From: Lepisosteus oculatus | Taxonomy: Eukaryota; Chordata; Actinopteri; Semionotiformes; Lepisosteidae | Direction: 5' to 3' | Length of the DNA stretch: 64,000 nt | Assembly: GCF_040954835.1 (NCBI RefSeq) | Contig: NC_090709.1 | Span: 43,904,490-43,968,489, forward strand | Shown here: positions 1 to 64,000 of the stretch, in pieces | How the letters are laid out: every line of letters begins with the position of its first letter | Numbering within the stretch: the first letter of the stretch is position 1 | Position numbers and translations under genes: made by a program | Notes under the pieces: generated by a model | Database searches by the model: none | What the model was told of the DNA's origin: nothing | Seen by the model: the letters and a program-made list of their open reading frames with translations, nothing else

Positions 1-1068
1 TATGGCGAAATAACTTCCTCCACAATAGTCAAGGGTCCCAGCACTGCTCCCTCTATTCATGCTTTTTAGGTAGGATTCCTTTATTTAAAAAAAAAATGAC
101 CCTGTTAGAAATGTAAAGGATCAAAAGGCAGGGCCTACGATGTAAGATAGGTGAAAAAAACTGATTTTCAGCTTTTATCATTGCGAACTGTCTCCTTTTT
201 TTTGTATTTCTGGTGTAAAAATAATAAACTTTTTTTTAAAGAGTCACTAAAGGAGTTTTTTTTTTAAAAAAAACTTTATTAAACTTTTACTGGATATCAC
301 CTAACATGAACCTATGAAGCATTCAATTAAATCCGGTGTTAACACCGGTGTCCTGGCCAAATTCCCCCCCGGTCTTTATCCATCATGGCCTCCTAATAAC
401 CCCCGTCTCTGAACTGGCTTCATCACTCTGCTCTCCTGAGAGCTGCTGTGTGGGGAGAGGACTGGAGCATCATCCAGGTGGGACTGCACACTGGTGGGGG
501 TGGAGGGGATCCCCATGACCTGTGAAGAGCTCTGAGTGGAGTGTTCAGAAAAGCGCTACAGATGTGTAAGGATTATTGACTATTCTTGTTGTCATTTCAA
601 TACAAAACAAAACAGAAAAAGTGTCAAAAAATTATAAGCGCACACACAAAACAACAACATACAACACAATACGCCACCAGAGGTTGTTATTATTATAACA
701 AATCCGAAAACCATAAGTTACAATGCTCTTTTTCGTTTGCCTAATGTTTATTTTTTAATGGGGTTGAAATAATATTGCATTTCCACCTCATCCACATGAA
801 AGGACGGAGTAGCCGTGCACTATTTCGTTGTGTGAACGCGACATGTATCCACACGGGAGAAACAAATATAACATATGAATATAAACTATATAAACAAATC
901 CTCTTTCTTTCCCACATTACGAAGTCTGCTCGCGAGTTATAACGTGATATCAAGCTCCTTAAATCGAACACATTCACCTGCTTGAAGGTAAAGGTTTGCA
1001 AAACAGCGTTTGTAAATGTTTCTGTTTTCGGCTCCACGGCCGAAAAGCTGTCTCTCTACTCTTTTCAA
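1..1068 (+). repeat. Left arm of ~1.06 kb inverted repeat
   Basis: This stretch reappears, reverse-complemented, at 2837-3893. The match starts with the first base of the window and runs inward to about 1068, so the arm may continue to the left of the window. It contains a 5S-type SINE 3' fragment near 335-580. Its first ~280 bp resemble the left end of the hAT element at 17147 (shared 'ctccctctattcatgc'-type sequence and the same T- and A-rich stretch). The inner end carries a short self-complementary motif (ggctccacggcc). No coding region was seen. It is either two oppositely oriented copies of one mobile element or one foldback unit. Confidence 0.85.
335..580 (+). mobile_element. 5S-type SINE (SINE3-like), 3' fragment
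   Basis: It matches the 3' half of the full-length copy at 24835-25440: a segment starting at 'gtgtcctggccaaattccc', then the two-allele 'catcatccaggtg' block, then 'gagtggagtgttcagaaaagc'. It lacks the 5S-derived head and is diverged. It lies inside the left inverted-repeat arm, so its mirror copy at 3345-3560 is part of the same duplication and not a separate insertion. Confidence 0.75.
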
Positions 1069-1084
1069 TAATAATTGCTTACAA

Positions 1085-1262
1085 TTATATAGCTCTTTTC
1101 TGGACACTCCACTCAAAGCGCTTTACAGGTAATGGGGTCTCTCCTCCACCACCACCAATGTACAGCCCCCACCTGGATGATGCGACAGCAGCCATAGTGC
1201 GCCAGAACGCTCCCCACACAGCAGCGATCAGTGGGGAGGAGAGCAGAGTAATGAAGCCAATT
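1085..1262 (-). mobile_element. 5S-type SINE, 3' fragment, reversed
   Basis: The sequence reads 'gcttacaattatatagctc', then 'ctggacactccactcaaagc', then 'catcatccagg' in reverse complement. This is the 3' end of the 5S-type SINE family in minus orientation. It sits just inside the left arm of the inverted repeat, in the unique spacer. Confidence 0.75.
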
Positions 1263-1629
1263 CATAGATTAAGCGCACGAACGGTTAACACGGCAGCTCG
1301 GCGACCAACGCACGTCGTTTCCTCTGTCTGGACCGCAGAGGAAACCGCAGTCTTTTTTGTAAAGAGGCGCGACTGAGCGTAAGTCAGGTTACAAAAGAAT
1401 ATCGACGCCTCGGAACACAGTCATTGAACGGCCTGGAGATACGCTTCGTGAAGCTGAAAGCGCTCTGGCGCAGTGAACCCCTCAATACCGTGAGTACTCC
1501 CGAATCAAACCGTGACCTACCTCATATGTGCTGGAGGTTCACCATATATGCGAGTCCCATCGGCAAAGAAACGACCCCGGGGACTGGTAAATCGGCCATG
1601 TTTAAAACGATAACGACTGCGTAAGAGCG

Positions 1630-1718
1630 GTACTGGTGGTGGTGGAGGGGAGTCCCTGTCATTACCTGTAAAGCGCTTTGAGTGAAGTGTCCAGAAAAGC
1701 GCTATATAAGTGTAAGCA

Positions 1719-1757
<39 letters not shown>
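1630..1757 (+). mobile_element. 5S-type SINE 3' end with ATT tail
   Basis: The 3' terminal block of the SINE ('cctgtaaagcgctttgagtg' followed by 'gcgctatataagtgtaagca') ends in an (ATT)n run of about 35 bp. That simple-repeat tail is the usual 3' end of this family. Together with the reversed copy at 1085 it suggests two separate insertions in the spacer. Confidence 0.8.
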
Positions 1758-1759
<2 letters not shown>

Positions 1760-2200
1760 TTAAGCAATAACCTGGATGACCAACTGTTCATTCCCTACCA
1801 GTGCTTTTAAAAGGGCAGATGGTCGACAAGGTCCAACGCCCGACTGTGGAAGATGAGTTCAGATCTTCCCCTTTCAGAATCTGTCAGAAAGGCGTCTCGA
1901 GTTTATTTTATTTTTTAACTTTTTATTGTAACTGCAGCCCTGAAAGTCCGTCCCGGCTGCGCCCAGCGCTTCATAGGAATGATTTCCTCGCGGGTGTGTA
2001 TGAATTTGGGTTGACGGATCTCGGATCGTTTTCTTTGCCATTTACTGTTTTTCATCAAAATAAAACAAAACTGCACCCAGCACGGTGATTCTGGGCTTTG
2101 AACCGTTGGGTCTAACTCGCTCACTGCGTGTGTTTAGGCCGCTCCGCGCTGGACACACACATCCCGCCGCAAGCCGTGTTCGTGGGACCCCCCAGCAGGG

Positions 2201-5196
2201 ATGGAGGTGCTGAAGACGGGGGTCGCCGTGCTGTGGCTGCTCTGTGAGTTTGACGCCGTCTCCCGTGTCCCCCCTGGCGAGCAGGACACCCAGTTCCACC
2301 GGGGGTCAGAGTTCGAGCTGGCCCGCCTAGCCGCGAGGGAAAAGACAAGTCTAAAATAATCATAATAATGATCGATACCGCTGCGCTGATCAGTCCGCTC
2401 CCAGTCGCTCGGGTGGGGAAAGCGAATAAGCCCAACAAAGAGAGAACGAACACGTTTCTGCACTTTGTTTTTTCACACCTTTTTCTAACAATCGAGAGAC
2501 TTTCTGTCCGTAAGAATTCCATTGTGGCCAGAAAGTGCCAGTTCCAGTTCACGAGGCGTGACGAGGAGCTGGGACTCGCTGCACTCCGGAACTCTGGTTG
2601 ACGACGCGACGGACGGCGCTTGGCCCCGTGGCGAGGCAGGGGGTGGAAATGTGAGGGCACGCAGGGGCGCGGAGCTGCGTGTTGTAACACGCGGTAAGAG
2701 CAGCAGGAGAGCGGGTCAGGAGGGGGGTGGGCGCGTCATTTCCAAGAAGCAGATCGGCTTTTCCGTCACCGCTGCCGGAGCCCCTGGCCGCCGAGCGCAC
2801 CGAGCGCCGCTTGTCGATAGAGGTTGATTCCTGTGCTGAAAAGAAAAAAGAGACACAGCTTTTCGGCCGTGGAGCCGAAAACAGAAACATTTACAACGCT
2901 GTTTTGCAAACCTTTACCTTCAAGCAGGCAAATGTGTTTGATTTAAGGAGTTTGATATCACGTTATACCTCGCAATACTTCGTAATGTGGGAAAGAAAGA
3001 GGATTTGTTTATATAGTTTATATTTATATGTTATATTTGTTTCTCCCGTGTGGATACATGTCGCGTTCACACAACGAAATAGTGCACCGCTACTCCGTCC
3101 TTTCATGTGGATGAGGTGGAAATGCAGTATTATTTCAACCCCATTAAAAAACAAACATTAGGCAAACGAAAAACAACATTGTAACTTATGGTTTTCGGAT
3201 TTGTAATAATAATAACAACCTCTGGTGGCGTATTGTGTTGTGTGTTGTTGTTTTGTGTGTGTGCTTATACTTTTTGACATACTTTTTCTGTTTTGTTTTG
3301 TATTGAAATGACAACAAGAATAGTCAATAATCCTTACACGTCTGTAGCGCTTTTCTGAACACTCCACTCAGAGCTCTTCACAGGTCATGGGGATCCCCTC
3401 CACCCCCACCAGTGTGCAGCCCCACCTGGATGATGCTCCAGTCCTCTCCCCACACAGCAGCTCTCAGGAGAGCAGAGTGATGAAGCCAGTTCAGAGACGG
3501 GGGTTATTAGGAGGCCATGATGGGTAAAGACGGGGGAAATTTGGCCAGGACACCGGTGTTAACACTGGATTTAGTTGAATGCTTCATAGGTTCATGTGAG
3601 GTGATATCCAGTAAAAGTTTTAAATTTTTAAAAAAAAACTCCTTTTGCGACTCTTTAAAAAAAAGTTTATTATTTTTACACCAGAAATACAAAAAAAAGG
3701 AGACAGTTCGCAATGATAAAAGCTGAAAATCAGTTTTTTTCACCTATCTTACATCGTAGGCCCTGCCTTTTGATCCTTTACATTTCTAACAGGGTCATTT
3801 TTTTTTTAAATAAAGGAATCCTACCTAAAAAGCATGAATAGAGGGAGCAGTGCTGGGACCCTTGACTATTGTGGAGGAAGTTATTTCGCCATAATCATGA
3901 CCTCAGCTCTTCCTCCTATCTCCCGGCTGTAGGCGACGCGTTCCGAGAGGCCAGAGGCGGCGCAGATGGGGGGCCCGCGGCGCCCACACGGGTCCCCTGT
4001 ACGGGCGGGGCCGCCGCCGCCGCCGCCCTGCCGTGCGACCTGGAGCCGCGCTACGAGACGCTGTGGTTCGTCCAGCGGCGCGACGCGCTGGCCCTGGCCG
4101 TGTCTGCCAGCAGGAGGCCCGACCACCAGGGCTTCCACTACGTCGAGAGGCAGGACCCGCGGTACGCGCTGGCGCCGAGCGCCTCGGCCGACCGCGCCGC
4201 CAGCCTGACCATCGAGCGGGTCACCCCGGCAGACCAGGGCCTGTACTACTGCGCCGACAGAGACAAGGGGCGGTTTCGCATCGGGAGAGGAGCCAGGCTC
4301 GTCTGCGTGGGTGAGAAAAGCTCTTATTTATCGAAAGGGGGGACAGCGTTGCGTGGTGGAGAGGGTGGTGAGAGCCAGCTGAGGTTTGCTCCACGCTCGT
4401 ACAACCCTCTGTGTAAAGAAGCGCCTCCTGTCCTAACTAGAAGGAGCTCACCCAGCTGTGTCTGGAGAGAAGCCAGAGTATCGGCTTCAACCGCATGGAC
4501 TGGGCAACTTGTTCCACACCCCCACCCCCCTCTGTGTAAAGAAGAGCCTCCTGTGCCGACTGGAGGAGCTCATCAGCTGTGCCTGGAGAGAAGCCGGGGT
4601 TTCGGTTTCAACCACATGGACTGGAAAGCTTGTTCCCCACCCCCACCACCCTTCGTGTAAAGGAGAGCCTCGGGTTAGCGGTTTTCAACACTCTTCTCTG
4701 TAGTTTCCACTGCAGCCCTCTGGTGTCGATGTCTCTGATTGGGAAGACAGGCCCACCGTCTATGCCTGCGCCTGACAGTCAATGTTTTTTTTTATTTCCT
4801 ATTAGTACCGCAGACGCTGGAGTCATTGATCTTTTTAGCTTGAGCGACCGAAGGTTTTTGATTTCCAACGCGGATTTGTGCGCGTTTTTTTTTAAAAAAG
4901 AGGACGGACATTTCATTTAAAAGACGAGTTGAGACGGCTAATGAAGACGAAGCCGGGTCATATATTACTGTTTTCCTTGCTCAGAGGCAGCGGCGCCGAG
5001 CGAAGGGCGAGGAGAAGCCGGCAACGCGACCCGACCCGGCGCCCCGCTTCCCCCGGGCCTGCAGCTTCCCTGCCTGCTGATCCTGCTGACGGCTCCTCCT
5101 CTGTCTGCCCTCCTCTCCTCAGTCTGCGTCTTCTGCGTCTTCCTCAGAGGGGGTGGGCAACGTTTTTTTCGTTTTGTGTCTGCCCCATTCAGGTGA
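2201..5196 (+). CDS. Ig V-type single-pass membrane receptor (3 exons, 210 aa)
   Basis: Proposed exons are 2201-2243, 3933-4310 and 4985-5196, joined in phase 1; the sum is 633 nt including the stop. Exon 1 codes for a start Met and a hydrophobic signal peptide (MEVLKTGVAVLWLL) and ends at a GTGAGT donor. Exon 2 is one V-type Ig domain: B-strand Cys in 'LPCDLEP', Trp in 'LWFVQ', 'DQGLYYCADRD' in strand F, then a J-like 'GRGARLVCV'. It is strikingly Ala/Gly/Arg-rich and GC-rich. Exon 3 gives a short stalk with a possible N-glycosylation site (NAT), a membrane segment (about 'CLLILLTAPPLSALLSSVCV') and a ~15-residue tail without tyrosine. A splice from CAG/GTGACG at 5192 to an exon near 5586 could give a longer tail. 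No recombination signal was seen beside the V exon. The fold call is strong. Ligand and function are unknown; novel immune-type receptor-like is an inference. Confidence 0.72.
2837..3893 (-). repeat. Right arm of ~1.06 kb inverted repeat
   Basis: This is the reverse complement of 1-1068, with few differences visible by eye. It lies wholly inside intron 1 of the V-type receptor and stops about 40 bp before the V-exon acceptor at 3932. The outer end 'ggaagttatttcgccata' mirrors the first bases of the window. Confidence 0.85.
3345..3560 (-). mobile_element. 5S-type SINE 3' fragment in right arm
   Basis: Mirror copy of 335-580 inside the right inverted-repeat arm. It begins with 'ctgaacactccactcagagc' and ends near 'aatttggccaggacaccgg'. 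It is part of the arm duplication. Confidence 0.7.
4380..4680 (-). repeat. LINE C-terminus-like ~110-bp modules (about 3 copies)
   Basis: Repeating block with 'cttgttccacacccccacc', 'tgtgtaaagaagagcctcc' and 'ctgtgtctggagagaagcc'. Read on the minus strand, the module resembles 'FTQRVVGVGNKLPS..VEA..LASL.TQLDE', the C-terminal signature of L2/CR1-type LINE ORFs. The period of roughly 108-112 bp keeps the pattern recognisable over several copies. It lies in the intron between the V exon and the membrane exon of the receptor gene. Confidence 0.7.
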
Positions 5197-5261
5197 CGCC
5201 CTGCGGATTATCATCCAATGGGGGGCTTCAGTAGGTCAGGACCTTGCCCAGCTGTGCCCTA

Positions 5262-5455
5262 AAAACAATATGGCTGAGCAGCTTGTTCCACACCCCCACC
5301 ACTCTTTATGTACAGACAGGTCTTCTGTCCTGACTGGAGGAGCTCATCCAGCTGTGTCTGGAGAGAAGCCAAGGTGTCAGCTTCAAACACATGGCTGGGC
5401 AGCCTGTTCCCCACCCCCACCACCCTTTGTGTAAAGACGTGCTGCATGGCACACT
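5262..5455 (-). repeat. LINE C-terminus-like modules (about 2 copies)
   Basis: Same ~110-bp module as at 4380, just downstream of the receptor's third exon. On the minus strand it reads 'FTQRVVGVGNRLPS' and then 'FEADTLASLQTQLDELLQSG'. The two copies are about 110 bp apart. Confidence 0.7.
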
Positions 5456-6599
5456 GCTTGTGGTTTGGCTTGGTCCCGCTTCTGTGTATAGACTTAAAGA
5501 GACGTTAACTCGAAGTGAAAGGGAGGTCTTAATCTCCCCACACCGAAAAAAATAAGTCATTTTATTTCTGTTTGTGTCTTTTCAGCAAAATGCGGACGAC
5601 AAACCTAAAAGGCATGAGGGAGAATCCCAGCTTCGGCAGTCGATATTTGTTTTTCCTGAGACGACCCGAACTACCCCCCAACGCCCCCGATCACCGGACA
5701 GAACTCGGCACACCGGACCCTCTACGATATAATCCGCCCTGGCACAAACCCCCAGAGCTGCGGGTCAGCATGATATCCCCCCATGCCTGCTGGCTGACTG
5801 ACACACACACACACACACCACCGGAAATGCCTCTTCTTTACCAGCGAGCTGACTGGAAGTCGAGAGCATGTCAGAGTAAGAGAAAGGGCTGGCGACTAAC
5901 CTGTTTTCTTTCTTTTTTTAATGCAAAACCAAAAAGAAGGATCTGAACACGAGCCGTTTATTGCGCTGGCCTCTGCGGCTGGGTGGAAAAGGGTGGGGCG
6001 GTGGGGTTATTATTTTTAACACAATTACGTGCTACTTCTAAGATTCCTGTATTTTCTATTGATTCTACGCGCTCCTTCCGTGAGAAATGAAACACCCCAT
6101 GTCGCGACAGGCTCGGCTGCAGGAGAGACGGGCTTTAGTTCTGTTTAAAACAAACAAAAAAATAAATACCCGCCTGTAGGTGACTTTCGCTCTGCGGAAG
6201 AGCTTTGTCGTGGTCTAAGCAGTCAGGAAGTCAGGATGCTACTCTGCGGTTTTTAAGGCGCTGTTCCAGGGAGTCTGCAGTTATTGTTCTCGCTTGTTGT
6301 GGGCTCCTTCCTTTTTCTTACTTTTTGACGTAGGGAAAAAAAAAACAATTCCCGGTGGCAAGATGTCATATGAAAAAAAGGAGCACGTGCTTATCTGTGT
6401 TCATCTGTGGCTGAAAACGGGTAGTTCGGACGTGTACCAAAACAAAACCGCCCCTACTTTAACGCTTATCACGCGAAAATGCAATAGGACTGAACCTCCG
6501 ATTAAAACGTGAAAAATAAGCATGACCGATGACTGTAAAAAAAATGGGTTTTCTTGTGCGCAGAAAACAAACAACAAATCACTCCTGTCTGTCTTGTTA
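5456..6599. other. No supported gene; possible alternative tail exon
   Basis: An acceptor-like 'tttgtgtcttttcag' at 5571-5585 is followed by a Pro/Arg-rich open stretch to about 5730-5860, depending on frame. It could be an alternative cytoplasmic-tail exon of the receptor, but no frame is clearly favoured. A short (CA)n run lies near 5801-5818. Otherwise I see nothing. Confidence 0.3.
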
Positions 6600-6950
6600 G
6601 GTCATGAGTGGTTAATTGGGTCCAGGGGCTCTCCCAGCTGTGTCTTGAGAGAGGCTTCAACCACAGGGCTGGGCAGCTTGTTCCACACCTCCACCACCCT
6701 CTGTATAAAGAAGCGCCTCCTGTCCTGACTGGAGGAGCTCATCTTAAGCCAGGGTATGGGCTTCAGCCAAAGGACTGGGCAGCTTGTTCCACACCCCCAC
6801 CACCCTCTGTGTAAAGATGTGCCTCCTGTCCTGACTGGAGGGTCTCATCCATCTGTGTCCGGAGAGAAGCCTGGGTATTGGCTTCAACCACAGGGCTGGG
6901 GAGCTTGTTCCCCACCTCCACCTCCCTTTGTGCAAAGTAGCACCGCCTGC
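6600..6950 (-). repeat. LINE C-terminus-like modules (about 3-4 copies)
   Basis: Third cluster of the ~110-bp module. Copies start near 'gctgggcagcttgttccaca' at 6667, 6774 and 6894. The minus-strand reading includes 'IFTQRVVGVWNKLPSPLAEA', which keeps the Trp of the LINE consensus (WNxLP). The regular spacing argues for local tandem amplification rather than independent insertions. Confidence 0.72.
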
Positions 6951-7559
6951 TCTCTGTCTGAAATGCACTTCCTTTGTGCCCTCTTGTCCATGATTCAGTA
7001 TTCAATCTGAAGAAGCCAGCTGGACTGACATAGCCAGTGACCTTTAAGGATCTGGAAAATTTGTATCGCATTCCTCCCATTCTCCTCTGTTTGAGAATAA
7101 AGAGATCCAGTTACTTATCCCTTCTTTTCAGCACAGAAGTGTATCCTATGTGGTCCCAGAGCAGCGATGTCTTTTTGAGTAAAATCTTATGTGGCATTCT
7201 CACCAAGGTGTGGACTATGGCGGCGTGCAAGTGGAACATTGCGTGGTTTTGTTTTTTGCAGCAGGTACCCTTGTGTACGAACGCATATTTCTGCACTGTA
7301 CCGGGGCATCTGTGAACAGGAAGTTGCCGTCATAGAAAGACAGAGGTTGCTGCGGTCTTCGCTGCCTGCAGCAGAGGAATACGTGGGGGGGGGGAATTAG
7401 ACGAATATTAAGATCTGGTCATGTACATGAAACGGGTTTGTGTGTGTGTGTACACTGCCCCATGATGAAGATTCGCTAGTCGTTCTCCAGAAACAGCAGT
7501 GAAACGTGAATCAGGAGGCAGAAGTGGACACTCAGAGGGTGTGCGTTTTGGAAAGAACG

Positions 7560-7745
7560 ATTGGCGCTACTTTACACAAAGGGTGGCGGGGGTGGGGAAC
7601 AAGCTGCCCAGCCAGGGTGTTAAAGAGAATCGCTTGGCGCCTCTCAAGACACAGCTGGATGAGATCCTCCAGTCAGGATGGGGGGGGGCGCTTCTTTACA
7701 CAAAGGGTGGCGGGGATGGGGAATGGGCAGCTTTGACATACTGTG
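7560..7745 (+). repeat. LINE C-terminus-like modules, opposite orientation
   Basis: Same module in the opposite orientation; here the plus strand reads 'YFTQRVAGVGNKLPSQGVKE' followed by 'LKTQLDEILQSG'. There are two copies, the second decayed after a poly-G run near 7680. Confidence 0.68.
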
Positions 7746-7920
7746 TTGTCCAGCCCCACCTGTGTGTGTGTCTGTCTCCCTGACTCTGACAGAAGCTTCA
7801 CAAGGCACTGATGTCCTCTGCTGTCCCCCTGGACTTAGGGGCTGAAAAAGTGTGAGGCCACATGGGTTGGTTTAATCACCTTTCTCCTCCACTTCTCTAT
7901 ATACTGAGCTGCTCCTGCCT

Positions 7921-7921
<1 letters not shown>

Positions 7922-7988
<67 letters not shown>
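7922..7988 (+). repeat. (TC)n microsatellite
   Basis: About 65 bp of uninterrupted tc dinucleotides, the longest pure dinucleotide run in the window. Confidence 0.97.
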
Positions 7989-7989
<1 letters not shown>

Positions 7990-8068
7990 CTTAGATTCAT
8001 CAGTTGGAGGTGTGATAGCAGTATCTATTTTTTTTCCTCAATTGAATGCTAACTGAAATCTCCACATT

Positions 8069-8102
<34 letters not shown>
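8069..8102 (+). repeat. (GATA)n microsatellite
   Basis: Eight tandem 'gata' units. Confidence 0.95.
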
Positions 8103-8204
8103 GATGGTAAGTGTGTGTGTGCATGTGTGATCCTGTGGAATAGGAGTCAAGCCGATAGACACATCATCAGAAGATTCTGGTTCTGGAAGAATTAGCTGGT
8201 GGGG

Positions 8205-9350
8205 GGTTCATGTCCTGCCTGTGTCTGCAGGTCCTGCTGATATTAAAAGGTTGATAAATAAAAAGATTAGGCTTTCTGTGTGTGTGCCTTTATAGAGTAT
8301 AGGTTTAGACTGTGCAGCTCCTAGATGTGTGGTTGCAGCCTCGAATCCTACCCGAGACCTGTGATTTAATTTCAAGCAAATTCTTACTAATAGTAACACA
8401 TTAATAAGTAAAGAGTTCAGTGCTGTGGTAATATGGACCTCTAGGGTTGGGGGTTAAGACATGTTCATATATAAACAAAAGGGGGGTCTATGTCAGGGTG
8501 GGTCTGTAGAGGAGAGATTAAGATATGGGGTTCTGGTCTTGCATGCTGCAGCCTGTCTGTTTTCAAGTTCATTCTTAACGACATCAACACATTGATAAAT
8601 AAAGAGATTGATCCCCTGTGGGCGGGCAGGCTTGTAGCATAGTGGTTACATCCCTAAACTCAGAAGTAGGTGGCTGTGGGTTCAAATCCCATTAAAGCCC
8701 TGATCTTCACTTTAACTCTTACTTAAATATCAGAACCTTCATAAATAATGACACTGAGGTCAGGGGAATGTGGTGCTGTGGTTGGGAGTTTAATGCTCTG
8801 TACTCATAGGTGTTAAGGTGTGGGCTCAAATCCTGGTTAGGAAGGGAGCTTTCTTTTCAATTTCTGTAGAGTAGGGGTGAAGGCTTTGCGCTCATGTTTG
8901 GCAGGTTGTGGGTTGAAATACTCCTTCAGGTGTCATTTTCAGTTACAGTCTCCCAGAGAGGGGCACATTGATAAGGAAAGAGATTGGGAATGAGGTGGTT
9001 TGGCCCTATAGAGGGTTAGTAAAGGCTGTGGGCTTGTAATGCGGAGAGTGTGGGTTCAAATCCCACCTTAGACCAGCAGTTTCTTTTCAATTACACTCTG
9101 AATAAGAGTAACATGCTGATAAGTAAAGAGAATGGGCCTGTGAGTGTATGTCTTTGTAGAGTAGGGGCTAGGACTCTGGGCTTGTGATTGCGTGGGTGTG
9201 GGCTCAAATCCTGGCAATGATTGCATGTTGTTTGTCAGTATAATTCTTAGCAACAGTAACACACTGCTAAGTGAACAGATAGGGGTTGAGCTTTTAGGCC
9301 CAGAGGTTAAGAGTCTGGGCTTGTGGCTGACTGGTTGTAAGGAGGAGAGA
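8205..9350 (+). repeat. Array of tRNA-like/SINE-like ~140-bp units, forward half
   Basis: At least six diverged units. Each has an A-box-like part ('tagagtaggggctaggactc'), a stretch such as 'ctgggcttgtgattg', and a B-box-like 'gtgggttcaaatccc'. Each is followed by a body ending in 'acattgataaataaagagat'. B-box-like motifs occur near 8333, 8675, 8820, 8912, 9052 and 9190. The pattern fits the head of a tRNA-derived SINE amplified in tandem. Cloverleaf pairing was not checked and the copies are too diverged to be working tRNA genes. Confidence 0.75.
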
Positions 9351-9358
9351 GTGAACTA

Positions 9359-9469
9359 GATGAGCCCAGGGTGAGGGGCTCTGGGGTTTACCTTTTACTG
9401 AAAATTTTCAAAAACTATCAAAATTTTCAGTAGAAGGTGAACCCCAGAGCCCCTCACCCTGGGCTCATC
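9359..9469. repeat. Near-perfect palindrome, ~50-bp arms, 11-bp loop
   Basis: Left arm 9359-9408 begins 'gatgagcccagggtgagggg'; right arm 9420-9469 ends 'cccctcaccctgggctcatc'. The loop is 'caaaaactatc'. Pairing appears to be interrupted at only a few bases, and complementarity resumes outward in 'ggaggagagagtga' (9341) and 'tcactctctcctcc' (about 9500). It is the exact switch point between the two oppositely oriented halves of the tRNA-like array. Confidence 0.9.
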
Positions 9470-9474
9470 AGTTA

Positions 9475-10985
9475 CTCTGCTCTGTCCCTGGTACCTGCTC
9501 ACTCTCTCCTCCTTACCCAGTTACCTGCCCCTGCCACTGTCACAGTTCACTCCTGAGCTCAGCACCCAGCCTGGTCTTGAACCTGTGAGAACAGTCTTTT
9601 ACCCTCTCTTCTATTGATCCCCCCACCCACCCTTATAGTTCCCCTGACTTTTCAACACCTTTCTGTCAAGAAGGACTAAACTACAAGCACACTTGTCTCA
9701 GCAGGATTGGAACCCACAACTACCAGACTGTGAGCCTCAACCTTCACACTATGGAAGCACACACTCACAGCTCCACTCTCTTCACACTTATCAGTGTGTT
9801 GACATTTCAGGAAGACTTAAACTGAAAACAGACCACAGGTCTCACAGAGGGTTTGAACCCACAACCAGTCAGCCACAAGCCCAGTCTTAGCCTCTACTCT
9901 ACAAAGGCACCCAGACATAGACCCACTCTCTTTCCTTATCAATGTGTTATTCTTCTAAAGACTGTAATTGAAATGAAACACCTGGTTTGAAGCAGGATTT
10001 GAACCCACACTCCCAGAGTTACAGACCTATAGCCTTTACCAACCCTCTATAGGGCCAAACTGTCTCATCCCCAATCTCTTTCCTTATCAATGTGTCCCTC
10101 TCTGTGAGAATATAACTGAAAAGGAAACCAGGGGTGCAAAGCAGGACTTGAGCCCACAACCCTTGCAAGCAGCCTCACACGCTTCACCACCACACCACAG
10201 GGCCAGACAACCATCAACCCACTTGAATGGAATTGGAAAGAATCATTAAGGCCCCCACAGGATTCAAACCCACAAGTCATGAGCCTAGAGACTCTTCTAT
10301 AGAGTCACACAGCCACAAGAAATTTAAGTAATGATTAAAATGAAACTAAAGCAGGAGACACAGACAGGATTTGAACCCACAACCATCCTTCCCTGATCTT
10401 AGGGCCGTAACCACTATCTTAAAGGGCTCCCCAGCTACTACCCCCAATCTCTTTATTTATCAGTGTGTTGATGTCTGAGAGAATTGAAGTGAAAAGGAAC
10501 ACGTGGTATTCAAACCTCCAACCTTTTAGCTAGCAGCATGGAGTTTTAACCACAACTCTATAGGGCCACGTGCATCCCAGTCCCCTCTTTTTATTTATCA
10601 GTGTGTTCATGTCAGGACACATTAAACTTAAACCAAAATCCACCCATGATTCAAACCCAGAACAATCCAGCCATAGGTCCAGAACCTTAGGCATTACTCT
10701 ATAGGGCCATGCACCCTGATCACCTATCGCTTTATTGATCAACGTGTTAGTACACCTGAGCTTGAAAGCAAAGCTCACATAACTCCCAGCCTTTGAACCC
10801 CTGATGCATCAGCTAAGAGTGTAGATCCCTCCCTACACACTACTCTATAGGACAGCAAACAAAGCACCCGACCTTTATTGACTCATGTGTGAATGTCAAG
10901 TAAGAATGGAAAATAAACCTCCTCTATCACCAAGGACTGGAATCCACAGCTCCCGGGCTACAAGTCAAGAGCTCTTTCCAATAAG
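9475..10985 (-). repeat. Array of tRNA-like/SINE-like ~140-bp units, reverse half
   Basis: About ten units in the opposite orientation to 8205-9350. Reversed B-box-like motifs ('aggatttgaacccaca' type) occur near 9703, 9848, 9990, 10143, 10262, 10368, 10508, 10650, 10790 and 10928. Each is followed about 50 bp later by a reversed A-box-like 'ctctatagggcca'. The average spacing is near 140 bp. Most units also share 'ctctttatttatcagtgtgtt'-type sequence. Confidence 0.75.
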
Positions 10986-11119
10986 CCCCACTGTCTTCTT
11001 GGTCTCCTATCCAACTGTCAGCGGTCACTTGTATTAAATATCTCTCTTATATCTCTTCTTTTACTCTGCGGCGGTTATGTGGCTGAATATCGGGGGGGGC
11101 AGACTAACTCAAATCGACG

Positions 11120-11620
11120 TGTGTGTTCGCCTTGAGCAACGACAGACCCATGTCCAGCGCCGTCTTGCTTGAGCTTGGTGCAACTCACACCGCCCCGCTC
11201 CTCTTTATCGTTTTCATCCTAAATCTCTCCTGCGGTCACAACCCTCGTGTCTTCTGTTGTCGGAAGTTTTCTCCGTGCTGCCCAGCGCCGCTTGCTACCG
11301 GCGACTGCCGTCCTCCGACACCTGACAGGAGAGAGGCCACTGACCCGCGGCACAGGAGGAGGGACTCGGTTTCGCGAACGAGGCGTTCTGATTGGACGAA
11401 CTCGCGTGGCTACTTATACCCGCTTTTCTTATTGGATGGCTCAGTCACTTCACCCACACAGGACGGGTAACCGCCCCTATTTAAATAAAAGAAATGGACC
11501 AATAGGAGAGTCGGTCCGCCCCCCGCAGCCACACCCCCCTCAGAGCGCTGCTCTTGTGACGTCAGTTCTCCAGCAGCCAGAGAGGAGTTGAGCTCTGCTC
11601 CTACAAATGTTCACATGTAG
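11120..11620 (+). promoter_or_regulatory. Promoter-like CpG-rich block
   Basis: CpG-rich stretch with CCAAT boxes in both orientations ('ctgattggac' 11389, 'cttattggatgg' 11428, 'gaccaatagga' 11497). It also has a TATA-like 'ctatttaaataaa' near 11478, GC boxes ('ccgccccccgcagccac') and a full CRE palindrome 'tgacgtca' near 11557. This clustering is typical of a vertebrate promoter. No exon was identified immediately downstream on either strand, so the gene it would serve is unknown. Confidence 0.45.
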
Positions 11621-11693
11621 ATAATATGCTGTCCAACCTCGACGCGCCAGATTTAATTAAAAAAAAAAACATTCTAGATCGAGACCTAGTTAT

Positions 11694-11830
11694 CAGGCGT
11701 TAAAAACGCAATGAGGAGCCCAGAGAATCATGCAAAACCCATTACCAGTCCAGTGACGACTGACTGGTACCGCCGAGACCCAGACGGAACCGGTCTCTCC
11801 AGACAGCCTGTGCCGAACTGGGTCCTATTA
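11694..11830 (+). repeat. Dispersed repeat copy, paired with 25765-25885
   Basis: Shares blocks such as 'agcccagagaatcatgc', 'ccagtccagtgacgac' and 'ggaaccggtctctccagaca' with the reverse complement of 25765-25885. The two copies are inverted relative to each other and 14 kb apart. Family unknown. Confidence 0.7.
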
Positions 11831-12675
11831 CGGCCGTGACGGCTCAGATAATGAGCTTCTGCGGGTTTCAGACCGGACTGACGTTACGAAGCGGCTTGCG
11901 GGACTGACTCAGGTGAACGAGCGGGTTTAGGAGAATAACTCCAATGACACTATCCCGGAATTCTGCCCTGAGTCACTGTTTACAGTGTTAATACACAGCC
12001 GCTCTTCGCGAAATAAATAAGATCAAGCTCAGTCTAGGAAACCTTTCGCATTAAACCACAAGAGCGCGCCACAGGTGCAAAAGCAGACTAGTTTTCCCAA
12101 TTACTGCATTTTCTATCTCAAAGACGTTTTTATATGTGCAGCCCAGAAAGATACAACTTTTTTCAAAACACAAATTCATTAAAAAATAACAGTCGGGAAT
12201 GGAAAAAGTCAGGATAAAGGCATATACAGCATGAGACACTTTCAAGAGGGAAATTATTTACTCTCAAGTACAAATTGTGCACATTTGACTAATAACGTTC
12301 CATAAAAACATCGGAGGTCCGGATATTTTCGCGATCCTTATCAACAATTGTTCTTAGTGCTACAAGAATGGAAACAAATTAGATCAGGAATATGGGCCGC
12401 TTGGCAGTTTGTAGCTAATTGATCCAAGAGTCTTATTTTTAACCCCGATTCCAGTCCAATCTTGTGTTCATTTACTCAGAGCTTCATGGTTGGTAGGCTC
12501 TTGCCTGCCAGGATCTCTGAAGGACAAAAAAAAAAAAACATCTCTAGCTGCTTATGAAGAGTCCCATTCTTCCAAAAATATAATGTAAACGATCATATTG
12601 TGTTTCGATAGAAATCTGCCCTGAGATATATTTTTTTACGTTTAATAAATAAAAATTAGTTCAATTGAATGTAAT

Positions 12676-14732
12676 TTATTGAGGTTGTGCTCTGACATAG
12701 CGCCCATCCGCTTTCCAGATGAAAAGGAGCTGCTCTGGGGGGATTCCGGATGCAGGGGTCCCATCACAGTGGAGAGTGACCTCGTCGCCGACTCTCACCG
12801 ACACATCCGCATTTGCAGACGATGCTGGGAGACAATCAGGAGGGAGCAACATCAACGAGAGACAAAGGCCCTTCAATCCAGTTTGAAAGAGTGTGATCAT
12901 ATGAAACACAGCGAGACACTCCTGTACACTATTCACAAGAAACTATGTCTTTTGACTCCAATTTAAAAGGGTGTGATCATGCTAAACACCAGAGACTCCA
13001 GGCAAAGCTTACACAGTGAGACACACATTTGAGACAACACATTTTTACTCCAGTTTAAAAGAGTGTGATCAGACAGATCAGGGGAAACTGGTACACTGTT
13101 CACCTCCATTTATAACCGACTGGAAAAATTCTTGAATGAAACTAGGATTAATTCATTCAGGGTCTTGTTTCCTATGGAAGCTTATTGGCGCCACAGAGGA
13201 AAAAAAATTAACTCATTTATACAAGAAAGTTATTCAGTTTAAACACAATAGTTAATTTGTGAACAATGTCACCTCCTATATTAATACTGTGTATTTCATT
13301 GTACTGTATGTGCAATAATATTGCCCCATGTTGGGGAACTACCATCTCTTCTTACCCTGGATATCAGAAGCAGTTGCATCTATGATAAGCTGGACTAGGC
13401 ACTTGTGTCAATTTTCAGTTTTTGCTGCTCAGTCTCTTTCAGAAGATGAAACAGTGTAGATCAAGGCAAACCCAAACACACCTCCAGTGTATCTGGCAAT
13501 AGTCAACAACATTATTTCATTTATTTCAATAAGAATAAGAATACTCATAAATCTTTGTAAAAACTTATATTCACCAACCAAAAACAAATGTGAAGTTTGA
13601 TTAGCCGATTCTCAAGGAGTTCTTAGTTAATAATTGTCATATTAATGGTCATTTATTTAATATCATGAGAAATGAGATGTGTGATTTCATTTACTATCCT
13701 ATTAACTTCTACACAACACCATTTAGGGTTTTAAAACATGCAGATATCCCCTAAACATTTTTATCTGCGGCACAAATCCAACTGGATAAATATTTTTTAG
13801 AAAAAAAAACTTTAAAACCGATACACTGCTGAAAAATACACCTCTCGCACACAAATTATTCTGAATTTATCCCCAAACCTTATTTAATATCAAATGTATA
13901 TTTTCACTGTTTCAGTTCTTATTTTTTAAGAGATTATGGAAAATAAAGAGTGCCCAGTCTGAGTGAGAGATCAGAGGTGTGTCCAGCGTGCAGGGACAGT
14001 GTGAGAGGGAGAGATCAGAGGTGTGTCCAGCATGCAGGGACAGTGTGAGAGGGAGAGATCAGAGGTGTGTCCAGCATGCAGGGACAGTGTGAGAGGGAGA
14101 GATCGGAGTTGTGTCCAGCGTGCAGGGACAGTGTGAGAGGGAGAGATCAGAGGTGTGTCCAGCATGCAGGGACAGTGTGAGTGGGAGAGATCGGAGTTGT
14201 GTCCAGTGTGCAGGGACAGTGTGAGAGGGAGAGATCGGAGTTGTGTCCAGCGTGCAGGGACAGTGTGAGAGGGAGAGATCAGAGGTGTGTCCAGCATGCA
14301 GGGACAGTGTGAGTGGGAGAGATCGGAGTTGTGTCCAGCGTGCAGGGACAGTGTGAGAGGGAGAGATCAGAGGTGTGTCCAGCGTGCAGGGACAGTGTGA
14401 GAGGGAGAGATCAGAGGTGTGTCCAGCGTGCAGGGACAGTGTGAGAGGGAGAGATCGGAGGTGTGTCCAGCGTGCAGGGACAGTGTGAGAGGGAGAGATC
14501 GGAGGTTTGGTCAACGTGCAGGGACAGTGTGAGAGGGAGAGATCAGAGGTGTCCAGTGTGAGATTATGTGATCTGGGGCTCCTCTGGTCAGTACAGGTCA
14601 GGTGTGCCAAGAGGGAATTTGTGAATTGTTGAGAGTGAAAATCAACAGGAAATATAAATTTGTGAATGGAAATTGATACTCACCCTCTGTCAGTGCAAGC
14701 AAAAGAAAGAAAACCAACACAAGAAGTCGCAT
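12676..14732 (-). pseudogene. Truncated Ig-domain gene (2 exons seen)
   Basis: On the minus strand, 14732-14684 codes for a clear signal peptide (MRLLVLVFFLLLALTE) and ends at a GTGAGT donor in phase 1. The acceptor 'tctcccag' precedes exon 2 (12824-12676), which continues in frame: 'SSANADVSVRVGDEVTLHC' (Ig A'/B strands with B-strand Cys), then 'LLFIWKADGRYV' (C strand Trp), then a stop after 'RAQPQ'. The domain is cut off before the D-F strands and the second Cys. No continuation was found in the AT-rich sequence below 12676. The product would be a secreted fragment of ~65 aa. A decayed gene or a lost 3' part is most likely. The gene points away from the receptor at 2201. Confidence 0.65.
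13970..14555 (+). repeat. 44-bp minisatellite, about 13 copies
   Basis: Unit of 44 bp: 'gagagggagagatcagaggt', 'gtgtccagcatgcagggaca', 'gtgt'. Copies differ mainly at agaggt/ggagtt and cgtg/catg. It lies within the intron of the truncated minus-strand Ig gene. Long ORFs through it are only repeat read-through, because 44 is not a multiple of 3 but all frames lack stops. Confidence 0.95.
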
Positions 14733-16604
14733 CGTAAGATTCACCCTGGGGAAAGAGACAAGGGACCTTAAAGAGGGAACTACCGTGTTTTTTTATACAT
14801 CAGGGTTAGAAAGATACCGTTTGCTGATGTAAAACAGGAACATATAAAACCTCTAATTTCCTGACTTACACTGAATCTCCGCAGTGTTCTGTGATTCAGA
14901 ATGAATCGAGGGAAACACAACTGCCAGTGAGGTGGAGCGGCCCTGTGACACTGTCCACTCAGGCTTGTGGATCTGTCTCTTTTAATCCAGTAGAAATCCT
15001 GCTCTTGACTTCCAAATGGATTTGCCCACCAATATGTTTAATTCTTAACTCAGCCTGCAGATCATGCTGGAACAATTCTGTGTGAAACGTCTGCTGCACA
15101 ACCTGGACGTATTCGCTCGCACATCCGTACATCTGTCATCACAGGGACTAGTGAGCAGGAAGGGCCGCATCACAATTTGTTGGGATTCTCAGTCGTGCCC
15201 ACGGCGAGACCAGGGGTTTGCCACAACATAGCGACTTACAGTACTTTCACAAAGTTCACGATTCTGTGCCGTATTTTGAAATTTGTACAATGTTTCTAAA
15301 CCTGCAATTAATTTATTTTGTCAGAGATTTAATAACCGGTCTGAGAACCTGGGACTGCAGTTCCTCTTTAATGTAGCCTGGTAATCTAGGTGTAACACAG
15401 GTGTCCCCCGCTACCAGACGCAGTACTCAGGTCCTGTGCCATTCCAAGAAACCCCCTGGAGACCCTCCAAATGCATATTCTTGATTTCTCAGAAAATAAG
15501 AGATCCCCACTCAGAGCCTGACCACACAGCCATCCCGTCTGAATTCTCTGTAAATCTGTGCTCTGCTGCAACACACCTGGAGATTCGGTTATGAAGGAAT
15601 CTATGCATTATTTCATTCTTAAAGCTTATTTTATCAAACACGTCGCGATGTTAAACCGTTCTGTGACCACCATGTTGTGAGATTTCCAGGAGCGACGCCT
15701 TTAATTAATTCTCATCTCTCCCTAAGAATGCAACGAGTTTATCGTATTTTAACAGCAGAACGTTGAATTCAGACGCCACAAACTGGAGTCTAAAACAGAG
15801 ACCGTCGTATTTGTCAAAGTAAGAAGACTGGTTGGTAAAATATCTACACTCTGTCATTGACAAATCTGGCAAATGACTCCACTGGTCCACTTTTCCGTGT
15901 CAGTATAAACTACAGAACTACAGGTGTCGCTCTGCCTCACCTCCCCGCCCGGCTGCAGGTCTCCAGCGCTCAACACCGGCTCTGTCTTACTCATTACTTT
16001 TGCTCTGTTGCTTTAAATGTCACCGCGCTACTTTTCACCAGTTTTAAACCTCCGTGCACGGGCTGCCTGAAGCCGCAAGGAGGAAAGTAACTATTCATCC
16101 TGTCTGAAGCCCACAACCCAAACTAAAGGAAGTTTTTGGCCGGACATCCGACTCCTCCAAGATACACTCAACTTCCACGCTAGTTTCTATCATGTTGTCG
16201 AAGGAAAAAAAAAAATCACGAACGTAACTACGATGTATTTAAAAATTAAACTGGTAAAAGTTCGTTTTCTTTAAATTAAAAAGTAAAATATATTATTGTA
16301 ATCGACACTATGTTTTATTTTTCAGTTCAATTCCATCTGATCACGTTCAGTCTCATCCCCCCCAAACCTCCAGTGAAGACGCCGGGACGGATCAATAATA
16401 CTCGCCTGTGTGACGAGAGAAAGAGGAACTTTGCAACTGAACGAGTGAAATAGCAACGAGTTTAGACGATAAAGACGATGTATCTCACGCCTGACAGCAG
16501 CGAGGCTCGGTGCCGGTGGATCAGTCCCCGACAGAGAGAACCAAAGCTCGCGGCAGGTTTGAAGAAGCTAACTAGGCGCACTAGCTACAGTCTGTGGGCA
16601 GGAC
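14733..16604. other. No supported gene
   Basis: Upstream side of the minus-strand Ig gene. Short ORFs only, none with recognisable domains. CCAAT-like and TATA-like motifs are scattered but not convincing as a promoter. Confidence 0.5.
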
Positions 16605-16690
16605 TTCGACCTCCGCCGCATTGTGATCGGATAAATACAGAGAAGCCCTACACCTCCGCCGTATTGTGATTGGATAAATCCAGACAAGCC
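16605..16690 (+). repeat. Two-copy short tandem repeat
   Basis: 'cctccgccgcattgtgatcg' with 'gataaatacagagaagccc' is followed by a second diverged copy, with a period of about 41 bp. Confidence 0.75.
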
Positions 16691-16744
16691 CCAACACGAA
16701 CATTTAGTAACCTTGAACTCGCTCTCTCTCTCTGCTCACGGAGA

Positions 16745-17130
16745 TCAGAAATTGTACTAGAAAAAAAAATGAGTATATGGAATTTCTCTCCCAAGTTGGT
16801 TTTTCCATATAAACGTGATATGGAATTTGTGTTAAAATGTCACTTTGACATTAATAGAATTCCTCTTAAATTATCTAACTTTCTTAAACAAGTTCTATTG
16901 TGTTTGGATTTAATATATAAGCATAACTTTTCACCATATACATATAGTATTTGGAATCATAAAAATAGAAGGTATCAAAATAAAAGCATATTTTTTACGA
17001 CTTGGTATGATAACAAAATCTGGCTAGTGGCCCAATTGTGTGTTATCTGTATTTTGTAATAATGAGAAGGAATCTTTGTTACCTTTTTTTCTTAACTGCA
17101 GATATACAAAACTGTTTGGGATAGATTTGC
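16745..17130 (+). mobile_element. LINE fragment, L1/Tx1-like ORF2 C-terminal part
   Basis: The open frame reads 'FLKQVLLCLDLIYKH', 'SIWNHKNRRYQNKSIFFTTW' and 'YDNKIWLVAQL'. This resembles the post-RT region of fish L1/Tx1-type LINEs ('WNN..I..K.KS.FF..W...GI'). Only ~390 bp remain; the RT core is absent. The hAT element begins immediately downstream. Confidence 0.55.
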
Positions 17131-17146
17131 AAAATGGTATTTTCCA

Positions 17147-18761
<1,615 letters not shown>

Positions 18762-19759
18762 TTCTAGCATATAGAAACCTATTGTAAAAATAGAAGAGCG
18801 GTCACACCCTGTTGGCATGCAGTGGAGACGTGCGCCATTGCTGGTTGAGACGGGGGAGGTTCCCCGACTCCTCACTGGGTTTCTAGAAAACACCCAAGAA
18901 GGAACTGCTTCACAACGGAGTGAGGGGAAAAAAAAGAGAGAATATGAAGAAAGGGAAACGATCGACGGGGCTCAGGAACAGATGCCAAGCTGCAGAGATG
19001 CAAAGAGTTCGGGAGCTGCACAAACCAGCCTGCCGGGGTGTCTCTCACTCGTCTGAGTGCTTCTGGGGCTCTCCGAATTGTGGACGGCCCTTCATAACGG
19101 CCTTTACACATCTTGTGATGTTTTAACATTGGAGAAACTGTCCCCTCGGGGCAGGTAGGTCACCTTTCCTTTTCTTGGATTTGGTCAGGGTGCGAAGGCC
19201 CCAGGCACTTGCACTCCGAAATGTTGCAAAAAGAGGGATGAACGCTGCAGTGGCTTCCGAGATATCTCTTCCGTTGTTCTTGCGCATAACACAGGAGTCC
19301 AGGTCGACGGCATGATTTTATGACGAACAGAGCAACGTTTACTTGTAAGGTGGCGCTCGTATCCTTTTTTTATATTAAACAATTAAATTATAAATAATTT
19401 ACAAATACAACCAGATGATCAGAAACGGGTACAAGAGGAAAAAACAAACATTTAACCGCCAGACGTAATGAAGTAAATTATGTGATCAAGTCACAAAATT
19501 AAAGTTAAAAAAATAAGGTCACTTAATAATAGATGTAAGAGCTCGGAGCATTATAGAGCGATCGACGTTTTGTGAGGCCGATCGCCGATTTTATGATCCC
19601 TGGGTGTGTGTGGCGTGTCACTATCCAGCCCAAGACGCACAAGATGGTAGAATGGTTTTATTAACAAGACGGACAACGATTGTTGCAAGCAGCTCACATG
19701 AAGTGACAAGCAGCAGGTTAACGGTCCTTTTATCTAAGGAAGATGACCATAATCCGAAG
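18762..19759. other. No supported gene
   Basis: Only short ORFs without recognisable domains, AT-rich from 19370 to 19560. Confidence 0.45.
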
Positions 19760-20101
19760 AGTATTTTTTTTATTTCTTTCGAGATGGAGGCGTGCTGGTG
19801 GCATCCTGCCTGTTACAGCACCTCTGTGTCTTGTTTGTCGTCTTTTCTTTTCTTTCGGTTGGTTTTTCTTTCTTTTCTTTGCTGGCGGGTCGATTTGCGA
19901 TCACACAACAAGATGGATACTAGGGAGTCGAGATACTACTTTTTGGCTGTTACTCGGACCACTGTTTGCTTCCGGTTGTAATGCAGATAGCTGCAGAGTA
20001 AGTGTTTACACACGTGACGCGCTGGGAGCACTGGTGAGGAGGCGGAGGGAGTGTAGAGCATGCAGTATCGTGTGTTTAACTGAGATGTGGCTGCAGGAAC
20101 A
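19760..20101 (+). mobile_element. LINE fragment, L2/Rex-like 5' part and endonuclease start
   Basis: Includes 'RESRYYFLAVTRTTVCF' near 19922, like the N-terminus of L2/Rex-type ORFs. A piece of the endonuclease domain at 20018-20100 reads 'ALGALVRRRRE' and 'SIVCLTEMWLQEQ'. That piece is repeated at 21048-21130. Joined at 20101 to a reversed LINE 3' end. Confidence 0.6.
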
Positions 20102-20640
20102 GATAGATAGATAATACTTTATTAATCCCGTAGGGAAATTGATGTGTTACAGCAGTCCAGCCCAAGACAAGCAAAACAGACATCAGAATAGTTATGAAAC
20201 AAAAGACAAACAAAATAATTAAAAATAAATAAATACATAGGTGTGTGGAAAATGTGCTGATCATAGTCACTGTAAAAACAATAAAATCTGTGCAAAATGT
20301 GCATAGGTTTACACAGACTGATTGTCCAAAAAGTACAATGGAGTAAACATGCTGTCCATAGAGGAGCAAATGAAGGGCTAACAGTCCTAGCCTAGGGCAG
20401 CGTCATACACCCTGACAGCCGCCGGGAGGAAAGACCTGTGGAAACGTTCCCTTGAACACCGTTGCTGGAGCAGTCTATTGCTAAATGTGCTCCGCTGCCC
20501 AGTAACAGTCCCATGAAGCGGATGAGAGTTGTTGTTCATGATGGCTGTGAGCTTGGTCAGCATTCTCCTCTCAGCCACCACCTCCATGGGGTCAAGGCTC
20601 ATCCCCAACACAGTCCGGCTCTACTAACCGGGGAGAAGCC
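20102..20640 (-). mobile_element. LINE 3' end (L2/Rex-like), reversed
   Basis: Minus-strand coding end 'FSNRLLQQRCSRERFHRSFL' continues with 'PAAVRVYDAALG', a common fish LINE C-terminus. It is followed by a 3' UTR ending in 'aatttccctacgggattaa' and a 'tatctatctatc' tail at 20102-20115. That tail structure is typical of these elements. Confidence 0.7.
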
Positions 20641-20765
20641 ATCAGTCCCAGAGGAGCTGAGGAGGAAACGCCGAGGCTGCAGGGCCCGGTGCGATGCGAA
20701 GAGAAGGAGATTTAAGTCCTATCTTCCTTCGATCATTATGGGAAATGTGAGGTCCTTAGCGAATA
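20615..20765 (+). mobile_element. LINE endonuclease N-terminal piece, interrupted by a SINE
   Basis: Reads 'ELRRKRRGCRARC' then 'SYLPSIIMGNVRSLANN', the conserved start of the L2/Rex-type apurinic endonuclease domain. The coding thread breaks at 20766 and resumes at 21043 after an inserted SINE. Confidence 0.65.
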
Positions 20766-21042
20766 ATAGGGCGGTGAGGTGGCTCTGTGGCTCAGGATCT
20801 GCGGGTAGAAGGTTGCTGGTTCAAATCCCGCGGCTGGCAGAGGAATCCTACTCCTTTGGGCCCCTAAGCAAGGCCCTGAACCCCAACGGCTCCAGGGACG
20901 CTGTATAAATAGCTGACCCTGGGCTCTGACCCCCAGCTTCTCTCTCCCTGTCTGTGTGTCTCATGGAGAGCAAGCTGGGGTCTGTGAAAAGATGAATCCC
21001 TAATGCAAGTATAGGGCTAATAAAGTGATCTTATCTTATAAG
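20766..21042 (+). mobile_element. tRNA-derived SINE, full length
   Basis: A-box-like 'tggctctgtggctcaggatc', then B-box 'ggttgctggttcaaatcccg', then a body with 'cctaagcaaggccctgaacc' and a (CTTAT)-like tail 'gatcttatcttataag'. It splits a LINE endonuclease frame: '...VRSLANN' before, 'MDALGALV...' after. Confidence 0.8.
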
Positions 21043-21295
21043 ATGGACGCGCTGGGAGCACTGGTGAGGAGGCGGAGGGAGTATAGGGAATGCAGTATCG
21101 TGTGTTTGACTGAGATGTGGCTGCAGGAACATACTGTATTCTGGACTTGAAGGCAGACAGAAACGCCACCGAGAGGAAAGGAGGGGGGTCTCGCGGTGCT
21201 TGTTCACAACACATGGTGTAATCCTGGACATATTCCTGTAGCCCGGACATTGAACTGATTTGCCATCGGACTGCATCCAAACTATCTTATAATAA
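21043..21295 (+). mobile_element. LINE endonuclease fragment, continuation
   Basis: Reads 'MDALGALVRRRREYRECSIV' then 'CLTEMWLQEH', and further on 'LAVLVHNTWCNPGHIPVAR'. This is the L2/Rex-like endonuclease with at least one stop and frame changes. It continues the element interrupted at 20765. Confidence 0.65.
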
Positions 21296-21639
21296 AGAAT
21301 TTTCCCTTTAAAGTGCCCCTTTAAGATGGCAACACCGGCTGAATGATTAGTACAACTAGAAATCCAAATGTCATCCCCCCATTGATTTTTCCAAAACTGA
21401 AAATCAGGCTGATCTTTTGGTGACAAGGCGTTTCTTGTAAACAAATAAAAATAAAAGTCTGCTCTCTTCTTTTTTCAAAATGGAAAAATCGCCTTTCTTT
21501 TAACTATATTCCTAATACCTCTGGGGTTAATAGAGAAAATAGAAAAAGACACAAACAATATAGAAAAAACTCTTGGGGGGGGGGGAAAGCTACTGAACTG
21601 CGAGTTTCAAACCCTTAAAAGTGATAACAACACCACTGT

Positions 21640-22110
21640 GTTCAGCATTAACCGCGTTCATAACCCCTACAGGGAGATCTCTTGGGCTGGACAGTCACTG
21701 GCCACGGATCTCTTTCCCACAGCTGGTCCCTGGTGTGCCTGTCCTCGGCAGACAGATCCTCTGCAATCCTCAGGTCTTTGGCCTTCAGAGACTCGTTCTC
21801 TCTGGCCGATCGCCACAGCATGTCCCTCGTCATCCTTCTGATGAATCCTATAATGATGGCTCTGGGCTTTGCAAGTCCACATGTTGGCTCTCCTGACGCG
21901 TTGGACTCTGTCAGTAGACGAAATCCTCCTCCTGGACTGGCAGCACTTTAGCAACGATGTCTTCATTTTGTTGCTCTGCACAGCTTTCAGTTACCTCTGT
22001 GTCGATGTCTTTTGCAACCTTTGTTATCGTGCCAAGAACATTTACCTGCACGTCTTCCAGCGACAGGTCGCTTTTCCCCTCTCTTGGCTGCTAGAGTCCT
22101 TACAGGTGTG
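21640..22110 (-). mobile_element. LINE ORF1-like fragment (L1/Tx1 type)
   Basis: The minus strand encodes 'MTRDMLWRSARENESLKAKD' then 'LRIAEDLSAEDRHTRDQLWE'. This resembles the RNA-binding/C-terminal part of L1/Tx1 ORF1 (transposase-22 family): 'RD.LW..AR....L...G..I..D.S.E....R'. It is preceded in another frame by a 'VQRVRRANMWTCK'-like stretch. Degraded. Confidence 0.6.
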
Positions 22111-22449
22111 ACGGGGGGAGACTCCAGTTCCAGCCCCACAATAATAGACCAGATCCCTAACAGAGGCTGTTAAAGAAATGATAGTGAAAGATCTGGAAAA
22201 CATTACATTTGTCATTAGCATGTCCTGTGGGAAAATTCTTCATCAGAGGAGTAGGACGCAGTCTTGTGCAGATTCAGTGTTTATTGAGATTAATAAGGAA
22301 AGCAACATGTGCTGGGTCTGTCCTGCAGAACGGACACGCTCAATGCAAGGGGTATTGAGTTCTTATATACAGCACACAGGCCCAGAAACAAAAGTCATAT
22401 TCCATACTTTTATCATGTCAAATTGCATTTTTTTACATGTCCATGTAGG

Positions 22450-22738
22450 GGTGTAACCCTGGTGTCCTGGCCAAGTTTCTCATTGGCCCTTACCAATCAT
22501 GGCCTCCTAATAATCCCCATCTGTGAACAGGCTTCATCACTCTGCTCTCATACCCACTGAGAGCTGGTGTGTGGTGAGCGGACTGGAGCATCATCCAGGT
22601 GTGGCTGCACAGTGGTGGTGGTAGTGGGATTCCCCATTACCTGTAAAGCGCTTTGAGTGGAGTGTCCAGAAAAGCACTATATAAGTGTAGGCAATTATTT
22701 TAATTATCATCATCATCATTATTATTATCCCTTTTAAC
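22450..22738 (+). mobile_element. 5S-type SINE, 3' part with tail
   Basis: Starts at 'gggtgtaaccctggtgtcct', continues through 'ctgaacaggcttcatcac'-like sequence and 'catcatccaggtg', then 'ctgtaaagcgctttgagtgg', and ends in an (ATT)/(CAT) tail. The 5S head is missing. Confidence 0.85.
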
Positions 22739-23009
22739 ACATGTAGCGGGGCATGTGTTGTTGCAGCCGTTGGTACAAGTCACTTTTGTATGCTCTAACG
22801 CATATGTTGAGATAGCCTTTGTTAGCAGATCTTAGGGATCTCACTCGGACTTCTGCAGTATGTTTCGGTAGTGATATTGCAGAGCTGGAAATGTGCAGTG
22901 TGAATATTGATCCTGCTTCAGCATGAATGGCAACATTTTGTTTGTAAAGGTTAACATGAAACTGTTTTATCTGTTTATAAACTGTTTTTATTTTGGGAGC
23001 TGGAGCCTG

Positions 23010-23312
23010 TTCTGTCAATCAGTGGGCATAAAGCAGGGTTCACCCTGGACAGAACACACATACCCTGGACAGGTCCATCACACAGGACACACATACCCTG
23101 GACAGGTCTATCACACAGGACACATACAGGACACTCACACCAGGGCCAATTTTCCCAGAAGCCAGTTAACCCACCAGCATGTCTTTGGACTGTGGGAGGA
23201 AACCCACATGAACATGCAAACTCCACAGAGACAGCACCCCAGGAACTTGCCCCAGGGCCTTAGTGCTGTGAGGCAGCGATGCTAAACACTGTGCCACAGT
23301 GCCACCCAATTT
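23010..23312 (-). mobile_element. tRNA-type SINE, reversed, with internal expansion
   Basis: The minus strand reads as the common fish SINE: a 'ggtggcactgtggcacagtg' head, 'gtggagtttgcatgttcatg', then 'tttcctcccacagtccaaag'. Its end carries a small tandem expansion of 'cacacaggacacacataccc'-type units at 23045-23125. It lies ~80 bp upstream of the broken Ig exon. A partial plus-strand copy is at 45860-46010. Confidence 0.75.
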
Positions 23313-23390
23313 TTTTTGTCATTCTAAAGAAATCTTTCAATCTCATCACCTGTTTCAGAAAGATTGAGTTGGATTGTTTTTTCTTCCCAG

Positions 23391-24109
23391 CTTACTCAGA
23401 AGTCCTCACCCTGCAGCCTGGAGCCTCTCTGTCTGTCCCTCTGTTCACCGGAGAGCCAGTGGAGGTGCTGTTTGACCCTGCAGGAGCTGAAGACTCGACC
23501 TGAGTGTGTTCTATCCAGAACAGCACAGCCAGCTGTGTCCCCCATTAGAGAGACAGAGTGTCAGTGAGGGACGGCTCTCTGAAACTACGCTCCCTCACTC
23601 CAGCTGATCAGGGGAGCTACACAGTGAGGGACCTTCACGGAAACACCATCAGCACTGTGACAGTCACTGTGGGAGGTAAGAGGTTTCCTGACAATTTCAG
23701 TTCTCTGTAACATTATAAAGGTGCACTGCTCTTGTCAAAATGGTATGTGTGGTAATGGAAACATAAACTTGTTTCTGAATATTGCGTGAGTGTGAGTGTC
23801 CAGTGTGCAGGGACAGTGTGAGAGGCAGCGATCAGAGGTGTGTCCAACATGCGGGGACAGTGTGAGATGGAGAGATCTGGGGCTTCCCCATGACCTTTAG
23901 ATGATGATTGAAAATGGATAGATTAATACAATCTCTCTATTATTGCAGATCCTGACGGTGGAGGGAATTCTCCAATTCTTTTCCTCCAGCTGATCCCTCC
24001 CTTCCTGCTGGTCTTCTTAGCTCTGATCTCTGGGCTCCTGGGCTCCAGGAATCGGTGGTGGAAAGGAAGCACAGCCTCTGGTGTCCATGAACTGAACCGT
24101 CCAGTCTGA
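23391..24109 (+). pseudogene. 3' half of an Ig-type receptor gene, broken (2 exons)
   Basis: Exon 23391-23675 (phase 1 to 1) is closely related to exon 4 of the gene at 30263: 'LQPGASLSVPLFTGEPVEVL', then 'SYTVRDLHGNTISTVTVTV'. It carries two in-frame stops: TGA where the intact paralogue has a Ser codon before 'VCSVQNS', and TAG just after the 'SCVP' region. The membrane exon 23949-24109 is intact: 'DPDGGGNSP', then 'LFLQLIPPFLLVFLALISGL', then a short basic tail ending 'VHELNRPV'. AATAAA follows at 24613. No signal exon or V exon was found upstream. The conserved splice sites and intact tail exon suggest recent decay. Confidence 0.75.
23795..23882 (+). repeat. Two units of the 44-bp minisatellite
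   Basis: 'gtccagtgtgcagggacagt' and 'gagaggcagcgatcagaggt' repeated with one diverged copy. This is the same unit as at 13970-14555, here in the intron before the membrane exon of the broken Ig gene. Confidence 0.85.
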
Positions 24110-24612
24110 AGGCAGTGCTGTAGATCAGTATTTTACAGAGCAGTATCAGCTTTGCTGTCTTGCAGAGCTCTATGCGTGGCTTTGAGAGCTGCAGCTGTTT
24201 TTCAAAATGTAGACAGACTTTATAAGCTTGATTTTGTACTACAAATTGAGCTGCCTTGATCTTCTATCCACAGATTCAAAGATTTTTCAAAAACTGGACT
24301 GGAATCTGGGTTCAAAATGAGATTGAGTGAATTTGGTATGAAGTGCCAAACGGCCCACATTCCTTATTTGTAAGCGTTCTTGGAGCACAAAAAATACAAA
24401 TGCTGATATCATGAAAAAATGGACTTGGAATCTTTTTCTGGAAGTTTATTATTAGGTGGATGCATGCATGTATTTATTTGTGGTTTAAGTGCAGTTTGTA
24501 TTCTAGAGCACAATAATTTCAAAGTACTCTTAAATTGTGTAGTAAACATGTTATATGTAGTGTTGTAAGTGCCTTTAATTGTCATTTTTCTCTGTCTATT
24601 CTATAATTTATA

Positions 24613-24618
24613 AATAAA
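24613..24618 (+). promoter_or_regulatory. AATAAA polyadenylation signal
   Basis: First good AATAAA after the broken Ig gene's stop at 24109, giving a 3' UTR of about 500 nt. Confidence 0.45.
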
Positions 24619-24834
24619 CACTTAATGTAAGTACGAAAATTGTCTTTCTTACTGCAAAGACGTTATTTCTCAATTCGAAGTGCTAAATGGATATCTGGCC
24701 TGATTGTGGTCTTCAAACATGTAGCTCTGGCGCCCTCTTGTGGGTAATTTGGTGAACTTACGCTTCCCACGCCAAGTTTCGGCCGCTCTTGATTTGAGAT
24801 GGCGAAGCTCGGCTGTGCGGTATCAATACTGTTA

Positions 24835-24847
24835 ATAATAATAATAA

Positions 24848-24880
<33 letters not shown>

Positions 24881-25440
24881 TGCTTACACTTATATAGCGC
24901 TTTTCTGGACACTCCACTCAAAGCGCTTTACAGGTCATGGGGACTCCCCTCCACCACCACCAATGTGCAGCATCCACTTGGATGATGCGACTGCAGCCAT
25001 AGTGCGCCAGAACGCTCACCACACATCAGCTCTTAGTGGGGAGGAGAGCAGAGTGATGAAGCCAGTTCAGAGAGGGGGGTGATTAGGAGGCCATGATTGG
25101 TAAGGGCCAATGGGAAATTTGGCCAGGACGCCGGGGTTACACCCCTACTCTTTTTCGAGAAGCGCCCTGGGATTTTTAATGACCACAGAGAGTCAGGACC
25201 TCGGTTTTACGTCTCATCCGAAGGACGGCACCTGTTTACAGTCCAGTGTCCCCGTCACTATACTGGGGCATTAGGACCCACACGGACTGCAGGGTGAGCA
25301 CCCCCTGCTGGCCCCACTAACACCTCTTCCAGCAGCAACTTTAGTTTTTCCCAGGAGGTCTCCCATCCAGGTACTGACCAGGCTCACACCCCCTTAGCTT
25401 AAGTGGGTTGCCTGTTGTGAGTTGCAGGGCTGCTGTTAAC
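24835..25440 (-). mobile_element. Full-length 5S rRNA-derived SINE (SINE3-like) with AAT tail
   Basis: Minus strand, 5' to 3'. The head 'aagctaagggggtgtgagcc', 'tggtcagtacctggatggga' and 'gacctcctgggaa' matches the 3' half of 5S rRNA (A box, intermediate element and C box region). A body follows: 'cagcagggggtgctcaccct', 'gatgagacgtaaaaccgagg', 'tgtcctggccaaatttccc', 'gcatcatccaagtgg'. The 3' end 'gctttgagtggagtgtccag' runs into an (ATT)n tail at 24835-24880. This is the reference copy for the truncated copies elsewhere in the window. Confidence 0.9.
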
Positions 25441-25742
25441 TAACTGAGGGCTGGGTTTCGGGGACAGCGCCGTCTGGTGGCGGGCGCTGGCAGCGCCGTT
25501 ATTCTCCCGGTCGGGTTCCGCTCGCCGCTGCGTGACGTCTGAGACCCGCCGGACTGCGGTGATGTTCGTTAGCAATAAAACCTCTGCCCCGATTTATTAA
25601 GTAAACTAATGAATTGATACAATGACATGATTACCGGAGCTGTGCTACTGTCCCGGGGCCTGCAGGCGTGTGAGGTGGGCCGGTTCGGTTCAGTTCGGAT
25701 CGGCCCGGCTCAGCTGGGCCTGAGCTCCGGTGCTGTCCGATT

Positions 25743-25766
25743 TGGGGGGGGGGGGGGGGGGGGGCT
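25743..25766 (+). repeat. Poly-G run, ~22 bp
   Basis: An unbroken run of about 22 G within a CpG-rich block. Could form a G-quadruplex. Confidence 0.95.
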
Positions 25767-25885
25767 CTGGTTCGGGAGAGGCTGTCTGGAGAGACCGGTT
25801 CCGTGTGGGTCTCTGTGGGCCAGGTCGTCACTGGACTGGAGATGGGTTCGGCATGATTCTCTGGGCTCTTCATTGGGGTTTTAAC
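25767..25885 (-). repeat. Dispersed repeat copy, paired with 11694-11830
   Basis: The reverse complement reads 'aatgaagagcccagagaatc' and 'ggaaccggtctctccagaca', shared with 11694-11830. Copies are inverted relative to each other. Confidence 0.7.
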
Positions 25886-25889
25886 GAGT

Positions 25890-28800
25890 GAGAACTGGAT
25901 TTGGCAGCGATAGCGCGAGTGATCTGTGCCTAGACTTCAGCTCGCTATCCTCCCTGGGATATTTCTCTCAATAGTCGATCTCAGACATCACCATCGCAGG
26001 ACTACAGGCCCTGCGTTAATGAGCACCTGTAGGTGTGGTTCTGACGTCACCTTTCTCTCTCATTAGAACACGGGATCCGTGGTGTTGTGGTTCGTTCGCA
26101 ATTTTAGTTGACTGTTACAATTAGTTGCCCCTTTCGTCCGACATCTTTTTTTTCTGCTAGGTCGTGTCACCAAAATATCCTACAAATGCTTCGTCCCGAA
26201 GGAAATGATCTACACTCCCGCATCAGTTGTGCCGTTTTTACAGTCGCTATGTACAATGCATTTTTTATTATTAAAATCTCAATTAAAATCATGTTTCGTA
26301 CATACTATGTATACAGATTTACTAATAAGCCTATTATTGTTGCTGTTGTTATTCTGTAAAGCGCTTTGAGAGGCCGCCTTTAAAGGCGCTATATAAAATA
26401 CAGTGTTATTACTAATATTATTATATAACGCCAGTCATTTTAAAAATGCGAGTTCTATGAGTGTTGTTCATTACCTTGACGCATCTCATTTGGGATTGGG
26501 TTATCTCCGGCTGATCGCTCGGTTTTTGCTCGTGTCGGGTTGGAGATGAGCCATCTTCTGCGGCTTCCAACAGGTCTCGGCGATACTGCTGTCCAACAGG
26601 TTGCAACCTGCTGGGGGACAGGTGACAGGTGCGTCACGATACAACTCGGCGTTTCTGTTTTGTTGGGTTGTGTTTTCCTGCCGGCGTTTCGCACATCAGC
26701 AAACTGCCGGTTTGACCCCCTTCCGCGGTCCACTCTATAACGCCTCAGTTCTCACCCGCTATCCCCCCACTTTTCTCAGCTCCAGAAATCGACCCCGAAT
26801 CTGTAAAACCCCTCTGTCTCGGAGCTCGTCACTCACCCCCTTCCTGCTGCTGCTGCTGCTGATGACGACGGCGATGACGGCAGAAGAAGAGTTTCACCCG
26901 CTTTGAAGCCGGCCGGTCCGGACCCGCAACGACCCTCGGCTTAAGCTGTTCTCCGATACTCGCTTCGTTCACCTCCAGCTCGCCCCGAGAAAACTCGAGC
27001 TTGTCCCTCGGCTGCAGTTGTCTGCGTGTTCCCCCGGCCTGACAGAGCAGGTGACGGAGACGCCCACTCTGCTGCCGGATCGCTGGAAGGCGTCTCGGGA
27101 GAGAGTTTCTGTTCGTTCTCGGCGCCGCCCTGAAATCTCCAGGATTTGCAATGTTGCTATTTTTAGTTTTTAGCCCTCGTGGGGGCGGTGACACATTTCC
27201 CCCCGCTATTCTTAGTTCAAAGGACTCTGCTTTGTTCTTTCGTTTCAAACGCGGTTGAACGTATTGAAACTAAGCGGGGCAGCATTTTTACACAACATGA
27301 ATCATACCCAGTTTCTTCGGACTGTCGAAGACATTTAATGTCGTTCTCCCCCCTCCCCCTTCGTACGAGGTTCAAGAAGTGTTCTCTGCCGGCGCTTGAG
27401 CTTGGGGTCGCTGTTTTGCCTCTCGTTTCTTTTTTCCAAGAGCGGACCGGAGAGACCAGTCAGACTCGAGGATGGGGCAGTATTTTAAAAAATGACAGAA
27501 TGTGCGCCCGACCGGACAACGCGATACCCCGTGTGCCCACTCGCGTTAAACCCACGTCGCAGGTCAGAGGCGACGGCGTGACACGAGAATGACTTCGACA
27601 CTGCTACTAAACGAGACTTTCAGTCCCTTCGCTGACTTTTGCTTTTTGTGTTACTGGGTAGGTTGTTTGTGTCCTAAATGTGCCATTGCAATTAGGAGAA
27701 ATAACGGACTAGTACCTGGTTAATAATGTACCCGAGGTTCATAAGCACTGCAATGAACTTGCCCGCAGAAAGTTGTCTCCCAACTCCGCACTAAAAATTG
27801 TTCTGAACTTGCGAAGAAACCCCAAGTTTATATCTTCTAGAGGACGCTAAAATATTAGCCGTTGAAATGAGAAAACCCGCCCAAAAGAACTAACGCACTT
27901 AGCTCATGCAGGTGCATCAGGCTTACATTTACGTGTATTTATTTAGCTCGTGCACATAAATGCAGCCTGTCTTTAAAAAAACAAAATGAATAAATTACCG
28001 ATGTATTCTCTTAACGCGTCTGAAGTATCTCCGTATGACTTAAGTGTGGTTTGATCAAGGAAAAATACAGCGCCCACACGCAGTTGTCTTAAAAACCCAA
28101 CATTATCACGTGCATTGGACATTAATAAATGTACATCGATAGTGGCCCGCAGATCAGTGAACCGGTCAGGATAATTCAGAGATTCCGAACCCCTGTTCAG
28201 TTTCCTGCGCGGTAGACGAGCGGTTTAATCCTCGGTACCGGATTCCTGCAGCAGGGTCTGCTCGTGGTTAATTAAGCTCACAGGTGGGAGACCCCTGGGC
28301 AGTAACGTAGGAACTTCAACTCAAGTTTAGCGCAGAACTGCAGGCCAAAACGCAACTTCGTAGCAACTGACAGGGGGGGAGACTCGTGTGTTCGTCGTAT
28401 CCCGCGTGGGGGTATTTCATTTTTCTGCAGATTACTTAACAGGATTCTGCCAGTTTATTTCACTCATTCATTGACGGGATCTGATTATTTTTAAAGCATG
28501 GCCTTAAACTATCCTGTAGTCGCTCGTTCTAAGAAAAGTCACGGAGACACTCTGAGGCGACGGCACATTCGCCACCCTGACCCGTGCAAATCAGGTTTCT
28601 GATTAGGCCCAAAGCCAACGGATTTGCCATATGTATAATTCGTCACGGGTCTGCTATTTAAAAGAGTTTCGCAGGTATCCCCGCGGATATCGGTGTGGCA
28701 ATGGGCGGAGTTATGGGTAGAAGCTAAAGCCTCGCTGTTCTGATCTTATTCTCACGTAGTAGGCGGTACTTGTATCGCTGTAATGTGCATATAAACTGTC

Positions 28801-30262
28801 GGAAACTCGGCAGACAAGCCGGGATGGCAGAATAGCTGATACGCAGTACAGAGCCGGCGGACTGAGTGTGCGAGGACCTCAGACATCACTGCTGGGGGGG
28901 GGGGGATAGCATATCAGCCGGGATGAGTCTGAAATCTCTCGGGCGAGCGTGTTGCTGCAGGACAGAGCTGTGTGCTGATCCCGGCACCTTCCTCAGCGCG
29001 GAGGTGCGACTGATCCTCAGGTGGGAAGAAGTCGATTTTAACCGCTGCGAGCTGCATCATTCCAGACAGAAGGGAGTGGATTTAGAAAGGAGGCGAGCAG
29101 CTCTCCTTTTTTCGATTGCTGTTAACCAAATGCTCAGTCCCCCTGCTAGTTTTAGATAGAAAATGCACACATGTATTTGGCGACTAGAAAGTGCGTGGTT
29201 GTTTTTTTTAGCCGTCTCGTCATTCGCTTAGAATCTTTTTGGACTAGTCCTTTTCTGTTTAAATACGCGTCTCTCTTTGGTTAAAAGTTTAAAACGCGTC
29301 GGGTTTTGTAAAGGGAAAGTGCTTCAAGTGGAGTAGAAATGCCGGAGTTTTCGTGTTTTGCGGATCTGCGGATGACCTACTGTACCTCGGCACAAATAAA
29401 AGGGTTTTGTTCTTCCTTGTTCTGACAGGAGGGTGTTAAAATAGGTTGATGAAGAGGGCTCGTGAACTCTATCAAGCATAACGGAGCCCTTCACCTCCGA
29501 TAGTCTTTTTCTGTCGACGTAACTCCGTTTTAAATCTCCGTTTTAAAGATACACGTGTGAGATTTTGTTTCCCCTTCCAGCAGTCGAGGCCGAAGTGTTG
29601 TCTCTTTTCTTTTTTTTTCAGCGCGGAATAAACCTTTACCCGTCCCCTCTCCTTATGACGTCCATGTAGCCGAGCGCTCGACTGGACCCCAAAACCACCA
29701 GGCGTGTGTTTGTGGGCCACCAGGCTCCGGATCCCCGGAAACACTCGGTTGCTGCTGAGAACAGGTTGAAATACGTGAAGTCGCCCCCCGTCCTACACAC
29801 GGTGAAACCCACCACGCTCGTCGGCTCTGCGTGTGTGCCGGTTCGTGGCGTTGCAAGTTGCTCCCGAGCAGTTTCAGGTCGCTTTCCTTTTTTTCAGGAG
29901 ACCCATGGCTCTGTGGCGTAGCCTCCTGCAAAAGACACAAACTCAACTGATTTGTTTTTGTCTTCTGAGCGGGTGGAACCAGCGTTGTAGTGTTTCATTG
30001 TTTATCTGAGATGTTACCTTCTGCCCAGTCACGATTTTTGTTTTTGCCTTGGGGGGGAATCCAAGCTGTTAATCTGTCTTTCCATTTGTATTCTCTACCC
30101 AGTTTATATTCACTTATGGCAGGAGGGGGCAATGCCAATTTTCTTGCTGAAACATCTCTTATCTCCCCCTTACAGACCAGCGCGGTCTTTGCAGCGACTG
30201 TTCAGTGTTGCTTCAGCTGCAGATTGGGAGAGTCGACTCTCGTCTGGGATCCTCCTGGCAGG
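25890..30262. other. GC-rich stretch without a supported gene
   Basis: No ORF here has a recognisable domain. A short (CTG)n run lies near 26840-26860. A palindromic-looking 'ccaacaggttgcaacctgct' lies near 26593. A poly-G of 12 lies near 28893. The stretch just upstream of 30263 is the likely promoter side of the Ig gene there, but no clear TATA or CCAAT cluster was seen. Confidence 0.4.
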
Positions 30263-33200
30263 ATGGCGCTCCCGACAATCCCTGCTGCCTTTTTACTGGT
30301 GCTCTGGACCACGGGTGGGTGACGCTCCGGGCTTTCGATTCAAGTTCCCTTCAGATTCCAGCTGGAGTTCAGTTTCCTCCACCGTCGCGACACGATCCCG
30401 GAGGCGCCGGAACAGTTCTTACATTTAGCCGGCAGGTGTATCACCCAGCAGCTCCCAGCTGGCAGCCCCCCCCCCCCCACTGAAACTTAGCTGGTGTGAG
30501 CCTGGTCAGTACCTGGAGGGGAGACTCCTGGGAAAGCTGAGGTTGCTGCTGGGAGAGGTGTGAGTGGGGCCGGCAGGGGGTGCTCACCCTGTGGTCTGTG
30601 TGGGTCCTGATGCCCTGGTATAATGACTGGGACACTGGACTGTAAAAAAGTGCTGTCCTTTGGATGAGATGTAAAACCGAGGTCCTGACTCTCTGTGGCC
30701 ATTAACAATCCCAGGGCTTTTCTCGGAAAGAGTAGGGGTGTAACCCCGGCGTCCTGGCCAAATTCCCCCCCTGGTCTTTACCCATCATGGCCTCTTAATA
30801 ACCCCCCCTCTCTGAACTGGCTTCACCACTCTGCTCTCCTCCCCACTGAGAGTTGGTTTGTGGGGAGAGGACTGGTGCACTATGCCTGCCATTGCATCAT
30901 CCAGGTGGGGGCTGGATGGGTGAGTGTCCAGTGTTTTGTTGATATGTTATTAAACCACTTAGGGCAGCTTAGTACATGGTTATCAAAGCAACACATCCTG
31001 TTGAATCCAGTTCTCTGTGTACTTTCCATGTTTATTCCATTTGCTTTTAAAATAGTACAGTTTGTTTTTTAATGCGAAGCAGTTTCTTATTCTTTATTCT
31101 TTATAAATAGGTGGCTCGAAGGCTGGTTTGATGTTTTTAAACATTCTCGAACTGCTTATTCAAAATGAGAATGAGAGACTCCCTTGTCTCTTTATTTGAA
31201 CTATTTGAAACTTTATTTCAGTTTTCTTAAAAAAAAAGACAACTCACAGCTACCAAGTTTGGACCTGCCAATTAATGCTATTTTAACAGTGCAGTTGTGG
31301 TTCCATCGGCAGCTCTTGTGGTTACACTGTGAATAAGGAGACAATTATTTTGACTGGTCACAATAAAAGCCCAGAAATACCGGTATTCAAATGAGATGGC
31401 TAATTGATAATATCCTCACCGGAAGACACTGAAATTACACCATCCGTTAGTGTAACTCACCGTAAACGCGGGGGGTTTCAGTGTGCGTGTGTAACTTCTT
31501 GGAGCTGACAGCAGGTGGGGGGGAGGAGGGAGGTAGCATGTCTCCCCTTGGTGATCCCCAGGCCTGTCTGAAAGCACGTCTGTTGTTTCCCAGAGTCCTG
31601 TGCTGGCCCTGTCACTGTGAGATTTTTGGACTCGGCTACACTGCCCTGCATCTCCAAGGATCCAGCCCCTGTGGACCAGCCTGCTGTAAAATGGGTGTTG
31701 TCTACAGGAAGACCTGTGCTGTATGTCGAAGGTGGAAGACCTCATTCTGGACCCGGGTTCGAGCACAGAGCCCAGATGTCCGGAGACAAGGCCAGACTGG
31801 GAAATTACTCCCTGACCATCGCTGCTGTGACGTTCTCCGACACGGGCCTGTATGAGTGCTATCGGGAAGCCGAGCGAGACCACCTGCAGTTCCTGGAGGA
31901 CACTTATCTCACTGTCACAGGTAACAGCTCACGAGTCTCGGTTTTAACAGCGTCCAGCTGAGCCCACTGTGGGAGGTGTCTGATAATGTTCACATCTGGA
32001 TAATCTTGTCCCCAGTTCTTACACTGTCCATCTTTATTAGACTCCAAGGCTGTTTTCAATGTTCTTTTCAAAGTCTGCAAACTAAAATAATCCAAACCCA
32101 GCTGACATTCTGATGTTCATCTCTCTGCTTTCAGCTCATGAAGAAAATGTCACCCATCAGTCTGGAGCCTCTCTGTCTCTCCCTCTCCATACTACTGGTC
32201 CAGTGGAGGTGCTGTTTGATCCTGCAGGATCTACCCAGTCTTCCAGAGTCTTACTGAGCAGCGCAGGGCCCCCTGACCCCGGGTATGAACATAGAGTGTC
32301 AGTGCAGAACAGCTCTCTGACACTGCACTCCCTCACTCCAGCTGATCAGGGGAGCTACACAGTAAGGGACCTTCAGGGAAACACCATCAGCACTGTGACA
32401 GTCACTGTGGGAGGTGAGCAGATCTACAGTAGGGTCACTAGAGGGCTCTATATTCTTGATAGAGTGTGTTCTTATATCATCCTTTATCCTGATTGTCTTT
32501 CAGCTCAAAGAGTCACTGTCACCCTGCAGCCTGGAGCCTCTCTGTCTGTCCCTCTGCTCACTGGAGAGCCAGTGGAGGTGCTGTTTGATCCTGCAGGAGG
32601 TGGAAACTGGACCTCAGTGTGCTCTGTCCAGAACAGCACAGCCAGCTGTGTCCCCCAGTACAGAGACAGAGTGTTGGTGGAGAATCAGGAGTTGAGACTG
32701 CAGGACCTGAGGGCGTCTGATGAGGGGATCTATACAGTTTTGCTCTCACACATCCAGAAGGCCGTCAGCACTGTCTCTCTCACTGTGGAGGGTAAGACTA
32801 GACTGAGGTGCAGGAGAACTCAAATCTTGTACTTGTATTCTCGAGTGTAAAGAGTTTCTCCAGTTCTTGATCCTGTGGAGAGAGATCAGAGGTCTGCTGG
32901 TCAGTATCTCTATCGGAAGAGACTCCTCATGTCTTCTTGAAGGTGTGACGAGCTGTGTTTTGTCTCCTCTGTGTTTCATACATCAGACCCTCTTCGTCAC
33001 AGGTCTGTCGGAGTGATCACTGGTGTCACTGGTGTTGGTGTTGCTGGAGTCATCCTGGCAATCCTGGGAGTATGGGTCGGGATGAGGAGATCAAGGACGA
33101 CGATCAGGAATGACAGGACCTATGAACTGACAAGGAGAGATGATGCCCCGAATGACAGCAGCTCAGCGATCAGTCCTCCAGCAGATCAACCAGAAACTGG

Positions 33201-33309
33201 TAGTCAGAATGGAGTCTGTCCTCAGGTCCCTGGTGTCCAGGTGACTGAGGAGACAGGAGACGGACACTCTGATCCTGTTGTCTCCAATGGACACAGACTG
33301 CAGGGGTGA
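30263..33309 (+). CDS. Ig-type membrane receptor, 5 exons, 422 aa
   Basis: Exons 30263-30314, 31594-31920, 32135-32413, 32504-32791 and 32987-33309 are all joined in phase 1, and the sum is 1269 nt. Exon 1 is a signal peptide (MALPTIPAAFLLVLWTT). Exon 2 is a V-like domain with Cys in 'ATLPCIS', Trp in 'VKWVLS' and 'DTGLYECYRE'. Exons 3 and 4 are related to each other ('GASLSLPL...VEVLFDPAG', then 'DQGSYTVRD' or 'DEGIYTVLL'). They lack the B- and F-strand cysteines and the C-strand Trp; exon 4 has a different Cys pair (CSVQNSTASC). Several N-glycosylation sites are visible (NYS, NVT, NSS, NWT, NST). Exon 5 gives a membrane helix (GVITGVTGVGVAGVILAILG), a basic stop-transfer (MRRSR) and a ~75-residue tail with one tyrosine (RTYELT) that does not fit the ITIM consensus. 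The product is a plausible leukocyte-type receptor; its family name and ligand are not known to me. Confidence 0.88.
30490..30925 (+). mobile_element. 5S-type SINE in intron 1 of the Ig receptor, 3' truncated
   Basis: Starts with the 5S-like 'gagcctggtcagtacctgga', then 'gggagactcctgggaaagc', followed by the body ('cagggggtgctcaccctgtg', 'gatgagatgtaaaaccgagg'). It stops at the 'catcatccaggtgggggctg' block without the usual 3' end and tail. Sense orientation to the host gene. Confidence 0.85.
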
Positions 33310-33336
33310 TGAGGAGAGTCAGGGCAGTATATTGGG

Positions 33337-34870
33337 GGTGTAGCAGCAATGCTTGTTAATAAGACAGAATTAAGTGTTGCTGTGCTTTCCCAACTGAGGC
33401 CTCATCTCTCCCTTCATCTCTGTGGTGCAGCCACAGAGAAACTATTCATGCAGGCTGATTTAAAGATGTTTTCTTTCATAAGGGACAGCTCCCAAAGGGA
33501 GATGCACTTAGCTAAGCCTGGCTATCATGATCAAAGGTTATCCATTGGCGCCTATCTGTCTAGGGAGTGCCAGATATACATCTGGACTGCATTCCTAGGT
33601 GTCAGGAGTAAGTGACTCATAACTCACCTTGATCAACCAATCAGGGACTGGTAGGGCCGAGTAACCCACGTGGGACTCTGATGCCCATGGAACTTTCAGC
33701 CAATGAATGAGCTGAAGTTCCTCCAGGTAAAAACAGGCAACACAGAGGGCCTGGGAGACTTCTGTGGACTTTCTGAAAGGGAATTCAAAGGTTTCGTAAA
33801 GTGAACTTGGTTACAACTTCTACATTAGATACTCAAACAAGTACATAACTCTTAGGAATTAAATTGATATCAACTGGTTTGGATAACAATTGAATTCTCG
33901 AGCTGTAATGCATTGAAGTTGAATACTCATCCAATCTCTGGGGATTCAGATCTCCTGCGGGCACAAAGAAACAGTTGCAGGCTGTTGCTGTCCAATCCGC
34001 GCTCTCTGGCTCCGTGCCAGGCTGTGCTGTGCGGCTTACGACGGTGCGCTGCTGATGCTCACTGACCGGCTAGTTAGTGTTGGCTTTAACTAGCAAAGTT
34101 TGTGCACAGGAGAAAAGATGACTGTGGGTCCCAGCAAGTTAGGAAGAGGACCGGTTCTCTCCTGATGCAGAGCTAGTTCTGAATAGTGATTCAGCTGTCC
34201 ACAGTTCCGACCTGTTCACGAGGCCTGCTGCTGGTTACTCTCTGGCAACCTCCACTCTAGACTCTTAGAACAAAGGAAAGTTCTGGCACTCGGACACACT
34301 GGCCGTTCCGTGGTTGTCCGGGCTGAGTCTCAGGATGGTCAGGAGGCGCGCTGCGAGAATGTCCTGCCCTTGGGAGCCTTCTGCTCCTAGGGCGTCCTGC
34401 CCTGGAATTCTCCTTTGAATTGTTGAATCTGAATCTGAATCTTGTCTGAATCTTGTCTGAATCTCCCAGGCTCTCTGTGTTGCCTGTTTTACCTGGAGGA
34501 ACTTCAGCTCATTGATTGGCTGAAAGTTCCATGGGCATCAGAGTCCCACGTGGGTTACTCGGCCCTACCAGTCCCTGATTGGTTGATCAAGGTGAGATAT
34601 GAGTCACTTAGTCCTGACACTTAGGAATGCAATCCAGATGTCCAACTCACACTCCCTAGACAGATAGGCGCCAATGGATGACCATTGATCATGATAGCCA
34701 GGCTTAGCTAAGTGCATCCCCCTTTGGGAGCTGTCCTTATCAAAAGAAAACATCTTGCATGAATGGTTTCTCTGTGGCTGCACCACAGAGATGAACAGAG
34801 AAATGGGGCCTCATTTGGGAAGCTCAGAAACACTTAATTCTGCATTATTATTAAGCCTTGCCGCTACACC
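33337..34870. mobile_element. Foldback element with ~420-bp inverted ends
   Basis: Left arm 33337-33760 and right arm 34460-34870 are reverse complements (for example 'gatgcacttagctaagcctg', 'ggactggtagggccgagtaa', 'cccacgtgggactctgatg'). The outer ends begin 'ggtgtagc'. The ~700 bp centre has no ORF of note. No clear target duplication was recognised. The superfamily is unknown. It starts 27 bp after the stop codon of the Ig receptor, so it forms or replaces the 3' UTR. Confidence 0.85.
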
Positions 34871-34974
34871 TTCATTGTGATTTGCTACAGATACAGCTTA
34901 TTTAAAATTAGGACAAAACTAAAAAAAAACATGTGAAATAAAAATAATGTCAAATCTAAAATTTTCAGATGTTG

Positions 34975-35665
34975 TGATGAAGCTTTTGACTCATGAATAG
35001 TACCCCCCATCCCAGTGTATTGCATGTTTAATCATAAAAAATAAAAAAAGGTTTCACAACTCTAAGCAAGGTTGTATCAGGTGAGGGGGCCTACCTAGTG
35101 AGTAAAAACACTTGGTTATAGCATTGTGAATGTTGTGCTTGAAAAGCTATTGACTCGTGAATAGCCCTCCCCTATCCCCATGTACCACCTGACTAATGGT
35201 GCCATATTGAAAAAAATCATAATAATAAGGAATAGTTTCACAACCAAAAGCAAGGTTGTATAAGGTGAGGGGGGCTGTCTGGTGTGTAAAACACTTGGTT
35301 GTAGCATTGTGGGTGCTGTGCTTAAAAAGCTATCGAGTCATGAAGAAGACCCCACTGTCTTAGTGTATTGCATGTTTAATGGTGCCATATTAAAATAAAT
35401 ATATATAAAATGTTTCACAACCCAAAGCAAGGCTTGGGAAGGTCATAGGACCTCCTTAGTGTGTAAAACACTTAATTGCAGCATTGTGGGTGCTGTGGTT
35501 TAAATGCTATTGGTTTGTGAACAGCATACCCCATCCCAGCGCAGAGTGTCACATTAAATAAAAGCATGAAAAAATGAGATTCAGAACGCAAAGCTGTATC
35601 ACTCTTCTGTGTAAAAAATCAGTTTGAACATCATGGGAGCTGTTTTAAATAAGCTGCTGAGTAAA
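34975..35665 (+). repeat. ~180-bp tandem repeat, about 4 diverged copies
   Basis: Each copy contains 'tttcacaacccaaagcaagg', 'gtgtaaaacacttggttg', 'gcattgtgggtgctgtgc' and 'aaagctattgactcgtgaa'. Copies begin near 34985, 35150, 35325 and 35505. Divergence suggests an old array. Confidence 0.85.
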
Positions 35666-36804
35666 GAATATTTTAAATTTTTCCGCTGTCAGCAGGATTG
35701 TGTATATAGTTGACCCTTACCTGAATTAAAACAAGACATAAAGAAAGGGTTTCAGAAATCAAGCAAAGCTTTATTCCCATGCTTACAGTCTGGGTAATTG
35801 GAGACTGCACTGTCCTGCTTCCTATAGTGATATATGGGTTTTTCACACAAAGCTGCATTGAGTAGTATTTCTCGCGTGGTGAATGTGTGTACACAGCGGT
35901 CCCCCGGGTTCCAGTTAGTGCGTAGTTACACATCGATGAAAAAACAGAAAAAAAATTATCTTTAATAAAAGATAATTAGCTCACTGATAGTTTGATGTAG
36001 AGGGTGTAAAAACTTTCACAAGTCGTGGTCTTTAAAATGCATTTTGTTTGAAGGCTTTCTGTGTTTCCATTGCTAAGATATGGACAAAAGAATATCCATG
36101 CGTCAAAAAAATGGCTTAAAAATGACATCGTGAAGGCTGTGAAAACAGTCACAATGTACTTTGTACACAAAGCAAGTGTTTTTGTAACCCTAGGAGGTTT
36201 AGTGAAAATGCTACAGGCGTGCCAAAATCGTTTTCGAACTTCAAGCTAACTTTACCCCAGTCAATGACAGTACCTACAGGCTATTGATAGGTTTGCTGGC
36301 ACTGTGGGTTTGGTGTTCCTGACAATGTGCACTCTGGGAAATGGTCACAGACTGGCTTTCTTCTCGAAATGAAAATATTACTGTTTGTACCTCATGTAAA
36401 CAGTTTTAACCATTAGAACACTCATATATATTCTGAATCAAGAACGAATGTGCCCTGGAATCTGTTGTACCGCTTCAAACTGAAAGACAGATATTTAGAG
36501 TCTCAGTAAAGACTTTTTACAGGAAGAGACGTCATGCTTCAGCTGCTCTGGCCTGCAAAGTGCGAAGGGGCTTCATTTGAAATACCAGATTATATTTCAA
36601 AATCCAAGGTATTTTTTTCTGTGTTAGAATGTATAATTTATTATAAATGTTTTTTTCACAGCCTGTTCTTCAGGAAAATGCAGCACACATGAAACAATAT
36701 TCAAAGACTATAGGAACAGTAAAAAAGAAAGTGGTAAAATGGATGAAAAAAGATTTTGATGTCTCTTCCGCAACTGATGAATACTCCTGTGTGACGTTAT
36801 TTGC

Positions 36805-37386
36805 GTGGATTCTGTTATTTTGCCACAGGCTGTGCGTCTCTGTTCTCGGCCACTGGCCAGGGTGCTAGTCTGTAAAAAGAGCAAGAGCACCTGTGTGGAG
36901 TGTTTACAACAGCAGCGGGAGCAGTACGGCTCATTGCTTGGAAGGATTTGGAGGTTGGAGCCACTCCTAAAGATGCAGAAGACGGAGACCATATGTTCCA
37001 GCAGTCAAACACTAGGGTGTCAGCCGTCTCCAAACAGACCTTCATCTCCTGAAAAGTGCCCCTCCCTGCCACACAGGTTGCTGTACCTAGTGCAATGCGT
37101 ATCTCCATACAACCCTCCACCCCAAGCAGAGCACACCCCCTCAGGACACTCCATCCTGTCCTCTCTGCTCACAACCACTAATGAATTGGCTGTCCCCACT
37201 GTCTCTCTCCCCTCAGGAAGCACCATCTACAAAACAGAACTCACAGAAGCCAATGCCACGTACAGTCCTCCCAGATGTCCACCTTTTGCCCATCAGTCAA
37301 GGGAAGGAGGGGGGATTGAATGTGCAGTGTGTCGGCACAGAGGGGGCAGCCAGAGCCGACCACTACGCCGCTCTTCTGTTTTGTAA
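36805..37386 (+). CDS. Unrecognised ORF, 193 aa
   Basis: The longest plus-strand frame in a gene-poor stretch. It has a Cys-containing basic start ('VCKKSKSTCVECLQQQREQY'), then 'LLGRIWRLEPLLKMQKTE', then a Ser/Pro/Thr-rich part and a His/Cys-containing end ('GIECAVCRHRGGSQSRPL'). I do not recognise a domain. An AG-rich acceptor-like 'actggccag' lies at its start. It could be an exon, a mobile-element fragment or chance. The overlapping minus-strand frame is no better. Confidence 0.2.
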   Translation: MDSVILPQAVRLCSRPLARVLVCKKSKSTCVECLQQQREQYGSLLGRIWRLEPLLKMQKTETICSSSQTLGCQPSPNRPSSPEKCPSLPHRLLYLVQCVSPYNPPPQAEHTPSGHSILSSLLTTTNELAVPTVSLPSGSTIYKTELTEANATYSPPRCPPFAHQSREGGGIECAVCRHRGGSQSRPLRRSSVL

Positions 37387-37389
37387 TTT

Positions 37390-40200
37390 TGTGACTGGGA
37401 GTGAATCACATCCGTAAATGTCGACTGGTCCAGAGGCAAAAGGGCCTTGCCTTGCATTCTCCGCGAACGCATAGACATGGTAAATTGGAGATTCTCAAAA
37501 CTTACTTTGTGTGATTGGAAACTGATACATGATAGGATAAACAAAATGCTTCAAAGAAAGAGGTGCTCTTTTTCTCTGGTTTTAGTCTGTGCAGCAATAA
37601 AACAATCAGATTAAACAAGAGAGAGTGTGACGTTACTTTTCGTCAATGAAAAAATAGTCTTTTCATGTTTATTTAAGTGTCCTTCTTTCATTTGGATTGT
37701 ATGAAACAACTCGGGAGTTATTGTTATGATTACTCTATTAATGAATCCTCAACTCGTTCACTTCTTGTTATTTTGGGAATAATCTGACATGTTGCTTTTA
37801 GCCGTCGATATTGTTGAATTCACTCAGTTTGTAATGTAGGGTGCTCTGAACAAGTTAAACTTTGATACAGGACAAATGTATTTCCCACAAGCTATACTGT
37901 AGTAGCTTTAAAAGTATACAATATCACACCGTATGCATGTGGCACGTCTTTGTTCAACTTAAGAAAAAACAGGACATTTGATTGCTGGTTGCGTTATGTT
38001 ACAGGCCAACAATGACACCAGAAAACTGAAAGTTCCTTCCCCTCCCCCAGTAGAACTGTCTAATCTACATAAACACAGTGGGATGTAACACCTAGCCTAG
38101 ACTTTGTGAGAGGTATGGAGCTGCGTTGCATTAAAATGGCTGCAATGGAATATACAGTAGTAGGCAAAAGTTAATTTCAAGCTGAAAAGAAGACTCAACA
38201 TGTCCCCTCTATATATTTTCCATTTAGACCATCCACTGTAATTTATTATTAATATCTTCCATATCCCATTAAAATCAGAAAGTTCATGTGTAAATCCAGC
38301 TATTTTCTAATCGCTTTATCCAGGACAGGTAACAGTTTCACCAATACTATTTGGTAACTTTTTACGATTGTCAGACTTCAGAATGCTTCCACTGATGCTT
38401 ATAGATTTGACATAATGCGCACTGTGTTAAAGCGCTATTGAGCACAGAACATCTTTACACTTGTGAAAAGATTTGCACGTGCAGTTTATTCTTATCTGTG
38501 TGAAAACAGGAAATATCGATGGAGTTTCAGAAAGTAAACAGAGGTATAGAACACCCTATCTCAGATGTTTAATAAATTCAAGTTTGTGAAAACAGTGACA
38601 AGTCACCCCAAACAAAATACAATTTTAGAATACAAGCAGTTTGAAATGATTAGTTGTTATTAATAAATCACTTAACTTCGAACATGTTGTGATATTTAGA
38701 AATAACAACAAATCAATATAATTTACTATTTTAGTTTTTCAAATAAATGTTTTTGTTAAAGGAAAACTCATGCCAGGAGATGGGTTCAAACAAAGCTATA
38801 GCTGAAAAGGGCAGGCAAAATGTTTAAGTAATCATGGGTGAATGAGAAATTGATGCAGATGTTTAGAAAGAAAGTGGACTACAGTAATATTTTGAGCTTA
38901 CAGCCTATCCAATGTTATTCATTATTAATCTTTTTAAATATTTTTTTTAATGTAAGAGGCAATACACAATTTGTGTCCTCTATAACACTTCAGTGTACTT
39001 TTTAATCAGTTTAATGTTTAACAATGTAATACAAAGCTTAAACTTATTAAATTGTATATACCATGTAGACTGTTAAATTCTGTAATTGACAAAAGATTGT
39101 CCCTCAGCATTGACAGGGATTCAAAACCAAGTGTTTTCTGGCAAGAGCCCAAATGCTGCACATGAGAGCTTTCATAGCTCCACCTGGTGGTTTTACAAGA
39201 TATTCCACCCTACTTCGATACATCATGCGGTATCCTACAGTTCTTTGCGGAACGAGCACTGCGATTTACTGCAGCATACCTTGCACATTTTGAATGGTTA
39301 GATCTGTAGTTCTACTCAGTTTGGTGAATTCTTGATAAACCAAACTGGTGCCCTCCCTCTAACTCACCATTCCTCCCTTATGGTAGTGTATGCAGAGAAA
39401 CCCATGTATATAAACCCATAGGGTCAAATGCAATGGACTTCCCGAGTTAAAACACAGCCGCGTACTAAGTTAGTATGGTACATTCTGGAGATCATCTCCC
39501 GCTCCAAGTTCAATTGCAGCAAAAAACATGTGGAACAAAGTTGGAGCTCAGCTCAACTTGTGCTTAATCCGGTTCCAAGGGCTCGGCCTTGTTGTACTAA
39601 TTAGCCCGAACTGGAGAGGACTGTACATCAGAACACTTCTGATTAGTAGAATAATATGTAGGCCACATTAATATACAATTACTTTTCTGTTTCTCATTTA
39701 TATTCAAACTAAATTTCCTGACAAATCAGTTAGTTTTTAATTTAAGAATTGCATTTAGGCGACAATTCACCTGATGAGGCTACATAGTTATTAATGAGAT
39801 AGCCAATTATAATTAGTCATGAAACAAATGAGAACAGCAGCTGTGCAATTGAAATTAAACACTACTGTATTATTGCAGCATTAATTTTGTTTAACACTCC
39901 AGATGAATAAGCAGACATCATTACAGCTAAATCATTACAAAAGACACCGACTAATAACCAGTAAAGTTGAGTTTTATTTTTAACAGAACTGGAAATTAAA
40001 CTTATAAAAATACTTGAGCAAAAAAAAAAAACACAACAATTGTTCCACTATTGCTAGAGAGCTGTAGAATCTGGAATAACTTATCCAGCTCTGGGAACAG
40101 TGTGTAGATGACAGGTTTGTGACTTTCTCATGAGCACGGTATATGAATCCATCAGATTAAAGACACTGTGAGCATCTGAATAAAATTAACGATAGTCTGT
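37390..40200. other. AT-rich, no supported gene
   Basis: Only short ORFs, no domain, no clear repeat family. The region begins the AT-rich right half of the window. Confidence 0.5.
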
Positions 40201-40208
40201 CCCAGCTC

Positions 40209-40280
40209 GCCGCGATGGTATAGTGGTCAGTACTTTGTGCTGTGACCGCACTACCCGCGCTTTGAATCCGGGTGACAGCA
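40209..40280 (+). pseudogene. Decayed tRNA-His(GTG)-like sequence
   Basis: 'gccgcgatggtatagtggtc' and 'tactttgtgctgtgaccgca' resemble vertebrate tRNA-His(GTG). The acceptor ends pair poorly and the T arm has an extra base ('cgcgctttgaatccggg'). Confidence 0.6.
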
Positions 40281-40517
40281 GCCCAAGACAAGAGAGTTTC
40301 CTTCGTCTATGTTATTTCAGTGAAGGGGGGGCATGCGTGTACAGCGAGCGATCATCGAGTTGATGTGTTGCCCCATATAAGCAATGTGAACCAACACTGC
40401 TTTACAAAGGAGCACGGTCTGATCTTATAGTTGATAATCTGGAGACCAGACCGACCTCTTCTCTGACGAGAAGAAAAGGTCAGGAGCCGCAGTATTTAAT
40501 GTAAATAAGAGATTTCA

Positions 40518-40588
40518 TTTTTTTCTGTGGCGCAGCTAGTGCCAAACACTTAATCTCGGGGTTGTGAATTCGAGCTCCACGCTGGTAA
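40518..40588 (+). pseudogene. Decayed tRNA-Lys(CTT)-like sequence
   Basis: 'ggcgcagctagtgccaaaca' and 'cttaatctcggggttgtgaa', then 'ttcgagctccacg', resemble tRNA-Lys(CTT). The D-arm side and acceptor stem are lost. Confidence 0.45.
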
Positions 40589-41939
40589 GAAATCATATAG
40601 GTTATGATAAATTTACTTTTATAAATAAAAAGTAATATTATAAAACTTTCTCGATACCAGTTTGCAGGTGACATGTTCTTTATAAAAATAATCTTTAGTA
40701 TGGGATCAATAACCGCGCCGGAACAAATATCGGAAAGAATCGCCTGTCACTAAGGTATTTAAGTAAAGTAGAGATATAATCAGAAAACCTACATTTTAGT
40801 TGTTAGTTACTTTGTATGTGCTTTAGCGTTTTCTTTTATATACCGAAAAAAAGGTTCAAGGCGTTCTAGTCGCTGTACTCCTCGTAGATAATCTCAACGA
40901 AATCACAATACAGTACAGGACACGCAGTGAGAAGCTCACGCAACGAATAGTCTTGAACATGCCAAGCGTAAAGGCACACTGCACATCTGCGAAACATCAC
41001 ATCCTAGTTTAGTTACAGTGAGATTATAGACTGGAAGCTAGGAAGTCTCAGATCACTTTTTTATTAAATGTTCAAGCAAACCCAAATACCTTTGCAAGAG
41101 ACATTTCAGAATCCCAGTCAAATCCAGTATGATTGCTGGATCCCTCGAATTCGACAATATCACAGATCTGCAGTCCACGTTGTGCAAGACATACCGCACA
41201 CAGCATTTCTAAGACAGGAAATACATTTTCGTTACGAAAAGAGATATACTGTACGTAGAGTGAAATGGTCTGGTACGAGTCCTAAGTTTGAATAGTTCAA
41301 AATAGACGAAAAAGGGTAATTACAGACTCTTTCGAAATGTAAGAACATTAAAGCTGTGCGGACCTTATCTTGATTTACCTAGTTTAATCGTTTTCAGAAA
41401 GTGTAATTGTATTATTTTATGTACCCTTGACGATTCTACTGATGTTATAAGTGCTCTTGTTTATATTGAATCTATTTTGTTGTTCAAATAAAAAGTAAAA
41501 AAAAAAACATTCCGGATGCGTCTGCTGTAAAAATAAAATGACATCAAAGGCGTTGTACGTAGAGTTCTGAAGCCGGTTCTACAGAAGAACTAGCTGAGAT
41601 GAAAAGCTCGATATTCTACTGACAGGGCTATTCCCATCAACTCAGTTTCTTTCTGAAACAACGTTTTCCAAGAAAAACTTACACTTTGCAAAATTTGAAA
41701 TAAAATACTTGCTTAAAAGTGCAGATTATTTTTTTCCCAAAAACTGTAAAAGGAGAAAACCGACCCGTTGGAGTCTCTGTCGTACCATTGCTCAGTGCGG
41801 TCAGGTCGGGACTAAAACAATAGTAAGGTGCTGGTTCAAGCACATCTAGGCACGACTTTCTCACTTTTCCATCGTGAACATCATCTAGAGAAAAAGTGGC
41901 ATGTAATGTTTAATACATTATTAATAATTTGAGGGAATA

Positions 41940-42293
41940 TAAATGCTTTGCATGTATCGAATTACAGCACGTAACAACTGAGTACCTGAGTCGATATCAC
42001 CGGGCAATTTCCAATAACGACCAACATCAGACACTTCAAGAAAAATAAGATTCCATATCTTGGAATGTAGGGCGGGAGAATTCATTTATACTCCTGTTGC
42101 ATCTTGAGCTAAACTTTTTTAAAAAAAAATACGACGCAGATTTGCTCAAGATACTTGTAATCGCCTTAAAGAGAGTTTTCATGAAAACGTACATCGGCTA
42201 GCTCTCCACTGTTAACTGACAGAACTTTTGAAGAAACTGTTCTTATATAAGCAACATTCAAATTACACATCTTAATGACAATGAAGGGAAATC
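41940..42293 (+). repeat. Duplicated segment, copy 1 (partner 57090-57440)
   Basis: Shares 'atatcaccgggcaatttcca', 'aacatcagacacttcaag', 'cttgtaatcgccttaaagag', 'gctagctctccactgttaac' and 'aaattacacatcttaatgac' with 57090-57440 in the same orientation. Copy 1 is followed by a MITE at the point where copy 2 is continuous. Confidence 0.85.
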
Positions 42294-42627
42294 TATGGAA
42301 GCCCGTTTCCGCCAGGGAGTAAAAAAAACGCGCTATGGTATCTCATTGTATGTCCTTTTTTACTTAAAAAAAAGTCTACTTTAGCTCAGCTGGCAAGACC
42401 TGGGTTCGAGCCAATGCAGTGAGGCACGAACTAGGGTGGGAGCTCCGATGGCACAAGCCCTAGAACCCGAATCCGTTACAATAACAAAAGGACAGACATT
42501 GAAATATGGGCTATTTCGAAGTCCCAAATGTGAGATATAAAGTCGGAATTCTGAGTTGCTAAGTCGGAATTCTGAGATACCATAGAGGGTTTTTTTTTTT
42601 ACTCCCTGGCGGAAACGGGCTTCCATA
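42294..42627. mobile_element. MITE with ~55-bp inverted ends
   Basis: Ends 'tatggaagcccgtttccgcc' and 'ggcggaaacgggcttccata' are perfect complements, and the inverted ends continue through 'gagataccatag'. The flanks carry 'gaaatc' on both sides (a 6-bp target duplication, or 4-5 bp if the end is drawn one base out). The paralogous segment at 57430 keeps a single 'gaaatc', the empty site. The interior contains 'aagtcggaattctgagat' repeated. No transposase. Confidence 0.88.
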
Positions 42628-42840
42628 GAAATCCGGGTTGTGAATAACAACTGTCACTACACACGATTGAGTTCTTGAGGTTGGCACCTACGACCACTCA
42701 GCCATCCTGACAAGCAGTGGAGGATGCCCGTTACTTTGTCAAAGGATTATTAACTACTTTTCTTTTCTTATTATTACAGAGATTTCTACATTGCAAGACA
42801 ATTGACGATTTAGATAAAGGTATGTCGTGGTAAGCAAACC

Positions 42841-42912
42841 AGGCACGGACGGGGTTTGAACCCGCGCTCTTCGGTTTACGAGACCGATGCCTTACCACTT
42901 GGCCACCGCGCC
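42841..42912 (-). tRNA. tRNA-Thr(CGT)
   Basis: The minus strand begins 'ggcgcggtggccaagtggta' and ends 'gggttcaaaccccgtccgtg' plus 'cct'. The anticodon loop CTCGTAA gives CGT. Acceptor GGCGCGG/CCGTGCC pairs with one G-U. A and B boxes are good and it is very close to the vertebrate tRNA-Thr(CGT) consensus. No strong T-run follows within 20 bp. Confidence 0.93.
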
Positions 42913-42984
42913 AGTTGACTTTCTTTCCCATCAAGGCTAATACATTTTGAAAATAAATAAAATAAATATTTGTGCCGAATTGCA

Positions 42985-43365
42985 ATGCAGGAGAAGTAAA
43001 ACAAATATGAGCTGGCTTCAGACTCTGCTTATAGCGCCCGTCAAATAAAATAGATATTTTATTTTTACAGGAAGACGCATTCCGAAATGTATCTCTGCAG
43101 TTTTAGAATAGTTTTGAATGGCATATTTTATACAACGCACAAACCGTATTCTAATTGCAGACTGCAGATCTGTGCAGCAATTGTACTACATTTCACTGTG
43201 ATTCTGAAATACTTCTAGCAAACATATTTAGGTTTCCTTAAACTTTTAATAAAAAACGACTTTCCTTTCAATCTCTGATGTCACTGTAAACCCGGACGTG
43301 ATGTTCCGCAGATGTGCAGTGTGCCTTCTTTCTTATTCAGGTTTACTGGATTTTTTAAATGAAAA
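42985..43365 (+). repeat. Duplicated segment (partners 60345-60675 and 62595-62690)
   Basis: Contains 'ttatttttacaggaagacgc', 'gattctgaaatacttc', 'ccaatctctgatgt'-like sequence and 'cggacgtgatgttccgcaga', shared in the same order with 60345-60675. The last block recurs a third time at 62595-62690. In copies 1 and 2 the segment lies just downstream (on +) of a minus-strand tRNA-Thr-like gene. Confidence 0.8.
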
Positions 43366-43625
43366 TACAAACCCGACAGTTTCAGACACATGAATGTCAC
43401 TACAAATGACAAATTTGTAGTGTAAATCCGCCGGGCTGATTTACGTGTTTGACCATCTCTCTCCTCCCTCTTTTGCAGTGAGCACTATTTTTTCATTTTC
43501 TTCCCTTGTAGTTTCCTCGCTCTTTTACTGTCCCTTTCTCCCACGGAGAGACGGAAAACATGCCGAAATCGTTTTCACCCTGTGTTTGTGCAACGTCAGT
43601 GTGTGAAGGGACAGTTGTCTCCGCG

Positions 43626-43719
43626 GCTCCAGTGGCGCAATCGGTCAGCGCGCGGTACTTATACAGCAGTGCACAGCGGAGTCATGCCGAGGTTGTGAGT
43701 TCGAGCCTCACCTGGAGCA
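43626..43719 (+). tRNA. tRNA-Ile(TAT) with 20-nt intron
   Basis: 'gctccagtggcgcaatcggt' through 'cctcacctggagca'. Anticodon TAT at 43660-43662. The canonical intron lies one base after the anticodon, 43664-43683 ('cagcagtgcacagcggagtc'). The stems flanking it pair (CGGTA/TGCCG). It matches vertebrate tRNA-Ile(TAT), which normally carries an intron here. Confidence 0.95.
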
Positions 43720-43867
43720 GTGTAGCCTGTCTTTAGCTACTGAAAGCAACTGTCCACTTTAGATACTGCTACTTATAGGTCGTCCTTAACACCTTATCTA
43801 ACGGGATTGTAGCCTGTTAGGTATTTGCTGGAGATCCGATCTAAATTAACATCAAAGGAACAGATAA

Positions 43868-43945
43868 AGGTTTATTCCACGTCACAACCAAAGAAGGGTC
43901 CACGTTGTGTTACATTCTCTTTTCAGCATGGAATAAACCTATACT
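43868..43945. repeat. Short foldback repeat (ends aggtttattcca/tggaataaacct)
   Basis: Palindromic unit with 'aggtttattccac' at one end and 'gcatggaataaacct' at the other. Related copies lie at 55668-55757 and 53040-53110, and the 'ggctgtggagccttct' motif recurs in them and at the inner ends of the inverted repeat at 1-3893. Confidence 0.6.
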
Positions 43946-45130
43946 TTTTCCTTTGCAGCTGACACACGTCACTACTTAAATTCCCATCAGCTGTGGACCC
44001 CCAGCTGATCTGTACACAGATAGATAGAGGAGAGGTCTACTGGGACTAAGGAAGCCAAAGTATGGGGTACCAAAGACTTGAAAAAGCTCTCACATTAGAT
44101 TCTGTGTTTTCGCTGTTTCCCAGATTTTTTTAAATGTTCTTTTTGTTTTCCCTTAAGTATTTTTTTATTTTATTTTCTGTAGTCGTTAGACATTACTGTG
44201 GGACTAGTTAACTTAAGTTCTTACATTGTACCTGAAATTACCACATGAACTACTACTCTGTTTTTCCTTTTTTTTAATAAAGGCACAAATGCTGTTTTTT
44301 TTTCCTTGTGGCTGATTGGCAATGACCCTACAACGGGTCATTGCTACGAACCTGGCTACTGAAATTTGTCAGCAGCTCTGTACTAAACCTGTTCTCAATT
44401 GCAACAAACCTAAAATAACATCTGCTGCCCATTAGATCTTATTGATGTAGGAGACTAACTTAAGCCACCTCTTCACAGGGTTTAAGTAGCTCAGTAGTGG
44501 AACAGTTGATCGCTTTTGAACTGTTCTGAATGTAGTGGAAATAATATGGTCACAAAGTAAAGAACATACAGTATTCACCACTCGCTTGAAATATTTAGCT
44601 AAAATTGTTTTCTAGACACCACAACTATTCACAATGAATTTGATCAAGACATGTCTTTATTAATAAAAGTGTAATTTATTAATAATTAAGATTAATCCAA
44701 ACCTTTATTAGTAGCTGTATTACCGGTTAATCTGATGAGAATTCAGAACATGAGACTCTCGCTCAGTAAACACGCTTTATCGTTTACTGAGCTTTCGATG
44801 AACGTCTAAGTGAAAGACAAATTCACTATTTTCACTTTTTGTTTAAAGAACACTTTTATCACATGTTCTGCACTCCCGATGGTGTTTACCAGTGCTCTTT
44901 CTACACGCCTGATTTGAGCGTCTTTACAGAGAGCCTATTTGGAAGCCTCACATATGCAAATGGTGACACTTTATTTTCGCTCCACATAAGAAACTCATAA
45001 ATCTTTGAATGATTTCCTCTTCGCCTGCAGCACTAGCATTTGTCTACAGTTTGTGGCATCTTTTCAACACAATAAATTTCACCATGGACTGAAAGATCAA
45101 ATGGTTTTGGCAAAAGATAAGGAGATCTCC

Positions 45131-45203
45131 TGGCCTGTAAGGGATCAAACCCACAACCGTGGAGTTATTAGAATGACAATCGATCCAACTGAGCTACCTG
45201 ACC
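45131..45203 (-). pseudogene. tRNA-Ile(AAT)-like sequence, decayed
   Basis: The minus strand reads 'ggtcaggtagctcagttgga', 'cattctaataactcc' and 'gtgggtttgatccc', with anticodon AAT. The acceptor stem has two mismatches and the anticodon stem is altered. Confidence 0.55.
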
Positions 45204-45849
45204 ACATACAAGCGAGGCTCTCTGTGCAGCATAAAATTTAGAGAATTATTTTTCCCTCTGAATTTAAACCCTCACAATTATGTGTACTGGCTTTCTGGAA
45301 GTGGTGGATATAATGAAGAAGAGATCAGCCTCTGTGATGCAATGTGATGCAGTGTCAAGTGACACTGACCTTCGTTATACTGTTCCCTGCTGCATTTTAA
45401 CCTACTGGGGAAATATTGGTATCCATGCATGAAAGTTTTCCTCCTTGTCAAATTATTTTCAAGCACATTTTTGTTGTTGAAAATAAACCTTGTGGATTTA
45501 CATGTTGTGTCCCTCTTCTGTTAGTGTCACCCAAATTGATACATTGTTCTCTGGCGATTCTTCAGATCATACCATTTTGTACAATACTGTATCAGTATTG
45601 TAGAACTCATCTCATTAAAGAAAATAAGGCTTTTTTTGTATATTTTATTATAATTGTATTTATATGTGGAAATATGTTATTTTAATATCGACATGTAAAT
45701 TTGAAAAATTATCCCCCCCCCCTAAAAGCAGGCAGCCTAACATTTTCAGCTGACAAAAAATTATATGAATTTTTAAAGATCCAGACTGAAAGTTTATAAA
45801 ATATAGTTTTACACTATATGCTGCTGTTTTAAAAGTATTCTTATTTTAC

Positions 45850-46012
45850 AGGTGCAACTGTGGTTAACATTGCTGCCACGCAGTGCTGGAGCTCTGTGTT
45901 TATTTCCTGACGTGTTGTTCTATCTGAGTGGAGTTTGTATGTTCTCCCCATGTTTGTTTGGAGTTTCCGCCAGGTGCTGCAGTTTCCTCCCACAGTCCAA
46001 AAACATTGTGAT
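45850..46012 (+). mobile_element. tRNA-type SINE fragment
   Basis: 'ggttaacattgctgccacgc', 'gtggagtttgtatgttctcc', 'tttcctcccacagtccaaaa'. This is the head-and-core of the common fish SINE also seen reversed at 23010. Confidence 0.75.
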
Positions 46013-48035
46013 ATCATTTTAGGAAGTGAATTTCATGATCGTAAGTTGTCTAATGTCATTTTGTCACACCTGTCAAAGTGTGAATTGTTTGAACTTTCAT
46101 CTTTCCTGTCATTTGAACCCAAATGCCTCTGTAACAATCTGTAGTTAATATTTCTGCAGTTTTAAGTGAGGTAGCGATGCTGTATATTTCAACGAGCCGT
46201 CCCTTCTTGCAAGACAAGGACCCTTAATTTCTCTTGATTTGTAGGGAAATGTAAATAACACTCAGGATGTCTCATGTTGTGTCTGGATTTGTCCACAGTG
46301 GCTTTTCTCCTTTGTGTGGTCCAATGTATACATATTACTAACAAACATTTAAGTTTCCCTTTCCATTGGGGTTGATATTTTCATTGTGAGTTGCCAAGAG
46401 CTCCTTCATTTTTAATTGATAGTTTTAATATAATAAATTAGACATTATATGCACATAAAATGGTTCTAAAAAGTTTATTGAAAAAAAACTTCAATAAAAG
46501 TAATAAAAAATCTTTCCCATCAAAAGTTTTACATTCAGAATTTACTTCAAGGAATGGTTTAATTTCTTATTTCTGAAACATCAAATTATAGAAAGAAGAA
46601 AGAAGTGGGATGTTCAAGCCTCCCTTTTGTAAAACACAAGCTGCAGATACAGACATTGAGGAGAGTGTGGAGTGAAGTGGACTCAGGTCACAGTGTCAGT
46701 GTGGAAACAGTGGAGTGAAGTGGACTCAGGTCACAGTGTCAGTGTGGATCCCATCCCTGAACAACCTCACCCACACTGAGTCCCCTGTCTGTAGTCCCCT
46801 TTACCTGAAGTGGGGTCTTTCTCAATGTCCCCTGGATCTCTGTATCCAGAGGGCGTCTCATCAGAGAGGAGTCTCCCTGTGAACAGACGAGCAGGTCAGT
46901 AATGGCTCTGACACAGATTGGCCTGTCAGATACCTCTTCTCTCCCAGTCAGTATTTATTTGCTGGTGTGAAATTAGGTTGAAACTAATGACAAAGGTTAG
47001 TCCAGGTTGGTAAAGGGTGTACTCCTGCATCTTATTTATAATAACTCACCTGACAGCGTCTGGACTCTGGGGCACACTATTTTTCCAAAACTCTCCAGCT
47101 CTCCATCTTCTCCTTCAATTGTTGCTTCTCCAAAACTCTCCTCCTTTCCTCCTCCTTCTTCAGCTGTTTCTTTACCTTTTTCACAAACTCTCCTCCTCTC
47201 CTTCTCCTCTTTTGCTTGTTTCTTCTCCTGCTTCTCCAACAGTTTCCTCCTCTCCTTCTTCTCCTTTGCCTGTTGCCTCTCCTCCTCTTCCCAAAATCTC
47301 CTTCTCTCCTTTTCCTCCTTTGCTCGTTTCTTATTCTCCTCCTTCAGCTGATTCCCCCTCTACTCCTCCTGAGCTCACCTCCATTCCTCCTTCTCCTTCT
47401 GCCTCCTCTCCTCCTCCTGCTGCAGGCGTTTCTCCAGCCCCCGGGCGTAGGCCTTCCACCTCTTCTGCTCCTTCTTCTCCCATCTCACCTCCTGCTTCTG
47501 CTGCTCCCTCCTGTTCTCCTCCGCCTCCTGGGCACGTCTCCGCTCCTCCTTGTTCATGGTCCTCCTAATTGCATCTGCTGCCTTGGTGCGTCTCCTCTCC
47601 TGCTTCTCCTCAGTGTTCCTCCTCTGCTCCTCCTTCTTCTCCCGTCTCCTCTTCTCCTTCTCCAGCATCTGCCTCCTGTCCTCTCCCTCCTTCTCCCATC
47701 TTCTCTCCTGTTTTTCAAACACTTTCCTCCTCTTCTCCTCCACCTTCATCCTCTCCTCCTCCAGCTTCCTCCTCTCCTTCTCCTCCTGCACCTCCTGTCT
47801 CCGATCCATCAACCACCCTTCCTGCTTCTGCCTCCTCTCCTTATCCCGCTCCTGGGTGTTCAGGGACCGGTGCCTCCCAACCCGGACATTCCTGACTTTC
47901 TCCACTGGTGCCGCTGTCCTTTTGCCCCCTTGCGGCTCCTTCCATCTCTTCAGCTCTGTAGTGTTGCTCTTATCCTCATCGACCTCGGAACAGCACAGCA
48001 TCTTGTTGAAGGAATGGGAGGAGCTGACCTGCTTT

Positions 48036-48325
48036 GAGAGAGAGGAGTTAATATAGACACACTGACTGGACACTCCAGTACATGAACACTGCACTGAGAG
48101 AGAGAGGGGTTCATACAGACACACTGACTGGACACTCCAGTACATGAACACTGCACTGAGAGAGAGAGGGGTTCATACAGACACACTGACTGGACACTCC
48201 AGTACATGAACACTGCACTGAGAGAGAGAGGGGTTCATACAAACACACTGACTAGACACTCCAGGACATGAACACTGCACTGAGAGAGAGAGAAGGGTTC
48301 ATACAGACACTGGACACTGGACAGG
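48036..48325 (+). repeat. 62-bp minisatellite, about 4.5 copies
   Basis: Unit 'ttcatacagacacactgact', 'ggacactccagtacatgaac', 'actgcactgagagagagagg'. It lies in the intron between the Pro-rich exon and the coiled-coil exon of the minus-strand gene. Confidence 0.93.
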
Positions 48326-49134
48326 AGTAAAGAGAGGATCAGAGCATCACCCACCTTCTTTTTCTTCTGTCTCACAGGAGGTGGTGATTGGACACCACAG
48401 TAAAGGTTCACTCCTCACCTCTCCTAGAATCACAGGAGCTACAGGGTCCTCTAGGTGTCTCAGCACCTGTGTTCTGACTTTCAGCAACTCTGGAGGCCTC
48501 TCTTCAGGACTTGGACCTTCCTGACTCTCCTGATTCCTCTGCCTCTTCTTCTTCTTTTTCTTAGTCTTCTTCACCTCAGTCTTCTCCTGGGAGGTGATGG
48601 GAGGGAGGCGAGGGAGGGGTCTGGGGACAGGCAGCTGGCTGGACAGTGGGGCAGTGACCTGGGGCAGGTCAGTGTCAGGATTAGAAGAGGTGGACATGTT
48701 GTCCTCTTCATCTTTTTCAGGGCTGACTTGGAAAGCACGCCTCTTTACACTTGGACACTGAAGACAGACACAGGTCTTTGCTGTTGGGGTCAGTTCTTCT
48801 TATTCTTAATATACCCTCAGTACATGCATTGTGACTGTAATAAGAGTCTGCACAGTTGACTCTACACAAGGACAGAGGGGGCAGCATGGAGCAGTCGGCA
48901 GGGAGTTTAATGAGCTCAGCGGCGTCAAAGGTGAGTGTAGAGGGAGGGCCCAGGGGCACTAATACTTAGGTCCAGGAAAGGAAGGGGTGGACAGCTGGTT
49001 CTCTTTGAAAGCCTATTCCACCTGGATAATGGGCTGTGGAGGCTGAAGACACACAGCAGACCTTGGTAATGGAGACACCCTTCACTTCTAATTCTATAAG
49101 GTCCACATGTACTGAGTTTCACCAGGTGAGTCTG

Positions 49135-49415
49135 CACAGTTTGTCCAATAAGATCCTGGACAAGTGTGTCTACACAGTTTTTTAAGTGTTTGTACAGGGG
49201 TGAGTCTATACAGTGTGTTTAATAAGAGTCTAAACAGGTCTGTTTATATAGTGAGTCCTAATAAAAGCTTGTACAGTCTATACAGTCTATACAGTCTATA
49301 CAGTGTGTCCTATAAGAGTCTGTACAGGTGAGTCTGTACAGTGTGTCCAATTAGAGTCCATACAGGTGAGTCTATACAGTGTGTCCAATAAGAGTCTGTA
49401 CAGTTAACTCCACAC
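49135..49415 (+). repeat. ~40-bp imperfect tandem repeat
   Basis: Repeated 'gtgtgtccaataagagtctg' followed by 'tacaggtgagtctatacagt', about 6 units with several partial ones. It contains many GTGAGT-like strings that could mislead splice prediction. Confidence 0.75.
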
Positions 49416-51099
49416 AAGGACAGAGGTTCTGTTCGCTTCTCACCTGTCTCGGAAGCTCAGGAGCTCTGACACTCCTTAGAGGAGGGAACTTAATGGGGGC
49501 AGCATGGCACAGTCAACAGGGGTTTCTCTGAGCTCAGCGGGGTCACAGGTGATCGAAGAGGGAGGGCCCAGGGGCGCCAAGATCCAGGAGAGGGAGGGAT
49601 GGACAGCTTGTTTTCTTCAACAGCCTCGCCCACCTGGATTGTGCGTCTCCTGTGCTGTGGAGACTGAAGACAGAAGACCTTTCTGTTCCTGCCGAGTCCC
49701 ACAACAGGTCAAACTGTCCTAAGACTACTACAAAGAGAAAAAATAAACCTGCTATTCACAGACCTCAGCTACAGGGACTTCCAGGTACTTCTGCAGGATG
49801 AGGTCGACGTCAATGTCGGCTGCAACCTGGTGGAAGCACTTGCTCACCTCGGAGAACTCACACCTGACCTTCGTGTTTTCAAAGTAGGACTTCAGTGTCT
49901 CCACCGCCTCTTCGTAGTTGTCCTGCTTCATGATTCCTGTGCCCTGGAAGGGAAAATCCTAGGAAAATGGGGAGAGAGAATCAGGCAAGATGTCCTGACC
50001 ATGTCTGCAGTCGTCAAACCAAACCTCCATTATATGAGCTTGTGTTGTCTGTTGTCTTCACTGTTTTAATTTTGGGATTTGGTAAAATTTCTTATCATAT
50101 CCTCTGTGAAACTTCACTAACTCAGTACCAACTCCTGTACCAGAGAGAGAGAACAAAGACAGTGAATCATCATCATACCTCCACAGCGCCAGACAGGAGA
50201 TGCAGCCTAGGGGTGGAACTGTGGTATCTCTAAAGCCAAAAGAGAGGGGGAGGGGGGGTCACCCCGATGTTAATAGAGCAAATAGAGAGATGGGGTGTCA
50301 CCCTGCTGTTGCCATTGATGACCAAGAGTCTCACTACCCACTCTATGATGTCCCCTAGTGTTGATCTGTAAGTGGTGTGTCTTTCAGTCACCCACTTGAA
50401 ATAACAGCAGGCTGGAGTCCCAGCCCAGCTCCTGTATCTCTCCCCTTGGATCTGGGAGATTTCCAGGTTGAGTGGGGTGATGCAGATATCTTGGAAAGCT
50501 GAGGGGTCAGGAGAGTCACCCCAGCCCCTGTACCGCCCCAATACCACAGTGCAAGCTGGACAAGGGGGAGGGGTTTCTGGGACTCACCAATCCCACATAT
50601 GCTGCCTCTGATCCAAACTTGGCTAGGACCTCATCGTACAACTCCAGGCAGTCCAGCTGGATGGAAGACATCGCATTCTGAGCCCAGGTCCGCACCCGGC
50701 TCTCCTCAACCTAGAGCAGCCCCTCCAGTTCGACCCACAGGCCCTCGCCGAGCCACCACAGGGCAGCCGGGGCCTTACCTACACTCTTACCTACAGTTAC
50801 ACTATAACTAACACTTACACAAATACTGCCAATATTACAACAGTAACACTGCAATTAAGGCTTACGGTATCATTATTACTAACAATAACACAAACTTAGT
50901 TGTACACTAATAATACCATTAATAACAGTAATACTATCAAAAGAACTAACATGACAATGAGTATTAATATTCTGACACTAACACTATGATTATCAGTAAT
51001 ATTAACATGAATACTAACATTAAAACTAAAATTAAAAGTAGCTCTATCATCACTAATTCTCACATGAATACTAGTATTCAGTAGTACTATCATCATTAA

Positions 51100-51775
51100 T
51101 ACTCACATAGACACACAGACACTACACATACTCATGGACACACACCCACACACATCAAACACTCACAAACACCCACAAACCCACAGACACCACATACGCT
51201 AATAGTGATAAAAACACAGCACTCACAGATTTCTGTTCGTTGGTCTGGACTCTAGAAAGTTATAAAGTGCTCTAGAAATTTGCAAGCGACTCTGGACCTC
51301 AACATCTGTTGAAGGGTCACTTCTGTCAGACACAGCATTGGAGCCCAAGCCCACCTACACACACACTGACAGATATACACCCACACATTCACACACATTA
51401 TGACATACTGACAGACACACAACCACACACTCACACATATTCACACAAACACTACACACACTCACAGATACAAACTCACAGACACACATTCACAGACGCA
51501 CACAAACACACAACACACACTCACAGGCACCACGCACATTTATACACACAATCAGACACTCACACACATACAGTACTCGCACACATTCACAGACACACAC
51601 ATACACACTGATAGACACCACACACTTGCAGACACACACCCACACACTAACAGACACACACCTGCACAATGACAGACAGATCACACTGACAGACACACAT
51701 TCACACACTGACAAACACCACACACTCACAAACACCACAAACTCACAGACACACTCTACAAACACTTATAATAAC
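51100..51775 (+). repeat. Imperfect (CA)n-rich low-complexity stretch
   Basis: Long imperfect 'acacac', 'cacagac' and 'tcacac' runs, interrupted at 51190-51355 by unique sequence. ORFs on both strands are low-complexity (THTHT or CVCVSV) and not genes. The unique island may hold one exon (51354-51227, minus) reading 'SRLQISRALYNFLESRPTN'. Confidence 0.8.
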
Positions 51776-51779
51776 AGTA

Positions 51780-53030
51780 ATGCTATCACTAGCATTAGTA
51801 TTAAAACTACCAGTTGAACTCTCACTAATATTCACATAAATACACTAGCATTAGTATTAGTTGCTGTCCGTGACGTCACACCACACTTTGTGACAAAGGC
51901 GAGACATCTAGCCAGGCACAGTGACCTGCCGTGTGTCGCCATGGTTACCATACTTATGATTTGTAAACAAATGGAAAATGCATTTAAACTGTTACTTACA
52001 CAAATTTATTAACTTTGAATATAATTTTCTAGCTCTAGGATACAATTCCTAAATAATAATTTGAACAAATCATTCTTTAATTTCAGATTGAACATTATTA
52101 ACACTAAACGCATGTTAATTAATAGATATTGACTCTTTTCTAGATTTTTAAATGGGTCAAGAACGGGAAAAGAATCAGTGCTCACCAATCGGTGAACTTA
52201 ATCGATTATTCTACGGCTTTTTAGTTGAATTAATTGCTTGTCGATAGATAAGTGATCAATAACTCTCCCGCGGTCTCGATCTCTGATTCCGGCGCTCTGC
52301 CTGGTGTCTGTGACATCACAGCGCTCTTTCTGACAGAGCAGAGCTGGAGGAGACTTCTGTCCGGAGCCCGGGGGGCTTTTCTTACAGATATAACATCTCC
52401 AAAAACAAAACACACCGCTATTAAGAGAAGCGATTCATAACAGCAGGAAGAGGAGAATGACAAACTTAGAAATGAAATTCATTAAACACTAACAGAAAAA
52501 AATGTTTACTTCACAGAATAATGCGTTATAAAGCATACTCCTGTGGAGCAGAAGAGAAAGAGAAGGAGCACAGGTCTCTATAATAAGTGCTTTTAAGCGT
52601 TTTACACGAATCTCCATAGAATAGAAGCCAGGAGGATCAGACTCCTGATCCTGGAGGTTGAAGAGCAGCTCTTGGTTTTATTTTTACTCGATCTCTCAGT
52701 TCCTCAGCCAGTTTGATTATTTAATTAACTATATAACTGTTATCAGACTCTGTTTAACTGTATATTTATAAGACTCCCCATGAGAGACGTGTGGGAGACG
52801 CTGAATCCCAGGGCTGGTGTGGAATCACACACAGACAGGTCTTCTGTGTGATCTGAGTCCCACTGCTCAGAGCTACAAACTTGTCAACTAGTCACTATTG
52901 TAGACACGACCATCAGTCTGCTGCTGCTGATAATCATATTACACTTATAAGAGTGGCAATACTGCTGTTCATTAAATAAGTAAAAATAATAAGAGATAAT
53001 CCCATATTGCTCAATTGTCAGTCAAACACT
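51780..53030. other. No supported gene
   Basis: AT-rich with short ORFs only. A CRE-like 'tgacgtca' lies near 51871. Confidence 0.5.
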
Positions 53031-53034
53031 TCTG

Positions 53035-53340
53035 ACAGATAGGCTTATTCCATGCTGAAAAAAAGAAGAAAGAGAACACAAGGTTTTGGCTGTGGAGCCT
53101 TCTTCAGGTGTGAGAGAGACAGGGCAGTAGGCAAAGGTAAAGTAGCGGGAGAACAAAGGCTGGGAGGGAGGAGGAGTGAGAGGCGGGAGCAGGGGACAGA
53201 AAGAGAGGCCAATCAAAAGGTGTGAAGTCAGAATAGATGTAGAGAGGTGTGACAGAAAGAGGGTCTTGGAACAGCTGTGAAGAGACAGAGTGCTGGTTTA
53301 GTGAGAGAAGCGGGCAAGTGGCCCAGGGAGGAAGAGATTT
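53035..53340 (+). repeat. Dispersed repeat with 'ggctgtggagccttcttcag' motif
   Basis: Starts 'attccatgctgaaaaaaaga' and contains 'ggctgtggagccttcttcag', as in the foldback units at 43868 and 55668. It continues as purine-rich unique sequence. Confidence 0.5.
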
Positions 53341-53794
53341 AATCTGTTTCTCTACTGTGCATGTTTAAATCCACTTAATATTGAATATTAATATGGAATT
53401 TTACAACTAAGGCTAAATTTTGGAAGCTGAAACAGAAGTACTGTATAGTACAATTTTGTTTTGATTTGAACCGATGTTTGCACCACAATAATCCATTCGT
53501 CGTCGAAAGAAGCAAAGGCAGATGTGTTTTGAATCTCACGATGATCCTGTTCTCAATCCAAAAGAAAGGTTTAATGTGATCCCACTAGAAAAAGAGTCAA
53601 TTTCTATATCTAATGATGTCCCTCAAACATTTTGTAATATCTCTGGGAGTGTATACAGTAGAAGCCTGGTTAACTGCTTAAATTCAAACTAAACAGGACT
53701 ATGGGAATGAGATTTGATTTTGAACTGGGATTTAAATAAATAGGAACGCTGCACTACATTGTGCTTTATGTAAGACAAAAGGTGGGCTTCCTGT

Positions 53795-53882
53795 GTTTTC
53801 GATAACTCAGTTGTAAGAGCGGAGGAATATAGTGGAAACAGCAGGGAACTCTTTGTTCTCTGGTTTGAATCTGGCTGGAAGA
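53795..53882 (+). pseudogene. tRNA-Tyr-like sequence, decayed
   Basis: 'ttcgataactcagttgtaag' and 'agcggaggaata', then 'tctctggtttgaatctggct', follow the tRNA-Tyr layout including room for an intron. The anticodon region and D arm are altered. Confidence 0.45.
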
Positions 53883-54065
53883 AAGGTGTTTTTTATGTTC
53901 TTTAATCAAAAAGTGAACATTTTTCATTTACTTAGTTGTCCAGCAAAAGCTGAGTAAACGGTGAAGCAGAGCCTCTTGTTCTGAATTCTTCTAACATTGT
54001 CTAGGCTTGTAGACTCCTCACTCTTCCTAAAACAAAGTGCCGCAGATAAAGATACAGTACTTGTC

Positions 54066-54145
54066 GGGAGTTTAGTTCAGTGGTAGAGCACATACAGTAC
54101 AGTACCTCGCATGTATGTGACTGTTTTCAATCGCTGGCGTCTCCA
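54066..54145 (+). pseudogene. tRNA-Ala(CGC)-like sequence with insertion
   Basis: 'gggagtttagttcagtggta' then 'gagca', and 'ctcgcatgtatg', then 'tcgctggcgtctcca' resemble tRNA-Ala. About 8-10 extra bases ('agtacagtac') break the anticodon stem, and the T arm is weak. Confidence 0.5.
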
Positions 54146-55667
54146 CTCTGGATTTCTTCCTAAGCGCGATATCTTTCCTTACTTGTGTGTGAATTTCAGT
54201 GCGACACATAAACCCTTTGTCTGTTTTATAAATATTCTATTTTAAATCAGTTAAAACAAAAAAAGTACTAATTACATACACGTAGAAAACACATGTATTT
54301 AATTTGAAAATGTGGGCAATGTATTACAAGTTGTGGAGCTGAGCTCACAGTAGAGCAGTTGATATCGTTAAACCACGTATTGTTTTTAAATGACGCTACT
54401 AAGCACTGGCACGGTGTTTGTGCAGTCCTACCCAAGCTTTCTATCGACTGGATGAGTCTCCTGTTCCATCTCCAATTCTTTCCGCACATTTCACCTGTTT
54501 CACCACCGTTATCATTAGACTATAGCCACTAATACGAGAATACTGTTCTGAAAGACTGTCTTAAATAATAATGTTGAAAAGGGTAATGATAAGAGTTTTT
54601 TTCATTAAGGTAACCATACATTTGCCTGTATAGTACAACTTATTATCTGTATCCGCAAATCCCCAATATTAATGCTGTCTCCTGAGAAACACAAGTGTAG
54701 AGTCAAATCATATTAAATAATACAACAAAACTATTCAATTAACACCCCTATGTGACAGAACACATTTAAGACTTACACCCCTTTTAAATATGTATTTCCT
54801 TCATTTCAGTTCTCTCCCCGGGATATCTGAAAATTCATTATAGTATAATAAAGTCTGTGCATGCATTACCTGTAATACAGCTACTAATACAGATAACATT
54901 AAATTCATTATTAAGATATTACACTTTATTAATAAAATATGTATTGATAAAATTCCTTGTGAATAATTGTAGTGTCTGGAAAGCAATTGTTCATTACTTA
55001 ATGACGATATTATTTCCACTACATTCAGGACAGTTCCAATGTAATCTATTGTTCCGCTTAGTCTGCTTAGTCTCCTACTTTAGTAATGTCTAATGGGCAG
55101 CAGCTGTTATTTTAGGTTTGTTGCAATTGAGAACAGGTTTGCTACAGAGCTGCTGACAAATTTCAGCAGCCAGTGTGTTGCAACTGACCCGTTGTAGCTA
55201 CCAATCAGCAGCAAGGAGAAAAAACAACATTAGTTTTGCCTTTTTTTTAAAAAAAAAAGGAAAACCGAGTAGTAGTTTATGTGGTAATTTCAGGTACAAT
55301 GTATGAACTAAAGTTAACTAGTCCCACAGTAATGCGTGGGATCCTATCAACAGAAAAAAAAAAGTTGTAACCCGAAAACACAACAAAACGAGAAGTCTCC
55401 CGGGAACCTAGGTAAATCCCTGTAGTAGTCTAGCAAATATAAAAAAACAACCAAACGCAACAACTTTAAAAGAAAAAGAACATTCAGAACAAATCTGGGG
55501 AACAACAAAAACACAGAATCTAATGCGAGAGCTTTATCAAGTCTTCAGTGCTCCTCTTGTCTCAGTAGACCTCTCATATATTTGTGTACAGGTCAACTGG
55601 AGGTACACAGCTGATAGTAATTTAAGTAGGGACCTGCGTCAGCCTGCGTGGGCTGCAAATGGAAAAG

Positions 55668-55757
55668 TATAGGTTTATTCCATGCTGAAAATAGAAGTAA
55701 ACACAACGTTTCAGCTGTGGAGCCTTCTTTGATTGTGACTCGAAATAAACCTTTACT
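55668..55757. repeat. Short foldback repeat, second copy
   Basis: 'aggtttattccatgctgaaa' at one end and 'tcgaaataaacctttac' at the other, with 'cagctgtggagccttctttg' between. Mirror of the copy at 43868 inside the inverted duplication. Confidence 0.6.
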
Positions 55758-55838
55758 TGTTCGTTTGATGTTAATTTATCTCCACCAAATACCTAAGAGT
55801 ATCTAAACTCAACAGTTGCTTTCAGTAGCTAAAGACAC

Positions 55839-55932
55839 TGCTCCAGGTGAGGCTTGAACTCACAACCTCGGCATAACTCCGCTGTGCACTGCTGTATAAG
55901 TACCGCGCGCTGACCGATTGCGCCACTGGAGC
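55839..55932 (-). tRNA. tRNA-Ile(TAT) with intron, second copy
   Basis: The minus strand is identical to 43626-43719 except for one base in the intron (last base t for c) and one in the T loop ('gttcaagcc' for 'gttcgagcc'). Anticodon TAT. The flanks are much more diverged than the gene. Confidence 0.93.
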
Positions 55933-57089
55933 TATGCAAGTTGTGCTCCTCATACAGACTGACGCTGCAGAAACACAGGGTGAAAACGGTTTCGGTTGTG
56001 GATCCATCTCCACATGGGGAAAAGGAACAGTAAAATAGCAAGGAAAATACAAGAAAAGAAACTGAAAGAATTGTGCTAACAGCAAAGGGGGACGGAGGGA
56101 GGTGGCCGGAAAAGTAAATCAACCCGGCGGATTATTTGTAGCGACATTTTTTGTCAATCAACACACGGATTTCTCTTCATGTGCCTTAAACTGTGCAGTT
56201 TGTATTTTCGTTGTAGATAGGTTTCTTCAGACGTCCAGTAAAGTGACAATAATGGAGAACTAGCTGACGCACCCCGTCGTGAAGACCCTCTGTAAGGTGA
56301 TTACACGTTTCAATTTCAAGTCGCCTCCTTTACACTCAATTGCAGCCCCGAAACTGAGAGAAAGCATGAGAAATGGCTTCAATTTCAATGTGAAAGTGCA
56401 GTACAGGCTCGATGGCTTCACATCTCCCATCAATCAAATAAAATTGCAGTAAAGCGATCTAAATATGACTCTTAAGTACTGGGAAAGATGATTATTTTGA
56501 GCGTGCCTCCAAGGGTCTGCTACGAGGCTTAAGTTGGCTTCTTATTCGCCAGCTTCTTATGCGTGTTTTTCGTTCCACCTTAAATGGTGCTGCTGTGATG
56601 TTATGTCGCCTTTCGCCTGTAGATGGCTCTCTTCGATCAGTACTAATCCGGCTGGAATACTGAATACGGAATAGTGAATTCCTTCACTGAAAAGGAATAT
56701 CCAAATAAATAGCGACTGTCCAAATTATATTTTTGTATGGAATATATTTCAGAAAATCGCAAACCAATTTTAAAAACTCACCACAACACGGACTTACACT
56801 GGGAAAAGGTGATTGCACTTTCTGCTTATTGCTACGGCCTTCCCCCCGATTATGAAAATGTCTCACAGTTCTGACACCGACGTGTGAAAGACAATGTAAC
56901 AGACTATCAAAATCCTGAATTACAAGAAATTTTAATGCACCAGTTTTTTAAATATGACCCTCTGATCCTGGCATGTCAGTATACATTTCGAAAAAGTATG
57001 GCACCAATCGCACGAATTGCAATGGCACAAATTGTTGAGAATATCACTGACCTTGCCGATATTTGCAGGGGATACGAATGTTTTGCACA

Positions 57090-57440
57090 TGTTGAACTAC
57101 AACACGTAAAAATTGAGCTTCTTAGTCAATATCACCGGGAATGTCCAATAATGACGAACATCAGTAGCTTCAAGGAAACTTTGACTCGCACATGGAGTTT
57201 TATCTTCAAATGGAGGGTGGGAGAATTTATTTGTACTCTCGTTGCTCATTAGCTAAACTATTTTAAAAAATATGACACAGATTTTTTCGAGAAACTTGTA
57301 ATCGCCTTAAAGAGAGTCTTCTTGAAGATGTGCACCAGCTAGCTCTCCACTGTCAATTGACAGGACTTGAGAAGAAACTGTTCCCATACAACCAACATAC
57401 AAATTACACATCTTAAGGAACATGAAGAGAAATCCGTGTA
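57090..57440 (+). repeat. Duplicated segment, copy 2 (partner 41940-42293)
   Basis: Same order of shared blocks as copy 1 ('atatcaccgggaatgtccaa', 'cttgtaatcgccttaaagag', 'gctagctctccactgtcaat'). It contains the uninterrupted 'gagaaatccg' that is the empty site of the MITE. The 122-aa ORF across its left part (56884-57252) has no domain and is not kept in copy 1. Confidence 0.85.
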
Positions 57441-57803
57441 CTAAATAACATAAAACTGTCGCTGCAAATTATCACCAAGCTGTTTTATGTGTCTGACCAC
57501 CTCTTTCCTACTTTGCAGCGAGCACAAATCTTTCTGTTTCTTCATCGCAATTTTACTGTCTCTTTCCCCCATGTGGAGATGGATCCACAGCTGAAACTTT
57601 AGGTCAGTTCCTGTTACTCTGTCCGATTGAAAGAGCTGTATTAAAGGCACTCCCATCTCTGCAGGAAAGTTATTGCTGCTCTCAACACAATATACTGCAG
57701 CCAAATATAGCGATACTGTCACTGCCTGTGGGCCACGTGTTCCTGCTGTCAGTCTATAATGTCATGTTCATCCACACCCAGAAACATTACTGCTGGAGCA
57801 CAA

Positions 57804-57880
57804 GAGTTATAGAGGCGCAGTCCATAGAGCAAGAATCTCTTAATCTCAGAACTGTGGGTTCAGCCCCCACATTGGGTCCC
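57804..57880 (+). pseudogene. tRNA-Lys(CTT)-like sequence, decayed
   Basis: 'gcgcagtccatagagcaaga' then 'atctcttaatctcagaactg' and 'gtgggttcagcccccac' match tRNA-Lys(CTT) in the anticodon and T arms. The acceptor stem does not close. Confidence 0.6.
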
Positions 57881-58890
57881 TCTGTGTCAATTTGATCCCC
57901 CCAATCCTCCTAGCATGACCTGATGGCGTAACAGTGATACCCAGTACCCAGCGTAATTCAGCTTTCTTTCCACTTGATTCAGATTTTGATCTGAAATCAT
58001 CAGCCGAACAAGAGTTTGTCTAAATCGAGGGAGATCTGCTCACAAGCAAGTATTAAACACTTCAGCATTTTCTGTTCGAATACCACACTTTGTCAAAACA
58101 CTGCCGTTTCGTAAGCTAATAAGTAACGGTTTTTGAGCACGCATTGTATTGTTAATGCTTATATTAAAAAAGCATAAATTCACATAGTGGAATTTGGACT
58201 GAACAAAGTAGTCCAGCCCTTTTACAACATTACATACCCACTGATTAAAGCTTAAAACTACAGCAACAGGAGTAGCAATAATGGCAACAACATGTTTGGA
58301 GCTCGGCATTTCATTTATTCTGCGGAAACGTATCGGAATGAACTGCCCGAGATAAAAGAGTAATTGCGGCTTCAGATCGTTTTTACAGAGCATTGCGTTG
58401 TTCATGCTGACTACACGCATTACATTTGTCATTTACTGCAAGCGTTGCTTTTCCAGGTTTTTCTGAAATTCCTCGCATTTGAGCCAGCACTAAAATATTT
58501 CATTCCCGTCGCTGAATACATCGTGGAAACGATATTTGGAACGGAATGTTGTCACTCATGAAACCTCTTTGTTATTCGGTTCTGAAGTTTGAAAATGAAA
58601 ATAAAACGGGGGTCACTTCATAGGCTTGAAAGAAGTCCAAGCAGCATAAAAACCCGCGAATTCTCACAAAGGCTGCACCTTTCTTCTGCTGCTGTTATAA
58701 ATCAGCCTTAAACATTTGAATACATACCTTACTGCTGCTAATCACATTCACGTGTTTACGAAGCTTTTTTCTGTCCGTTATGTTTTTGCTAAGCAGTTTC
58801 TCCGTTTTCCTCGTACTGTGATTGTCAGCGAGCACAACAAGACTGAAACAGTGTAAAGGCAGGTAAAAAAGACAGGGTAAAACGCCTGAT

Positions 58891-58982
58891 TGTCGGGAGT
58901 GGGATTTGAACCCGTGCCTCTATTTGGAGAGTGAAACACGAATATGTGAATTTGCGGTTTTAAACCGCTCGACTATCCTGAA
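58891..58982 (-). pseudogene. tRNA-Leu-like sequence, decayed
   Basis: The minus strand reads 'tcaggatagtcgagcggttt', then 'gaggcacgggttcaaatccc' and 'actcccgaca', close to the tRNA-Leu(CAA) frame. The anticodon arm is replaced by AT-rich sequence that may be a decayed intron. Confidence 0.55.
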
Positions 58983-59439
58983 GAAATAAGTGCTGGCTGC
59001 ACCAGTCGCATCCGATCTTCCGTAATTTTAGGACGATTGATACGACTGGACGAACACAATTTGTGGCGTTTAGTATGACATGGAAAACGGTACCGGAGCA
59101 TTCGGGTCCGGACTACCAGACTCAGAAACAGTTTTTACCCCCGCACTATCAAACTATCAAACTCCCAGCCTCTCTCCTCACCTCTCACCTATGATCTGAA
59201 CCTCACAGTGCCTTCTTTCTTACCAAAAACCCAAATACACATTGAAAATCTACCTCTACCATACATGTCAAAAGCTCACTCCCCATCATTTCTATCCCTT
59301 TATTTCATTCTTTTGATGCATGTTTTTGCACATAACCTGTTACCCTTTTGTTGTTTTGCACACTGCCTGTTGTTTTTTGCACATCGGCTGTTGTCTCTGT
59401 CTTTCTTTTGTTATACAATTGTATTGTTGTGTTTTTTTC

Positions 59440-59560
59440 TTTGTACTACTTATGTCCGAGAGCTAGCTACAGTAAATAGCATTTCGTTATACCATATACC
59501 TGTGTATGAGTATAATGACAATAAACTTGGACTTGAACTTGAACTTGACATAGTCTTGCA
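59440..59560 (+). mobile_element. LINE 3' end
   Basis: 'agcatttcgttatacca' then 'tgtgtatgagtataatgaca' and 'ataaacttggacttgaactt' form the typical 3' UTR end and short-repeat tail of fish non-LTR LINEs. Upstream 59210-59440 is T-rich and probably belongs to it. Confidence 0.6.
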
Positions 59561-59916
59561 GGCAGTATATTATTTTATCGTTTACTCGTTTAAAAAAACA
59601 TGGTCTTCTCGTTCCTAAGTCAGATTTTTAATGCTTTCGAACGTTACTTCCAACCTGGACTGACAGCTCACCCGATCTGTTTGTGATCAGACCATGGAGT
59701 CGGGGGCTGTACCAAGCGCACGTTCCTTCCCAATGCTGAGGCGATCATTCGGAAGATGGGTGTGAAGAGAGACAAGCTTTGTCGACTAAAAAACAAGGCA
59801 GGATATGCACGAATACTAAACACTGGCGACAGTTATGCTCTCTTACTATTGAGACTCTTACATTGCGAGTTTTTTTGAAGACTTTGAAACTGAAGGAAAG
59901 TGGAGACAAATGAAAC

Positions 59917-59986
59917 AGGCACGGGTGGGGTGTACCCACGATCTTCGGTTTACAAAACCGACGCCCTACCACTTGGCCACCGCACC
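59917..59986 (-). pseudogene. tRNA-Thr(TGT)-like sequence, T loop shortened
   Basis: The minus strand 'ggtgcggtggccaagtggta' and 'ggcgtcggttttgtaaaccg' gives anticodon TGT and good acceptor, D and anticodon arms. The T loop is two bases short ('gtgggtacaccccac'), so it is probably inactive. Paralogue of 42841-42912. Confidence 0.7.
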
Positions 59987-60096
59987 TTCGAGGAAATATG
60001 GGAATAATGTTGTTCAAATTATTTTTTTCTGAATCTGGTTTACATCGCCTGGAGGCAGCAACAACAATAAAAGGGATACTTAACAAGGAGATACGC

Positions 60097-60177
60097 TGTA
60101 GCAGTGCGACTCCAACAGATGCTCCTGAAGAGGCTGGAGGTTTAAGCCAGCTCCTTAGAGCACTCGGCCACGTTACT
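60097..60177 (-). pseudogene. tRNA-Leu(AAG)-like sequence, decayed
   Basis: The minus strand 'agtaacgtggccgagtgctc', 'taaggagctggcttaaacct' and 'ccagcctcttcaggagc' follow tRNA-Leu(AAG). The anticodon now reads AAA and the B box is broken ('ctgttggagtcgc'). Confidence 0.6.
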
Positions 60178-60344
60178 CTCAACAGCGGCTCTTCAGCTCT
60201 TGTTGTTTGACCCAGTGTTTTTATAACGCGTGGAATTGACCGCAGCTTCGTTTTCTGAGATGCTTTCTCTCACGTGGTGAAATCTCGACCTCTTTGGCAT
60301 CTCTGGCTATAGTTCTTCTGTAGAGCAGGCTTTCACACCTCTGC

Positions 60345-60675
60345 TTTTAGTGCCCTTGAAGTCATTTTATTTTTACAGGAAGACGCATTCCCTAACGATC
60401 TCTCCTGTTTTAGAAATGCTTCATAAGGCGTGTTTGATTCAACGGACAAACAGTATACTAATTGTACAATGCAGATTTATGCGGCATTCGTACTGGATTT
60501 GAGTGGGATTCTGAAATACTTCTTGCAAAGGTATTCAGACTTTCTTGAACCTATAATAAAAAAACAGACCTGAAACTCCCTAACTTCCAATCTCTGATGT
60601 TGCTGTCCTTAAACTCGGACGTGATGTTCTGCAGACGTGTGCATAATGTCCTGTTTTCTTACAGTGTAGACATTT
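60345..60675 (+). repeat. Duplicated segment, copy 2 of 42985-43365
   Basis: Shares 'ttatttttacaggaagacgc', 'gggattctgaaatacttctt' and 'cggacgtgatgttctgcaga' in the same order and orientation, again beside a tRNA-Thr-like gene. Confidence 0.8.
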
Positions 60676-60679
60676 TGCT

Positions 60680-61531
60680 GTTCACGCTCCGCATTCATCT
60701 GCTTTGTGCATTGTTAGTCCGCACCTGTAACATGTAATGTCAGCCGTCCCCTGTTCTTCTATATCTCTAGCATGACTGCGTCCGGCTGCTCGGCTTTTGT
60801 TTGTAAAGTTTGAGCGAGCGCCCCGTTCAGTGTCACTTTGTCACTGTGGTCAGAAAGCATTCTTGATTCTGCTTGAGCTGCTTCATGAATTCTAGCGACT
60901 GTAAGAGCTCTTTCTAAAGTCAGCCCTTCCTCCTGCAGCAATTTATAGTCTCTTATGTGCACATTTTTCCACAAGTTGATATCTTAACATGTCAGTTTCC
61001 AATACTCCAAAGTCACAGGATTTAGCCAGTTCTCTTAGTGCAGTCACGAAAGCAACAACAGATTCGTCCTGAGACTAAGTTCTCTGCCTAAATTTATGCC
61101 GTTCCAAAACCACTTTTCTCCGCGGTGTAAAGTAAGCGTCTAAGGCAGCTACAGTCTGTTCATATGTACCTTTTTCTCCAGGGAGGTTGGCGAAAATCCG
61201 CTGCACGGGAGCCCCGATACAGTGCAGTAGTGTAGCCCGTCTTACGGCATCCTGAGCTTCTGTAGATCCACTGGCTATTTAAAAAAATCTGTACGACTCC
61301 ATCCATATCTTGTATTCCGTATACAAATCCGGAGGTCCGAGGTTCAGTAGAAATGGTGGAAAAAGCTGAGCATAAGCAAAGCTTCTCGGCGCGGCTACCA
61401 TATCTTCCATGGCGCAAGCTAAACGAAAAGTCCGAAAATTCAGAAGTTCGTTTCTACCAGCAAGATAACTAAAATCAGCAGTGTTCTGCTCGCTTTGAGT
61501 CCGTTAACCACTCATCTCTCGTCGCCATAAA
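60680..61531 (-). mobile_element. Ty3/Gypsy-like fossil, gag remnant
   Basis: Minus-strand coding remnants resemble the C-terminal part of a Ty3/Gypsy-type gag, including '[20 protein letters not shown]'. It looks old and broken in several places. No polymerase region is present in the window. A likely LTR lies on its 5' side (61532-61818). Confidence 0.65.
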
Positions 61532-61818
61532 TGTTGTGTATCTTAATAAAGAGACGTTTTCATATTATTTTAACTATTTTATTAACTACACAGATCACGC
61601 CCTTACACCATATATTCCCGCCTTCTACTCTCTCGTTCTGTTGTCTCGCGATCTCTACTCACTATACTACATTTAGCATGACTTCTTGTTGCAGTTGAGC
61701 TCAAAGCTGGAGATGATCTCCATATTCTACCGCCGTAACTAGTCCGAAACGTAGTACACAGTACACACTTTTTAAGTGAACTCAGGTTGTTAAAAAATTA
61801 AACCAGCGCCCTGTCACA
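61532..61818 (-). mobile_element. Probable 5' LTR of the Gypsy-like fossil
   Basis: Minus-strand ends are TGTGACAG and ACAACA, followed at once by 'tttatggcgacgagag' as a possible primer-binding region. Length about 287 bp. No second LTR was found in the window, so this is a partial fossil. Confidence 0.55.
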
Positions 61819-62228
61819 GAAACGTACCCCAGTCTCCCGCGCAACAAGCGGGGGTACTCAGCACTATACTAAAGAGGAGCGCTTGTCTGCAGCTGAGCGT
61901 CAGCTCTGTTTACTGTCAGCAGTCATTTCCTCATTTCCAAATACTTTTTCACCTGCTTTCAGCTTTTAAAGACGGTCATAAACGCTCAAGAAGTAATTAA
62001 TGTCAGTTGGAAGTCTGTTTCTGTTGTCTCAGCTCTTGATAAAGAAAAGCCGTGCATGGGAGACTCCCTCTCTGAAGAAGTTTGCCGTCACCCTGCGAGG
62101 GAGAAGAGCCATCAATCACCGAGGCAACTACTGAGACAGTTAACATTAAACACGTGAAATGCGAGATGTTGTGATTTTTTTCCCGCTTAAGGCTTCTATC
62201 GTTTCTACTCTAACGAGAAAGACCTCTT

Positions 62229-62310
62229 TATTAGAAGTGAGATTTTAACAAACGTCTCCAGGGTTAACTGCGACCTGAACGCAACGCCTTAGACCACCAG
62301 CCATCTGGCC
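62229..62310 (-). pseudogene. tRNA-Leu(CAG)-like sequence, decayed
   Basis: The minus strand 'ggtggtctaaggcgttgcgt' and 'tcaggtcgcagt' keeps the D and anticodon arms (CAG) of tRNA-Leu. The T arm is AT-rich and the B box is lost. Confidence 0.65.
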
Positions 62311-62594
62311 TGTGGTACTTAGAGCAGTGCTCAATAAAAATGATCAAAAACCGAAAGCGCTTCTTATGCGGATCAGTATATTCCGATACCACTGGTTCTG
62401 CAGAAGAAATAAGAAAAGCCGAACTCAAAGCAGTGTGTTGCCATTAAGGGTACTCTGCGGCTGCTTTAAGATCTACTCACACCGTGTTGCCATTAAGGCT
62501 ACCTAGTTAAAAAAAAACTTATCGTCATCTTTTTGAACGTGATTATTAGACACCCGTTAAATCTCCACCGAGGTTTCTTGAGAGATCGTTCAGC

Positions 62595-62690
62595 GAGCGA
62601 GTATTAAACTACGTCGCTTCCAACCTCTGCTCTCACTGTAAACTCGGACGTGATGTTCTGCAGATGTGCAGTGTGCCTTTCCTCTTGTCG
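62595..62690 (+). repeat. Third partial copy of the 42985/60345 segment
   Basis: 'ctctgctctcactgtaaact' and 'cggacgtgatgttctgcaga', then 'tgtgcagtgtgcctt', match the right ends of the two longer copies. Confidence 0.75.
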
Positions 62691-62929
62691 TATTCGAGAG
62701 TACTCACTATGTGAGCTCCTCACTGCGTGTTCTGTACTCTACTGTGATTTAATTTAGAGGATTACGGGGAGTAGAGTGACAAGATCTACTTGAACATTTT
62801 CGGTTTGTGAAATGAAACACTAAATACACTACTGTAAATACAAGTAATGGACATTTAAAATAAACACAGTACAGCTAGAACAGTGAAAGATAAAAGACTA
62901 TTTAGAATGACATTTAAGAACAGCACAAC

Positions 62930-63002
62930 CGCCCGAACAGGGACTTGAACCCTGGGCCCTCAGATTAAAAGTCTGATGCTCTACCGACTGAGCTATCCGG
63001 GC
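62930..63002 (-). tRNA. tRNA-Lys(TTT)
   Basis: The minus strand 'gcccggatagctcagtcggt' and 'agagcatcagacttttaatc', then 'ttcaagtccctgttcgggc'. Anticodon TTT. The acceptor GCCCGGA/TTCGGGC pairs with one G-U, and A and B boxes are consensus. It matches vertebrate tRNA-Lys(TTT). Confidence 0.95.
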
Positions 63003-64000
63003 TCTGAAAGAAAATCGACACTGTCGGGATCCTCGCAAGTCACGTGTCTCTTGTTCCGAAGAGCAGTCATACCTGACCCGTCTGGAATGACCACTGACAG
63101 ACTTTATCATGAAGCGACGGCACCACTCCCAGTAGAATGAGTGAGAAATACAGCATGACATGAGTAGTTAAGGGGCTCCCACAATCCATCTTTCCTCACA
63201 TTACTGATTTTTTTCAATAGCATTTGGACCTTTTTTCACATTCAGATTTTTTTCTCATTTAATAAAATCTTTTAATCAACAACATTAAAAAGAAAACAAA
63301 TGGATCATTTTTTGGAACAATAATTTAAAAAAATCTTTCAATGCCTTGGTTGTATACGTGTGCACACCCTTTATAAAGGGAGTTGCAACAGTGCTGAAAT
63401 ATAAAGAGCATTTCTGTAGAGAAAACAGCATTTTTTCTGCCTTGATGTTAAGCTTAGGGAGCCTGTCTTTTAGAAATTCTATTTCTTCACACCCTGCACA
63501 GCCTCCCGACAGACTAACGAATATTTTTGGGAGAAATTGGCTCACACACCGGAAGACACTAACGTTTATTTACGTTAGAGTATGTGAATAACAGTTTAAC
63601 CGAAAAAGTTTGTAATTGTGATTTTGTTAAAATTTAATAAATCGTCTATCATCAGTAAGTAATTATTAAGAAATTGTTTTATTTCATAAACTATAAGACA
63701 ATTTAGAAAGTTTATAGGTCATAAACGTCGCTTATGTTCTTTTAACTCTAGCGTTCAGGATCCAAACCCAGGTGCGGACGGTTGTGTTTCTTGAATCTCT
63801 TGTAATCATCAAAAGTCGATGTGTAGTCCTTCAGTACTTTCTCGAGTTGTGCCATGGATATTTTATACGATCAATACTTGTCATGCTCTTTTGCATTTTC
63901 CTTAACTAAATTAGTTCAAATAATTTAGGATTTAACAGAACTAAATGAGGTACATTTAAAACAGCAGCGCAACTCTGCAGCACGTCGAGTGTGCCTGCAT
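63003..64000. other. AT-rich end of window, no supported gene
   Basis: Short ORFs only (the best is 81 aa at 63346, no domain). Nothing repetitive recognised. Confidence 0.45.

Follow-up and report, generated by a model that had tools for sequence, protein, structure and literature searches.

In the ampliconic palindromes of sex chromosomes, arms are kept nearly identical and spacers are found inverted. Near-identical arms and inverted spacers are also what likens them to the gar family described here, whose arms, in contrast, consist of only ~1-2 kb of tRNA-like units on the MHC chromosome, with one group of arrays nested in a larger palindrome. The inverted repeats IR-L and IR-R of the Schizosaccharomyces pombe mating-type region hold several B boxes and adjoin a gene cluster that is silenced; as reported for IR-L, whose boundary role is shown, a 327-bp deletion removes five B boxes that are needed for full boundary activity (PMC4502379). 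The gar array resembles these repeats, yet it is a vertebrate array of ~20 tRNA-like units, many of them decayed. In vertebrates, the tRNA variable-number tandem repeat at human 1q23.3 is a Pol III-gene tandem repeat of unstable copy number, described as having units of 7.3 kb that contain genuine tRNA genes as well as CTCF sites (PMC4041453), whereas the gar units measure 145 bp, are mirrored and have no maintained fold. Inverted arms built of tandem repeats are also described for the foldback transposon Tetris of two Drosophila species (PMC4079207), in contrast to the gar family, which was found on one chromosome and whose window group was carried by segmental duplication. No description of such mirrored arrays was found in the literature searched, which is weak evidence of absence.

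Organization of the Array

The stretch analysed (the window, 64,000 nucleotides of Lepisosteus oculatus) corresponds to C14:43904490-43968489 in a 1.2-Gb genome. It was compared with similar arrays on the same chromosome, mainly L029 (41.036 Mb), L030, L032, L033 and L034 (38.47-38.71 Mb) and L027 (46.10 Mb). Within the window, tRNA-like units of ~145 bp follow one another at a spacing of ~142-150 bp and form two opposed arms between positions 8025 and 10985. The family HMM recognized nine plus units (8124 to 9338, the last one truncated) and ten minus units (9643 to 10981). The plus arm proper (8124-9282, plus strand) holds eight units starting at 8124, 8280, 8496, 8624, 8769, 8863, 8998 and 9144, which scored 40.0-98.5 bits each with the family HMM and E-values of 8.5e-6 to 7.4e-22 with an independent HMM. 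It is preceded by a weak partial unit (8025-8085, plus strand; model R1, 18.7 bits, E 2.7e-4) and followed by the truncated plus unit (9298-9338, 15.6 bits); by inspection against L029 and L030, the rest of this unit and the inner plus unit are absent from the window. The minus arm (9643-10981, minus strand) has ten units with starts at 9643, 9774, 9923, 10071, 10225, 10323, 10444, 10583, 10724 and 10874, each scoring 27.8-103.5 bits, nine of which were also recovered by the independent HMM. Beyond the family HMM matches, a further innermost minus unit (position 0, ~9540-9642, minus strand), the counterpart of L029 2750-2824, was found by alignment to L029: positions 9524-9680 share 128 of 155 bases with the L029 inner unit and its flank, with a score of 97 compared to a maximum of 27 in 200 shuffles.

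Between the arms lies a core (9341-9515) made of two hairpin arms (9359-9408 and 9420-9469, 96% complementary) and a right-hand remnant, the left core appearing on inspection shorter than that of L027 (7578-7790). The independent HMM, whose training units came solely from L029 and L030 (17 in all, aligned by means of the family HMM), gave 18 matches in the 64 kb, all of them inside 8000-11000 (span 8124-10972), and nothing of at least 15 bits in 100 dinucleotide shuffles of the array stretch, which rules out chance as its source. The window array is thus real, with about twenty decayed tRNA-gene-like units in two mirrored arms.

The initial annotation, made from the letters of the window, had described units of ~140 bp in two orientations that meet at a palindrome, with B-box-like motifs and a common 3' segment; these features are all present, the units measuring ~145 bp. 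Its count was ~16 units (about six plus, ten minus), compared to 19 by the family HMM (nine plus, ten minus), and its left edge at 8205 was set ~80-180 bp too far in. The units do face each other as proposed; the hairpin at 9359-9408/9420-9469, however, is a separate core with its own axis, distinct from the mirror axis of the arms (i+j = 19058).

Elsewhere in the window, a 44-bp tandem repeat (13.5 copies, 94%) occupies 13961-14552, and at 42841-63002, within 20 kb, five matches to tRNA exceed the gathering score of Rfam, four of which are named by ARAGORN (Thr-CGT, two Ile-TAT and Lys-TTT).

Conserved Features of the Unit

The family search yielded 154 hits, of which 125 had at least 100 nt and 66 were non-redundant. 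In these 66 units conservation peaked at 1.34 bits per column in the B box, closely followed by 1.30 in the tail, 1.25 in the TTTTCA motif and 1.16 in the head; it was average in the A-box region (1.00) and low in the anticodon region (0.71) and after the B box (0.63). Of the A-box-like and B-box-like motifs initially annotated, the B box is clear and the A-box region is only average in conservation. The consensus of the common 3' segment is GATAAGTAAAGAG. Of the 37 units among these whose B box was recognized by the search word, 27 carry TTTT no more than 45 nt beyond it (13.8 expected), 22 of them at 19-22 nt. The tail, ~30 bp before the next tRNA-like start, could be the place of a TATA-like element. 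B-box-like words (up to two mismatches) are concentrated in the array, which with 8100-11050 covers 4.6% of the window length and contains 16 of its 42 words, as are exact GGTTCRANYCC matches (five of nine), and several B boxes of the window copy are decayed. The GATA-like word TGATAA is also enriched (nine inside the array, 1.6 expected); being part of the repeated unit, these sites are non-independent.

A conserved RNA fold was not detected. RNAalifold predicted no pairs in 48 of the 66 non-redundant units, and T-stem pairing reached 3.81 of 5 in 64 units compared to 3.76 with shuffled partners, and 497 of 2000 shuffles attained the observed value. The best Rfam tRNA scores were 18.9 bits in the window array, 25.5 in L029 and 24.4 in L030, against a gathering score of 29 bits, and ARAGORN called no tRNA in window 8000-11000, two in L029 and one in L030. 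A functional tRNA gene cluster was ruled out by these sub-gathering scores, the ARAGORN results and the absence of cloverleaf conservation. What remains of the unit resembles DNA of a Pol III promoter and terminator, and not a tRNA. Its conservation could reflect current selection, or be a legacy of the period of amplification.

Mirror Pairing of the Arms

Whether plus unit n pairs best with minus unit n had been proposed as the check that separates a palindrome from tandem growth. In the window, eight mirror pairs (the inner six set by the i+j axis, the outer two by unit order) had a mean identity of 66%, compared to 59% for shuffled pairings, and only 8 of 20,000 shuffles were as good. The mirror partner was the best of the eight candidates for six of the eight units, and the best among all ten minus units for five of eight. 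The best-kept arm segment (8929-9175, plus strand) pairs with 9883-10129 at 81% over 247 nt without gaps.

The sister loci are much less worn. In L029 the inner four units have mirror identities of 94-98%; in L030 the partners of the five fetched plus units are 96-100% identical, one being tied with a second unit; and in L032 four plus units have best partners of 81-100%. The mirror mean was 84.8% in L029 (0 of 20,000 shuffles as good, best hits in only four of nine) and 98.2% in L030 (187 of 20,000, best hits in five of five), both values being optimistic as the partners were assigned post hoc. At L010 a first register failed (57.8%; 15,902 of 20,000 shuffles as good; no best hits in nine), and a shift by one unit gave 64.0% (33 of 20,000; four of nine), which is weaker evidence because the register was chosen post hoc. 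The plus arms of L030, L032 and L033 run beyond the stretches compared. The L029 minus arm has ~5 extra units, as indicated by two mirror axes (5280 and 6007) and by the unit matrix, and these we judge to be a probable later tandem gain. Within arms, mean identity is 58% in the window and 68-74% in L029. Mirror similarity beyond the array ends was found neither in the window nor in L029.

The window array is therefore a palindrome and not the product of tandem growth of each arm alone, and the suggestion of a once-palindromic block that has since diverged is borne out by the matching of plus n with minus n and by the near-perfect palindromes near the centre of the sister loci.

Related Loci and Chromosomal Context

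Matches to four array queries were all on C14 (74/74, 34/34, 60/60 and 13/13, the last being the core query at E <= 10; first-look candidates 35, 32, 39 and 8). As a control, the dispersed repeat at window 1080-1260 yielded 3,386 candidates; 40 of these were scored, and 32 lay off C14. The counts of these genome searches are lower bounds, very common words having been skipped. Within the reach of such searches, the family is confined to C14.

L029, L030, L032, L033, L034, L027 and the window group have in common the hairpin of the core together with one or more inner units. They form four groups, all with plus units on the left, minus units on the right and the common hairpin core between them. 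As RNA, four cores fold at -113 to -193 kcal/mol; all Rfam matches of the core were below gathering scores. Orthology between loci is clear for the inner two unit positions (91% and 86% between L029 and L030; 76% between the window unit at 9643 and the L029 unit at 2848), and not for the units beyond them. The inner plus unit is missing from the window copy and from L027, and the window lacks in addition part of the left core. In L031 (3.70 Mb, one of six similar places) only minus units were seen in the 4.5 kb examined. In L035 and L036 there are four units that alternate in orientation, and no core match. Inspection also revealed an LTR-like block with CCAAT, TATA-like and polyA-like words (L030 2420-2890, L033, and parts in L032, L035 and L036), which adjoins the arrays at 38 Mb as well as the mini-arrays of L035 and L036. 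Two arrays, that of the window and that of L029, have on their left a repeated stretch, GCTTGTTCCACACCCCCACC..., located at window 4404-7723 and at L029 454-808.

The window array itself sits inside an arm of a palindromic block of at least 36 kb. Window positions 1-20000 are the right part of this segmental duplication, 20000 being the limit of the comparison and not the end of the block; the spacer is at ~1068-2836, the centre at ~1950-1980, and the mirror arm lies to the left of the window. Its arm segments are 93.9-97.6% alike in five pieces and 69.7-87.1% in three. With the window, the block has five copies on C14, the others being at 53.7 (right arm incomplete), 55.4, 57.8 and 58.5 Mb, with longest matching segments of 95.5-99.4%. 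Around the block centre (window 1-4299), 2837-4299 forms an inverted repeat of 95.5% with the left arm ending at 1067. The 1.8-kb spacer has, on inspection, a signal-peptide-like exon near 2200, and a V-set exon at ~3950-4310 is mirrored by a copy in the left block arm. An inversion of the spacer would join the signal-peptide-like exon to the other V exon. The longest alignments place the spacer in the same orientation relative to the arms in all five copies.

Ig V-set matches were found in two open frames of the window (3866-4660 and 32086-32850). MHC_I domain matches are also concentrated on C14 (32 of 33), and some lie among the array loci, at 38.595-39.153 and 41.093-41.132 Mb. Farther away, at 6.5-33 Mb, 17 matches cover MHC_I positions 94-177; 13 share a score of 65.3 bits and 14 carry a 232-aa open frame, and these are amplified MHC-like sequence. 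In the bowfin, the MHC is reported on pseudochromosome 14 (PMC8423624).

Origin and Possible Function

The reading that we favour, and hold to be probable, is that of a C14-confined, arm-homogenised palindrome that spread by segmental duplication, the window copy probably being a decaying passenger. A tRNA-like Pol III-type unit of ~145 bp, with a B box, a weaker A box, TTTT and a conserved stretch before the next unit, would have been amplified head to tail; the units lie in inverted orientation around a core able to form a hairpin of 145-213 nt. The arms would then have been kept alike by arm-to-arm gene conversion or inversion. Two observations point to this step. The L029 arms are mutually closer (96.2% alike over 609 aligned bases) than L029 is to L030 (85.5-86.8%), and the central array of L033 is inverted against an uninverted flank: L030 2059-3006 matches L033 1804-2758 directly in the right flank (97.3% over 955 bases), while the best match of L030 1-1698 is inverted (L033 1753-34, 91.6% over 1723) and the loop is reversed. 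Such an arrangement indicates that a segment within the palindrome was inverted, an event that arm-to-arm recombination would be expected to produce. L034, with its inverted loop, was rejected as a second case, since its outer array is inverted too (L030 2059-2308 vs L034 422-173, 95.2%) and the inversion thus takes in the array as a whole. Close to the centre, arm identity reaches 94-98% at the loci of 38 Mb and 41 Mb; among the four 38-Mb loci, identities of 94.4-98.5% within and 93.6-98.0% between the computed pairs are non-discriminating. Against this reading, units beyond the two inner positions show no clear orthology from locus to locus, so that arms growing in mirror fashion after the separation of the loci would need a conversion that is itself presumed.

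Spread along C14 would have taken place inside segmental duplications and not by transposition; for the window group this is shown by the flanks copied along, and the remaining groups may have followed the same route. Part of the centre and much of the arm identity are gone from the window copy, which most likely persists as a decaying passenger. The younger copies, being palindromes, may favour the inversions and duplications observed in their surroundings. Against a pure passenger speaks the uneven conservation along the unit, which a passenger would not need.

This unevenness is one of the points in favour of a possible, though unlikely, alternative in which the mirrored B boxes would recruit TFIIIC, with or without Pol III, and the resulting platform would lie between blocks of MHC and Ig genes as a boundary in the chromatin or an anchor of loops. 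The array has multiple B boxes in inverted orientation, five of the nine exact GGTTCRANYCC words of the window among them, and it is the B box, TTTT and the upstream stretch, not the RNA fold, that show conservation. Mirror pairs also differ less in the B box (61/250) than elsewhere (610/1808, p 0.003) in a comparison of 18 pairs of the window, L010 (shifted register) and L027 that partly reuses the family-wide column conservation, and the five B boxes of S. pombe IR-L offer a reported precedent (PMC4502379). However, several B boxes of the window are decayed, and because differences are rarer still in the tail (67/383) and TTTTCA (15/98), and conservation of the A-box region is no more than average, the pattern is not TFIIIC-specific. 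Distinctly unlikely is the wider proposal of a family that would do in a vertebrate what the B-box inverted repeats do in yeast, in which mirrored, fold-free Pol III promoter arrays would bind TFIIIC, insulate MHC class I and Ig-receptor blocks and, as palindromes, drive the inversions and block duplications that multiply these immune genes on one chromosome.

The SINE-derived satellite suggested in the initial annotation, that is, a tRNA-SINE amplified locally in tandem, now seems improbable. The tRNA-like head with its B box and the conserved A/T-rich 3' segment would fit such an origin. TTTT stops transcription by Pol III and would be expected to truncate the transcript of a SINE, and yet it follows the B box in most of the units scored; moreover, four queries revealed nothing off C14 when the control lay on many contigs, although a diverged source below the search sensitivity is possible, and the mirrored arms and common core are left unaccounted for. 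A SINE as such is unlikely given the C14-only distribution within the reach of the searches and the internal TTTT. The window array does not fit satellite DNA in the sense of long homogenised tandem arrays, having ~10 units per arm and a mean within-arm identity of 58%, although L029 is more homogenised.

A foldback-type DNA transposon with tandem repeats in inverted arms appears quite improbable. The long inverted arms of tandem units around a loop are as described in Tetris (PMC4079207), but all matches are on one contig, the window group was copied with at least 36 kb around it, and the arrays have no demonstrated common termini.

It is very improbable that the locus is a hairpin-RNA gene (siRNA- or miRNA-like) whose core or read-through arms are transcribed and diced, as the strong folding of the four cores is shared by any near-perfect inverted repeat, the Rfam core matches are all sub-gathering, and Pol III would be expected to terminate at the TTTT runs close to the centre. 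By the same anatomy, convergent Pol III transcripts would not by themselves form the double-stranded RNA once envisaged: mirrored arms read inward give the same RNA and not complementary ones, so that read-through across the centre would be needed.

Significance

Returning to the homogenised palindrome, what stands out is a set of mirrored Pol III-type arrays with a common hairpin core, in four locus groups on one chromosome, in and beside a fish MHC. From near-perfect to worn, these arrays constitute a natural series for the survival of palindromes in vertebrate genomes. They allow asking whether organisms other than yeast have inverted repeats dedicated to TFIIIC boundaries, and whether palindromes seed the duplication of immune genes.
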